Assembly: GCA_024336345.1 (NCBI GenBank) | Contig: JANFOG010000004.1 | Coordinates: 1,116,001 to 1,180,000 of the forward strand | DNA: 64,000 nt | Direction of reading: 5' to 3' | From: Mariannaea sp. PMI_226 | Taxonomy: Eukaryota; Ascomycota; Sordariomycetes; Hypocreales; Nectriaceae | Shown: positions 1-64,000 of the stretch, piece by piece | How positions within the stretch are numbered: the first letter of the stretch is position 1 | Layout of the letters: every line of letters begins with the position of its first letter | Made by a program: the position numbers and the translations under genes | The notes under the pieces: generated by a model | Seen by the model: only the letters and a program-made list of their open reading frames with translations | Database searches by the model: none | Told to the model about the DNA's origin: nothing

Positions 1-2628
1 AACACACAAGTGGTTCACAATGGAACGCCTTCGGTCTGAAATTGTGCGGAGAGGAGGGGATGAGGATCCATGAGGTGTTTGATATTGCTTGGCAGGTGGG
101 ATGCCTCGGCTTGTTTGGCTAGGTACTTCTTTCATCTTTCAATAAACTAACGCCTGTGAGACAGGCAGCTTCAGAACCGCGACACTGAATCGTCCATGCT
201 GGAGGTAGTTGTCTACAACGCCTTTGAAGTCTGGAAATGGACTAGGAAAGAGATGTAGTATGGCAAGCGAGAAGAAAACGCATATAAGCCCTTGGTTGGA
301 TATTATGAGTGAGACTAGGATTCCTTGCTAGCGAAATTAACTAAGGGTACACATTAATGTATAGTTTAGAGCTTGATAAATTTGGCCCCTTTACTCATTA
401 AGATAATTGAGCATCGTTCTTAAGTGAACATACAACACAATCACGTATCTATTCCTCTCCCCCCCTTTATTTTGGTTTTTTATATAGGTTGATCTGCAGG
501 TCCCGACTGAATACAAACACCGAACCTAGTTCAAGGCAAGAGGTAAAGATTAACGAAATTGAATTGCCAATAACAACACAGCAACATTCATTAGCCAATC
601 TCACGAATTATCTTGCAGATCTATCTAGGATATAAATTATTACCATCCCTTTTCGAAATTCCATTTATACTTACTATACCCCAACTGGGAGAGCTTACTT
701 ATAATGGTCGACAAAAGTGCAATCCGCTTATAAAGAACCTATTTATATATATCAATTTAAACACTTTTGGAAATGTCTCTGCCTATTGTTAGTAAGCGTG
801 TTTACTCTCTTTTCTTATTTTCGCTTACCGAATATCCCTCCAAGTGCAATATGGTTATAGTTACAAGATAGCTAGGTAGAATAAAATGGTCCTTGTAGCT
901 TTGGGGATTTTTGCTAGTCCCAAGAGTATGTAATTGAACACTAGCAAATGGGCGGCAAATCCATTGGCTCTATTATATAGATAATGTAATGTAATAATCC
1001 TTTGGGAAGATTCAGCTCTATACTTGATGAAAACAAAAATGGGAGAAGGTGAACCCCCCCCCCCCCCCCCAACAAACAAAAATAAATAAATAAAAAACAT
1101 TAAAGATGAGGGGAGACTCTTGATTGAAGTAGCTTGGGGTGATGTATACTACCGTGTTTTGCTGTTATATTGCGGACAAGAATAAACCTGGACATAGTGA
1201 GGCTTTGTCTTAGCACTCTGAAGTACTACGTACAACGGTTTCTTTTTGGTATACTCTATCTTGTATGTAAGAGGAGAGAATATAGCTTTCTGGATCATTG
1301 ACACTGCATACTCTTGACTTGAAGACTACCAAGTGGAGCTTTGCGGAGAAGAGCGGCCGACGGAAGAACTAGAGAACGCTTGTCCATGCATGTAAGATAT
1401 AAGAGGTTGAGTGATGTTAGCAATGTCCCTATTTCAGATCTATTGTGATCTTGAATGCTTTTTTAATTAAGGAAAGCTAGATTTTAACGAACTACCTAAA
1501 AAAATATAGTTTTAAATTCTACCCTGCCGTTCATTATGGGCATAAGGCTGCTCTGCTCGTCTTGCATTATCTAAACTGAACCAGACAATGACTGCACATG
1601 TAAGGTGCCTACAATAAATATATAACCTACTAATGTTAGCAGTGTATGACCAGCTGGAGATTATCTATATACGTCATATCGCCTTGGCGCTTTATGAGGT
1701 ACCTAAGTGAGGATTACTCTGTCAATATGTAACTTTGGTATTTGATAGGCATCAAGGTAGACTGGGAAATTGGGGACGAGCAACCAGTCATGCGGCATTA
1801 ATTGGTAATAAATACAGACTGGCCTTGTGATTCTTTCTGATATGTTTACCATTCGCGTCCACCGTCGGAATGTAGTATGATACACAAGTGCCATCCTGCG
1901 TTTCATCCTTCGCTCTGACTTAAATGATCCTACGCCGCTTTGACACTTCCCATGATACCGAGGGTGTCTATTTGGGGTTAATAGGTCTATAAGTCAAAGG
2001 GGCCAATTGAATTCTATTTCCTAGGGTTATGCGTAAATACCCATATCTAGCTTAGAACAACGCCCGACCAGAACATGATAGCCTCAGGCTAAGACTAAAT
2101 ACAACATAGATCAGCATAGGGAGACTTCCACAGTTCCACAGGCCTTGTGCATGATTAAGCACGCTGTATATCGCTGTCTTTACAATCCTTCTAAGCTTAG
2201 CTACCTCCTTACGCAAGGCAAGGCAGGCTACTACGTATTTCAGTTTCAGTTCTTTTACTACGACTGGAGAACTAACCGAAATAAACATGGCCTATCCCTC
2301 CGTTTCCCGAAAGTGGGATACAGCATGGAAAATCAACTACCCGAAGGAACCGCCGAGGACACTTGGCATTGATGCTGGAGGCTGGAAGGGGTAGGATACA
2401 ATGCAAACGCATCTCACGTGTGTGGAATGAATAGGTCAAAAACAAGGCGTTCTCCTCCTTGCTGCATTACCTCAGATACCGTACCTGAGTCTCCATTCCC
2501 ATCCTTCGTGCCTCCTTCGTGCCTCCTTCCTCCTTCCTCGTTGGCGAGCGACCATTTTCTCAAGCATAGCTGCAGCTTCACGTTACCTCGCATCATATAA
2601 TCTGTTCCTTATTATACACCACAATACT
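1..2628. other. AT-rich gene-free left edge
   Basis: No open reading frame here looks like a protein, and I recognise no RNA gene. The first 2 kb are rich in A+T, with many TATA-like runs and homopolymers, unlike the coding DNA that follows. A decayed, possibly RIP-mutated repeat is one explanation, but no transposase or terminal repeat was seen. The last few hundred bases before 2629 become pyrimidine-rich (about 2450-2540), as expected for the promoter and leader of the P450 gene. Confidence 0.5.
1054..1070. repeat. 17-base poly-C tract
   Basis: A run of 17 C residues is followed by A-rich sequence with AAAC and AAAT units up to about 1098. Such a homopolymer in an AT-rich, gene-free region is a natural simple repeat, and its length is prone to sequencing and assembly error. 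Confidence 0.9.
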
Positions 2629-5600
2629 ATGAATGAACTTGTCCCAATTCCCGAGCCCAGAGGCCTTCCTCTCCTGGGTAACATCGCGGAGATCAGCGCC
2701 AAGCCCATCCATGATTTCATGCGCCTTGCCGATACGTATGGGCCCATCTACAGGTTGCGGCTTGGCGGCAAGCCGCTTATCATTGCCTCATCCAACGCTC
2801 TTGTCAATGAGCTTTGCAACGAGAAACGCTTTCGCAAGTCACTAAAGACCTCTCAGAGTGTTATCCGGGAGGGCGTACACGATGGTCTCTTTACTGTAAG
2901 CCCTCCAGTTGGTTGACAGATACACCATACGAGTGGTAGAGGTTACCACAATGATAGGATGGCCTTGCTGACTTGATCGATTAACTAGGCATACGAGGAT
3001 GAACCCAACTGGGGCAAAGCCCATCGGATCCTTACTCCAGCATTTGGTCCTCTCCCCATTCGCGCCATGTTTTCGGACATGCACGACATCGCTACTCAAC
3101 TTTGCATGAAGCTCGCTCGTCATGGTCCGCACACTCCCATGCATGTTGCCGACGATTTCACACGTCTAGCCCTCGACACGTTAGCTTTGTGTGCCATGGA
3201 CTTCCGGTTCAACTCCTTCTACCGCGAGGAAATGCATCCTTTCGTACAGGCTATGGGCGATTTCCTCACCGAGTCGGGACACAGAAATCGACGGCCCCCC
3301 CTTGCACCCAACTTCTTGTATCGGGCTGCCAACGAAAAATTCTATAGTGACATTGGTATCTTGAAGGACACCGCCAATGAAGTTGTCGAGGCTAGGAAGA
3401 ACAACCCCAGCTCGAAGAAAGACCTGCTCGGGGCCATGTTGGAGGGCACTGATCCTCAGACGGGCGAGAAGTTATCGGATGAAAATATTACCAACCAGCT
3501 AATAACTTTCCTCATCGCTGGTCATGAGACCACGTCGGGACTTTTATCATTTGCTTTTTACCTGTTGCTCAAGCACCCTGCAGAGTATCAAAAAGTCCAG
3601 GAGGAAGTAGACCGGGTCCTTGGACGTAACCCGATCACCGTTGAGCATCTGGGCAAGCTTCCCTATATCAGTGCTGTAAGTATACCCTTTCTTTTGCACA
3701 TTTTTCTTTTTTTGGATGTAATGCTCATGCCGAAAAAAAAATCCAGGTCCTTCGTGAGACACTTCGTATCCACTCTTCCATCGGAGGCATTGGCGTGGAA
3801 CCTATCGAGGATACTGTATTGGGCGGCAAATATCTCATCAAGGAGGGCGATCTTGTCATTGCACTGCTTGAAAAAGCCCATATTGATCCTGAGGTCTTCG
3901 GTGAAGACGCCAACGAATTCAGGCCTGAGCGAATGACGGAAGAAAACTTCGCCCGGCTTAATGAGCAGTTCCCCAATTGCTGGAAGCCATTTGGAAACGG
4001 GAAGAGGGCTTGCATAGGTAGACCATTTGCCTGGCAAGAGGCTGTAATTGCCGTAGCCATGCTTTTCCAAAACTTCAACTTCACCATGTACGACCCCAAC
4101 TACCAACTAGAGATCAAAGAGACTCTGACGCTGAAGCCTGACGGCTTCGATATGCGTGCAAGCCTCCGCCATGGCATGACTGCTACAGAGCTGGAGAGGC
4201 GCCTAGCCGGAGACACCAACTCTCTTGATGACTCGTCTGCGAAAGCAAAAAAGCAGCAGTCGATGCCTGACTCAAAGGCATCTGCTACGGGAAAGCCCCT
4301 TTCTATATATTACGGATCAAACAGCGGAACTTGTGAAGCAATGGCACAGCGCCTGGCAGCTGACGCCCCAAGTCACGGTTTCAGGGCCTCAACTGTTGCG
4401 CCTCTTGATGAGGCCAGGCAGAATCTGCCCCAAGACCACCCGGTCATCATCGTCACTGCATCGTACGAAGGCGAACCGCCGTCAAACGCTGCTCATTTTG
4501 TCAATTGGATGCAGAGCCTGAAGGGGAATGAGATGGAAAAGGTCAACTACGCTGTATTTGGCTGCGGCCACCACGATTGGGCCCAGACTTTCTACCGCAT
4601 TCCCAAGCTTGTCGACTCGACTCTGGAGAGTCTTGGTGGAACTCGACTGGTTCCCATGGGTGGTGCCGATGCCGCTCGGAGCGACATGTTCAGTGATCTG
4701 GACGCATGGGAAGACGAGAGCCTGTGGCCAGCACTCAAGGAGAAGTACGGGGCTAGCGATAGTGGCGACACTGCTGGCCTACAAGTCGGCATCACCGTTG
4801 AGGTTTCAAACCGGCGTAAAGCAACCCTCCGACAGGACGTGGAAGAGGCCCTGGTGGTTACCACCAAGACTCTCACAACTTCAGGATCGGCTAAGAAGCA
4901 CATTAGCATCCAGCTTCCCACTGGCATGACGTATAAGGCTGGAGACTACCTAGCGGTCCTGCCTTTGAACCCTACGGCTACGGTGGCTCGTGTCCTTCGC
5001 CGGTTTGAGCTGGCGTGGGATGCGACCTTCAAAATACAAGCCGATAGACCTACCTCTTTGCCAACCGGCGTTCCAATTTCTGCGCGAGATATACTGAGCG
5101 CCTATGTTGAGTTGTCACAGCCGGCGACTAAGAAGGTATGTAACTTGTAGCCAACTTTTCGGTCATAACATATATGTATATACATATATTCGGAAGCTTG
5201 TGACTAACCAACGGCAGAATATTATGGCTCTGGCAGAAGCAACTGAAGACAAACCAACTATCAAGGAATTGGAGAAGCTCGCTGGAGATGACTATCAGGA
5301 GAAGGTTGCCTCCAAACGGGTCTCGGTGTTAGATCTTCTCGAGCGATTCACCAGTATCGCTCTCCCCATCGGTGCGTACTTGGAGTTGCTTCCCCCGATG
5401 AGAGTTCGCCAATAGTAAGTCACTTCTCCCCCGTGATAGCCCCCCCTCTCACCCCCGAAAGGTGGCATGTTGTTTGTCGTTGATACAATTGCTCACGCTT
5501 CTTTTGCGCACTTAGCTCAATCTCTTCCTCCCCGCTTGCTGACCCAACCATGGCGACTCTCACGTTCTCCGTTCTTGACGCGCCTTCGCTCTCTGGCCAA

Positions 5601-6194
5601 GGTCGTTACGTCGGTGTTGCCTCCAATTTCCTCGGGGAGCTCTCCCCTGGTGAGAAGCTCCACGTGGCTGTGCGCGCTTCTGCCGCGCCTTTCCACCTAC
5701 CGCGCGACGCAGAGAACACTCCCATCATCTGCATAGCTGCTGGTACTGGCCTCTCTCCCTTCCGTGGATTCGTCCAGGAACGCGCTGCCATGCTCGCGGC
5801 AGGACGGAAGCTTGCCCCCGCACTACTATTCTACGGCTGCCGAGATCCCGAGGTGGACGACCTTTACAATGACGAGTTTGCCTTTTGGGAGAATCTGGGT
5901 GCTGTCCAGATGCGGAAGGCATATTCTCGTGCCACGGACAAATCAGAGGGCTGCAAATATGTCCAGGATAGAATTTACCACAACCGTGCCGATATCGTTT
6001 CTCTCTGGCCCCAGGGCGCAAGGGTGTACATTTGCGGCAGCCGAGAGGTTGGCAAGGCGGTTGAGGAGACATTGATCCGAATCTATCAGGAATGGGTTCT
6101 AGAGAACATGGACAAGGAGATAAGCCCGGAAGAGTCGAGGGAGTGGTTCGATAACATCAAGAACGAGCGATTTGCCACCGATGTGTTTGATTAG
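2629..6194 (+). CDS. CYP505-type P450-reductase fusion, fatty-acid hydroxylase (P450foxy family)
   Basis: Self-sufficient cytochrome P450 fused to its NADPH reductase. The family hydroxylates fatty acids near the omega end (omega-1 to omega-3) using NADPH and O2. Proposed exons are 2629-2895, 2989-3675, 3747-5135, 5218-5414 and 5516-6194, giving 1072 aa, close to the roughly 1066 aa of P450foxy. Visible landmarks are the I-helix AGHETTSG, the K-helix ETLR (about 322-325), the heme loop FGNGKRACIG with Cys407, the FMN loop YGSNSGTCEA (about 507-516), the FAD motif RQYSISSSP, which is completed only after the fourth intron is removed, and the NADPH loop CIAAGTGLSPFRG. There is no signal peptide or N-terminal anchor, as in soluble CYP505 proteins. 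All key residues are present and no frame is broken. It converges on the ErdS-like gene. A biosynthetic-cluster role is not suggested by the neighbours. Confidence 0.95.
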
Positions 6195-7051
6195 ATCAGC
6201 TATAGATGGACAAACATGACAGCCAGGACTTGATGAAGTGAATACGATTTACAAACAGAAAGAACATAGAATGAGAATATTTCTAATTCGAGATTTCCAA
6301 AGCACACCTCCTCCGACTACACGAACTACATCTATATACACATACATATGTATGTATGTTTGCCCGTAGGCAGTAGAAGTTATGTTGAGGTAGACATGAT
6401 CAAGGTAATTGACGTGACACTGTGGACTACTTCGGAAAAATACAAGCCCAGAGCACACCAACGCCCTCACTCCGGTGGTCATGGAATCATACATATAAAG
6501 AAAAAGAATAAAGAGTCCAATTTTTTGCTCTCTTTTTTGTATTTTTATACTTTTACTGTGGTATAAACTACCAACCTTTGCCCTGCCATTCAATGTTATT
6601 TGTCTTTCTCCGCCCATCTAAAAGGTATCAAGGGTGAAGTAAGAGTAGCAAAGAGAGAAGAAAAAGAATGAAAGGGAAAAAAAAAAAAGGAATCTTTGTC
6701 CAACACCACTAGTAGGAAAGGGAGAGACACAAAAAAAAAAACCAATCCTGACGCCTGCCTTCGTACCAAGGACACACAAAACTAAAAGAGCATCACACAT
6801 CATGATTTCCGTCTGAATATTGAAAAGAAAGACAAAAACGAAAAAAGGGGAATATTCCAAAGCGGCCGTGACGTTATCGTTATGATCATGGTGTGTGATG
6901 TTTCCAAACTAGAACCTTTCCCCCTCTACCCAAATCCTCCCCTTTCCCATGTATTGGCGTTGTCTGCACAATATTCGAAACCAGGTTTTTTCCCCTGTTT
7001 TTTTTTTTAGGCTTCGACCACCATGGTTCCGTGTTTATGCAATAAATTTTT
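6195..7051. other. Convergent spacer between the P450 and ErdS-like genes
   Basis: An 857 bp spacer between two 3' ends, rich in A/T homopolymers (A runs near 6679 and 6731, a T run near 7001). It should hold both 3' UTRs. No gene was seen on either strand. Confidence 0.6.
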
Positions 7052-9907
7052 TTAGTCTTGGAAAAACTTGATGATTTGCTGCATATCGCGCAGACCAACA
7101 CCATGCTTGGGGTAGCAGATGTACACCTCCTCACCGAGAGCGCCAAACTTGGATCGGAAGCTAGCCTTGCGGCGGAGTCCGAGACTGTCGACAATAGATC
7201 GGTAGGTCGCGGAGAGGAAACGGGCACGGAGGCCGGAGAGGTGCTCGCCAGGAGTAAGCTTCTCCGAGACGCCAGCGCCAAAGGTCACCTTGCCAGTAAC
7301 ACTGTCCAGGGCGTGTCCGATAAGCACTTCAATGGCGCCGTTTGTGGCACCGGGGAAGTCGAGAGCCCACTTGACCTGCCATCCGTGGCGGGGAGCGAGC
7401 TTGTGAAGCACAACCATGGAGAGCACCTTGCCGTCCTTCTCAGCAGCGAAGTAACGACGATGCTCGGGATCAACCCATGGGCGGACTTCAGTGAGATGGA
7501 CCTGCTTGCCCTTGCGAGAGCCCTTCCAAGCCTCGATTGCGGGGTCGGCGCGGCTCATAAAGTCGGCATCGGCCTTGACTTCGTGGATTTTGATTCCCTC
7601 GCGTTCAACGCGACGGGCCTTGGCGGCAAGGTTGTTGGCCTGGTTGGCAGCCTTGAGGGACCGTCGATCAGTGTCGACACGCTGCTCCTCAGTACACGAC
7701 AGAGTTCTCCAGTGAAGCTCCTTGGCAAGAATCTTCTGCACGTCAAAGGAGACGAGCATCCAGAGCGGAGTCAAACGTCGTTCAGAGACGAGGTATTTGA
7801 CAAAGTCGCGGATAACATCAGCATACTGCGATTGGTCGCAAAGAGGATCGCCAGTGACCATGGCGAACTTCTCCTGGGGAACCCAGCCGATAGCTGCGCC
7901 GCTGGAGTGTCGCCAGATCTCGAATCGGTCGTCCAGCCAGGAAGTGTTGGACGCATCGCCATAATTGGCAATGAGCTTCTCTAGCGCCGGTTGGACTCCG
8001 GCAGGGTGGGGCTTGGTGGTGTCGGCTTCGGGGTGGGGCAGGCCCGGTGCCTTCTCGGGGAGGGACTTGGGGTCACGGTGGAAGAGCGACGCGTATCGGA
8101 CGTCACCCAGCTCAAGCATCCACGCGACAATACGCTCAAGACCAAGACCAGCACCAGCGTGTGGCGGGGCACCGAGGTCGAAACCAGTGAGGTAGTCCTC
8201 CATACCATCATCAGTCATCCCAGCAACAGCCATGCTTGCGCGCAGCTCGTCGGCGTTGTGAATACGCTGGCCACCGGAGCAGATCTCCTGGCCACGAATG
8301 AAGATGTCGAAAGATCGGGTCCACTTGGGGTCTTCAGGGTCCTTTGCAGTGTAGAAAGGGCGGGCGTTGGTAGGGAACTTGTCGAGAACGTAATAGTCGG
8401 TACCGTACTTCTCCCGGACCAGCTGACCAAGACGCATTTCGTCGGGAGTGGAAAGATCCTCCTCCTCAACGTCGCGACCATCATCGCGAAGCATCTGAAT
8501 GCCCTCGGTGAAGGGAATGATGGGGGTCTGCTCGAGCCACTTGAATTCAGAGCTGGGCCATCGCTTGCGAATGACTTCAACCTCAGGCATGCTGTAGACA
8601 GCTCTGAAGGTGGCCTTCAGGAATTCATCAAGGATCGCAATCACTTCATGGTAATCATACTCAATTGCCATTTCGATGTCAAGACCCGTGTATTCTGTAA
8701 GGTGGCGATGGGTGTTGGAATTCTCGGCGCGGAAAACGGGGCCGACCTCGAAAACGCGGCCAAAGTCGGCAGAAATAGACATCTGCTTGGCGAGCTGAGG
8801 GCTCTGAGCAAGGAATGCGCGACGACCGAAGTAGCTGACGGGGAAGACAGCAGCTCCACTCTCCGTGGCAGCGGGCTGCAGCTTGGGAGTGTTGATTTCG
8901 ACAAAGCCCAGGTCCTCGAGGGTGTTGCGGAAAGTTCGAGCAACAGTGGAGCGGACTCGGAAGAGAGCCTGGTTTGCGGGATGTCGCAAATCAAGAATTC
9001 GCGAGGACATACGGTTGCGAAGGGTCTCTGGGGGTTTGTAGTTGGTGAAGGCCAGGTTCGTGGCCGCATTGACGAGGTGGATAGTCTCAATGTCGACCTC
9101 GACGCAAGAGTGAGTGGCAGAGCGAATAGGCTCAGGGGGCTCCTTCAAGGTGCCGGAGACTTGAACCAGCGACTCAGGAGCAATCTTGCGAACCCATTTC
9201 ACGAAGTCGGTATTACCAGCGTCGCGGGCTAGAACACCCTGGACTGAGAAGGTCTGGTCTCGTAGGAGAAGGAAATCAAGGTGCTTGGAGAGGGGACGCT
9301 GAGTCTCAATGCGAGCGCGGAAAGTGACCTCAGTGCCAATGGGGAGGGTATCGAGCTCAGTAACTGTGTTCAGTTCGTACGGGTGCGTAGGCCAGTCTTG
9401 ACTCATAGTCGTGCGAGTGCTCTCTGTCGAAGTTCGGCTGCTAGTTGGGGTTTTGGTGCCAGAATTGACCAGAGACATTGCCATTGCCATGGCGCTTCGA
9501 GGAATGCCCCCGGTGAGGCTTTGAAGGCTCTCCCGGCTGAAGTCATCCATGCTGGTCCTCGCAGACTTGACCTCGACAGGACTATCGCTATTGCGAAATC
9601 TGTTGATGGGTGCGCGGACAGAGGTGGATCGCGATCGAGGAGGAGGTTTAAACGATTCGGAACTGTAGGTAATGTGTCCATTTAGGTCGGTCATCATGGT
9701 AAGGTCGTGCATGGATCGGTTATGAGGCTCTCCGGCGCGAGCGAGCGCTCTTGCACTTGAACGGGGGGACATATTTGAGAATGTGGAAGGAGATGACGTG
9801 ACGGGAGAAGAAGGAAGGGACGAGATGGAATTATTGAATTGATGCTTTAACGGGATCATGCCAAAGGCAGAGCTTGTTGGGGTAACAACCCCCGATGAAG
9901 CCGTCAT
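7052..9907 (-). CDS. erdS: AspRS-DUF2156 fusion, ergosteryl-3beta-O-L-aspartate synthase (ErdS-like)
   Basis: A 951 aa intronless protein with an aspartyl-tRNA synthetase fused to a C-terminal DUF2156 (double GNAT-like) aminoacyl-transferase domain. In the known ErdS system, the synthetase part charges tRNA-Asp and DUF2156 moves Asp onto the 3-hydroxyl of ergosterol. Residues 1-170 are Ser/Thr/Pro-rich and probably disordered. An OB-fold anticodon-binding domain spans about 178-285. The class II core follows at about 300-612, with motif 2 around FEVGPVFRAEN (386-396) and motif 3 around GAGLGLERI (585-593). DUF2156 spans about 635-951 and ends in YPKHGVGLRDMQQ. Ordinary cytosolic AspRS ends shortly after motif 3, so the extra 300 residues separate this gene from a housekeeping AspRS. 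The start at 9907 is the first ATG of the open frame. An alternative Met near residue 168 would remove only the disordered part. A hydrolase gene lies divergently upstream. Confidence 0.93.
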   Translation of the reverse strand: MTASSGVVTPTSSAFGMIPLKHQFNNSISSLPSSPVTSSPSTFSNMSPRSSARALARAGEPHNRSMHDLTMMTDLNGHITYSSESFKPPPRSRSTSVRAPINRFRNSDSPVEVKSARTSMDDFSRESLQSLTGGIPRSAMAMAMSLVNSGTKTPTSSRTSTESTRTTMSQDWPTHPYELNTVTELDTLPIGTEVTFRARIETQRPLSKHLDFLLLRDQTFSVQGVLARDAGNTDFVKWVRKIAPESLVQVSGTLKEPPEPIRSATHSCVEVDIETIHLVNAATNLAFTNYKPPETLRNRMSSRILDLRHPANQALFRVRSTVARTFRNTLEDLGFVEINTPKLQPAATESGAAVFPVSYFGRRAFLAQSPQLAKQMSISADFGRVFEVGPVFRAENSNTHRHLTEYTGLDIEMAIEYDYHEVIAILDEFLKATFRAVYSMPEVEVIRKRWPSSEFKWLEQTPIIPFTEGIQMLRDDGRDVEEEDLSTPDEMRLGQLVREKYGTDYYVLDKFPTNARPFYTAKDPEDPKWTRSFDIFIRGQEICSGGQRIHNADELRASMAVAGMTDDGMEDYLTGFDLGAPPHAGAGLGLERIVAWMLELGDVRYASLFHRDPKSLPEKAPGLPHPEADTTKPHPAGVQPALEKLIANYGDASNTSWLDDRFEIWRHSSGAAIGWVPQEKFAMVTGDPLCDQSQYADVIRDFVKYLVSERRLTPLWMLVSFDVQKILAKELHWRTLSCTEEQRVDTDRRSLKAANQANNLAAKARRVEREGIKIHEVKADADFMSRADPAIEAWKGSRKGKQVHLTEVRPWVDPEHRRYFAAEKDGKVLSMVVLHKLAPRHGWQVKWALDFPGATNGAIEVLIGHALDSVTGKVTFGAGVSEKLTPGEHLSGLRARFLSATYRSIVDSLGLRRKASFRSKFGALGEEVYICYPKHGVGLRDMQQIIKFFQD

Positions 9908-12900
9908 GTCTGCGAGTTGGTGTGGTTGTTCAAGGTGGGTCTTGGTCTTGGTCTCGGGACGAGCTGAACCACAATTCGGGGCAAATGGTGACGATAACGA
10001 TTGTTAGTTTTTGGTTATCCGGGCTGTAAATCAGCGGCGAAAATCAGGGACGGCTTGGCAATTCGTTTGCGTTGGGTCAAAACGATCCTTGTCAAATGAT
10101 AAATGATCGCCGTGTCAGCGGGATGGAAATTCGACTCCAGATCAAGGCAGGCGAAGACCAGGCGAGGCGAATATTGATGATGGTGATGATGATGATTATG
10201 ATAGCTAGTAATGTAGCTACACCAACACAGGTTTATTTTAGACTGATGAGAGAACAAAAAAAGAAGAGCAGACTAATAAATCCAGTTACGGAAGCGATAG
10301 GGCGGCCAGTCTTATATACCAGGGAGCTCTCGGATTATGGAGTACGATTGCCAACGGATTCACACACACCCTCCCTAAAGATATGGATACACAACACAAC
10401 AATAGACTTACTGTAGGTACGTATGAGAGAAAAAAAGAACCGAAGCCAAAACGAAATGGCCTCAATGGAATGCTTGCTTACCTGACGGCACCCCTCTCGG
10501 GCCCGAAGTCAAAAGCCGGGCGCGCTAGCTAGGGCGGCATGGGAGCTCATGATTCGGCATTTGGAGGCATTTGGAGGCACTTGGTGAGCATAGCTTGGAG
10601 TTTGATATGGGGGTCATGCTCGCGGCCAACCAGAAGAGCGCGCGTGCCGAGTTATCCCCTCCTGGCGTGTTACTCTCGATCAAGCATCAAGTAAGCAGCG
10701 GTGATGGACGGCCATACTATCTCTGTAAAGTCGCGCGCGGGTCGCTGCCATCGCTTTTTTGCTTACAATTCCGCACGGACATGCGGGCTGCGGCTTGTCC
10801 GGCTTTATCTTCTCTTCTTTTTTTTTTCGCTTCGGGGGCGTTATCAAATCCGGTGTTGCGGAGCCCTTTCACAAGCTCGACAAGCTTGTACACACGCCCC
10901 CATGAGACAAAAAGCTAGAAAACCGTACGGATTGATGTGCTAGTAGGGTGGTTTTTTTTTTCGGAGAAGCTATTTTGAGGACTAAGTTGATTGCTTCTTG
11001 TGTTTGGTTTCACTGAAGCAATCCTTGTCCTCTTCTCTTCTGCGGCAAATACATAGTATTAATTAGTAAGACAAAGCACATGGGTTTCGCAATTAATTGC
11101 ACCCAACCTGGCTTGGCTCTGGTTTTCCATTTTCCATAGTCTTGCTTTCTCTAGTACGTAATGACTGCTCCGCTCTCCTGTCTTGCCGCGGAATATTTCA
11201 AGGGCATGGACGAACTGACAGGAAGGTTGGTACAGTACTGGAGCTGGTGGAGGAGAGACTACGTAGTGGTGTGTGGTCATCATAGCACCCTACCTAAGGC
11301 ACACAAGCTTCAATGATTGCTTTCGTACTTCGTATAATTAGAAGGGACGCTTTACTCCGTACTTTCAGTACCATCACAAACCTACGCGATACTTGTGGTA
11401 CTGGGAGGGGCACTAGCTGGCGGGGATGTGCCGTCTCCCGTCTGGGCATCAAAGTAAGTTGCGTGTTTGATGTAACTCAGTTGAGAGTCACGGCAAGCCG
11501 CGTGAAGGCGTTGACGGTACATCGGTGCTCCGGTGGTGATCGCTGAATGACAACCACAAGCATGATTCTACGCCGTATGCGGGCGTCCAGCGGGACCAAG
11601 CCGTAAATGTACCACATCACATCCAATCCATAGTCTGTAGAGTGCTGGACCATGTACTGTTTCCACTGCACACACTTCGCTCCTTGTGCAATAAAGTTAG
11701 GCTTCTGACTTTTTTTCCGGTCTGCCGGGTTGTAACAGATGTAGCATGATTTGGCGCCAAGCGCTCCTAGGCCGTTGAGGTAGACGAGGCACATGTTTTG
11801 AGCTGCCCATCCTTTCTCCTTTTGTTGCGGTTTTCTACCTTTGAGGTGCTACATACGCGGAACGCACCATTTGCAGACAAGGGGGGAAGAGAGAGAAGCA
11901 ACTTTGTGAAGCTACATAGTACATCAGAAGAACAGAAAGGACTTACCCAGGTACTCCGTGATTTTTGCATCCCTACATCCTTTGGGCATTCAAAGCAGGG
12001 TCTAAGAATGTGCATCTGCATTCCGTCAAGATCCGTTTCTATTGCTTTCTGTGACGTCAACCATTGACAGAATGAATCGGATGTGCCGGGTTGGAGCGCG
12101 GGCCTTTGCAGGGGGACGGGCAGAGGAGACCCCACACCAGTGCGTTCCTCGGTTTGGGTCCTTTTTTCTTTTTCCCCTCTCATTCACTACTGTACCAAAA
12201 CTGCCTAGGTAATTGCTTATGTATCCGTAATTATAGCACTCTTCTTCGAGACGCGGCATGGAAGGCCTAACCAATCGAGCCACTCGAGTATCATGCCACT
12301 ATTGGCTCTGCGGACGCTAGATCCACCAGACGCCGCCAGACGTCATCAATCAGCACGTCAAAGGCGGCCAAGGAAGGTCAGGCAGGGCCAGCAAGGTCAG
12401 GATGGCTAAGGAAAAAGAGAGGCACCACCAGTGATTCCTCCACTTCCTCCGCTTCCTTCACCCGCGACGCAGCGGTCTCTGTCCTCTTTGCCCACTATCT
12501 GCACTCCACTTCGACCACTTTGACCACTTTGACCACTGCTTCCATCATCAAGCATCACTGACGACATCGCCCTTTACCCTTCTCGAATGAGCAAGGGCCC
12601 CCTCCCCAGTCCAGCCAATTTTCGTTCAGCCCTGTAAACTCGCCGATGCTCGCCAGCTTCCGGCGAACCTTCTGCTTTTTTCCATTCTGCCTGTTCCTTT
12701 TTGTGCATGTCTGCCGTTTTTTCCTCCTTTCGGCTGGCAAATCTATCTACCTACTACATTCATAGTAGTATGATTAGGATGGGTGGCTATCACTCTTATT
12801 AATGAATTAACTAATCAATTGCCGTGTTGTTTGGCTGCCAAGTATTTGGTTTGTTAGTCCATTCATCCAACCTGGCCTTCGGCCTTTAGAAGCCAGCCTC

Positions 12901-13436
12901 CATATCAGCCTCCATATCAAGTCCCCCCCCTTCTTCAGAGACACGGCTTCTTGTCTCACTCTTGTCTGACCTGGCCAGTACAGCAACACCCCATTTCGCC
13001 TCTTTGCCTCTTCCCCCTTCAGCCTATCAACCTATTCGCTGCCAGTCTTCCCTCCCATCCCATCCACATAAACTGACAGGTAGGTACGCAACTACCACCT
13101 GACTCAGGGCTGACAATCCCTCCTTTGCCTCCCCCAGAGTTAGCCCAGGCGGCCCCCCTCCCCCAGGCCCTTTCAATACCTGCCACAAAATCCCATTCGC
13201 TGTTGCATACTCCTGACACTCCCCCCCGGTTCCGTAGACACTAAACCACGTGTTAAACCGCATTCCTCCTCTGACTGTGCTCTTGGCGACCCTCTCAGGT
13301 TCACCTTTTCCCTCACCTTACCTTTACTTTTTGCTCTTTTCCGACCATCCGGCCACCGAAATCCCTCCTCGCGTTGTGGGCACGCCGGTAGCATCCGCTG
13401 GGCTCTGGCACAAGGCCAGAGTCACCCTCCCTCATC
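9908..13436. other. Long divergent spacer between ErdS-like and hydrolase genes
   Basis: About 3.5 kb containing both promoters. It shows a purine-rich stretch with ATG/ATGATG repeats (about 10177-10205), several poly-pyrimidine runs towards 13437, a 9 bp triple repeat near 12511, and one TACTCCGTA word (11353-11361). Short open frames are present on both strands, but none has a recognisable domain or plausible splicing. I see no RNA gene. Confidence 0.5.
12511..12537. repeat. Three 9-bp direct repeats (TTGACCACT type)
   Basis: Three head-to-tail copies of a 9 bp unit: TCGACCACT, then TTGACCACT twice. The array lies 0.9 kb upstream of the hydrolase start. It may be a simple repeat or a cluster of protein-binding sites; the sequence does not decide. 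Confidence 0.7.
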
Positions 13437-14576
13437 ATGGAGTTGCCCCCCACCGACTCTAACCCTACTATCCCGGAGCCTGAAGGGTACATCAACCCCC
13501 TTGAATCCAGCTCACGCTGGTATCTCCTCGCCAGGGCTCAAGCCATCCGATCTGCTGCCAGCCTAGGCTTCAGTATCGCCAACCGTACCGATCCTCCCGC
13601 GCCAGAGCCATCCCGTGAGATATTGCTTGACGCCACCCTCGCCCCAGGTTTTGAAGGGAAAGCCAAGATCAAGGCCGAGGTATGGGTCCCTCCTCGGCCT
13701 TGCATCGGGGCCCGCCCTGCCGTTATCAACTTTCATGGAGGAGGATGGATTCTCGGTCAAGGTATTGACAATGCTCGCTGGGCTGGCACCATTATAGCCA
13801 ACATAGATGCTGTTGTCTTCTCCATCAACTACCGCCTCGCTCCATCGTATCCCTTCCCTACTCCCATTGAGGATTGTGTCGATGCTGTGCTCCAGATTAA
13901 GCATCGTGCTGCCGAGTTCGGCATCGACCCAGATCGCATCGTCCTCTCGGGCTTTTCTGCTGGTGCTACCAATGCCCTGGCGAGTTGGGTCATACTCAAC
14001 GATCCTGATAGATGGGGTTACAATTTCACAATCACTCCACCACGCATTGTTGGCCTTTGCGTCTACTACCCTGTCCTTGATTGGACAGTTACACGCCCGG
14101 AGAAGCGTCTGACGTGTTCCCGCCCTGACCTCACTCTCCCCAAGGGCCTCACTGATCTCATCGATGCCTCTTATATCTACCCGCCCATCCCCAGACTAGA
14201 CCGGACAGACCCGCGCCTATCCCCGGGTCTGATGCCTGATGAGCTGTTGAAGAAGCTGCCGCCGGTTCATCTTGTACTCTGCGAGTATGACATGTTGCTG
14301 TCGGAGGGCAAACAGTTTGCCAAGCGACTTCGGGAGGCCGGCAAATCGTTCACCATGCGTCTAGTAGAAGGAGAAAAGCATGCATGGGACAACCCACCTC
14401 CTCTGACTCCCAAAGCTACTGTTGCGATCGAATATCTAGAGGCAGTTCAAACCATCGCCTCCTGGTTGGGCCGTGAGTGCGAGACGGATACTGATTCAAT
14501 GAGATCGGTGAAGATGAAGCGACCTACCCTTAAACGACCAAGATATCTGTCTTTCAAGTCGTGGTCTGGGAGGTAA
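13437..14576 (+). CDS. HSL-like alpha/beta-hydrolase, candidate ergosteryl-aspartate hydrolase (ErdH-like)
   Basis: A 379 aa single-exon alpha/beta-hydrolase of the hormone-sensitive-lipase type. The oxyanion motif HGGG is at residues 100-103. The nucleophile elbow GFSAG has Ser174. The likely acid is Asp285 in CEYDMLL, and the likely base is His315 in EKHAW. The catalytic set is complete. No signal peptide is obvious; residues 27-47 are only mildly hydrophobic. The C-terminal tail is basic (KMKRPTLKRPR). The family cleaves carboxyl esters, and related fungal enzymes (SAY1 group) deacetylate sterols. It is the next gene upstream of, and divergent to, the ErdS-like gene. In the ErdS system a hydrolase, ErdH, removes Asp from ergosteryl-aspartate. 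Assigning this gene to that role rests on fold plus neighbourhood, so it is an inference. It could instead be a general esterase. Confidence 0.88.
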   Translation: MELPPTDSNPTIPEPEGYINPLESSSRWYLLARAQAIRSAASLGFSIANRTDPPAPEPSREILLDATLAPGFEGKAKIKAEVWVPPRPCIGARPAVINFHGGGWILGQGIDNARWAGTIIANIDAVVFSINYRLAPSYPFPTPIEDCVDAVLQIKHRAAEFGIDPDRIVLSGFSAGATNALASWVILNDPDRWGYNFTITPPRIVGLCVYYPVLDWTVTRPEKRLTCSRPDLTLPKGLTDLIDASYIYPPIPRLDRTDPRLSPGLMPDELLKKLPPVHLVLCEYDMLLSEGKQFAKRLREAGKSFTMRLVEGEKHAWDNPPPLTPKATVAIEYLEAVQTIASWLGRECETDTDSMRSVKMKRPTLKRPRYLSFKSWSGR

Positions 14577-17500
14577 CATTCATGCCATCTCCTCTTGTTT
14601 CTTGTGTCCTTTACTAACCTTTTTTGTCTTATTCTTCTTTCTTGTTATCAGAGCGATTTGTTGTTGTTTTCTGTAGACGTTACGAGTGAAAGACTTTCAA
14701 GAGTACATGATGACAATCCAGAGGATTTTTGTGCGTTAACTAGATGAAGCGTGGCGCTTGAGAGGGCTTGGATTATCTCACGCGGAGGCTTGGAATAGAG
14801 CGCATTGCAAACCTGGGCCACGGAACACTGCATACCTATTAATTCATTTCGCTAGCAATCCACCGAAGACGTTTCTTTATGCATCACCGCGCCTCAAATT
14901 GAGTGTGTGTAGTTCTAAAATGAGGTCGTAGCTTATTTTGTTCCCCATGCGTTCTAAGATCGCGCCAGGAAGATAGTTGACGAATTTACTGAACTACTTT
15001 TCTATCCACTGCTGGACATCGTCACGTCTAACTCACTCTAGTCGGCTTAACTGTTTCAAGCTTCAAACCAGTGGAAGCCAGTGGACTAATGAATTTCGAT
15101 AGCCAGGGGGTGGAAACCTGCCTTTTTTTTTTTTGGATCTCGTAGTTTTTACACATGGTGTGTGGCATCTGATACGTAGTACAGTGAAAGATCCCCGTTT
15201 CCTGTTGGACTGGGGGTGTAGACCTGGTAGGTAGTTTTGTATTCAAAACGCCTCCATCACGAGACAATAATAAATACCTGGATCATCCCACGACAAATTC
15301 TGGTTGACCGTTGGCTGCTGATCCGTTGAAACTAAGGAAAACGTCTTAAAAAATTGGATTTACATCCTTTGAGTGAGTCTAGGGATGAGCAGTCTCTGGG
15401 CTCTCTCTCACGCACGCACACAATGGATCACAGACACGCCCCCCCCTCTTCCCCCTCCTTTCGGATGCTCCGGAATTGGGTCCAGCGGGCTGAACGTGAT
15501 CTGGTGCATCTCAAGCATGTCCCCTCCCTCGTAGCTTCTAATTCTCTACCTGCAAGGAGAGAACAAAAACGAAATTTCCCTCTCTGCGGGTGGGCGGCGT
15601 GTGGCTAGTAGTCAACAAAAGATTAGCAGTTGGAGGTCCAGAACCCTCGGGCTTCAACCGTCTCTGTCCAGCTAAACCTTTCTCGTGGGAGATTCTGAGA
15701 ATCGATCCAAGTGTAATGCATAGTTATAGTATATCTGGCCTCGTTTGATTCAAATATTGGTGCGGAAGGGGAGGGGAAGAGGGGGGGGTTAAGCACTTTT
15801 TTCTCAGGATTGTTGGCAAGTTAATGCATGAAATCCCAACTCTGACACAATCGATTTTTCTTTAATATAGAAGATACGCGCGGTCTTCAGACGCCCGTTT
15901 TGGACTGACGAGTGTTGAGCAGAGTGTTGAGCTGCAGGGCCACCTGGCTCTCGTTAGCCTCGCCGGCACCGGGCGAGGAAGCAAGCATGTGGAGGAGAGC
16001 ATCAAAAAGGAACCCAAGGATGCAATCAGTCTAGAGCAGGGCTGTTGATCGACATTATTGGTCCAGCCATTTTTGATGGTGTGCTTGTCAACATTGGGGG
16101 CGTAGGCCATCTTTCCTACTGGATACATATAGTATCGACGTTGGTGGTTAGCCAGCGGCGCCAGTCTGAATACACGACGGACCTATTAATGCGCTCGGTT
16201 TTCAGTCAGACATGCATGCATACGGACTTTAGTTTGGGCTGCAGATGCATGATATGGACTGCATCTACTCACCATTCATCACGTTCAGCACACTGTTCGG
16301 TAAGCACATTGGATGGACAAGGTAAGATTGCGTATGGCGTACATTGCGGGATGCCGGCTCCCGAGTGCTCTCAACCATCCAACCCAAGGATCAAGGAAAA
16401 CCCATTGCCAAATGGACTTTTGCACAGAATGGAGTATAGCAGACATGGTACGCATGTTATTTATGGTATGCACAAATAACCCTGGGAGGGTGGGGGCGTG
16501 ATAACTGTCGGGTAGTTTTCTCAAACTTCCGGTTCTTGAGGGCAGGATGAGAGATATTGCCCTCATGATACCCCCCATATACGCGCCAGTCAGTTATATC
16601 AATATCTGCTACGTATATTAAGGATGGGAAAGTTATTTCCATTAATTGGTGGTACAACTAATGCACTGATAGGTTGATTTACATGGTAGACCAGGAGAAG
16701 AGCAGCACCAAACATAGGTTTGCTGACAGTCATCGTCATGCAATAGTTAGAGTGCCATGAAAACAGTTATTGCTCCAACCTATCTCGACGTGCAGGCCTG
16801 GCTAATCCAGTGCTTTGAATAGACGTTCATCGCTCTTCGTAAAGTGATGAAGTGGTTGTGAATATCGGTAACGAACACGTAAGGCTGTAGTTCAAAGAAA
16901 AACAGCTCTCGCTATAGGCAGCGTTCTGCCAGCCGCACTGCACGAGCTATTACCATCCATTGAAAGGCTGGATAGAATATCGGCTGTTAGATCAGTTACT
17001 TTAGGCATAAAATAGATAGAAGATATCCGCTAGACTAAAAACTGTCTTGTCCGCTGGAGGCATCAATTAAACCCGAAATCTATACTTTGCTTAGGTAGAG
17101 AAGAGTTTGTGATGCTGGGAAGCAAGATTTGAGAGACAGATTTAAAGACCCTTTACCTCTTACAAAGATACAAAAACGTAAGCTTCCTGATTTCCAGTTT
17201 TAAAAGTTGGTTTTCTTATTTGAAGACTATCCTCTCGAAAGGGGCGGTCCTGTGATCGCAACTTGTCTAACCTCCTCTGTCCAAGAGTGATATTCGTGCA
17301 CCAGGCCGTCTCGTACGCAGCATATGTATTGGTCTGAGGCAAAACCACTTTCACCGCGACGGCTCCTTGACGGTGAAATGACCTTTATCACAAGATTGAA
17401 TCTAATCAAGGAGATGAGCTAGTAATAGAGCGACAGTATAACGGCCTTTGGAACCTCTCCCTGCCGCTTGGCCAAGACATGAGCACTACCGTTTACAAGT

Positions 17501-18757
17501 TCTGAATTCCGCTATCCTGTAGAATATACTGGAAGGAATAAAGCAAATGAGCTTGAGTATTACAGTCAGTCTGACAAGGAGGAAGAATAGCAATTGAATG
17601 TTTCCATTCCGTTGGCTACAGAATCTAGAAGTCCTTGATGGCTCACAAGTTCACATAGTCGGACCCTCACTTTATAGCGAACTGCACTATATAAATCCTT
17701 CAATTTCTAATATGAAAAGAAATATTTAAAGTTACTTGGATATCATTTGACCGGATGTGATACTGCGAACGACTCGTATCTTGCAACGTGTCCGTCCTCG
17801 TATCTGTTGTGGTCTAGGGTAAGCAACTTTCCTCCAAGTCAAATCCGTTTCGTTCGACAGCTTATGATTGTATAAAAAAACGTGTTGTAAAAGGAATGAC
17901 ATTCATATCAGAATTATAAATATATGATAAGATGCATGTATTGTTTCTTCTTTAATCTCCTACCAACAGGGAGAACCCAGGAGTGGCTGGCAGACAAACA
18001 TAGATAGGAGGCAACGACTCCTGTGAAATCCAACCTCACTGTCTCAATGAAGGAAAGATAAAAAGTCACACCTTTTGAAGAAAGAAAAAAAGCATGTAAG
18101 TAGAGTACAGATCGGAAGAGCTGTGGCCAATGGTGGGGCCTTCTGCTTCTAACAGAAGGTATTTCCTCATGCTTCACAACTGAGCTCTAGACTCTCCGTC
18201 CGGCACGGCTCGACACCATCCTCAGCGGGCCTCCTGGCAAACCAGAACAAAGAAATTATACAGTAGCTGACCCACGGAGATTCAGCAATTAAATGTGATG
18301 CATCTTGTTGTGGACCCAGGAAGCCTTCGTTGAGCTACCTAGGGAGGGACAGGTCAACGACAGCATCTCTCCTACCTGCACCACCATACGGCTTAGGGTC
18401 ACAGATCCCCCCAATCGTCTCGTCTTGGCTTACGTTTTAGAATACAGATTACTACCCCGTGTTGAGATCCTTATAGCAATTCGTTCTCTCACTAAGCAGA
18501 TCGATAATTGGACTGGCTTTAGATGAATGTACGGCGAACAGGGCACTAGGTCAGATGTGAAATCCAAGATGCTGTCATCATGACGGGAGGTGCTGCTCGA
18601 GTTTGGACTGTCACGGCACCGCCCACGTCGTCATCGTTATCTTCTTGTATTTTCGAGACAGGGCCAGTTTCGCTAATAATACTGTAGCCTTACATAAATG
18701 AACTGTCATTATATATCATAAACATGAGCCCCATTCCAATGTATATGAGCAATCTCT
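14577..18757. other. Gene-poor spacer downstream of the hydrolase
   Basis: About 4.2 kb between the 3' ends of the hydrolase and the glycolipid transfer protein. DNA from about 16.7 to 18.1 kb is AT-rich and full of stops in all frames. The only stretch with coding-like character is a 47-codon minus-strand segment at 15887-16030, listed separately. No RNA gene or mobile element was recognised. Confidence 0.5.
15887..16030 (-). other. Possible orphan terminal exon, unrecognised
   Basis: The minus strand has an acceptor-like CTCTAG directly before 16030, followed by 47 codons and a TGA. The peptide begins TDCILGFLFDALLHML and ends LNTLLNTRQSKTGV. It looks amphipathic and is free of low-complexity sequence, and an in-frame TAG sits exactly at the acceptor, as expected for an exon edge. 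I could not find upstream exons with confidence, and I do not recognise a family. It may be the 3' exon of a small gene, a gene relic, or chance. Confidence 0.2.
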
Positions 18758-19585
18758 CTACCACTTAGCCTCAGGGCTGTTAACAAAGGCCTTGAGGATA
18801 GCGACAATCTTGCCGAGAGCATCAAGGTAAACCTTGAACTGCTCATCGACCAGGGCGGGGTCGTCTCCAAGCTTAGCGAAAAAGTCCTTGCGGTAGGGAA
18901 CGGCGGACATGGCGGCGCTGAAGACGGGCTTGATCAAGAAGCCGTGGTGGGGCTTCAAGGTGTTGCCGTAGGCAGATCGGAAGGAGTCAGCGAGCTCGGT
19001 GGAAGAGTTCTTGATGCTGTGGTCAAGAGCCTGGTAGGTGAAGTCAAGACCTCTGGTAATATTGAAATCGAGGATTAGCTTTCTGGAAGGGAGGATGAAA
19101 CCACGACGTTGTGATGAAGAGAACTCACCGGACAAGCCAGAGGAGACCCTCAGTAGCAGTGTGCTTCTTGGCCTTGAGCTCGTTTCGGCACAGGTCCTGG
19201 ACAGTGGCGGACTCGTCGGGAGCAGCCTTGTATCGGTCGGCCAGCTTCTGTATATGGGGAAATATCAATTAGCATAACATGGTCGAGAGATGATGGGGGG
19301 TACAGGTAGAACCAACGGTAACGTTGCCAAGAATGTCCTTACGGACGGGAGCAAAGGCGACAGAGCCGAGAACATCTAGTGACGAAGATTAGAGATTCAT
19401 CCAGTATTGTGGGAACTTTGTCTTCGAGAGAGCTGAGACATACCAAACATGGTGGTCAGGGACTCAGCAGCCTCGAGGAACTCCGGGGTGGAGACAGCAT
19501 CGCCGTTGGCGGCGTCGATGGGCACGTCCGTGAAGGAGCGCTTGAAAGTCTGCACAATAGTGCCGCCGGGAGGGATAACGACCAT
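18758..19585 (-). CDS. Glycolipid transfer protein, HET-C2 type
   Basis: A cytosolic GLTP-fold protein that moves glycosphingolipids between membranes. Proposed exons in transcript order are 19585-19444, 19375-19317, 19247-19129 and 19052-18758, giving 204 aa, the usual GLTP length (about 205-210). The sugar-headgroup site is intact: DILGNVTK provides the Asp, Asn and Lys spaced +4/+7, LLWLVRGLDF gives the conserved Trp, and KPHHGF gives the conserved His. The second intron has a weak donor, GTTGGT; the others are standard. The protein matches the fungal HET-C2 family, named after a Podospora incompatibility gene. An incompatibility role cannot be inferred here. The start at 19585 gives the typical short N-terminus before the first helix. 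Confidence 0.93.
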
Positions 19586-21424
19586 GATGATGATTGTGTA
19601 TGGGAGGATTGAGGGATGATGGAAGAAACAGAAGCTCGAGAAGATTGGAGGACAGTGGAATTACTATGAATAAAGAGGACAGAGTGGTAGCGTACCTAGC
19701 GGCCAAGCTGTTTTCCCGTTAGAGGGGGAGTAGCTCCCCCAGTCGGGAGGCCCAACTTCAGGAGGGGCAGCACAGTACGGATTGATAGCGAGAGAGTCAG
19801 GAAGACCCAAGAAATCACACATCTCATACTGTACCGAAACGGCGACGGAACTATCTCCATCCGATAAGGGGTTGAGGCTCCACTCGGCGTTGGTTGGGGA
19901 GGGGCTGGGAACGAGGTACCTACAGTAGAGCGAGGGGCAACGATACTCCGTCCAGCTGCAGAGCTTCACCGCCAGCAACTAAAAGAGACGATTTTGTGCA
20001 GAGAGGGGCAGATTTGTCGACCCATTCCACGTTGTCATTAGCTCCAGTTGCTGTACGGCTATAATTAAAACAGGGAGCTACAAGGCTTAGACGATACGTA
20101 CGTACCAGACTACGTACTGCTTTGTAGGTGCTCATTCTTTCGTTGCCCCAGCAAGAAGGATGGATGAAGCCTGAAGCATGAAGCCTGAAGCATGAAAGCC
20201 CGGGAAATAAAAAAAAAATAACAATAAAAAAGGGAGAAAAATATGGTGTTGCTTATTACTGGCCCAACCCGAGGCCATGGGGTAGGCATGGCAATCGTGG
20301 CTAGCTGAACCAGGTCAAGAATTTTGGTGACATGCAGAGGAGAGACTATCTACGTAGGTGGTACAAGTATCATAGCCACTCGTTCGGACTGCGACAACTT
20401 CTGGAAAAAATTGGCTTTGAGCACAGAAAACGACTCTCTCCACCTGGATTGCACAGGTTTCCAAGATCTTGGACGACAAATCCCACTCGCAAATCCAAAG
20501 GCGCCTAGATAGGTCGATCACCCCGCCATCGCATGGGGGGGAGGGATGGTGGCTTAAGAACTGCCGTGACGTCATGTTCGCATCCTGCAAGCATCTTTAA
20601 TTTTCAAGGTCCAACGAAGCATCGGGTGAAGAAAGTGTGCACAGAACCCTTATGTCATGGGCTTCATCCTTTGAGCGCCTTGGCGAGTTTAGGGCTGTAC
20701 CAAATGAAGGAGGTAATTAATTAACTTCCAAGGCCCTTCTCAGGTTACCTAGCTGATGCCAAACTATCTTCGGATCTCAGCCAACATGCGATGGCCACCC
20801 TGCCCCTCTATAGGCCAAGCTGTCCTGGGACTTTTGTCTTTCCTGAGCAACCATCGATGTCAACTTTTTGTTGTCTCAGTAGAAAAATAGATACATCGAG
20901 TGAAAAAAAAGAATAAATAAATAAAAATACAATAAAGAGTAGAGGAGGTACTGATATAAATTGTAAAGGGATCAGGGTATTGATCGAATGTCTCGTGCTA
21001 AACACGTAAGAAAAGGAGATTGGCTCCCTCCATAGCATCACCATCTCGAACTAAAGCTTTGCGAACAAAACCACCCCGCTCCACTGCGGATGGGAGCGCC
21101 TTGGCATCAGCTTTTCAGCTCCAACCGGTCGATGACATCGTCTGTCCATATCCTACACTCTCGTCTTACCTGTGCCGACTTTTCCGGCTTGTCTCGTCTT
21201 CTGTGTCTTGGCTTTTTCTTCTTATAAAGTCCCCAATTCTGTTTTTAAACCAACGGCCAGACCCTCCTTTGGCCTTGATCATCTTTCGCCTCTCTCCTCC
21301 CTTTTTGGTTCAGGTTCCAACGTGGATCAGGTAGCTTGTGCATTCATGCTGCCCCAATCTTTCGATCCTCACAATACGATATTACCACACAAATCGACAC
21401 GACTGTGACCCAGTCTTCTTTCCA
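19586..21424. other. Divergent spacer between GLTP and phospholipase D
   Basis: About 1.8 kb holding both promoters. It includes a 14-bp tandem repeat (20165-20192), A-rich runs at about 20208-20240 and an AGGTACCT word (19914-19921). The last 400 bp before the phospholipase start is pyrimidine-rich, as in fungal leaders. No gene was seen. Confidence 0.55.
20165..20192. repeat. 14-bp perfect tandem duplication
   Basis: The unit TGAAGCCTGAAGCA occurs twice head to tail, and each unit itself contains a partial internal repeat (GAAGC). It lies in the GLTP/phospholipase spacer and has no known function. Confidence 0.85.
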
Positions 21425-24195
21425 ATGGCGGAAGGAAAGACCGACGGCGGCGTGCCCGGTAGCAGTCATAGCCGCAGCGGCAGCAGGTTTGGGTTCAGCA
21501 AGATGCTTGGTGAGATCAAGGACAAACTCAACGACACTAAACTTGAGGAGGCCAAAATTCACCTGATTCACCAGAAGTCAGTTTCATTCTACGCTTGCAG
21601 GCCAGCTTCTCAAATACTGACCGTGATTAAAGGCACAAGATTGGAAAGCTCGCCAACATTGTGAGTGTCTCAGAGAACATTAACCTTTTCACGCACTCTC
21701 CCGCTAACATGCATAATCTTAGGTCAATCCTAACCATAGGCATGACGAAGAGCACGAACAACGATGCGACGCAAAGCGCACCAAGATTTGCGAATCCCAC
21801 AGATACAAATCTTACTTCCCAGAACGTGAAGGCAACCTGGTCAAGTGGTACGTAGATGGTCGCGATTACTTTTGGGCCGTCTCCGTCGCTCTCGAGCAGG
21901 CCAAGGAGTCCATCTACATCGCCGATTGGTGGCTTTCGCCAGAGCTTTTCCTCAGACGCCCACCCTATTACACCCAGGAATACAGGTTGGATAAGATCCT
22001 CAAGAAGAAGGCAGAAGAGGGCGTCAAGATCTTTGTGAGCGTTTACAAGGAGGTCGAGCAGGCGCTGACCTGTAATTCGGCGCATACCAAACATGCTCTC
22101 AATCGTCTCTGTCCCAAAGGGAGCCCCGGTTACGGCAATATTCGAGTGATTCGACATCCTGACCACAACCCGTTCGAGAACCTCGCAGATGTCACAGTCT
22201 ACTGGGCGCACCACGAAAAGTTTATCGTCATCGACTACTCCATGGCCTTTATTGGCGGTCTCGACCTCTGCTTCGGGCGATGGGATGCCCACCATCATCC
22301 CCTCTCCGATGTCCACCCCGAAGGTGTTCAAGAGGAGGTTTTTCCAGGCCAGGACTTCAACAACAACCGCATCATGGACTTTAAGCAGGTATCTCAGTGG
22401 CAGGAGAATGAGTTGAGCAAGGCTGAATACGGTCGCATGCCCTGGCACGACGTTGCCATGGCCGTCATCGGCCCTTGCGTCTACGATATCGCGGAGCACT
22501 TTGTCCTGCGCTGGAACTTTGTCAAGCGCGACAAGTACAAGCGCGACGAACGTTTTGATTGGATCATCCTAGAGGGCCGCGAGGGCGAAGATGAGGATCT
22601 CGTTGGTGTCCAACGTCCCAAACACCCGGTCGGCGATTACGTGAAGCATCCCTTGACGCCTCTATCAACCAAAAATCTCGACAACAGAGGAACTGTCAAG
22701 GCGCAGATTGTCCGCTCCAGCTCTGACTGGTCTAGTGGCATCCTCACAGAACATTCTATTCAAAATGCCTACAGCGAAATCATCCGTAATGCTGAGCATT
22801 ACGTCTACATTGAGAACCAATTCTTCATCACCGCAACTGGTGATCAACAACGACCCATTCAAAATACCATCGGTCGAGCAATGGTTGACGCTATCGTTCG
22901 TGCTGACAAGGAGAAGAGAAAGTTTCGCATCATTGTCATTATCCCCGCAATCCCTGGATTCGCTGGTGATTTGAGAGAGAACGCAGCGTCAGGAACGCGT
23001 GCGATCATGGACTATCAGTACAAGAGTATCTGTAGAGGCGAGCACTCCATATTTGGACAATGCAGAGCGCAAGGCGTCGACCCAACCAAATATTTCTTCG
23101 TCTTCAACCTGAGATCTTACGACCGTCTGAACAAGACACCTGGAATTACGGAAACTGAAAAGAAGACGGGTATCAGCTACCAGCAAGTCCAACGTGCCGA
23201 GGCTGAAGAAATTATGGCCGAAGGTATTCACGGAACGTACGATCCTCAGGATGATGAGGGAGATCAGCACATGCGAGGAGAGATGAAGCAATTAGAGATG
23301 GATGAATCTATCAGGAGGACCATGGAGGCTAGGAAGATTTTTGAGGAAGCCATGCCCCATGAGAAAGTAATATCCTCCTCTTCTGTAGCCCACCATGCCA
23401 TGGCTGGATCTGGTCCATTGACAGATGAGCCCTGGTACGAAGAAGATCCTGAGCTGGAAATTCAGAACTGGATTCAAGAAGAGCTGTACGTCCACGCCAA
23501 GTTGCTCATTGCGGATGACCGAATCGTCGTGTGCGGCTCAAGCAACCTCAACGACCGCAGCCAGGAGGGTGACCATGACAGCGAGCTCAGCATTGTCATG
23601 GAAGATACCCGAAAGATCGAGATTAAGATGGATGGTAAGCCTTTCCAAGCCGGATACCACGCTACTACGCTTCGCCGGTACCTGTGGCGGGAGCACCTCG
23701 GCCTGCTCGGTCCTCAGGATCTCGATGCAAAGAACGACATCAACGCCCAGCCGCCGTCGGTCGTTCCTGAAAACAATGTGCTGGATAAGGACGCGACTTG
23801 GTTGATTACTGAGGACCCGTTGTGCGATGAGTTGTGGGAGAGGTGGACTGGGCAGGCGGAAAAGAACACTTTGATCTTCCAGCACCTGTTCCACGCAGAT
23901 CCCAATAATCACAGTGCGTAGCTGCTATTCACCCTTTTCTATTTATTTTTCGACCGTACAAACTAACTTAAATCTTTTAGTCAAAACTTTCGAGGATTAC
24001 GATCGGTTCCTCCCTCCTCGTGGAGTCAAGGCCGGTCACATCTTTGACCAGTTCATGCCCGCTGAGGACGCACGCAAAAAACTCAGTCAGATCAAGGGTC
24101 ATCTGGTATACCACCCGTTGGAGTTTCTACGAGATGCCGAGATGGCGGAGAGAGGATTGCAGGTCAATTCTTTCACAGAAAGTGTCTTTACTTGA
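21425..24195 (+). CDS. Phospholipase D, two HKD motifs
   Basis: Hydrolyses phosphatidylcholine-type lipids to phosphatidic acid and the headgroup at membranes. Proposed exons are 21425-21576, 21633-21660 (only 28 bp), 21723-23913 and 23981-24195, giving 861 aa. Both catalytic HxKxxxxD motifs are present: HEKFIVID with His224/Lys226/Asp231, and HAKLLIAD with His651/Lys653/Asp658, the latter followed by GSSNLNDRS. A conserved IENQFF box lies between them. The N-terminus is short and has no PX or PH domain, unlike yeast Spo14, so this is the compact PLD form common in filamentous fungi. The tiny second exon is supported because it joins in frame on both sides (KHKIGKLANI). The start at 21425 fits a normal leader; an in-frame ATG at 21338 gives a poor-looking extension. 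Confidence 0.95.
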
Positions 24196-27100
24196 GGAGT
24201 TTTGTTGGGAATTGATGGCATGAAAGGATACCCCCCAGTGTTGCGGACGGAGACAAAAAATGAGGAGGAGAAACTACGGAGTACATACACATCAAATGAT
24301 TTACACCATGTAAATGGATTCAGTAAAGTTGCAATGATCATGTTTATGAAGCAAGCATATTGGGAACTGGGGGATTGTTTTTTTTAGGAGGCAGCAGGAC
24401 TTATGTACAACATCTACCGAGTCGACTCTGGGATTGTCAGTTTCGCGATAATCCATTGCATGTATACCTTTTCCTTCCTTTGAGTCTGATGGAATCACAC
24501 ACCGCGTAAACCATGAACAGCTTTGGAGTACTCTCTATGGAATAGTAGAATACCCATGACAGACAAAGTAGTTACATGTGGGTGAGCTAAGAGTTACACT
24601 GAGATAGGCAAGCCCTAGTATCATCACATCACCAGCTTCGTTTGCGGTGTGATAAAGTATCCTAGTGGCTAGCTGGGATGGGCTGATGCGACTGGGCTCG
24701 GCCGATTCCCGCATTGGCATCGTATTGTGACGCGCTTTCCCCGAGGCTGGTCCGTTGGGTGGAATGTTGCAGACCGAATAAAATCAAGCTGAAGAGGGAG
24801 GCGTCTTCATTGCCCTGCGTTTAATGCCAAATGATGTATGTTCGACCGATAGGTCAACGGCTTGTGGAAGCAGGACGAATATGCTGCGACTTACAAAAGC
24901 TCACATATATCCGGAAGGGCACCGATTCCCCCCCCGACTTTGTGAATGGCCCCCAAGAGGCGAAGAAACGGAAATCAGATGTCGCACATTGTGGAAAAGG
25001 CCGCAGAATGGGTCGGCCCCCTCGAGATCTTACTACCACACATTGGGAAGTGGGAAGAGACCTCCCTGACATGAAGAGTGTGAAGCACAAGGAATCTGGG
25101 CTCAAGCCAGGCCCCCAAAGACGCCTCAAAGACGAGGGGTGTTCGGAGGTCCGGGCCAGGACCCTGGTAGCAGCGGGCCGCTTCGTCTTTGAGACTTGTT
25201 TGGCGAGCGTGTTGCGCCCAGCCAATGAGAGTTCAGAAATGGCATTTGAGAGAGATGTCACGTACATTAGAATGGAGGACTAGGTTTAGAACCCAGAAGC
25301 TAGCTCCCTAGCTGTCTTTGTCTGTACGAAGACGAAAACATAATTGCATAATGCAAGCAAGGGTTGAGGAGGGGCGAAGAGGGGATAGGATAAGAGGGGA
25401 GAGGATGAGAGGAGATGATTGTCGAGGTGACGAGATCTGATATATGATGAGGAAATCATGTTTGGCTGGCTTTGAATCTAGAGGTTGTGCGTGCGGGAAT
25501 GTGTGCTGTTTTGGGATGATGCCGAGGTATTTGGGTCACATTACACTTATGCATGAGTTGGATGGATGGATGTGATTATCTTTGTTCAGCATCTTCTAGT
25601 GGATGAGAAGTGATCATCTTGACGGACCTTCACGGAGCGACGGGGCCCGATAATTAAACGCCGATGGTTCCCCAGGGGCCTCAATCGGTCTCAAGTCAAG
25701 AAGCTAATTACCACCACTACCATTGTGAACGGCGATCGATAAGGTAGTCTCTCGCATTACTCTGCAGGAGGAGGTCTCTCGTGGACCTGTCGTTCAACCA
25801 CCTGTGATTATTGACCACCCTCAATCAACAGCATGCGAATTACCCGCCGCCGCAATTGGTCGTCTTGAGGCAGTGTCGCCTGGGCGCTTATAGCGGCTGG
25901 ACAAATGAATGGGCTTCTCACGAAAGGCCCCTCTCCAACAGGCAAGGCGCTTGGCCATCAATGCGCGTCCATCCAGATGGACCTGCGCAATCTGATTAGA
26001 GGAGGTTACCCATAGGATACTGAGTAACCCCAGGGTAAGTAAGTAGAAATGGATGAAGTCTGAAGACGACATGACTGCGGCTGGCGGGCCAGGGGGGGGT
26101 TTTGTGATCGGGGGAGATGCCTGGAGAGTCTGTGACGCGGCAAGCTCTGAGCTTTCTCTAGTGGATGATAGTACTTTCTTTCGATACAGATGATCCATTT
26201 CTCTCGACACCGCCAAACCAGCTTTTACATGTGCTTATGCTTGCTAATTCATATAACTTATACAATGAGAGATACTATATAGCGGGGGCCGTGTCGTGGC
26301 AATGCAGGATGAAGACCCATTTTGTGTCGCAATGCGCAGTAACGTTCAAACTTGGTGGTGGAAATTGGTAGAAAACGTGAATGTGAGATGCTGACGGGAT
26401 GGAGACAGGAGACATACAGCTAGTTACCTAGTTCTGTGAGAAAACCGGCGGCGTCAATGTGGGCGGTTAATACCATCATGAGTCAAGGATGCCAATGCTG
26501 GACCAACTGGAGCCATCACAAGGCCGTTGGGAGTCCTGACTGGTCGGGAACCCGAGGGAGTCTATCGTTAGGCGGCGGCTGTTAGCGCAGAAGGGGGCGC
26601 GCCCCTGAGTGGCTGTTCATCTCCATGTGAAGCTGGTTGCTCCTTGAGGAAAAATGCCAATTCAACCTCATTCTTTCGGATTTATATGCTCTGATTGATG
26701 GGAAGTAGTCTGCTATCTGATAAGCGGGCATCAAAGAATGCAGCATCCTCAAGTGGGAGAGTGAAGGCCCCTCCCCTTCCCTCAAACCAAAAAAAGAGGG
26801 AAAAATAGAAGGGGAAATTCCCAAACGATATACTGAATTATTTTCTCGAAGGACGGGATCTACATAATTAGTTAGAAAGTCATAGCCTACTTTGTATATC
26901 GAGGGGAAAGCCTAAGTGCCCATCTGCAGATTCAGACCCGGAACATAGGGGCCCCATAATCTGTACATGACATGGAAGATACCTTCTCTGGACATCGCCA
27001 AACACAAGTCAGGCACCTGTTTGGGCCTCTTCTTTCAAGCGCTGGGCACCCTGTATGCCTACACGGAGAAGTTAGGTATCTATCTATCCAGTGTATATCT

Positions 27101-28127
27101 ACCCAGTGTAAGATGGAGATGGAATACATGGAAATGAATCGAATGAGAAAGAAGGAAAGAAAAGAATCAAAAAGAGAGAGCAAGGAACAAGAAATGTGTG
27201 TCCTGGAGCTCTTCTGTCAGCCTCTCTGGTCCTCAGCGGCTATTGCATGACACCTGGGCCTATTTCACTAGGTATCTATCCATCCCATCTCTATGCTGTT
27301 GATAGACGCTCGCACGCTTACACTGACTGCCTAGGTACCTACGGGCGGAGCTCCATCTGATGAGGCTGTGTTTCAACACTATTTTTCAAATACGAATACC
27401 AGGCTGAATTGTCGTGTCTGGTGTGCATCCTCATTTCTGGTTATTGCTTGATGACTGGCGTAGGTCCATCCATCCATCCATCCATACCACCGTCCACCAG
27501 CCGCTATACCGCCCTTGTGTTGGGAGTCCAAAGGTACCTATTCCGTCACCGCTGCCCGCCGACTGGGTTAGGTACAACTGGACCCCGCTCGTAGTGGACA
27601 TCTCTCTCTACCTTACGTACCTCATTACCTCGACCTACCTGCCTTGCCTGCTTCGTTGTGCTTCCTGCCTCCCGTATCTACCTCAACTCTCTCATCTTCC
27701 CTTGTTCAACATTTCCCACGTCGCTCTGACATCCTCAAGGTTGAGCTAGGCCTCGATTTTTGGGAACCTAGCCTGCCCACCCCGCCCTTACTCCGAAATA
27801 TCAGAACCGGACCGGCGATCGACACTTTCGCAGCTGCTCCGGCCCAACCTGACTTTCCCCCGCCGTAGCCCCCAAAACACCCTCCCGCCGAACCACGAAG
27901 CCCACCAGACCTGGTCGCATCGCAGGCGACCGTTTTCGCTTCTCACGCTCCCGTCCAGCGGGCGCCCCGTCAATCCCTCCGCCTGGCGTTTCTCCCGAAG
28001 TCCAGCTCTAGGTTGTGTCCGACAAATTCTCTGTCAGCGCCGCATGCTCCTGGCCGGCGGCCCACGATCCATCGGGCGTCCAAATCGCCGCCCTTGAGCC
28101 AGCTTCCTACGCCCGTTGTAGCCCACC
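24196..28127. other. 3.9 kb spacer upstream of BRO1
   Basis: Contains the phospholipase 3' UTR and the BRO1 promoter. A TACGGAGTA word (24275-24283), a GATG-type repeat near 25558-25573, AGGTACCT words at 27333 and 27532, and a CCATCCAT microsatellite near 27466-27485 are visible. A 150-codon open frame at 24831-25283 has no recognisable feature. From about 27600 to 28127 the DNA is C-rich, as expected for a 5' leader. Confidence 0.5.
28044..28097 (+). promoter_or_regulatory. Upstream ORF in the BRO1 leader
   Basis: An ATG at 28044 opens a 17-codon frame that stops at TGA 28095-28097, 30 bases before the BRO1 start. If transcription begins upstream of 28044, this would be translated first and could reduce BRO1 expression. 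The transcription start is not known from sequence. Confidence 0.35.
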
Positions 28128-31082
28128 ATGGCGCAATCTCCCATGATATCCGTGCCTCTCAAGGCCACCAACGAAATCGATTGGGTAGCGCCCCTCAAGG
28201 GATATATTCGTGATACATACGGTGATGATCCCGAGAGGTATGCTGAGGAATGTGCAACACTCAATCGTTTGAGGCAGGACATGAGGGGTGCTGGGAAGGA
28301 TAGTACTGCCGGGAGAGATATGCTATATCGCTATTATGGCCAACTCGAGCTTCTTGACTTGCGCTTCCCCGTGGATGAGCAGCACATCAAGATCGCTTTT
28401 ACATGGTTAGTCTCGACTGCCTTGGGAAACCAGGAACTATCAGCGCATTCAATCACTAACACTCACGCCACTTAGGTTTGATGCATTTACTCATAAATCA
28501 ACTGCGCAATACTCCCTTGCATTTGAGAAAGCTTCCATCATTTTCAACATTTCCGCCATTCTATCCTGTCATGCCGCTGCCCAAGACCGAGCCGATGAGT
28601 CGGCCCTCAAAACCGCATACCACTCCTTCCAAGCCTCAGCAGGCATGTTCACATACATCAACGAGAACTTCCTCCATGCGCCGTCCTCAGATCTGAGTAG
28701 AGACACAGTCAAAGCTCTCATCAACATCATGCTTGCGCAGGCCCAAGAAGTCTTTCTTGAGAGGCAGGTAGCCGATAGGAAGAAGATTGGATTGCTTGCG
28801 AAACTCGCCTCTCAAGCAGGATATCTATATGGTCAAGCACTGGAGGGAGTTCAAGAAAATGTCAACAAGGCTATTTTTGAGAAAGTTTGGTTGACATTCA
28901 TCCAGGTAAGCCCTTTCCAGTCTTGGGATCCTTTATTACGAAGCCATACTGGGCACTGAGCTAACAATTTCAGATCAAAACAAACCTTCTGAGCTCGATG
29001 GCCCAGTATTATCAAGCGCTCTCCGACGACGATGCTAATCACCACGGTGTCGCCGTTGGTCGGCTCCAGATCGCGGAAGATCAGGCCAAAGAAGCTGATC
29101 GGTTGGCTCGAAACTTCCCCGGCTCTGTGCCCCCTAGCTCGAACCTTACCGCCGACTGCGGCGGATTCCTTCAAGAAATCGCTAAACGCCATTACTCTAC
29201 TGTTCACGACAAGCTCCAAGAGCTCATCAAGGATAACGATTACATATATCACCAAACTGTCCCTGCGGAAGCCAGCCTGGAACCTGTTGGCAAGCTCCCA
29301 GCTGCGAAGCCCATCCCTGTTAGCGAGCTTTATGCCGGCCAAGATATCTCCAGAATCACCGGGCCGGACCTGTTTGCCAAGATTGTTCCCTTTTCCGTGA
29401 CTGAGTCTGCAAGTTTGTATGACGAGGAGAAAGCGAAACTCGTGAGAGCTGAGACCGAGAAGGTTGATACTGCCAATGGCGAGATGGCAGCAAGCTTGGA
29501 TTATCTCAGATTGCCCGGCGCGCTTCAGGTGTTGAAAGGCGGATTTGATCATGAAATTGTTTCTGACGACGACTTCCGACAATGGTGCGAGGATGTTTCG
29601 AACCACGAGAACCCGGTCACCATTTTTGATTCTCTCAGAACACAGAGAGATGCAATTCTCACCTTACTCGAAAAATGCGCAAAATCTCTGGATATGGAGG
29701 AGGGCGTGTGTGAGAAGATGCGGTCCAAGTACGAGAGTGACTGGACTCAGCAGCCCAGCTCGAGCTTAACGACAACTTTGCGAACCGACATACGAAACTA
29801 CCGGGAGGCACTGGATGAAGCTTCAAGCAGTGATAATCAGCTAGCGGGCAAGCTCCGCTTAAATGAAATGGATTTCGACGAGATGAGAAGAGCAGCCCAT
29901 GCAGGAGAAGTTGATCAGTTATTTCAGAGAGCTGTTGCTCAAGCACGAGCAAAGGGAAGTAATGCTGCCAGTCCGGCGGGCATTGAGCCCAACCTTCTCG
30001 ATGCCGACTTCGATGATGGCCCTAGTGTAATGGATCAGATTAACAAAGTGGAGGAAATCCTGAAGAAGCTTAACTTACTTAAGCGGGAGCGGAATCAGGT
30101 CCTAAAGGACTTAAAGGAAAAGGTAAATCATGATGTTTATGTATGTGTTGTCAACTGGGAACTCGCTCGCTGACAATGTTTAGGCCCACAACGATGACAT
30201 TTCGCAAATTCTGATTTTGAACAAGAAGTCCATCTCGAATTACGAAGCACAGTTGTTTGAGCAAGAGCTTGAAAAGTTTAGACCTCATCAAAGTCGGCTC
30301 CAGCAGGCCAATCATAAGCAATCAAGCCTTATGAAGGAGCTCACAGCCACATTCAACAACCTGCTCCAGGATAAGAGAGTGCAGTCCGAGCAGAGCAAGT
30401 ACGAAGCCATTCAGAGGAATCGGTCGACAGTTGTCAACCGGTACAAACGTGCCTATCAAGAATTCTTGGATCTGGAAGCGGGACTGCACAGCGCTAAGAA
30501 CTGGTATGCTGAAATGCGGGAGACAGTTGACAGCCTAGAGAAGAATGTCGAGGCCTTTGTCAACAACCGAAGGGCCGAGGGAGCAGCGCTTCTCAATCAA
30601 ATCGAACAAGAGCGAGCCTCAAACAAAAATTCTCATGCCGAAATGGAACAGGAACGACTCCGGGAGCTTATGAATAGAATGTCAATGGATCCCAGTAAAT
30701 CATCACCACAACCTCAGGCCTCGGGCCGGCCTGCGCCGGCGCCTATATTCCAAGCCGGCCAGGCCCCTCGGTACCCGAGCTATCAGGGACAGTATCAGGG
30801 TCCTGCTTCGCCGCCTGCTACCCAGCAGCCAATGCAGCACTCAACTTATCAGGGCTTCCCGGGTCAAGGAGCTACTCAGTCCTTTAGCCCAACGCCCGCC
30901 AATACTTATGGTGCGCCGAGCTACAACCCCAGTCAATACGGCCCCACTCCAGGGCCAACGTCTCCTCCCCCAAACCAATCGACTTTTGGCATGAACGCGA
31001 TGCGAGGACCGACATCACCACCAGCTAACCAGGCTACGTTTGGACATCGCCAATCATATGGTTCTTTCAGCGGGGTTCAGCC

Positions 31083-31113
<31 letters not shown>

Positions 31114-31284
31114 CGCCAATCAGCTTCTTATGTACCACCCGGTTTCGTGCCACCACCTCCCCCTCCTGGACCCCCTCCGTTAGGACCTCAACAGACAATT
31201 CACTATGATGCCTCAAACCCGCATGCTCAGAATGCGCAGCAACAGCCCTATGATCCCTGGGCTGGATTGAATTCTTGGAAATAG
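28128..31284 (+). CDS. bro1: BRO1/ALIX-family vacuolar protein-sorting protein
   Basis: ESCRT-III-associated adaptor for multivesicular-body sorting, which in yeast recruits the deubiquitinase Doa4 to endosomes. Proposed exons are 28128-28405, 28476-28905, 28974-30122 and 30184-31284, giving 985 aa. The N-terminal BRO1 domain (about residues 1-390) starts MAQSPMISVPLK and contains the typical FTWFDAFTH stretch, which is rebuilt across intron 1. A coiled V-shaped domain follows to about 730. The C-terminus (about 740-985) is a Pro/Gln/Tyr-rich tail with a nine-residue Gln run and PPPPPPG. The paralogue PalA/Rim20 (pH signalling) also has a BRO1 domain but a different N-terminus and is usually shorter, so BRO1 is preferred. 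The CAG run at 31084-31110 lies inside the coding tail. Confidence 0.93.
31084..31110 (+). repeat. CAG microsatellite in the BRO1 tail (9 units)
   Basis: Nine consecutive CAG codons encode polyglutamine in the Pro/Gln-rich tail. Length variation between strains is expected. Confidence 0.9.
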
Positions 31285-32726
31285 CTCGAAGTTTGAGAAT
31301 GATTGGAGAGGCAGTAGAGAGTTGCACTAAGGTGGGGTTTGGGCCTATATCCCGATTCGCCACGCCGAGTGGGTAGCAGATGCGCACATGAAAAGGAGTG
31401 TGGAGGCGAGCGCCGATGGAGGGTGCGGAGGGCCGTGTCCGCGATGGGATACTGGTGCGGAGATTTGGTCGGAGGCTCGCTCCGTTCTCATGCTCTGGCT
31501 GTATCACGGTGCTTGCAGCCGAAAGATCGGATGTAGTAACATGGGAGGGGCACATTCACGGTGAGAGGATGGGATTGGAGGGCTGAGGGCTCAATTGGAT
31601 GCATAGGGAGCCGTAATGGAGCGATGAAGAAGAGAGTCATGTTCATCTTCCGAAAACACACATAGAGGGAGGCAAAAAGGGTATGAGAGAGGAGGGAGCC
31701 GGAGGAGAGAACTTGATTGAAATCGATCAAATTATAAGTTAATACTGACTCGCTCAAACTGAAATGAATTGTTTCTCAAGTGAATGAAAACTTGTCAATC
31801 AACTAATTATCTACCTATATAGCTTGCTCTGTCAAGATCAAACTCGCCGTTTCTTTATGCCGAGCCCTAGGCTATATCTCAGGATAACCTTGGATGGAGC
31901 CCACTATTCCCCGCACTCCATTGACCCGACCAGCCGAGGAGGCGCTGTGGAGGTTTCACCGTCATAGTGCGTTCGTCAGTCAGAGCGAGTGTGGTCCCAG
32001 CCTCAGGCCAGGCACACGTCGTCCCCCACGCTAAGGTACCTAGAAATGGAGTCCTGTGGTCTGTGGTACAGCAGGTACCTACCTGCAGTGGTACTGTACA
32101 TACAGCGGCCCCCCTTGTGTTCTTTTTGGCGGGGAGTCGAGTCGAGATTCGAGTGGCCGCCTTCTAATCCGCGCGCTTTTACAGGGCGAACACGCTGACT
32201 CGGGGGGGGGCATCCAGCCCCCGCAGTTTAGTGTAGTAGTGTCCATGGCTTTCCAATATGGACTGGATGCTTGTTGGGGTGGATGGTGGGCTGGGACGAA
32301 AGATGGGAAGGCGCCAGGTGCGAGTTGCGCCATCTCCATTCTGGTCATTGAACTCCATCTTGGACTGCTTTCTCGGCTTTCCTCTTCCATTCACTTTTCC
32401 ATCCTGGCCTCATCTTCCTCTTATTTATATCTCGATATATTCTCATCTTTCCCACATTCTTGTCTTGGCTTTTCTTCCTCTCCCTTTTTGGTTTTCAGCA
32501 TTGCCTACTTGTAATTCCCATTTCTCATAGACCCATCTCACTTTCCCCAGCCCCGACGACAGATCCTCCTTGCTTTTACCCTGCTCCAGTTAGTCGGGTT
32601 CACTCACTTTTGCGCACTTCCATCTTGTCTCGGACTAAGGGCAAAAGACCATCCTCAACCACTACGACTGTGCCCTTCCTTGGATCACACACCGTCACTT
32701 CTTCAACTCCTCAAAATACTGGAAAA
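31285..32726. other. Spacer between BRO1 and the lactate dehydrogenase gene
   Basis: 1.4 kb with the BRO1 3' UTR and the next promoter. Two AGGTACCT palindromes lie 39 bp apart (32034 and 32073). From 32460 to 32726 the sequence stays open in frame with the next coding region, with pyrimidine-rich leader-like composition. No separate gene was seen. Confidence 0.55.
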
Positions 32727-34473
32727 ATGGTCTTGAAAGGCGCAGAAGTCGCAGAGCACAACAGTGCCCAGTCGTGTTGGGTCATTGTTCATGTCAGTCG
32801 ATTTCCCTGCGAGATACATCTGATCTTGGATCTTGAAGACTGACCTATTGCGAACAGGGCAAGGCATATGACGTAACGGACTTTCTCCCAGGTTTGTATC
32901 AGCCCACGCTTTATTGCTGATGTTTCGACAATTCAAGCTGACTGTGTGCGACAGAGCACCCTGGTGGCCAAAAAATTATTCTCAAATACGCTGTATGTCT
33001 TGATCCTGATCCTGATCCGCCTCCTTTGAGTTTGACATCCTGTCAACTGACACTCAATTGCAGGGCAAAGATGCCACTGAAGAATTTGAGCCTATCCACC
33101 CGCCCGACACTCTTGACAAATATCTCGATGCCTCCAAGCACCTTGGCCCAGTAGATATGGGCACCGTCAAGCAAGAAGTCAAAGAGGAAGATCCCGACGA
33201 GGTTGATCGTCTTGAGCGTGTCGAGCAGAAGCCCTTGTTGTCGCAATGCTACAACCTTCTCGATTTCGAGGCTGTCGCTCGACGGGTCATGAAGAAAGGC
33301 GCCTGGGGATATTACTCTAGTGCCGCCGACGATGAGATTGTGAGTTTCACTTGCCCGTTTATGTACGATGCCCATCGTCGTAAGCTGTTACTGATGCATA
33401 GTTAGACTCTGAGAGAAAACCACGGCGCTTTCCATCGCATTTGGTTCCGCCCTAAGGTCCTTGTCAATGTCGAAGAAGTTGACATCTCAACCACCATGTT
33501 GGGCACCAAGACTTCCGTCCCCTTCTACGTTACTGCGACAGCTCTTGGAAAACTCGGGCACCCTGAGGGTGAGGTTGTCTTGACTCGTGCCTCAGCCAAG
33601 CACAGTGTTATCCAGATGATCCCCACACTCGCTTCGTGCTCGTTCGATGAGATTATCGACGCAAAGGCTGGCGATCAAGTGCAGTGGCTCCAGCTCTACG
33701 TGAATAAGGATCGCGAAATCACCCGCAAGATTGTCAAGCATGCGGAACAACGCGGCTGCAAGGGTCTTTTCATTACGGTAGATGCGCCTCAACTTGGCCG
33801 TCGTGAGAAGGATATGCGCTCCAAGTTTACCGACCCCGGTAGCAAGGTCCAGGAGGGTGAGGAAACGGATAACTCTCAGGGTGCTGCCCGTGCTATCTCA
33901 AGCTTCATTGACCCCGCGCTCTCCTGGGCCGATATCCCCTGGTTCCAGAGCATTACCAACATGCCCATCATCCTCAAGGGAGTGCAGCGCGTGGAAGATG
34001 TTCTCAAAGCTGTTGAGTACGGCTGCCAGGGTGTCGTCCTATCTAACCACGGTGGTCGCCAGCTTGAATTCGCTCGCTCTGCCATCGAGGTCCTTGCTGA
34101 AACCATGCCAGTGCTACGCGAGCAGGGTCTCCAGGACAAGATCGAAGTGTATGTTGATGGTGGTATCCGTCGTGGAACAGACATTATCAAGGCTCTCTGC
34201 TTAGGTGCCCGTGGAGTTGGTATTGGCCGACCTTTCCTCTACGCTATGAGCGCGTATGGACAAGCGGGAGTTGAGCGCGCGATGCAACTACTCAAGGATG
34301 AGCTAGAGATGAATATGCGCCTCATCGGGTGCAGGCGCATCGAAGAGCTTAGCCCTGATTTAGTTGACGTTCGCAGCTTGTTTAACCATTCTGCCTACCA
34401 CGCAGATAATCTGTCGTCGACAGTGTACGACCCGTTAGCTGTACCCTCTCAACGGCCCAAATCGAAGCTGTAA
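32727..34473 (+). CDS. Flavocytochrome b2, L-lactate dehydrogenase (cytochrome c)
   Basis: Oxidises L-lactate to pyruvate using FMN and passes electrons through its own b5-type heme to cytochrome c. Proposed exons are 32727-32792, 32858-32891, 32955-32992, 33064-33339 and 33406-34473, giving 493 aa. The N-terminal cytochrome b5 domain has heme ligands His35 (EHPGG) and His58 (EPIHPP). The FMN alpha-hydroxyacid dehydrogenase domain (from about 120) has Lys329 (IILKGV), the catalytic base His353 (LSNHGGRQLE) and the tail motif GARGVGIGRPFLYA. The short 34 and 38 bp exons are supported by the continuous b5 fold. A possible AATAAA polyadenylation signal is at 34531. The chosen start gives no mitochondrial presequence, whereas yeast Cyb2 is in the intermembrane space. 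An open in-frame extension to an ATG at 32460 exists. A relative acting on another 2-hydroxyacid is possible. Confidence 0.92.
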
Positions 34474-34711
34474 GGGATAAATACTTGTGTCCTTTGGATA
34501 GATGTAAAGTTAGAGGAGCGCATGTTTAAAAATAAAAACGCTATGTGGCGGACATAGATGTATTAACATGAACAGTTTAGCAAAAAGAGCCACTTGATCA
34601 CCTGATGTATAACGCACATTCATTCCCTCAATATTGCTGTGAACCAATTGCCCCCCCAAATGCACCATTGCTATGCGATATATAAACGATGACGACCGAT
34701 CGAAACCTTCT

Positions 34712-37676
34712 CTATAAACCTCTCATAAACTCCAGCAACGATATTGGCTTCCTCACAGCATTATTTAACCCTTCGTGATACGTAACCCACACTTTACGCT
34801 CTTCTTGTTTCACGTCTTTCGCTTCACCATTGACATTGAGCTGCGCGAGAGGCAGTGCCTCGATAACACGCCCGAAGAAGTCTCGCTTGACCAGAGCCTC
34901 CGCTGCAGCCGCAGCCTCGAGAGCCTTGGCTTTGGCCTTGGCCTTGGCAGACGCTGCGTTTTCCTTGTCGCTGTACGTCTCCTGGGACCCTAGAGGATGG
35001 CCGGCTTGAAAGCGGGCTTGGCGGGCTTGGGCTTCGCGGGTGGCTATGGTGAGCTTCAGTTCTTGGTCGAGGACCTGACGAACGGCGTAGCGCGTGGGGG
35101 CTTGGGAGGAGAGCAGATTGGAAGCTGTCTCGAATGTGGAGAGGTGGTCGAGGTCACTGGGAGCATATTAGTAACAACGCATCTATGGACACAGGTAGTA
35201 GAAATAAGAGCTAGGGGGGTTTTTAAACGTACGGTTCCATGCGGTACACGAATTGAGCGCCCCTATTTACTGTTGACTCGCTCTCAATCTTGCCCTTGTG
35301 CAACTCGATTCCGACCACAGCTAACACTTCGGATGCTCGCTTGACCATGGCCCGTTCACTTTCTTTGCGGACTGAGGCCGTCGAGCCGGTGCTGCCGCCG
35401 ACAACGACAGGCTTCACGTCGGGTGAGACAAGGCGCACCAGGTACGGCAAGAACTCGGCGGCAACGTCTTCGGCGCTGCGGAACGCCCGCATCAGTGTCG
35501 GGGGGAGCTGACTCTGGAGAGCTTGCAGTTGGGTTCGGTTCTGCTTCAGCGCCTCGTTCGCTTGGTAGTCTGCGCGAGGGCCTGAGAAGGGAAGGACCGG
35601 GGTGGTGTCTTCTGCATCACCACCCCAGCGTCGGTCAAAGCCCATCGTAGGTATGTGTCGCTTAGGGGAAGCGAAGAGGTGATGGCACGCGAGAACTGGT
35701 TGACTGAGATACGGCGCGAGTTCCCATTCCTGGCTGGAGAAGAGGCGTGACTGGCAGGCATCGTGGAAGTGCAGCCAGTCGTACGCAAGGTTGGGTTTGC
35801 TCAAGTACAAGTCGTCGTTGAACTCGCGATTCGGATACTCAGAGAAGACTTCCGTGACGACGTGACTGATCTCGCCACAGGTGTCAATCATGTGCCGTAG
35901 ACGCTCCATAGCATACTTCTTCTGCTGTTCACCAAAGCCGAGTTCCGCCTTGGGCTGCTCGTGCTTCGTTTTGGACTCGGAAAGGTTCATGGCCTGCTTG
36001 GGGAAACCGCCGCCCTCTTGGAAGAGACGAGATACGATATCCTTGACACTGCCACGGCCGAGTCCACGACCTCCCCCGCTGCCTTTGGCGAGATCGTCGA
36101 GGACGTTGCTCTCGATCCATTGCCTTGTTAGACGCCCGGCGACGTCCGTGTTTGCTGAGCGGTAGCGGCCGGCTACCCATTCGCCAACCACCATGACACC
36201 TCGTAAGTCGCCCTCGACTGTGCTTTCGGCGCCCCGTTTGGCGTCGATGCCACTGCTCATTCCCCATGCTGCCTCACACAACTTGCGCGCAGCGTCCTTG
36301 TCACAAGGGATGCCTTCCTTTTCGAACACATTCTTCAGTCGATTCACGACCACTTCAACAGTGGGTTTGCCGACGTGGATAATCTCAGCGAGACCTGATT
36401 GCCTAAGAGGCCGAAGTGAAGGGTGGTATACGTCGTTGCAAATGAGAATAAGCGGACGCAGCAATCTGAAGTCGTCTCCCTTCTTCTTGCGGCCATGACT
36501 CGCCTGCGCGGTGCCCGAACTATTCTTTTGGTCAAGTAGGACCAAGTCTATTAGTGCCTTGACGAAACCACCTTCGCCCGAAGCCCCTGATCCTCCTACC
36601 ACGCCATCGACTTCATCCACAACCACGCATGCTGGTTTGGCTACTTTCTGTGGCCCGTCGCCGTCCTTGCGGTTGCTAACGCTCTTGACAGTTTCGGTAC
36701 CTAGACTCGTGCGGATCCGATTCTTGACAACATCTCGGCTCCGGTCGTCACTGGCGTTAATCTCCATGACATCGTACCCTGCTTGCCTGGCACAAACGTG
36801 TGCCAGAGTCGTCTTACCCAAACCAGGCGGGCCCGTGAGCATAAGGATCTTTTTATGCGGCTTCTCTTCCTCTTCTTGGTTCTTCATTCCTGGCCGCCTG
36901 GCGGTCACCGGCTTTGCCTTGGCTGCGCCGGGAAATACCACAGGGTCCCACCGTTTCAGCCACCGGAGAACCATTCTGTTGGTGCCATCGTCGCCGCAGA
37001 GGTCCATGAAATTCTTAGCTCGGTACTTTTCCGTCCACAATAATGTTCGTTTTGGTTTTTTGCCAGGCGTCGGCGCTGTTGCTGTCGGGCGTGGAGCGGC
37101 CGCTTCTGTTGGTCGCAGTTGTCGCTGATTCGCAATCTCTGTTGATGCAGCGCTCATAAGTTCGTGAATGTCAATGCCATAGTATGCCCGTTTCGCTCTT
37201 CCCTCTTTGGTTTTTGAACGGGCCGCAACTATTGTCTCGTATGAGGGGGCCGCCGACGTTGTCCGCTCTTTGATTATCTTTGCTTTGCCATTACACGATC
37301 GGGCCGTATAGGATTTAGGTGCCAGATAACTGAGAAATGAGGTAGAGAAGAGCGGTCGATTGCTAGACCAGCTTGGTAGCGAATCCGACGGTGTCGGATG
37401 TACTGGGAGTATTTGGATATCGTCGGAGTGCGTATTAGCCAGTTCGTCTCGATGGGTTGGTTCGACGGACTTCTCTCGCGGGTCCTCTAGCATTGGTCTT
37501 TTTGCTATGTGCTCTAGAACTGTGACGGCCTCATCTTCAGAGTCCGATTCGTCATCGACGACAAATGGCCCGCGAGCCTTCGGTTTCGGAGGTACATGAT
37601 CGTGGGGTTTGGCGCGCTTTGGTGCAGGAGGCGAGGAACTTCTGGGAAATGTGATGGGCGAGGAAGCTGATGGCAT
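34712..37676 (-). CDS. ctf18: CTF18, alternative RFC clamp-loader subunit
   Basis: Large subunit of the Ctf18-RFC clamp loader, which acts on PCNA at replication forks in cohesion and checkpoint signalling. Proposed exons in transcript order are 37676-35233 and 35156-34712, giving 962 aa. The AAA+ ATPase follows the box TEKYRAKNFMDLCGD, with Walker A GPPGLGKT at about 282-289, EINASDDRS shortly after, and Walker B VVVDEVDG. The N-terminal 200 residues are acidic and Ser/Pro-rich. The C-terminus joins across a 76 bp intron and ends KPISLLEFMRGL, the short tail region that in CTF18 binds Ctf8-Dcc1. Standard RFC1 has a BRCT domain, which is absent here. The start at 37676 is chosen because residues become family-like from there; an in-frame ATG at 37889 would add 71 residues. 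It converges with the lactate dehydrogenase gene (238 bp spacer). Confidence 0.93.
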
Positions 37677-38071
37677 TTTCTTTTTGGTCGAGGTCACAAA
37701 TTCATTCCAATGATGTAAGTGTGATTTGATCGAAAAAAAATCTCCCAACGTAGAGAGAACAATGTGCAAGCGTTGAGGGTCTGAAGTCTCGCTATCCACT
37801 GATACGAATGTCTCGAGACATCTTGTGGCCCACGACGCGTTCTGTTTAATTGAGTCGCGTCTGGGCTCGTGCCCCACTTGCCAGGTCAAGCTGTGATTGC
37901 TGACCTAATCGAACAGCAGATGCGACTAAATAGGTACGTACTGACTTCTTGAATGTGGTCGGAGCGCCGGGATAATCCGTTCAGCCAGCTCGAATTGAGG
38001 ACCAAAAATTTGGCTCTCCAAGCACATCACGAAGTGCTCAGTTCTCAGCATCCGGGCCTCAATTCGTCAAG
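37677..38071. promoter_or_regulatory. Divergent promoter of CTF18 and uS4m
   Basis: Only 395 bp separate the two start codons, so both genes must share or interleave promoter elements. If CTF18 starts at the upstream ATG (37889), the spacer shrinks to 182 bp. No confident transcription-factor site was assigned. Confidence 0.7.
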
Positions 38072-39803
38072 ATGCGCAAACCCTGGAGATTCTACAGCCT
38101 CAGCCGGCCGGTAAGCATATTCTAATGGCGCACAATGGCATTTTGCAGCAGTAGTTGCCTATGTCCCACCAAAAAACCCACCATGAGCTGACACAAATAT
38201 CCATAGAAACTGAGGCAATCATGGAACAAATTCAACCTATATAACATCGCCCGAGCGGCCGGTCGAGAGCCCCTTGTCAATGGCCGAGCGACTTTCTTCC
38301 AGCAGAAATGGGCCGCCAAATCGAAGACCCGAGGTTATCATGGAGAACATATTCCTGAGAAGAAGTGGGTGCGCCTATTCTCTCGACGTCTCCTCTCCGC
38401 CGTCGAAATGCCCCCCGAGTATCTTGCAGCAAACGATGGTTCCGAGCAGGCAGCTGGTCGTGGTTCTGGCCTGAGCACATCAAACCTGTCGGCCGAGAGC
38501 TACTCCCGAGTTCCCAAGCTCAGCGAAAGTCAGCGAAACATGACACATCCCGGCCAGCGGGTCTCTGGATTTGGAGATGTGAATGCAATGCTCTCCGAGA
38601 ACTTCAAGAATATGACTCCATACATGCAGATGACTTTTGCTCCTCTCGAGCGAAGATTGGACACCGCCGTTTTCAGAGCCCTTTTTGCTAGCAGTGTGCG
38701 ACAAGCTCGCCAGTTTGTTATTCACGGTGCCGTCAAGGTTAATGGAAAGAAGGTATGTATTCTAAACAACCAAAAAAACTAATCTTAAACGTCACTTTCA
38801 AGATATTTGTTCCTAAACTTTCGTATAGATGGTTCACCCCTCCTATCAACTAAACCCTGGCGATATGTTCCAGGTCGATATTGAGAAGGTTCTGTATGGA
38901 ACAGGAGTCCAGAAGTCAAAGAAGGGGGATGCCATCCTTGAGCAGAGCATCAAGGGCCAAAAGAAATTGGATGACGACGCTATTGGCCGTATTCAAAGCA
39001 AGAAGGGCAAAGCAGCCGTCGCCGAGGGGGAGGCTGCCGAAGCGGAGGCTGCCGAGGCGGAAGATGGCGAGGCCGCTGAGACGGCAGTAGAGCTTTCTGC
39101 TGATGACGAAGCCTATCTCCAAACTGGCCGTCTTCGCCGCCTCCGAAGAAGTGCCCGAGAGATTCTCCAGGGTGATGTGAAATTCCTGTCTGCCAGGCAG
39201 AAGAAGGAACTTCGACTTTTCCGCGACTCTGCTCAGCGCTTCCTCTCGCTGCCTGCTGACACGAAGTTGTCCTCAAGTGAGCTGATTGAGAAGCTTCAGA
39301 CTCAGATCGAGAACTTGCAGTCCCTCCCTGCCTTCAAGAAGGCTGATCCTTCTGCCGATGCCGAGGCTGGTGAGCCCAAGGAGTTGACCTCTGAGGAGAA
39401 GCAGAAGCGCGAAGAGCATTTGGTGAAGAAGAAGGAATTCCAGAAGCGAGTGCTTGAGAAGGGATTGGAAGGCCTGAAGAGTGTGAAGGACCGAGCCTGG
39501 GCTCACAACATTCTGGCTACCACCGAGCTGACCAACGAGGAAATTCGTCGCTTGGCCATGGCTTTGAAGGCCGATGAGGAGAACCCCATTGATGAGTCGA
39601 AACCTTACGCTACCCCATGGCAACCCCGACCGTACATGTCGGCGTTCGCTTTCATCCCCCGATACCTCGAGGTCAACCCTAACATCTGCGCTGCCGTCTA
39701 CCTCCGCCACCCTGTGGCTCGCAAGGGCATGGCGGAAGTTCCCACCCCCTTCAGTTACTTGACCAGCCAGCTATCTCATAACTGGTACCTAGGACGAGGT
39801 TAA
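38072..39803 (+). CDS. Mitochondrial small-subunit ribosomal protein uS4m (NAM9)
   Basis: Component of the mitochondrial 37S ribosomal subunit. Proposed exons are 38072-38110 (13 codons), 38207-38752 and 38829-39803, giving 519 aa. The N-terminus [13 protein letters not shown] is basic and fits a short mitochondrial-type start. The S4 RNA-binding domain begins at about 160 ([14 protein letters not shown]) and crosses the second intron at [14 protein letters not shown] long Ala/Glu-rich insert follows (about 243-280; runs of EAAEAE), then charged helical sequence. The C-terminus, with [17 protein letters not shown] and ending [10 protein letters not shown], matches fungal uS4m proteins, which are larger than bacterial S4 because of such insertions. 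The first exon is inferred from splice signals and could be missed by gene finders. Confidence 0.92.
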
Positions 39804-42620
39804 AAAAAAAATTAGGGAGAGAATGCATCGGGAATTGCTGAGGCGGTGGCAGAAGGTCCAGGCTGTTTCAGCTGTTTCGATCTTGCCCGTGTAATATACC
39901 ATCTGTTAGAGTGTACGGTAGACAGCCAGATGTACCTTGAATGTATCACCAATGTCAAAAAGAGCTCGCATGGATCGTCTCGTGACCTTGAACCTGCCGA
40001 TATAGGTATACTATCACGCTTGTTTTCCTTGGTTTGTTTTTCAAGTCTGGAACACTGTCATTAAACCAGATCCAATGTACATGGCTGTAGCTGCAAGTGC
40101 TAGTCATGTGAAACACGCAGCAGAGAAGAGAGATGTACTACGGTTGGTAAACGTCCAAACGTTAAGTAATAAACTACAGTTGAATGCATGAGATAGAGCT
40201 CGAAATAGTGTGGAGGAATTTATTATCGCAAAGAATGATATTCATAGAACTCGACACTCAAGCAGGTGACTGGGTTATAGGCGGATAGGCCATCATCTAA
40301 TTGTGAGGTATAACTATATAGTGAGAATGTAGGACTTGATAGGATCACGGTACCCCCACCCTCGTCCCCAGACACCAAATCCAAAGATATCGACGTTCTG
40401 ATAAGAGATGGGCCTTCGCCAGCCACAAGAGCAAGCCGCGGCTAAACATGAGGTGATTAAATTTAGGGCTATGTCGGCAACATGTGATAGGAAAAAGGAA
40501 GTTTAGTTGGCATACGCGAGGGAGACTCTAAAATCGCTGCTTTCGAACATACCTAGCCACCACATTTAAGTAGAGCTCTCCTAACACAAACCGAACCGGT
40601 CAATTTATTGATAGTGGGTAGTCTCGAAAAATGTGATTCGATAGCAACAGTACCTACTTGTGAGTAGCTTCACTACGCTATCTTCGGTATATGTTCTTCC
40701 GAGACGGCAAGGGCTATTGCGTCAGTGTTTTCTCACATTCGGGTCCACACGAATGGTATCGGTCAGCATTATACCTCGTTCAATGCCCACAGAATGAATG
40801 CCCATGTCTAGTTCCTTTGCGGGAAAGGAATCTATGTAGTAGATCATCCTACTATTTTGTTACCTACCTACCTAGGCATAGAGAGAACAAGTACTACGCA
40901 TGCTCGGCAAGTTCGCTTGCCTTCTGCCTTTCAGAGCAAAGATAGTGAATCTGCGAACTCCTTTGGATGCAAAGTTGGCAACGTAACTACATCACAGTGC
41001 TGTTAGATAGGTTCCAATCAATGAAACTTACATATAATTATGGTGCTATACTATTCATCGAATAGCTTGCTTTGGTTCAATTTCACCTTCCTGAAAGGAT
41101 ATTGTGCTAGGTTGATGAAACCCGATTAAATCATGATAGCTTCATATATTCCTAGCACATTCCTGACTAACAAGATCTGCTAATCCTTTTCTTGTTTCGC
41201 ATTCGTACCTTTCTATTAAACTAAATTAAAATAGCTCTTCTGTTAGTTTACTAAGCCAGGCCTGTTGACATCATCCATTCATTGTTGACGAAAAAAATTA
41301 TATGGCAATCCTAATATCTGCATTGGCCATCATCTTGATGTGTAATGTAAATGGTCTATTTTTGCTTCTTCTATGTCTCCCCTCTTAGGTAATATCTTTG
41401 TAATTTCGCTGCTCCATATTTGACAACTAAAACTTGAGATCATACTTACTCCAGGAACTTTCAGCTTCAGCCCTCGCTGAAGAAAAATTGCCATCGACCT
41501 TCATTATCAATGCCAGGTCGGACGGATTGCTGATGCATCACATCTGTCATCCGTCAGACTCCCTGTACCCGCCTACCAAAGTCCTTCTCTGATTCCATCG
41601 GAGAGATTTTAAACATAAACAATTGATTTGCGACCACTCCCCAGATGCCGGTTCGCTTCTCGATCCGGGGGACAGTGGTCCGTGGTGCGTGAACGTTTTT
41701 TTATCCCCACACACGACCAAGCCAAGGAAGGCCGTTGGGTCCAGTAGTTATCAAATGGATTGGCAGATCAACGACAATTCAAGCCTTCAATGAAGTGAGA
41801 AAGACTAGCAACCTAACGGGTAACCTGCGAAGCTGGCAATAATAGCCGGGCCGTCATGCACCGTCGGGTTCCTGGACTCAGTACGGAGTACGTCCGCAAA
41901 CTTCCAATCGGCATCACCATCCCATCAATGTCAATTGCCTTGCTGCGCAAGGTCGAAGAGGGAACAGCGAAGAACATCCTTGTTCGAAACTAGCGGGGTT
42001 GGTTGGTTCCGTTCCCCCACCACCTCTCATTCGTATTCTCTCCCCCCTCCATGGGACAATACATTTAATAATTAGTAAATACGTGCATTTGTTTACGTAC
42101 TTGCACGCAGCACCTGATTCATTGACGGCCTGCCCACTCCCTACGTAGGTAACTTGCCTTAGGTACTCAGGTGTGTAATGGGATGGGCGAAAGGTGGACT
42201 GTTTTAGTGTTCACTAAACAATTTAGGTTATTCTACATCTTCGTCCATGAAAGACTCCAATTGTCATCTATTCACGTGGCATTCCTTCACGCCCCTCACG
42301 CCCCTCCCTCTCTCTTCCCCTTCCCTTCCCTCCGCTCCCGAGACAGACAGGATGATGAATTTGCTCCATACCTATACATACAAATCCCAAAAAGAAAGGA
42401 AAGAGAAAAAAAAAAAGAGAGCATTCTGGGCTCCCAAATGTGAACCCCCTCCCCTCCACTTTATCCTGTTCATCCCCTCCTCTGCAGTGCTGTGCAGATT
42501 GCATCCTTCCATCAATCAAGATTGATAGCATTCCATTGTTACGCTCCTCCCTGTGACCTCCTCCCCTTCTCTGGGTATTCTTCATCACCTCCACCAAGGT
42601 ACTCGCAGGACAGACCAAGC

Positions 42621-42654
42621 ACAGTCCAGTACAGTCCAGCACAATCCAGTACAC
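42621..42654. repeat. Three 10-bp direct repeats upstream of the NIT4-type gene
   Basis: Units ACAGTCCAGT, ACAGTCCAGC and ACAATCCAGT lie head to tail with a partial fourth, about 450 bp before the start codon. The 10-bp period matches one DNA turn, so same-face protein binding is conceivable but unproven. Confidence 0.6.
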
Positions 42655-42900
42655 AAATACTCAGACTAATTTTAGCCACTTACATCTTATTCCGCACTTG
42701 CCATCTGAACGCCAGAGTCGAGACTCCCAGGCTAAGGGAAAAAAGAGGCCCACACCCGCTGTGACTGCTCGCTTACCAAGCGGTTTGCCTTCTCGGTAAC
42801 TGGTCATTCTAAGCTGGTCTTGGACTTCATCTCAGGTCCAAAAGGCCGCATCAATTCATCCACGGTCCATATCCCATCCGACGGCCACAAATTCATCGGC

Positions 42901-42945
42901 ATGGTCTCATATCTTTCCTGGCGATATCGACTCTTTATTTCCTAG
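42901..42945 (+). promoter_or_regulatory. Upstream ORF in the NIT4-type leader
   Basis: An ATG at 42901 starts a 14-codon frame ending in TAG at 42943-42945, 157 bp before the main start. I found no other ATG between it and 43103. It matters only if the transcript starts upstream of it. Confidence 0.35.
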
Positions 42946-43102
42946 ATCTCCTTGTTGGCCCGATAGCTCTCCCCACAGGTTTCTCCCCGGGCGGAAGAGT
43001 TAGTTCCCTAGGTGTCGGCCCATTTTTGGCGGATACCCTCTCTCAACGCTGCCCGCATCAGCGCTCTCGTTTCAACCCAGTCTTGGTTCTGGAGTCACCA
43101 AT

Positions 43103-45335
43103 ATGGAAGGGGCTTATCAAGGCTCCTCAACAGAAGCCTCCGCCGTTGCCTCCGGGGGGCCCAAGAAGAAGGCTCGCAGAGGAGTTGATCCAGCTGGGCG
43201 AAAGCGGAGATGCGTGAGTACTGCTTGTATCGCCTGTCGCAAGCGAAAATCCAAGTGTGATGGTGCTGTTCCAAGCTGCGCTGCTTGCTCCAGTGTCTAC
43301 GGGACTGAGTGCGTCTATGATCCCAATTCAGACCATAGACGCAAAGGCGTCTACAAGGAAAAGGTCGACAGCATGAAAGCAAGGAACTCAACCTTGCAGA
43401 TTCTCATCGAAGCCATCCTCAATGCAGATGAAGATGATGTCCTCGAAGTTGTGAGGCAAATCCGGACATGCAATAGTCTTGACACTGTCGCCGAACAGAT
43501 TCTCAAACAGCAGCAACAACAAGAGCAGGAAGCTGAGCAGGCTCAACTACTCGATCAGAATGACACCCAGGAGCCATCCAATGACCACCCGGTGGAAGGC
43601 GAAAGGGACCTCGCAAGGAAAATGGGTGAACTCAGGCTTGAGAATGGTGCTGTCCGATTTATCGGCGGGACCTCTCATCTCATCTATCTCGGCGACCCCC
43701 ACAATGGCAGTGATAGCCAGCCAAATATCGATGATTTGGCTTTCGGTGAGGACCCAATCACAACGTGGACTCAAGTTACCAAGGACAAAAAACTCATCAC
43801 CCATCTCATGAACATGTACTTTAACTGGCACTACCCATATTTTACGACACTTTCAAAGACCATGTTTTTCCGTGATTTCTTGAAGGGCAAAGCCGGGATT
43901 GGACGCGAGACTGCCTATTGCTCTTCGCTCCTAGTCAATGCCATGCTTGCCCTTGGATGCCACTTCACCAGTGTTTCTGGTGCCTATGGCGTCCTGGGGG
44001 ATAGTCGGACGAAAGGTGATCACTTCTTTGCCGAAGCGAAGAGACTCATTATAGAAAATGACGAATATGAGAAGCCTCGTCTGGTTACCGTCCAAGCACT
44101 GGCTCTCATGTCTGTGCGAGAGGCGGGCTGTGCCAGAGAGGCTAAAGGTTGGGTATATAGCGGGATGAGCTTCCGCATGGCAGAAGATATCGGCTTGAAT
44201 CTCGATGTCAGCCAACTCGACCAGGCGCGCATGAGCGACTATGAGGTAGACGCCAGGCGTGTAACGTTTTGGGGTTGCTACCTATTCGATAAATGCTGGT
44301 CCAACTATCTTGGAAGACTGCCACAAATACCTAAGAATTCCTTCAATGTTCCCAAGGTCGAGGTCTTCCCCGATGAAGACTCCCAACCGTGGTCACCATA
44401 TACCGATAATGGATTCGATCAATCTTCCATGCAACCTTCACGAACACGCGCCGCTGCTCTGCAGCTTTCAAAGCTCTGCGAGGTCAGCAGTGACCTCTTG
44501 GCCTTCTTCTACCACCCTAGTACCATCAATCGCTCTAGTGGTAAAAGTGTTGAGCTCAAAAAGCTGAGTGAGCTGCACCGTCGTCTAGAGGATTGGAGAA
44601 AGGAGCTTTCCCAGGAGTTCGAACCCAGAGAAGGCCAACTGCCTAATGTCCTCCTCATGCAGTAAGTAACTGGACGCGACTGCTCCATACTATTTACCAT
44701 GCATTCTAACAGAAAAAAACAGCATGTTCTTCCACCTCCAGTACATCCACCTCTTTCGACCATTCCTAAAATACACCCCAGCCGTATCGCCTCTTCCGCC
44801 TCATGTCTCCCCCCGTCGCATTTGTACCGCAAATGCAGGTGCCATCTCTAAGCTGTTCCGTTTATACAAGAAGCTGTGGAACTTGCGCCAAATCTGCAAC
44901 ATTGCCGTTTACATGCTGCACAGCGCCTGTACCATTCACCTACTAAACTTACCAGAGAAGACTGCAAGACGGGACATTACACATGGTGTAAAACACCTCG
45001 AGGAAATTGCAGAAGATTGGCTGTGCGCGAGGCGGACACTCAGCATTCTCAGTGTCCTAGCTCGAAAGTGGAAATGCGAATTACCAGAGGATGCCGCGAT
45101 TGTCCTTCAACGAGCAGATGAAAAATACGGAACGTATAGCACATCAGACGTTCCATCGCCACGTTCGACAACTGGCTCATCGCCAAACTCGGACATTAGC
45201 CTTGGGCTTCCATCAGGCCGTGAATATAGTCCATTCACTCAATATACCCAAGCACAACTTGCTCGACCAATGCAATCATCAGGAGTTGCCAACCCCCTCA
45301 CTACGAGTGTACCGCATTCCGTAGGCGTTGCCCAT

Positions 45336-45387
<52 letters not shown>

Positions 45388-45833
45388 CAGGAATGGGTAT
45401 GGATGCACAAAACGTATCCTTCGGAACCGAATCCATGTCCGGGTGGAGCTCCACCCCGGCAGCAGCCCCGATGCCCGCGTACCAACATTCTTTCGCAACA
45501 CATGGCACCGACGGGATAACTTCCAATCCGTCGATGCAGCCTCAGAGTCATATGAGGCCGACATCAAATAGACCAATGGGAATGGAGGGCCAGGAGTGGT
45601 TCTTGAATGACAGTGCCAGATGGCACCAGAGTTTTGAATCTTGGCAGCTACCCAGTGGCGGACAAGACGCTTCTATGTTCGTATTTGGAGAAAATGGAAA
45701 CAGCGACACGCCCGGCAGCAGTAACACGGATGGTACTCCCGGCTTGCCTCCAGAATCTAGCGACCCCTTGGCCGCGTTTAACGATCTCGGTGCATCCCTA
45801 ACGGGGAGTGGCTGGCTTCCTGGCTTGGATTAG
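43103..45833 (+). CDS. nit4: Zn2Cys6 regulator of nitrate assimilation, NIT4/NirA type
   Basis: Nuclear transcription activator; in this family it turns on nitrate and nitrite reductase genes when nitrate is present and ammonium absent. Proposed exons are 43103-44661 and 44723-45833, giving 889 aa. The zinc cluster has Cys42, 45, 52, 59, 62 and 70 with the basic loop RKRKSK, followed by CVYDPNSDHRRKGVYKEK, a linker typical of NIT4. The central fungal-specific TF domain is at about 220-560, with RDFLKG, SVREAGCAREAKGWVYSG and FWGCYLFDK. After the intron comes RICTANAGAISKL. The C-terminal part is Gln-, Ser- and Pro-rich with a 17-residue Gln run, a likely activation region. NIT4 is chosen over other zinc-cluster factors on the finger and linker sequence. 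No nitrate-assimilation enzyme gene is nearby. Confidence 0.85.
45336..45386 (+). repeat. CAG/CAA repeat encoding 17 Gln in the NIT4-type regulator
   Basis: Seventeen glutamine codons, of which ten in a row are pure CAG (45339-45368) and the rest alternate CAA and CAG. The tract lies in the C-terminal region and is likely to vary in length between strains. Confidence 0.9.
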
Positions 45834-46221
45834 ACGCCCTGAACCTCGGTTTTTTGTCTCTTTGTACGATAATTGGTTAATGAACGGGAGTCCGGCCCGG
45901 GGAGTTACTCTGATAGAAGGCGTTGAAAAATATTTGGTTGTGTGGACAAGGCTGAGATGTAGCGCTGGAATACCCCCCGTTGACTGAGTGGCCAACCTGG
46001 TGTTGGATTGGGAGCACATTGGCAGTTATTTTGCAATCACCTCTCACATGAATTTTTGTGAATATCACATTTCTTGTTCATATTTAGGCACATGGAGTCT
46101 TCAAAAAATAGTAACACAATGCAAAAGCTTCGACAGCAGGTATGCATGGAATAACTCGAGAATCAATGGCGTTAGTGATTTCACCTAAAACTATCAATTA
46201 CCTGGTATAACTCTTTGTTAC

Positions 46222-46226
46222 AAAAA

Positions 46227-46258
<32 letters not shown>

Positions 46259-46264
46259 GAGAAG
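46222..46264. repeat. AAAG microsatellite
   Basis: About nine AAAG units, ending in AGAGAG, 390 bp downstream of the NIT4-type stop codon. A simple repeat. Confidence 0.9.
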
Positions 46265-47929
46265 TCCAAGCATCTCTCATCAAGATTGAAAAGAAAGTAA
46301 TATCATGATATAGGTAGTTCGATGAAGTGGAGACCTCAAGATGGACCTTTCTTCGGTTCCAAGCTTCCAATCAACCGTAAACCAAGCCATCTTGCATCAG
46401 GGCCAGTTGAAAATCATGCAAATCAGTTTGAGATGCCTAGCTCTGCACTTACGTCCGGTCAGGGAGCTGCATATCTTGCAATTTCATGGAAATAAAATAT
46501 GAGCCTACGTCTAGTTCTCAAACTATTCTTAGCGTGTGATGTAATGCCGCTTTCTACGAAGCCCCAAAGGCGAGCTAGAGTCTCAAAGCAGTATCAGTTT
46601 ATATTTGGAGTATAATATGAAGTGCAACATCTCCGGAGAACTGGAAAAACGCTCAGACTGATGCCACGTCATGGAGGCTTTCGGAGTCGGGAGTAGATAG
46701 TGGGTAGCCGGCATTGAAATCATTTTGACTCTTAGGCAGTGCTCAAGAACGAGCAGTGCGGCCGCAAAAAGAAGCTTGTTCGTTAGGTACCCCGTAATAT
46801 GCAAACATATCCAAAGACGAACAATAGAAAGTCATGCAGGGATTGGATGTCGGTGTTGTAGACCAGCCTGGTTTGGAGGAGGGCTGTTTATGCAGGTGTG
46901 TGGGGATTCGGCCCGGCCCCCGATTTCCAGTCTCGGCGCCACACTAGACGTGTTCCGGTGGGAGGGTGGTTTCGTATAACAGTACTCACAAGTTGGGCAA
47001 ATCACTCTGCAACCTGGTCGCCCGCCGTGGCGGTTGCATCGTTTCGGGGTTCTGGTTGCAAGGTCACGGAGGGGCCACGTCCTCATTTAAGTAGCTCAAA
47101 GATCCTTTGGTGCTTGGCGCTGGGCCGCTGTTGGAAATGCCGGCACGATGTTGCGCCTGTCACAATCACGTTAACGTGTCGTTGGGGTCGGGGTCGGGGT
47201 TCGACCACACTTAACATTCTAGGGTGGGGGACCAGCCAGACCGTGTTGAAGGAGTTGGTCCTCGTCGTGAACCAGGTGTGTCACGCTATTGGAGCGCAAA
47301 ACCCCACGATGAGAAGCGGTGTCCTTCCTGTCCCAGCACCCTTAGGGCGATGCTCGCCATGGACTCGGACAGCGGGCCACGTCTCGGGGCTCACATCGCT
47401 GCTCACCCGATGTTGCAGTATGTGTTGTGCTGTAGGTGCTGAAGCCAGATTGATTGGGAGCTGTGCCTAGTTGGGGATATATATATTGATATACATTTAT
47501 CTGCATATGCTTTTGTTCCGGTTCTCTTACAGACAACAAGAGAAACTGCTGTATGAGAGAGGGGAGCTGTGATAGGACGAGTTACGAGAGAGGAACGAAG
47601 CAATGGAGAAGGGGCTCAAAGAACCACGTTGATTCTGGCTGGTTGATCGTGCTCTGCTGCTTATGTCAGGATTGACAATCCGAAGTGTCTAATTTTGACG
47701 TGCAAAGGTGGGAGGTAGGCACGAAGTACCGTATGACGTTCAAAGCGCTGTGTTGAGCGCTGGTGGAAGCACTTACCCAACACGGTTTGGGAAGCGAAAC
47801 CTGGAAAGTACGTTCGGGGATGGCTCGCAACGGTTGGCGGGGACTGAAAAGACGAGAGAAGGTGCAATTTAATTGGGCCAGGGGTACGCGCCAACCGTTT
47901 AGGAAAGAGATGAATGAACAGGTCACCAC

Positions 47930-47990
47930 TACCCAGTCACCACCCAGTCACTACCCCGTGACTAGGCACCTAAACTACCCAGTCACCACC
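47930..47990. repeat. Imperfect repeat cluster with two exact copies of a 15-mer
   Basis: TACCCAGTCACCACC occurs exactly at 47930-47944 and 47976-47990, with a degenerate copy between them. No open frame or known element is attached. Confidence 0.7.
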
Positions 47991-50492
47991 TGCTGTTGGA
48001 CATTTTTTTTTTTAGGGGGGAGGGGGGCAGGTTGAGTACCTGGCTGGTACACTTTTACCACTAACGGTCCGCCATTTGGGCCACATCTCGCTGATCCTCT
48101 CACTCCATATCCGCACTCTCTGTCCCATCTCCAAGTCTGACCTTTTCAACCCCGACAACCCTACCGAGCGCCCGCATCTCCAACATCCCCACCCAAGAAG
48201 AAAATCCGGGGGATAGCAAATAGGGTTTGTCTGCGACTGGCAAGGGATTCGTCGTTCGTTCGGTATGTCGGCCATTTCGAGAATCGACTGCATTCTTTTC
48301 CTGGCCCATGCATGCAGCCACTGCCACTTCCCCCTCCCGCCTGGCCGCTATCCATGTCCTGTCAACCACGAGACGCAGCTGCACACAGGAGTTGAGTCCA
48401 CGGTGGTGACGGTGAATCACCTCCTCTTCTCCCCCTCTCCCCCCATGTTCGGTCGGTCAACCTTCTCCTCAACAACGCCAAAAAATCGCCGACGTCAGCA
48501 CTCTTACTACGTACCTAATCCGCTGGTTAGGGAAGTGGCCCGCACGCCCGATCCCCCCTTCATCCCAAGTCTCGGAGACCAGGGGAGGAGGGAGAGGCAC
48601 GCGTCCTGCTCGCATTGTGTGGCGACCGCACAACAGCATCCAGGGTGATTATTAGAGGGCGTGCTAGTGAGGGTCATGGCCAACTCAGACCCCGGGATTT
48701 CAAATCAATAGGTAGGTCTTCCATGGGAGCATGGTGTTTAGTTATTACTATGTACATAATATGCCTTCCGATCTCCAAAGGCGCACCAGATCCATCGTGG
48801 TCAGCGCAGCCAATGCATCCCCAAGGACGGAAACACACCCATTCGGCTGGAATTCGGTGTCTCAAGGAAGACCCTGATACCGTACATCCCGAAACTCTCG
48901 GGTTAGAAGCGTTGACTTGTGCAGAATTTGTTCTGACGAAATACATGGCAGCCGTGAGCGTTGTTCGCCAGGCCGTGAGCTGGTGTTTTATCATCATCAC
49001 CCAAACAACGATCTTGCCTCGGAACATTAACCAAACATTGCCGTTGAGGCGCGGTACTAAGGCATGTTTCCGTACGGAGTACAGACTACTAGTATCATCA
49101 TAGTTCAATCTCTCCTCATCTCTGTGCCCAAAAAAGGCTAGGGGGAGTTGCTCGTACGCCACTGACTGGCTCAACCTGGTGTCCATGTGGACGGGATTTT
49201 AATGCATTTGTGGTTCTCCACATCGGCCGCCTTCTTCATCGCCCCCTGTCAAGCCATAGTTATTGTCTCAGGGTGCCGAGCGAGATTCAGTACTCGTCAC
49301 TTTATGTCTCGTATGGACTTTAACTCAGAAGAAAGGGCTTCGGATCTATCTTCATCCCTCGATCCATTGGCTTAACCTCTTTCAGACGAAGAAACGGGCT
49401 CTTTGACCTTCTCAAACCCCATACAAGGCCTCCTCACCTCACTTCGGGGTACCCCATACCAGACCTCTCTCCACCTCCACCAATTCCTCCACATCTGCCC
49501 ATCAACCCACCTTCGGCGGGACTTCGCTCCCAACCTTTGGAGCTAATAAATAGTCACTACTCCGTAATAATAAGCGACATGTTCGTTAGGTGGAAATTGT
49601 CCACTGCCCAGAACTGCAGAATCTTCTCCAACAAAGTCTGGCATTGTGCCCCTGGTTCCTAGTCACGGGCTGGTGCTTCGAGGGGAAGAAAAAAAAAAAG
49701 CCGTACTTCCCCCCCCTCACACAACCTGCCATCACCCGTTGTACAGCGCATTCTGTATGTCAACTGGTCACAGTTGGACTAGTCGCCACACTTACGCTCT
49801 TATTAATCGCTCGATTGAGTTGTTGTTGAATACTAGCCATCGGACGATTGCCTTCTAATTTCTGCATATGCTTTCACCAGGGGCTCGCGACGCAGGTTCG
49901 CCTTGAACAGTTGCAACGTCGTCAGTGAGAAAAACTGACAGCGTTAATGCCGGCTTGATTAACCTTACTGCCATTTATCTCATTACGACATTCCGAAAGA
50001 AAACCCACTTATTTGCCGAGCACGTCGACTTGGGTCTCCGTTGAGGGGGATCAGAGAGATATCACAGTCATCCCAACAACATCGCAGCGAATACCCTTAC
50101 TGCCAACTGATTAGCCATCCATCTTGACTTCAAACAAACGACAAGTTGGTCGTCGTGAGGACGCCAATCCAAGTCTCATCAGTCATAAAGTCTTTTAACT
50201 CTATAACAAGCTGGTAAGTGGTGTTTATTCCTCTCGTCAAACATTCATCGTCGCGTGACATGACTCGTCTCGTCTCGCCTCAAGTCCGCACTTCGCCTCC
50301 TCTCCCGCACCAAGTCTTAAAGAGGGTGCGGCAGGTCGGGGGATCGGGACCAAAAATCGGCTACTGTTGTTGCTGTTGCGTTCAGAGGATTACCCTCACT
50401 CGAGCAGTCCCCGAGGATCCCCATCCCCTCCTACCTCAACGCTGTGCCGCGTAGTGACGGGCCGTTGATCTAACGTTCACTCTACTTCTCCT

Positions 50493-50518
50493 ATTGGTGC
50501 GCGCCGCGCTCTGATTGG
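50493..50518 (-). promoter_or_regulatory. Pair of inverted CCAAT boxes upstream of XYR1
   Basis: ATTGG occurs at 50493-50497 and 50514-50518, i.e. two CCAAT boxes on the minus strand spaced 21 bp (two helical turns), about 390 bp before the start codon. CCAAT is the site of the fungal HAP/AnCF complex. That these boxes work is inferred. Confidence 0.35.
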
Positions 50519-50787
50519 CACACCCTTTCCTCTCTATCTCTACAGACTACATACAGACTGCTTTCCCCGCAATTTCCTTTCTTCTGCCTGGAATTATCAA
50601 AGCTGACTCTCTTCACAGAGGAGCCTTTGCTGCAGCTTTGAGTCCCATCTCAATTCAGTCAGACATACCCAGGCCTAACACTCAGGCTTGAGGATCTTTG
50701 ATACTTGCTCATATATTGCTTCTTCCTCTAGGAGCAGACTCCCTTCCTACGGACACTGGTGTTTCTTGTCAACTCATCCAAACATCT

Positions 50788-50881
50788 ATGTAGACGGTCA
50801 TAACCTCTTGGTTTCATTCAGAAACTCTCAGTCGCCTCCCCAATTACCAGGGTCGAAAACTCACTGATGCGATACACTTGA
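50788..50881 (+). promoter_or_regulatory. Two minimal upstream ORFs in the XYR1 leader
   Basis: An ATG directly followed by TAG lies at 50788-50793. A four-codon frame (ATG, Arg, Tyr, Thr, stop) lies at 50867-50881, its stop only 19 bases before the main ATG. Such short frames close to the start usually lower translation. A leader intron could remove the first one. Confidence 0.4.
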
Positions 50882-50900
50882 AAGAGGACAGGCAGGCGAC

Positions 50901-53875
50901 ATGTTGTCTAACCCTTTACAACGCTTCTCACCCTACCAAAATATTTCTTCAGCTGCCACTGCACCTAACGGGAATGGCACACAACCCGCAATGCAGAACA
51001 ATGGCTTCAACACACTAGGCCAAGCCTCGCAATATCCCGGTCAGCATCTGGCGCAACCAGCTGTTCTCCCAAACACTCATTTGGCGAGAGCCGGCCCCCA
51101 AATGAAGCATCGACAACATTCCTACGCAGTGAACCCTCGAACATCAGGGTCATCCGGACCAATTCGGCGGAGAATCAGTCGGGCTTGCGACCAGTGCAAT
51201 CAACTTCGTACCAAGTGTGACGGCCAGCATCCATGCGCTCACTGTATAGGTATGTCCTCTGAGAAGAAAAGAAAGCCCGTGCTTAGTTCTATGACATTAA
51301 CCTTCATAGAATTTGGACTTGGCTGTGAATACATTCGCGAGAGAAAAAAGCGAGGCAAAGCTTCGAGAAAAGAACTGGCCCAACAAGCGGCAGCCCAGGC
51401 AGCTCTACAGACACCAGGACAAAATGGCCTAAAGGCAGAGAGCTCAGGGGCTGAGGGTGGCTCTCTTAATGATGAGCGATCCGATCCCATCCCCGACCAT
51501 AATAACTCTTCACAAACCCAAATTCTACCAGGAAGACACCACAGTCTAAGCGATAAACCCCTTTCCGATCAGGACGATGATACCATGCAACAAACTGAAA
51601 CACTGGACCCCCTAGACAGACTTGGTGATATGACTGAACAGCCTCGCCTTTCAGGTCCTTCTGCCCTTGGCGGAGAACAAATGGATCATGCGGCCGGCAT
51701 CGACTTAAACGGCTTTGATACAGTACCACACAACTACGACACTCAAGGATTAGAGGGCCCTGGATTGAGCCACCAGGCTTATGCCAACGGCCGAGGAAGT
51801 ATTTCCGGTTATGCTGACTTGGCTTATGCCATGCCCGCCCAAAGCCCGCCAAACTTCGCACCCAACGCCGGATTCCGAATGGGAAATACTCCATTGGGAT
51901 ATCATATTACAAGCGGAGCATCGCCAGGCTGGGGTATCTCGATGGCTTCACCTCCAGGTCAATTTCAGCCACACATTCCACAAACGAATTTCAACAACGC
52001 CAAAGTTCGATACCCGGTGCTTGAACCTATTTTGCCCCATCTCAACAACATCATTCCCGTTAGCTTAGCTTGCGACCTCGTGGACTTGTACTTTCAGTCG
52101 TCATCGTCCGCACAAATGCATCCAATGTCTCCATACGTTCTTGGATTCGTTCTTCGCAAAAGATCGTTCCTACACCCAACAAAGCCAAGGCACTGTCAAC
52201 CAGCACTTCTGGCAAGCATGCTCTGGGTAGCGGCGCAGACGAGCGACGCCCCCTTGCTAGCCAGCACGCCTTCTGCTCGAGCAAAAATATGTCAAAAGCT
52301 CCTGGAGTTGACGATTTATCTGCTCCGGCCTCTAATCCATACTGCTTCCGGTGATGCCCCAAGCCCCGTTGCTGATGGCGTTGCTCTCGGTGCCCTCGGT
52401 GTGGCCATGCCAGGTTCCATCAGCTTGGATGCTCTGACTGGAGAATCTGGACCGTTTGGCGCTTCAGGAAGCCTTGATGACGTGATAACATACATTCACT
52501 TGGCCGTTGTTGTTTCGGCGAGCGAATACAAGGGTGCGAGTGTACGGTGGTGGAATGCAGCCTGGTCACTTGGACGAGAATTGAAGCTGGGGCGAGAACT
52601 CCCACCAGGGCTCTCCCCCGTCAACCATGACAGGAATAACGTGGATAACGATGGAAACGATGACCATGATCTTCACCGCAACAGTACAAACTACGTCACC
52701 GAGGAAGAGCGAGAGGAAAGACGTAGGATCTGGTGGTTGATCTACATTGTAGACCGACACCTTGCTCTTTGCTACAACCGCCCCCTATTCCTTCTTGATG
52801 TCGAATGTGAAGGTCTTCTGCAGCCTATGGATGATAATGCCTGGCAAAGCGGCGACTTTGGTCACTTCCCTCCTCCTAACACAGATCCGAACCTTCTCAA
52901 CCCTGTCACCGAAGGATTCCACACAGACGATTCGCGTGTCCGAGGGCCACATTACGAGTGTCGAGGCCATAGTATCTTTGGATACTTTTTACCCCTAATG
53001 ACGATCCTAGGCGAAATTGTCGACCTCCATCATGCTAAGAACCACCCTCGATTTGGTCTGAGTTTTCGTCACGCCCACGAATGGGATGCACAGACAGCTG
53101 AGATTAGTCGACATCTAGAAAGTTATGAGCAGAGCTTGAAGGCATTTAAGCACAAGTACGTCCGCAGGGAAACAGATGGCAATGCCGATTCTTCAATCAA
53201 TGAGAATGGTGACCCTCATGGAGCAGCAAACGACGCGCGCACTCCGTCGGCTCATTCTAGCGGGTCCACCCGGCTGACGGAAAGCGATATACAAGTCCGC
53301 ATTGTTGTTGCATACGGAACTCACGTCATGCATGTGCTGCATATCTTGCTTGCTGGTAAATGGGACCCAATCAACCTTCTCGATGACGAAGATCTCTGGA
53401 TTTCGACTCAGGGTTTCATCACGGCAACCAGTCACGCGGTTGCGGCTGCAGAGGCCATTAATCAGATTCTTGAGTTTGATCCTGGTTTGGAGTTTATGCC
53501 TTTCTTCTTTGGAATCTATTTGCTTCAGGGATCGTTTCTCCTTCTCTTAATCGCAGACAAGCTACAGTCGGAGGCATCGCCAAGCGTTGCTAAAGCATGC
53601 GAAACCATTGTCCGCGCACACGAAGCGTGTGTGGTAACGCTGAATACTGAATATCAGGTATGGGATCCCTATAAAACATTGCAAACCCTAAGATCAATGG
53701 CTGACATATTTTTTTTTCTTCTTTCTTGTAGAGGAAATTCAGCAAAGTGATGAGAAGCGCGTTAGCTCAGGTACGAGGCCGAGTTCCTGAAGACTTAGGA
53801 GAGCAGCATCAGCGCCGGCGGGAGCTTTTGGCGTTGTATCGATGGACCGGAGATGGGACAGGTCTTGCGCTCTAA
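50901..53875 (+). CDS. xyr1: XYR1/XlnR xylanase and cellulase transcriptional activator
   Basis: Zn2Cys6 master activator of xylanase, cellulase and D-xylose genes, acting in the nucleus at GGCTAA-type sites. Proposed exons are 50901-51249, 51310-53657 and 53732-53875, giving 946 aa, similar to XYR1 (about 940). The protein starts [12 protein letters not shown]. The zinc cluster has Cys96, 99, 106, 112, 115 and 122 within [15 protein letters not shown]...CAHC, and is followed by the basic linker [13 protein letters not shown]. The central fungal-specific TF domain carries [20 protein letters not shown] and [20 protein letters not shown]. The C-terminus ends [15 protein letters not shown] after the last intron, as in the family. 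The first intron is 60 bp, stop-free in frame, and lies inside the zinc cluster. The second intron, 53658-53731, has an early stop. Confidence 0.96.
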
Positions 53876-56200
53876 GAGGTGGTACAGCGGGACAAACAGT
53901 GGCGTGAACGGAATAATATGTTTGGGTGGGCAAAAATCTTTTTACTTTTGGGTTGGGGCCCAAGTGAGACTGGGCATGGGACAATTCAACCACACATTTA
54001 AGGGAAAAATGGGAGTCTTGGGGAGAGAACGGATGGGCGGAATACTGAGTATTTTGGTTGGGAAAGGCGGCGGCTGCAACATCATCTCGGCGCGAGCAAT
54101 ACCACCGAGAGAGCGCGGCAATGATTCGAGATATCCAAATGGGTTATGGCTTTTTTTTCCTTTTATTCCCACAAGTTCATCAGGCCAGGCTTTGGTTAGG
54201 CCTTGTTTCTGGGCGTTTTCCCGAGCGTTTCTGAAGGCATCGAGCCGCCTTTCTTGTAGAACAGTTTTTTTTACCCGTCGCCGGGGGGTAGGACACTTCT
54301 TTTGTTTTGGTTTTTTCCCCTCCAAGTCCTGGGTTTGTTGGTTTTTGGTTTCTTGGTTTGTTTGTCTTCTTGACATTGGGTGGAATAGTTCAAGTGGTAT
54401 TATCTATTGTATGTATGTACGTGCATGATAGAACGATGGCACGAGGAAACGAGGAACGAAAGTGCTTCACATCAAATACCCTATCTATGAATGATATTAC
54501 ACGGATGGACTACTGTTGAATTTTCTTGTGAATCAAAAAGAAAGAAAGAAAGAAGGAAGGAAAGAAAGTGGATGTTCCCTTATGAATCATGGTTCGTGAT
54601 GCAGTATGACTTGGAGCAGATATCATGATTCATCCAAACAAATTGGAATATGAGCCCCCTCTGTTCCTGAGCTCTTTGATGGTTTTCTTTACTTGCTAAC
54701 AATTCTTTTTTTTTTCCCCTGTTTTCTGCTTGCTTATTACCTGATTCACAAATTCACAAAACTCCTAAATTTCCCTCTATTGTTTTCTATTGTTCTGGTC
54801 AGGAGAAGGGATCAGCTTCCCTTGTCCATACAATGTACGACGTGACTCAACAAGACATAAGATCAGACTAATAACATACTGTACTATGTAACATAAAACA
54901 TGGTTATGGCTATCCATCTATATATGGCTCCATGGCCGTGCGCACTGTAGCTACTGTAATCTGTACAGTAACTTGAGTGGACTAACGTGACGTAACTGCG
55001 CGTGGCCATCCCCGGGTACCTGCATATATAATAAACTGGAGCCAGTCAGTCGGTGCCACTTTTTATTGTTCCACGGTTCAGTGTGCGCTTGTGTGTCGCC
55101 CAACGTGATCATGATAATATATATTGGCCCCCCAGCAGGGCTTTTTCAAGTCCAACATCTTTGGAAATCCTCTGATTGACTCAATTGACTCACCTCAAAA
55201 TACCTCTCCCGTCACGATTCGGTGCCTTTTTCAGACTTTGACCTATTCGCTGTAACTAGGAGTCACATTACAATTACCCAGGTTGCACCGCAATTGACAA
55301 TTGACGTTCACATCATCATCATCATCATCAATCATGCCCCCCACCCTTCCACTCTATTGACAATGCTCGCCTCGCATTCATCACGCGGGGGAGGGGGAGG
55401 ACTTCGATGTGATTCATGCACCCTAAGGACAATAACAGCTCTCTTCCGCCCTATTCAGCTCCGCACAATGAATCACGCAAACAATAGAAACGTCCAGCTG
55501 CAGCCCTTTCTATACCATTTGACCTCTCAATTCCCCTCTTCTTCCTTGTCAGCCAATGGTGGCTTTTCATTTCGTCACTGTTAAACTAGATATATTGAAC
55601 GGGTGTACCAATTACATTATTCCACTTTCCCACTTGCCTGAGTGTTTAACAACTTGTGCCATTTGTTCGTCCGTATTGTTCTTAGGATCACTTCCCTTTG
55701 CTTGAGTGACTGCGTGACCTCTTTTTTTTTTTTTAATCTTGCCTTGATTCATGGTGCCTCACCCTTTACCTTGCTGCACCTAGGCATCTATTTCTACCTG
55801 TGTTTTCTCTTCACAGCCGTCTTCATCTTCCTCTCCTCTCTCTCTCGATTCCCTTTTCACCTCTTGCTCTCCTCTAACCTCTTCTTCCTCTTTTCTTCAC
55901 CGTCACACACTACAATAACAACTTTCCCTCTCTGTCTTCTTCAGAGAAAGGACTTTGATCAACCATCAAGCGCTGCCAAACTGTCCTCGACACACGCAAA
56001 CGACTTCGGGGGGTCACGAGTAATATTCATCCAAACCAATCCAAACCTTCTTCACCTTTACCATCTGATCACCAAAAAAGCAGTCAGTCATACAAACCTC
56101 CTCCTCCTCCCCCTCTCCTGTCTCATTTCCCTCCCCGTTGAGTCAAGCAGGCAAATAGAAGTCATCAGGTTGCCAGTTCAGTTGAAGCTAACCCTTCGGG
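53876..56200. other. 2.3 kb spacer between XYR1 and the bZIP gene
   Basis: Holds the XYR1 3' UTR, an AAAG-type microsatellite (54535-54568), an ATC trinucleotide run (about 55314-55332) and a strongly pyrimidine-rich leader before 56201 with a T run near 55722. Open frames in this leader come from C/T richness and are not taken as genes. Confidence 0.55.
54535..54568. repeat. AAAG-type microsatellite
   Basis: Purine-only run of AAAG units with some AAGG variants, about 660 bp downstream of the XYR1 stop. A simple repeat. Confidence 0.85.
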
Positions 56201-57302
56201 ATGAAATCCTCCCAATTCAGATTTAATATGCCACCCCGACGCACCCAGAAGCGGGCTCGGCGTACCGGCAGCTCTACTCCTACCCCAGAAGCCAACACTG
56301 GATCTTCAGCTTCCGATTCTGACTCCAGCATGCGGTCTGGAGACCAACACCGCCAGGCCAAGCGGCCTCGAGCCAGCAGCCAGCTTTCCAACAACTCAAA
56401 CAACACCAACACCAGTAGCCAAATGCAGTTCAGCAACATCCATGGGGTCCCTCTCGTCCTGCCTCAAATCGTCGCCCAGCCGACATTCATGAGACCTGAA
56501 GCTGTTCACGCACAGTTGTCCTCCCCCCCAAACCTCTTGATCCAGTCACCTCCTGAAGCCCTCGTGGTGGCTGCTCCCCAGCCAGCCAACCTGCGCATCG
56601 CCGGGCACCAGATCGAGACCGTAGGCATCACCCTCCCCGGCAACCTCACCATCGAGGAGTACCAGCGTCGCAGGGAGGACCTGCGCCTCGAGATCGAGCT
56701 CCGTCGCACCCAGGCGCCAGCCCTCCCTCGCTCCACCGTCGCAGACCTACCACCCAAGCCCCCCTCCGAGCCCTGGGTGCCCTTCCCCGACGACGTCGAC
56801 GAGGAGCTGACGGAGAAGATCATGGCGGAGAACAACCGAATCTCCGCCGACATGCAGAGGGTCGACCGACAGCGTAACAATCTCGCGGCTAAGAAGTCCC
56901 GCCATAAGCGCCTCGAAGCCCTCGAGAACACACGCAAGATCCTCAACGACTGCTTCGTCGAGCTGGGCTGGTGGAAGCTCAAGGCAATCTCCATGGGGGT
57001 TTCCAAGCACGAGTACGCCAACGTGCCCCAGGTCGTCAAGGAAAGCTTCCTCAAGGAGGTCCAGAAGGATGTCAAGGAGATTGACGACTTCAATGACAAG
57101 CTCCGCAAGGAGGAGGAGTCTCGACGCAGGGCTGAGCGCAACAGAGCTCGCTCGGTAAGTTCCACACTTACACACATACACACACCCTGTTTTGATGCTT
57201 CCCAATCTCCTGAAAGTTGTTGATAGAAAAAATGCTGACACTGCGAATCAAAAATAGCAGGCCAGAAGAGAAGCGATGCAGAGCACTTCTCCCGAGGCTT
57301 AA
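56201..57302 (+). CDS. bZIP-domain protein, probable transcription factor
   Basis: A 332 aa protein of unknown target. Exons are 56201-57154 and 57258-57302. The basic region RQRNNLAAKKSRHKR (about 223-237) fits the bZIP signature NxxAAxxSR. It runs into a short leucine heptad with Leu241, Leu248 and Leu255, a weak zipper interrupted by WW. The N-terminal half is disordered (Ser/Asn/Pro-rich) with a basic stretch, PPRRTQKRARR, that may be a nuclear signal. The C-terminal third is highly charged and helical (KEVQKDVKEIDDFNDKLRKEEE). The acceptor is a tandem TAGCAG, so the last exon may start at 57258 or 57261. A second in-frame ATG at 56228 (MPPRRTQ) is an alternative start that loses nine residues. 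I do not recognise a named orthologue. Confidence 0.85.
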
Positions 57303-57983
57303 GTGTTTTTTTAGAAATGAGAAGGTCTTGGTTCGATTCGACTCGATCCAAGGGTAGGCCCTCGAGATGCTTACCATCCGCCCGCTCTAAGTGTTTGATG
57401 AAGGTGATTTTTCATCTGGGTCAACTATTTTCTTCTAGTCATCTTTTTATTTTCTCCATCACAATTAGTGGCGCAAAATGGGTTCAGGGTTTATCTTGAC
57501 CACAACGACATGCAAACTTCAGAACCTATTGCGCAAACAAACTTTTGCTTGTAACGGGGAAGTGGACTGGGAGCAGGTTAAATGGAAACGAGAACACATG
57601 GGAAACTGGGTCTTCACTTTACAGGTCTCAACATTGAGATTGAGACTAGTTTGATTTACTTCGCTGGTTGGGAATGGATCGATCTTGGCTGGGTAGAAAC
57701 TTGGAGTTTTAGGAGGGCGTAACTATAAGTGGTATCAAAAAAGAGGAAACCCCAAAAAACACAAAGAGATTATGAACATCTGCCTTCCAAATGATCCCAA
57801 GACAAACATGTCCAATATCTGACCCGCCACAGTGATGCGATATCGCCATGTCATTCACCATCTTTCCGCTTAACCATTAAGTTGTAACTGTTAAAAGAGA
57901 TCCCAAACTAACCCCAATTTCTTTTGCGAGACCGTGATATATCCGTGCATGTTGATCGTAGCGAACCTAACAATGAGCTGCAT
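57303..57983. other. Convergent spacer between the bZIP and MARVEL genes
   Basis: 681 bp holding both 3' UTRs. A tRNA-B-box-like GGTTCGATTCG near 57340 is not accompanied by a tRNA fold. Nothing else was recognised. Confidence 0.55.
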
Positions 57984-58736
57984 TTAAGCGTTGACTGGTT
58001 GCTGGTAGACTTGAGGAGGCTGATAAGTCTGTGCAGGCTGGGGAGGCTTCGATTCGCCAAGCTCGGCTTCAACGGGGTCTCGAGCGGGGAAGTTCTGGCT
58101 CTGGGGGTTGCACATGCAGGCACGGACGAAGAAAACAAGGAAGACGATAATGAGTACCCTAGGAATAGAAGAGTCAACAAACATTCGTTCCCAAGGAGTG
58201 AAAATGATCCCATGAGACTTACCAGTTAACAGCACCAATAGCGGCAGCGGCAGCCATGGAGCCACCGTAGGCAGAGAGAGTGCCATCCTTGTAGAAGCCA
58301 TTGTACCAGGAGAAGAAAGATGAAGCAACAGAGGCTGCCCAAGCCCAAGCAGACAGCCAGAAGATGGCACAGAGGATGAGGGCGATGACGAAGGCGATGC
58401 GAATGTAGAGTTGGGGCGCAAAGAACTCGGAGGCAAGCATACAACCAAGGATAAGCCAAGTGAAGATGGCCTAGGAATTGGTCAGCTTTTTGCCCAGGAA
58501 GGAGCTGCAATGCCATGGAGATAGGAACTTACATCGAAGATCATGAAGCCGGCGGGACCAGTGTAGCCACTAAGATAGGCTCCATAACCGCCAAACAGAG
58601 AGAGGTTGTAGGCGGAAGCAATCAGAGCGCCGAGGGCGAAGACGATAATTACTCCACGGATGATGGTGAGCCAGAAGGGCATCGCAGGGACGCCAGTGGC
58701 CGTGAGGCCCTGGGTGCCGGAGGTAGTGGTAGACAT
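57984..58736 (-). CDS. MARVEL-domain four-helix membrane protein
   Basis: A small integral membrane protein of unknown precise role. Exons in transcript order are 58736-58533, 58470-58223 and 58158-57984, giving 208 aa. Four hydrophobic helices lie at about 22-45, 65-85, 90-118 and 140-163, the MARVEL layout. The second and third are rich in Trp and Phe (FWLSAWAWAASVASSFFSWY). The fourth is completed only when the last intron is removed (AVNW/VLIIVFLVFF), which supports the gene model. The tail is cytosolic-looking, with a CMC motif just after the last helix and Pro/Gln/Tyr-rich sequence. Fungal relatives include Nce102/Fhn1-type proteins of plasma-membrane domains, but I cannot assign that orthology. 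Confidence 0.88.
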
Positions 58737-60351
58737 TGTCTTGGTTTGAGTGGTGATGGGTTAGACGAGATATGCTGTGAGAAGCTGGGGATGGGAAAAG
58801 ATCCTAGAGAGGGAGAGATATTAGCTCTGCTTTATAAGTATTTATACTCAGTCTGGTTGAAGCAGAGCTTGTGAGACAGATGCAGAGGGGGGTAACAAAC
58901 CGTCTGTCCAGGCAAACAGTTGACTCGGCACAACTGAAATAGACTCAATAATTGTTTGATAAGTGCCGGGGGGGGAGAGTCCTTCTTATGGTCCTACGGG
59001 AGTCAATTGAGCCGGGACTCGCTCATGAGGATAGCAGAGCACTTGCTTGCCATGTCTTTGCCTTGCCTGGGATCCCTGTCACTGCAAGCGGGTATCCTCT
59101 ATCTCCTAATTAGTTATCTTGACCCTTGGCAATGGAAAATCATGGGCACTACTGTGTACGTACACAGAGCCAGCAAGGCAGGGCGTCAATGTCGAGAACA
59201 GCCACGATATGCGCCAAAGACAGGCAGCACGAGGCCACACCCCTGTCTGGAGACAAGTCCGTTCTTCACTGCATTCACTTCACAGATGCCTGACCCTTGC
59301 TCGAAGCAAGCCAGGCGGCGCCAGTGCAACACAGCCCAGCCCGGATTGGTGCTCAGATGCCGGGAGTGCTGGGGTGCTGGGGGTGGGCGCTGGGGCGCAG
59401 GGCTGAAATAGCAAAACCGCCAGTTTGTGCCTCATTGCCCAATCCGAGGCTGAGAATTGTGCATCTGGTAATCCACACAGCCCTGGTAGATTTCCCATTT
59501 AGTTCATCAGCCCAGAGCTGGGGGATGTTGCAAACCATGTACATTCCACCCTCCCTCCCGTCGTCACTCGCTTGCTTTGAGTTCTGAAGGGCGGCCCGCA
59601 GGATTGACAAGGTTATGAAGCCATCATTGGACCGCTGGAAGCGAGGCTGGCCTCGTGGGCAAGCGGCGAGGCGAGAGGCATGCTACGTCGGCACTGCCTG
59701 GAGGGAGGGGAGGAGCATTTACTGTAGGTATGGGGAATGGTTTTGGAGTTGTGCAGGCAGCGTGGCATTCCAGTTTGGTGTCGAAGAGTGTCTTTGGTTG
59801 TCTCGAAGATCAAGATTGGTTTAGCGGGCTGTGTCAGGATGGTTGGTTGGGCTGTCCAGCTGGTTCAACTGATAATGGGCGAGTTTTGCCTTTTTTTTTT
59901 CCTCTTTGTTGGCGTTTGGGCGTATGTGAGTGTACAGTATGTGAGTGTGTGTGGGTGTGAGCGGACGGAGGCATACTACAGTCTAGATTGAGGATGAAAA
60001 AGAAAAGAAGAATAGAAGAGCAGCTGATGGTTGGTGAATCTGGAATGATTTTCGAAGAGTGGAAATTGGGCATGTTGGAGAGGAGAGCCACAAACCACGA
60101 TGGCAAGGAAGAATGAGAGCTTGATTTGGCGAGCACCTTCCTGCGATGTGACTCCCTACTTTCCACCTGCGTGCTGGATGCTGTACAGGAGCCTAGGCAC
60201 ACTCACTACTCACTCACTCACTACGGACTGCGATTATCATGTGGCTGTCAAGGCGGCGATTGGCTGCAATACATCAGCCCATAATTGTGACATTCCAAAC
60301 TCCCAACGTCGTAATCTGTACTCCATGCTCTATGCAGAGTGTCGAGTATGC

Positions 60352-60394
60352 ACCTTACCCTGACCCTTACCCTACCTTACCTACCTAGGTAACC
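60352..60394. repeat. TTACCC/TACCTA-rich simple repeat
   Basis: Irregular run of TTACCC and TACC units that ends in the palindrome TACCTAGGTA (60382-60391). It resembles but does not equal the fungal telomere unit (TTAGGG/CCCTAA), so it is taken as a local low-complexity tract. Confidence 0.6.
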
Positions 60395-61519
60395 AGCACA
60401 GAGATTGAGATCTTCCCTCTCGAGTAATCTAACCAACCTAGTATCTACACTCCTTCGTCTACTGCTATCTATGCTATTTTCGGGGGTTTACACCACGAAA
60501 TGAGACCAATTATCTCAACACGCACTCACACCACGCTGGGACACATGCCGCACACCCAGTGCTCAAGACTTCCCAAGTATATTCACACATAGAGTCACGT
60601 TGAGTCACACACCACACGCTCACCTGACAGAAATTAGCTCTTGGCCAAACAAAAAGCACATTCACCTCTATACCTTATAATACGAAAATTAAAGCTACTT
60701 ACGTATAGTACGCTCCTACGCCAAGCCAAGCCATGTAGAGACAGATCCTTTAGCTTCCAAAGGTATCTGTCCAACCAACCCACCGCCTGAGAGTTATCCA
60801 ACGAATAAGTGCCCAATCCTATCTTTTTTTTTCTTTTTCTTCTTCAACTTCTATCCATCTGTGTGCCTCCATCTGCCGAACCAAACCCAAAGATGGGGAG
60901 TGACTTCCAAGAAGAGGCGTCCACCCCGAACCATCCAGGCCCAAGCCTCCCTCATCTTCAGCTCCCAATCCCAACTCCCACAGTATCCGCTCTACAACGT
61001 CACAGGCCCACGAGACAGCAAATCATAGTCTCTAGTCGCTTACATGGACAACAGCGCTGGCAGATAAGTTACATACTACAGTACGTACGTAGTATAGATG
61101 ACACCCGCCACACCTCCTGAATTATTTAGGTCCAAGCCGAAAATAAAAAGAAACGCTACCATGTTATGCACTTAGGACAGGCGGGAGTCACCACCAGCAC
61201 TACCACTACCATACCGCCGCCACCACCACCACTTCCTCCTCCTCCTTCACCTCCACTTCCTGTTGGGTATTTTATTTCATTTTTGCTCTTGCATATAAGT
61301 TAATTATGGATAATTCCAACAACGCATCGCGATGTAGGCCAGATTCGATATAGTTCAGAAACCGCCGCCCCGCTCTGCTGTAAAGCTCAAACGGTCAGAC
61401 GGACATTCTTTAGTCCACACACCCTGCATCATCCCCCAACAGCGGTCTCGTAGGAGCCGCTACCCCAGACAGGCGGAACAGCTCGGGATAGATTTGAAAG
61501 AAAGAAAAAATACATAAGG

Positions 61520-61540
61520 AAAAAAAAAAAAAAAAAAAAA
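61520..61540. repeat. 21-base poly-A tract
   Basis: An uninterrupted run of 21 A residues in the spacer, with A-rich sequence before it. Its length is prone to sequencing error. A retroposed tail was considered, but no element was recognised next to it. Confidence 0.85.
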
Positions 61541-63691
61541 CCTGACCCGAGTACGGCGAAGTAGCAGTAGCGAGATAATAACGACTGACAAATATAATCA
61601 ATGCACCTGGAGTAAGGATACGTACCCAAATGATCGCTCAGCTGCAACCCTGATTTGCCTCGCTACGACGGCAACCCGCAAATCCGCAATCCCGCACCCG
61701 CGAGTCCAGTACAAGGGCAGGGCCACTCAGCACGGTAGCTCTGTGCCGAGACGTTTGTTGAGAGAGCAGCGCTGTCGATCTTTTCCCTCCCTCGTGATGA
61801 GTTTGACTGAACCGCAGAGTACGCGCTGCAGGGGCAGAGGAGAAGCCAGGGGTGTGTGGCTTTGTTGCACAATGACACATTCAGCTGCAAGCTAAATCAC
61901 ACAAAACCTCCTTTGGAACAGTCAATGTTTTGCGGCGTTTATGTATTTTTATTCCTATTTTTATTTTTACTTTTACTTTTAGCCTGCTTCATCCAGTGAT
62001 GTCAATTTTCTCCTCTTGGCCAAGAGAAAAAAAAAATCTTCCTAAACAACTAGGATAAAAATAGCAGAAATGAAATATTCATAATACGTACTATGTAAAT
62101 CTCCTTGATGCTTCTCAGCTACTGGCAGGGGGGAAGGGAGCGGAAGTGGGGACATGGTCCTGGCTGTTCCCCGATGCAATCAACTTTTTTCAGCTGCAGT
62201 TCTCCATCACGCAAATACCCCGTCCACACCAATTACGAAGCTGAAAAAAAGCGAGCAGATCCTGTACAGCACTCTCTGGCCATCGGACCACTTTACACTC
62301 ATATTATTTTGGTTTGGGCAAAAAAAATTTCCCTCCGTTTCCTCATTGAGACTTGAGACCATCATGGTGATCCTTCCATTTCACCAGCCCCAGTGACCAT
62401 TAGTCAAGGAAAGATATCTAAATATCGGTGTCTGGCTCTCTCGTCCAAGTCACATGGATATCTATCACAGTGCCGGCGCCAGCTCTCGTAGTGACCTGTT
62501 GAGGGCCCGTTGAGGAGCCCCATCTCAAGCCACACATCGGACAATGCAGGGTCTTTAATCACTTACATACAGCAGAGCGTTGCCTGACCTGATAATCCGT
62601 ACCAGATATGTCCTGCTTTCGGTGTGCCTGCTACTGAATGCACCCTTGGTGGGTTGTAGATAGCTACCATAACATAGTAATTCGTAGGCACGTACAGATG
62701 TACTCCGTACATACTTAGTAGTAGTTTCTTATTATAACTCAGACCGCCACTTCTGTCATGTGCCCTCTTGTAGCCTGCACTGCGTGCCAATGATATAGCT
62801 CCCCCTCCCAAAGTCATGGAGATTGAGGCGGCCAGCTCATCTTCACCCATCTAGGCAGAACCTTGGTTCAATATACTCCGTGCAGCTACTTGGTGGGGTT
62901 TCATTAGGGAAATATACTATGTAGAAGAAAGCGAAAATAAAATAAAAATAAGGTGAGACATCCATGACGCAGAATAAGCCGTCGCTTACGCCTAGAGATC
63001 TAGACAAATCTTGATAACATTTCATCAAAGCGCCTGCGTCCGCCGCAGGGGCAACCACAAAGCAGTTGCTTCGTACGCTCATTCGTCAATGCATCATGTA
63101 GGTACAGCACGGCACAAAAGCCGTGAGATCCATGTTCTTCTCTGTCCGATAGGACAAACAGTGAATACATGCCAAGGATGGGGGCGTGCGTTGCATGTAA
63201 GCACATCTTTGTGCTGTTCGGTACCCCATACATTGACTCCTTCATTCATACATACATACAGACAACGAAGGACTACAGTAAGTCTGTACCAAGCAACAAG
63301 GATTTTGTGATTTGTCTAGTCTTTTTTGTATCTGCCGCTCACTACATAGTCTAACACACCTCTCACGTTAGCACCTTGCTTCAACTACTCAGTCAAAGGG
63401 CTCAGAAGCCTCCCCATGCCAGGTCTTTCACACCAAGCGCTCAACAGTCTGGACTCCGTATACTTTGTAGAACGGAGAGCTAGATATATGACACCTCTAT
63501 AACTCCATGCTACACGCAGTCATTATCATGCCGAAATCATAAAACTCGTGGCGCCCTCAACCCCCTTTACACGCTCCCTCCTCCCCTTGGCGCCAGCTAA
63601 TCTCCACGTCCTTTATAATGTGGCTTTCTAGTCCAGGCGCTTCAGAATTCGTACTCGTTGTCATCGAATCGTACTTCCACACTCGTTCCCT

Positions 63692-64000
63692 CTATCGTCT
63701 TGAGTGAACAAGTCGCCCCTTAACCCAAACTCTCTTCGTGTTCCTGTCATCGCCATTGTACACCCATTTGTTCACCAGCTCCTCCCAGGTCTCCCACCCA
63801 AACACATCCACGTTACCCCCGTCTTCGTCTTGAGGATATCCCCGATCATCCATACTCGAAAGCCCTATCATCTGCGCATCCCAGTCCATGCCCTCTTCAA
63901 ATGCGCCGATTCGGCCCTCCAGCCCCACAACTGCCGCTCCGCCCCGAGTCGCAAGGTACAGTACCTCCTCGACCGACAACGTGGCCCGTTCCCGCTCCGG
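63692..64000 (-). CDS. Guanine deaminase, C-terminal part (cut by window edge)
   Basis: The last 102 residues of a minus-strand gene that continues beyond 64000. Guanine deaminase turns guanine into xanthine plus ammonia in purine salvage and breakdown. The visible part contains SVEEVLYLATRGGA, GRIGAFEEGMDWDAQMIGL, a WETWEELVNKWVYNGDDRN segment and the end VWVKGRLVHSRR. This is the C-terminal amidohydrolase segment, where the beta-sheet domain closes after the catalytic barrel. The metal-binding residues lie outside the window, so activity cannot be judged. The first residue seen is not a start: the frame is open to the edge. Confidence 0.85.
   Translation of the reverse strand, partial: PERERATLSVEEVLYLATRGGAAVVGLEGRIGAFEEGMDWDAQMIGLSSMDDRGYPQDEDGGNVDVFGWETWEELVNKWVYNGDDRNTKRVWVKGRLVHSRR

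What the first reader, a model, noticed from the sequence alone, without database searches (positions are those of the whole stretch)
7052..14576. Linked AspRS-DUF2156 fusion and HSL-type hydrolase: a candidate sterol-aspartylation module
Seen: an AspRS with a C-terminal DUF2156 domain, and a complete HGGG/GxSxG/Asp/His hydrolase as the next gene, divergently placed. Known: fungal ErdS makes ergosteryl-aspartate from Asp-tRNA and ergosterol, and an ErdH hydrolase reverses it. Inference: these two genes are the writer and eraser of one sterol modification. I believe such neighbourhoods have been reported in other fungi, but I could not check this.
Basis: partly seen in the sequence, partly recalled or inferred. 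Interest (0 to 1): 0.75.

Follow-up and report, generated by a model that had tools for sequence, protein, structure and literature searches.

The report
Fungal sterol-aspartate writer and eraser genes
Two neighbouring fungal genes look like the already described enzyme pair that attaches aspartate to ergosterol and takes it off again; less expected is that in a number of related fungi a P450 oxygenase gene lies next to them as well.

Summary
Window 7055-9907 (-) encodes one 951-aa protein, AspRS plus C-terminal DUF2156, colinear with solved AspRS-DUF2156 chains. Window 13437-14576 (+) encodes a 379-aa HSL-type hydrolase whose HGGG, GFSAG, Asp and His are invariant in 21 of 21 aligned rows. 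The genome (contig length equals that of Mariannaea sp. PMI_226) also has a separate AspRS without DUF2156, one detected DUF2156, and no close second hydrolase: 685 bits against 88 for the next. JGI names two relatives of the first Erg-Asp synthase and one of the second putative Erg-Asp hydrolase. I read the pair as ErdS and ErdH, a known pathway. Linkage recurs: 24 contig lengths are shared between the 120 listed relatives of each, null mean 0.18. My control spoke against linkage as specific proof: the gene on the other side, a CYP505-type P450-reductase, shares 12 and 11. The block P450-ErdS-ErdH is the less expected part; inherited gene order is its likelier cause. The characterised ErdH sequence and the founding paper were not available.

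The parts
7055..9907 (-). erdS-like gene, single exon, 951 aa: variable N-terminal extension (about 1-170), OB-fold (194-260, below Pfam's cut-off), class II AspRS catalytic domain (298-611), DUF2156 / LPG_synthase_C domain (653-932)
   Evidence: alignment to solved AspRS-DUF2156 chains; 15-row alignment
7112..7951 (-). DUF2156 (LPG_synthase_C) domain of ErdS, residues 653-932; the only match to this family found in the 42.2 Mb genome
8075..9016 (-). AspRS catalytic core of ErdS, residues 298-611, with QSPQLAKQ 368-375, FRAENSNTHRH 392-402 and GLGLERI 587-593; all but A373 of these positions invariant in 15 of 15 rows (the window's protein and its public copy P0123 among them)
9908..13436 (.). 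3,529 bases between the two divergent start codons; presumed promoters and 5' leaders (inference); no tRNA, no Rfam match, no Pfam match in the four frames of 100 aa or more lying wholly inside
13437..14576 (+). erdH-like gene, single exon, 379 aa HSL-type alpha/beta hydrolase; HGGG 100-103, S174 (GFSAG), D285, H315
2629..6194 (+). CYP505-type cytochrome P450 fused to NADPH-P450 reductase, 1072 aa, five exons (2629-2895, 2989-3675, 3747-5135, 5218-5414, 5516-6194); convergent neighbour of erdS and recurrent neighbour in related fungi
   Evidence: (100% to Mariannaea sp. PMI_226 protein P0243); the name CYP505 is by resemblance to P450foxy, not by a formal assignment

Best explanation
The two genes are the fungal Erd pair. 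ErdS charges tRNA-Asp with aspartate in its AspRS part, then its DUF2156 part moves the aspartate from the tRNA to the 3-beta hydroxyl of ergosterol, giving ergosteryl-3beta-O-L-aspartate. ErdH, a serine hydrolase of the hormone-sensitive-lipase type, cleaves that ester and gives ergosterol and aspartate back. The pair thus writes and erases a charged head group on membrane sterol. Shown here: gene structure, domains, catalytic residues, close family relations, a separate AspRS without DUF2156, no rival ErdH found in the genome, recurrent linkage. Inferred from the literature on relatives: the reaction, the substrate and its reversal.
For: Domain order AspRS-DUF2156, colinear over residues 183-951 with solved chains 9w9e/9w9f/9w9g (E 2.3e-236 to 1.6e-228); the third chain differs from the second in the AspRS motif 2 region, which suggests, without proof, an aminoacylation-defective variant of a bifunctional enzyme. 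A separate AspRS without DUF2156 lies at C19:663269-664379, so the fusion is an extra copy. Of 12 JGI-named rows among the 120 listed ErdS relatives, 2 are called ergosteryl-3beta-O-L-aspartate synthase; of 6 JGI-named rows among the 120 listed hydrolase relatives, 1 is called putative Erg-Asp hydrolase. A family profile built from 20 relatives without the window's protein scores it 684.6 bits and the next best among the 30 fetched loci 88.3. 24 contig lengths shared between the two lists of 120, null mean 0.18, maximum 3 in 2,000 draws. PMC9437257 (passages) describes ErdS as AspRS plus DUF2156 making Erg-Asp; PMC12186260 (passage) says that fungi including A. [quoted passage not shown]
Against: Adjacency is not specific: the P450 gene recurs as a neighbour too. 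No product was measured.
Confidence: 0.88

Rival explanations
1. The fusion is simply the fungus's cytosolic AspRS with a dispensable tail, serving translation, as many public names say.
For: Where the listing shows a specific name it is mostly an aspartate--tRNA ligase name (for example 'Probable aspartate--tRNA ligase', 'dps1'); the AspRS motifs are intact.
Against: A separate AspRS gene with a lysine-rich N-terminal extension and no DUF2156 match in its two large frames lies on another contig; the DUF2156 part is present over its whole length in 15 of 15 aligned rows, the window's own and its public copy among them.
Confidence: 0.05
2. The hydrolase is a general HSL-type esterase or arylacetamide-deacetylase-like enzyme, next to erdS only by inherited gene order.
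For: Nearest solved structures are general carboxylesterases; 5 of 6 JGI-named relatives are called acetyl esterase/lipase and several NCBI names are arylacetamide deacetylase or lipase; the P450 gene recurs as a neighbour too.
Against: One relative at 71% bears the Erg-Asp hydrolase name; no closer candidate among the 30 fetched Abhydrolase_3 loci of the genome; many invariant positions beyond the catalytic residues in 21 rows.
Confidence: 0.09
3. The three-gene block P450-ErdS-ErdH is conserved gene order of Hypocreales without functional meaning.
For: The P450, chosen as a control, is linked about as often as the hydrolase when only rows with an NCBI source are counted (12, 12 and 10 shared contigs; my count). 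ErdH and P450 are on different contigs in the 4 of 4 other species that I tabulated (Thyridium and three Colletotrichum), though some of these may be different assemblies. I had no protein search left to measure the background of gene order.
Against: The order P450-ErdS-ErdH, ErdS in the middle, is seen in 3 of the 4 listed genomes whose locus tags show all three genes (the fourth, Cordyceps sp. RAO-2017, has them on three contigs under 9 kb); but inherited order predicts this as well.
Confidence: 0.7

Closest known systems
ErdS, ergosteryl-3beta-O-L-aspartate synthase (Yakobov et al. 2020, PNAS, not held; described in passages of PMC9437257)
   Same: AspRS fused to a C-terminal DUF2156 domain; a second AspRS gene in the genome; JGI-named ErdS relatives at 76 and 78% identity over the searched region
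   Different: No difference found; activity not measured in this organism
ErdH, Erg-Asp hydrolase of the same pathway (recalled from the 2020 abstract; paper not held)
   Same: HSL-type alpha/beta hydrolase with full catalytic set; a 71%-identical relative is named putative ergosteryl-3beta-O-L-aspartate hydrolase
   Different: Direct comparison with the characterised ErdH was not possible
ErgS, Erg-Gly synthase (PMC10449517 passage; that it is a freestanding DUF2156 is recalled)
   Same: DUF2156 sterol aminoacyl transferase
   Different: The window's DUF2156 is fused to AspRS; no second DUF2156 match was found in the genome
[quoted passage not shown] PMC9437257 passage)
   Same: Same logic: synthetase and lipid aminoacyl transferase in one chain
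   Different: Lysine and glycerolipid; in NCBIfam's LysX model the synthetase part is C-terminal, here it comes before the DUF2156 part
P450foxy, CYP505A1 of Fusarium oxysporum (PMC4387584 passage)
   Same: The neighbour P450 is a self-sufficient P450-reductase fusion, 71% identical to a Fusarium oxysporum entry (P0255); whether that entry is P450foxy itself was not checked
   Different: Substrate of the window's P450 unknown; P450foxy hydroxylates fatty acids at omega-1 to omega-3

Membership tests
ErdS | AspRS domain followed by a DUF2156 domain in one chain | tested here: met
   colinear with 9w9e/f/g over residues 183-951
ErdS | Class II AspRS active-site motifs kept | tested here: met
   15 rows; alignment to AspRS chain 1eov
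ErdS | An additional AspRS without DUF2156 in the same genome | tested here: met
   C19:663269-664379, two large frames, no DUF2156 match in them:
ErdS | Makes ergosteryl-3beta-O-L-aspartate | not testable with these tools
   needs lipid analysis
ErdH | HSL-type alpha/beta hydrolase with HGGG, GxSxG, Asp, His | tested here: met
   model with mean pLDDT 79.7 and HSL-type esterases as best folds
ErdH | Orthologue of the characterised ErdH | tested here: inconclusive
ErdH | Hydrolyses Erg-Asp | not testable with these tools
   needs enzyme assay
ErgS | Freestanding DUF2156 (recalled) | tested here: not met
   the only DUF2156 match found in the genome is the fused one
CYP505 / P450foxy type | P450 fused to FMN/FAD/NADPH reductase in one chain | tested here: met
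   p450, Flavodoxin_1, FAD_binding_1, NAD_binding_1; solved relatives

The most novel reading that the evidence does not exclude
The Erd locus of Hypocreales is a three-gene unit: the CYP505-type P450-reductase next to ErdS acts on the same lipid pool, for example hydroxylating ergosteryl-aspartate or the fatty acids that compete for ergosterol, so that sterol aspartylation is coupled to an oxidation step.
Probability: 0.12. Interest if true: 0.6.

Novelty: new member of a known kind. Interest (0 to 1): 0.3.

Why it matters
It gives a likely function to a gene that public records tend to name as an aspartate-tRNA ligase, and to a neighbour whose relatives are named arylacetamide deacetylase, lipase or alpha/beta hydrolase. 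If the P450 link is functional, it would be a lead to what else the cell does with aminoacylated sterols, whose role is, to my knowledge, unsettled.

Tried and rejected
Founding papers: look-ups of the PNAS 2020 paper and the JBC 2022 paper failed because they are not held; what I say of their content beyond the passages seen is recalled. Paper searches for the pathway led me to passages of PMC9437257, PMC10449517, PMC12186260, PMC12492740 (24, reference list only) and PMC10580965; in those passages gene order is not mentioned, and I did not read the papers whole. A search for three or more of CYP505, P450foxy, aspartyl-tRNA synthetase, microsynteny, Hypocreales found 0 papers; that does not show that the block is unpublished.

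A scan of bacterial and archaeal contigs with the fusion (a single protein, so close relatives only) had 5 pattern matches and no relative. I therefore took equality of the 'longest contig' length in the protein listings as a stand-in for 'same contig'. The lists are capped (120 of 534, 1549 and 7765 matches), rows are clusters at 90% identity, and lack of a shared length does not show lack of linkage.

Left out although the species name occurs in two lists, because tags or contigs point to different strains or I could not tell: Metarhizium rileyi (ErdH 1,257,521; P450 1,114,318), Trichoderma gracile, Fusarium avenaceum, F. lateritium, F. falciforme, F. pseudograminearum, F. oxysporum, Beauveria asiatica. 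None of these left-out species shares a contig length, so each would count as a miss by that measure. Not even-handedly, I kept Drechmeria and Ustilaginoidea as misses although their tags also differ by strain. Other misses kept: Cordyceps RAO-2017, Stylonectria, Aphanocladium, Cylindrodendrum, and the four species that I hold to lie outside Hypocreales. Orders and families of fungi are recalled; no taxonomy call was made.

Three P450 rows (P0255, P0278, P0294) without a contig length were dropped (117 of 120 used). One of the 12 ErdS-P450 contigs is the window's own. The idea that linkage proves a writer-eraser pair was given up as too strong after the P450 control. A tree of hydrolase paralogues was not made; the profile gap was taken as enough. 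The 30 loci (L002-L031, the window's gene among them) are those fetched of 33 matching stretches. One sequence was typed by machine rule only: none from memory.
Full report
What is there. The minus-strand gene at 7055-9907 is an uninterrupted 951-codon frame. Pfam finds tRNA-synt_2 at residues 298-611 and LPG_synthase_C (DUF2156) at 653-932; two NCBIfam aspartate--tRNA(Asn) ligase models score above their cut-offs. The plus-strand gene at 13437-14576 encodes a 379-aa Abhydrolase_3 protein with HGGG at 100-103, S174, D285 and H315, invariant in 21 of 21 rows, 20 of them chosen relatives. A predicted model (mean pLDDT 79.7; residues 350-368 and 371-379 under 50) matches HSL-type esterases best.

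Which organism. The window's contig in G000 is 3,963,717 bases long, the same as the longest contig of P0123 and P0243, both named Mariannaea sp. PMI_226, and P0243 is 100% identical to the window's P450. So the window is most likely from that strain.

Is it ErdS? The fusion aligns over residues 183-951 with three solved two-domain chains. Its own genome has a separate AspRS gene with a lysine-rich N-terminal extension and no DUF2156 match in its two large frames. One DUF2156 match was found in the genome, so no ErgS was seen; the search is exon by exon and could miss a split gene. Of 12 JGI-named rows among the 120 listed relatives, 2 are called ergosteryl-3beta-O-L-aspartate synthase and 10 aspartyl-tRNA synthetase. 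PMC9437257 (passages) describes ErdS as this fusion.

Is the neighbour ErdH? The 120 listed relatives (of 534) include one named putative ergosteryl-3beta-O-L-aspartate hydrolase (P0018, 71%); the other five JGI names are acetyl esterase/lipase. In the own genome 33 stretches match Abhydrolase_3; the best-scoring other match to P0002 is 32% identical over residues 122-316. A profile from 20 relatives, without the window's own protein, scores the window gene 684.6 bits and the next of the 30 fetched loci 88.3. Thus, if this fungus has an ErdH of this family, it is this gene. The step from this family to the characterised enzyme rests on one label, because sequence and paper were not at hand.

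Linkage in other fungi. With all 120 listed ErdS-like and all 120 listed ErdH-like rows, 24 contig lengths occur in both lists, some of them short (10,171, 13,077, 15,671, 19,423 bases); lengths jittered by up to 5% give a mean of 0.18 shared, at most 3 in 2,000 draws. Locus tags show direct neighbours in Hirsutella minnesotensis (HIM_02718/02719), Claviceps sp. LM454 (E4U14_000755/000754), C. citrina (E4U41_003767/003766) and C. lovelessii (E4U54_006203/006204), and one number between in Cordyceps javanica.

The control. I used the last protein search on the gene on the other side of erdS, a CYP505-type P450-reductase (2629-6194). It was meant to show whether the pair is special. It showed that the P450 recurs too: 12 contig lengths shared with ErdS (one of them the window's own), 11 with ErdH, 5 with both (117 of 120 rows usable; null means 0.10 and 0.07). 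The count of 24 for ErdS-ErdH includes 12 contigs from unannotated sources (lgn, ena), where a five-exon gene is seldom predicted whole (inference); among rows with an NCBI source the three counts are 12, 12 and 10 (my count). Locus tags show P450-ErdS-ErdH with ErdS in the middle in Hirsutella (02717-02718-02719), Claviceps LM454 (756-755-754) and Cordyceps javanica (3004-3003-3001), that is in 3 of the 4 genomes whose tags show all three; in the fourth, Cordyceps RAO-2017, they are on three contigs under 9 kb. ErdS and P450 have successive tags in Metarhizium humberi and Ophiocordyceps australis; P450 and ErdH have one number between them in Neonectria magnoliae and Conoideocrella and, if its numbers go by tens, in Cosmosporella. 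In the hand-made selection, ErdH-ErdS is linked in 12 of 15, ErdS-P450 in 13 of 15 (the window's strain included), ErdH-P450 in 10 of 13 entries that I hold to be Hypocreales, and ErdH-P450 in 0 of 4 others; misses and eight left-out species, which would lower these numbers, are told in Tried and rejected.

Reading. The pair is very probably the known Erd writer and eraser. The linkage is real but not specific evidence for it. The three-gene block is the part that I did not find described (0 papers in a limited library). Inherited gene order is the likelier cause; a functional tie of a lipid-oxidising P450 to sterol aspartylation is the bold alternative, testable by gene removal and lipid analysis.

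Noticed in passing
window 2629-6194 (+): CYP505-type P450-reductase fusion that recurs next to erdS and erdH in related fungi; the best other match to its P450 part in the genome is 36% identical.
   Followed up: yes
window 9173-9202 (-), residues 236-245 of P0001: The public protein of this gene (P0123, 798 aa) starts at an internal Met (residue 144) and lacks ten residues (VKWVRKIAPE) encoded by 30 bases that begin with GT and end with AG; the other 14 aligned rows have that stretch, so the public gene model probably contains a false intron.
   Followed up: partly
window 13437-14576: No identical public protein was listed for the hydrolase (best 86%), although P0123 and P0243 of the same strain are public; the gene may be missing from the public annotation.
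   Followed up: no
G000 whole genome: No second DUF2156 match, hence no ErgS seen: the fungus would make Erg-Asp but perhaps not Erg-Gly.
   Followed up: partly
window 14487-14573: C-terminal tail of the hydrolase is rich in Lys/Arg and kept in most of the closer relatives, but short or absent in the four lowest-ranked rows (P0103, P0104, P0109, P0122); possibly a membrane-surface anchor.
   Followed up: no
window 21723-23921 (+): 732-aa frame with phospholipase D motifs; with 21627-22568 (-), which overlaps it, the first frames of 230 aa or more to the right of the hydrolase.
   Followed up: no
window 28965-31284 (+): Two successive frames with BRO1 and ALIX V-domain matches, presumably one Bro1/ALIX-type gene in exons.
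   Followed up: no
window 43004-44665 and 50868-53750 (+): Two frames with Zn2Cys6 and fungal transcription factor domains.
   Followed up: no
window 7046-7984 and 7985-9232 (+): Long open frames (312 and 415 aa) antisense to erdS, probably a by-product of codon usage.
   Followed up: no
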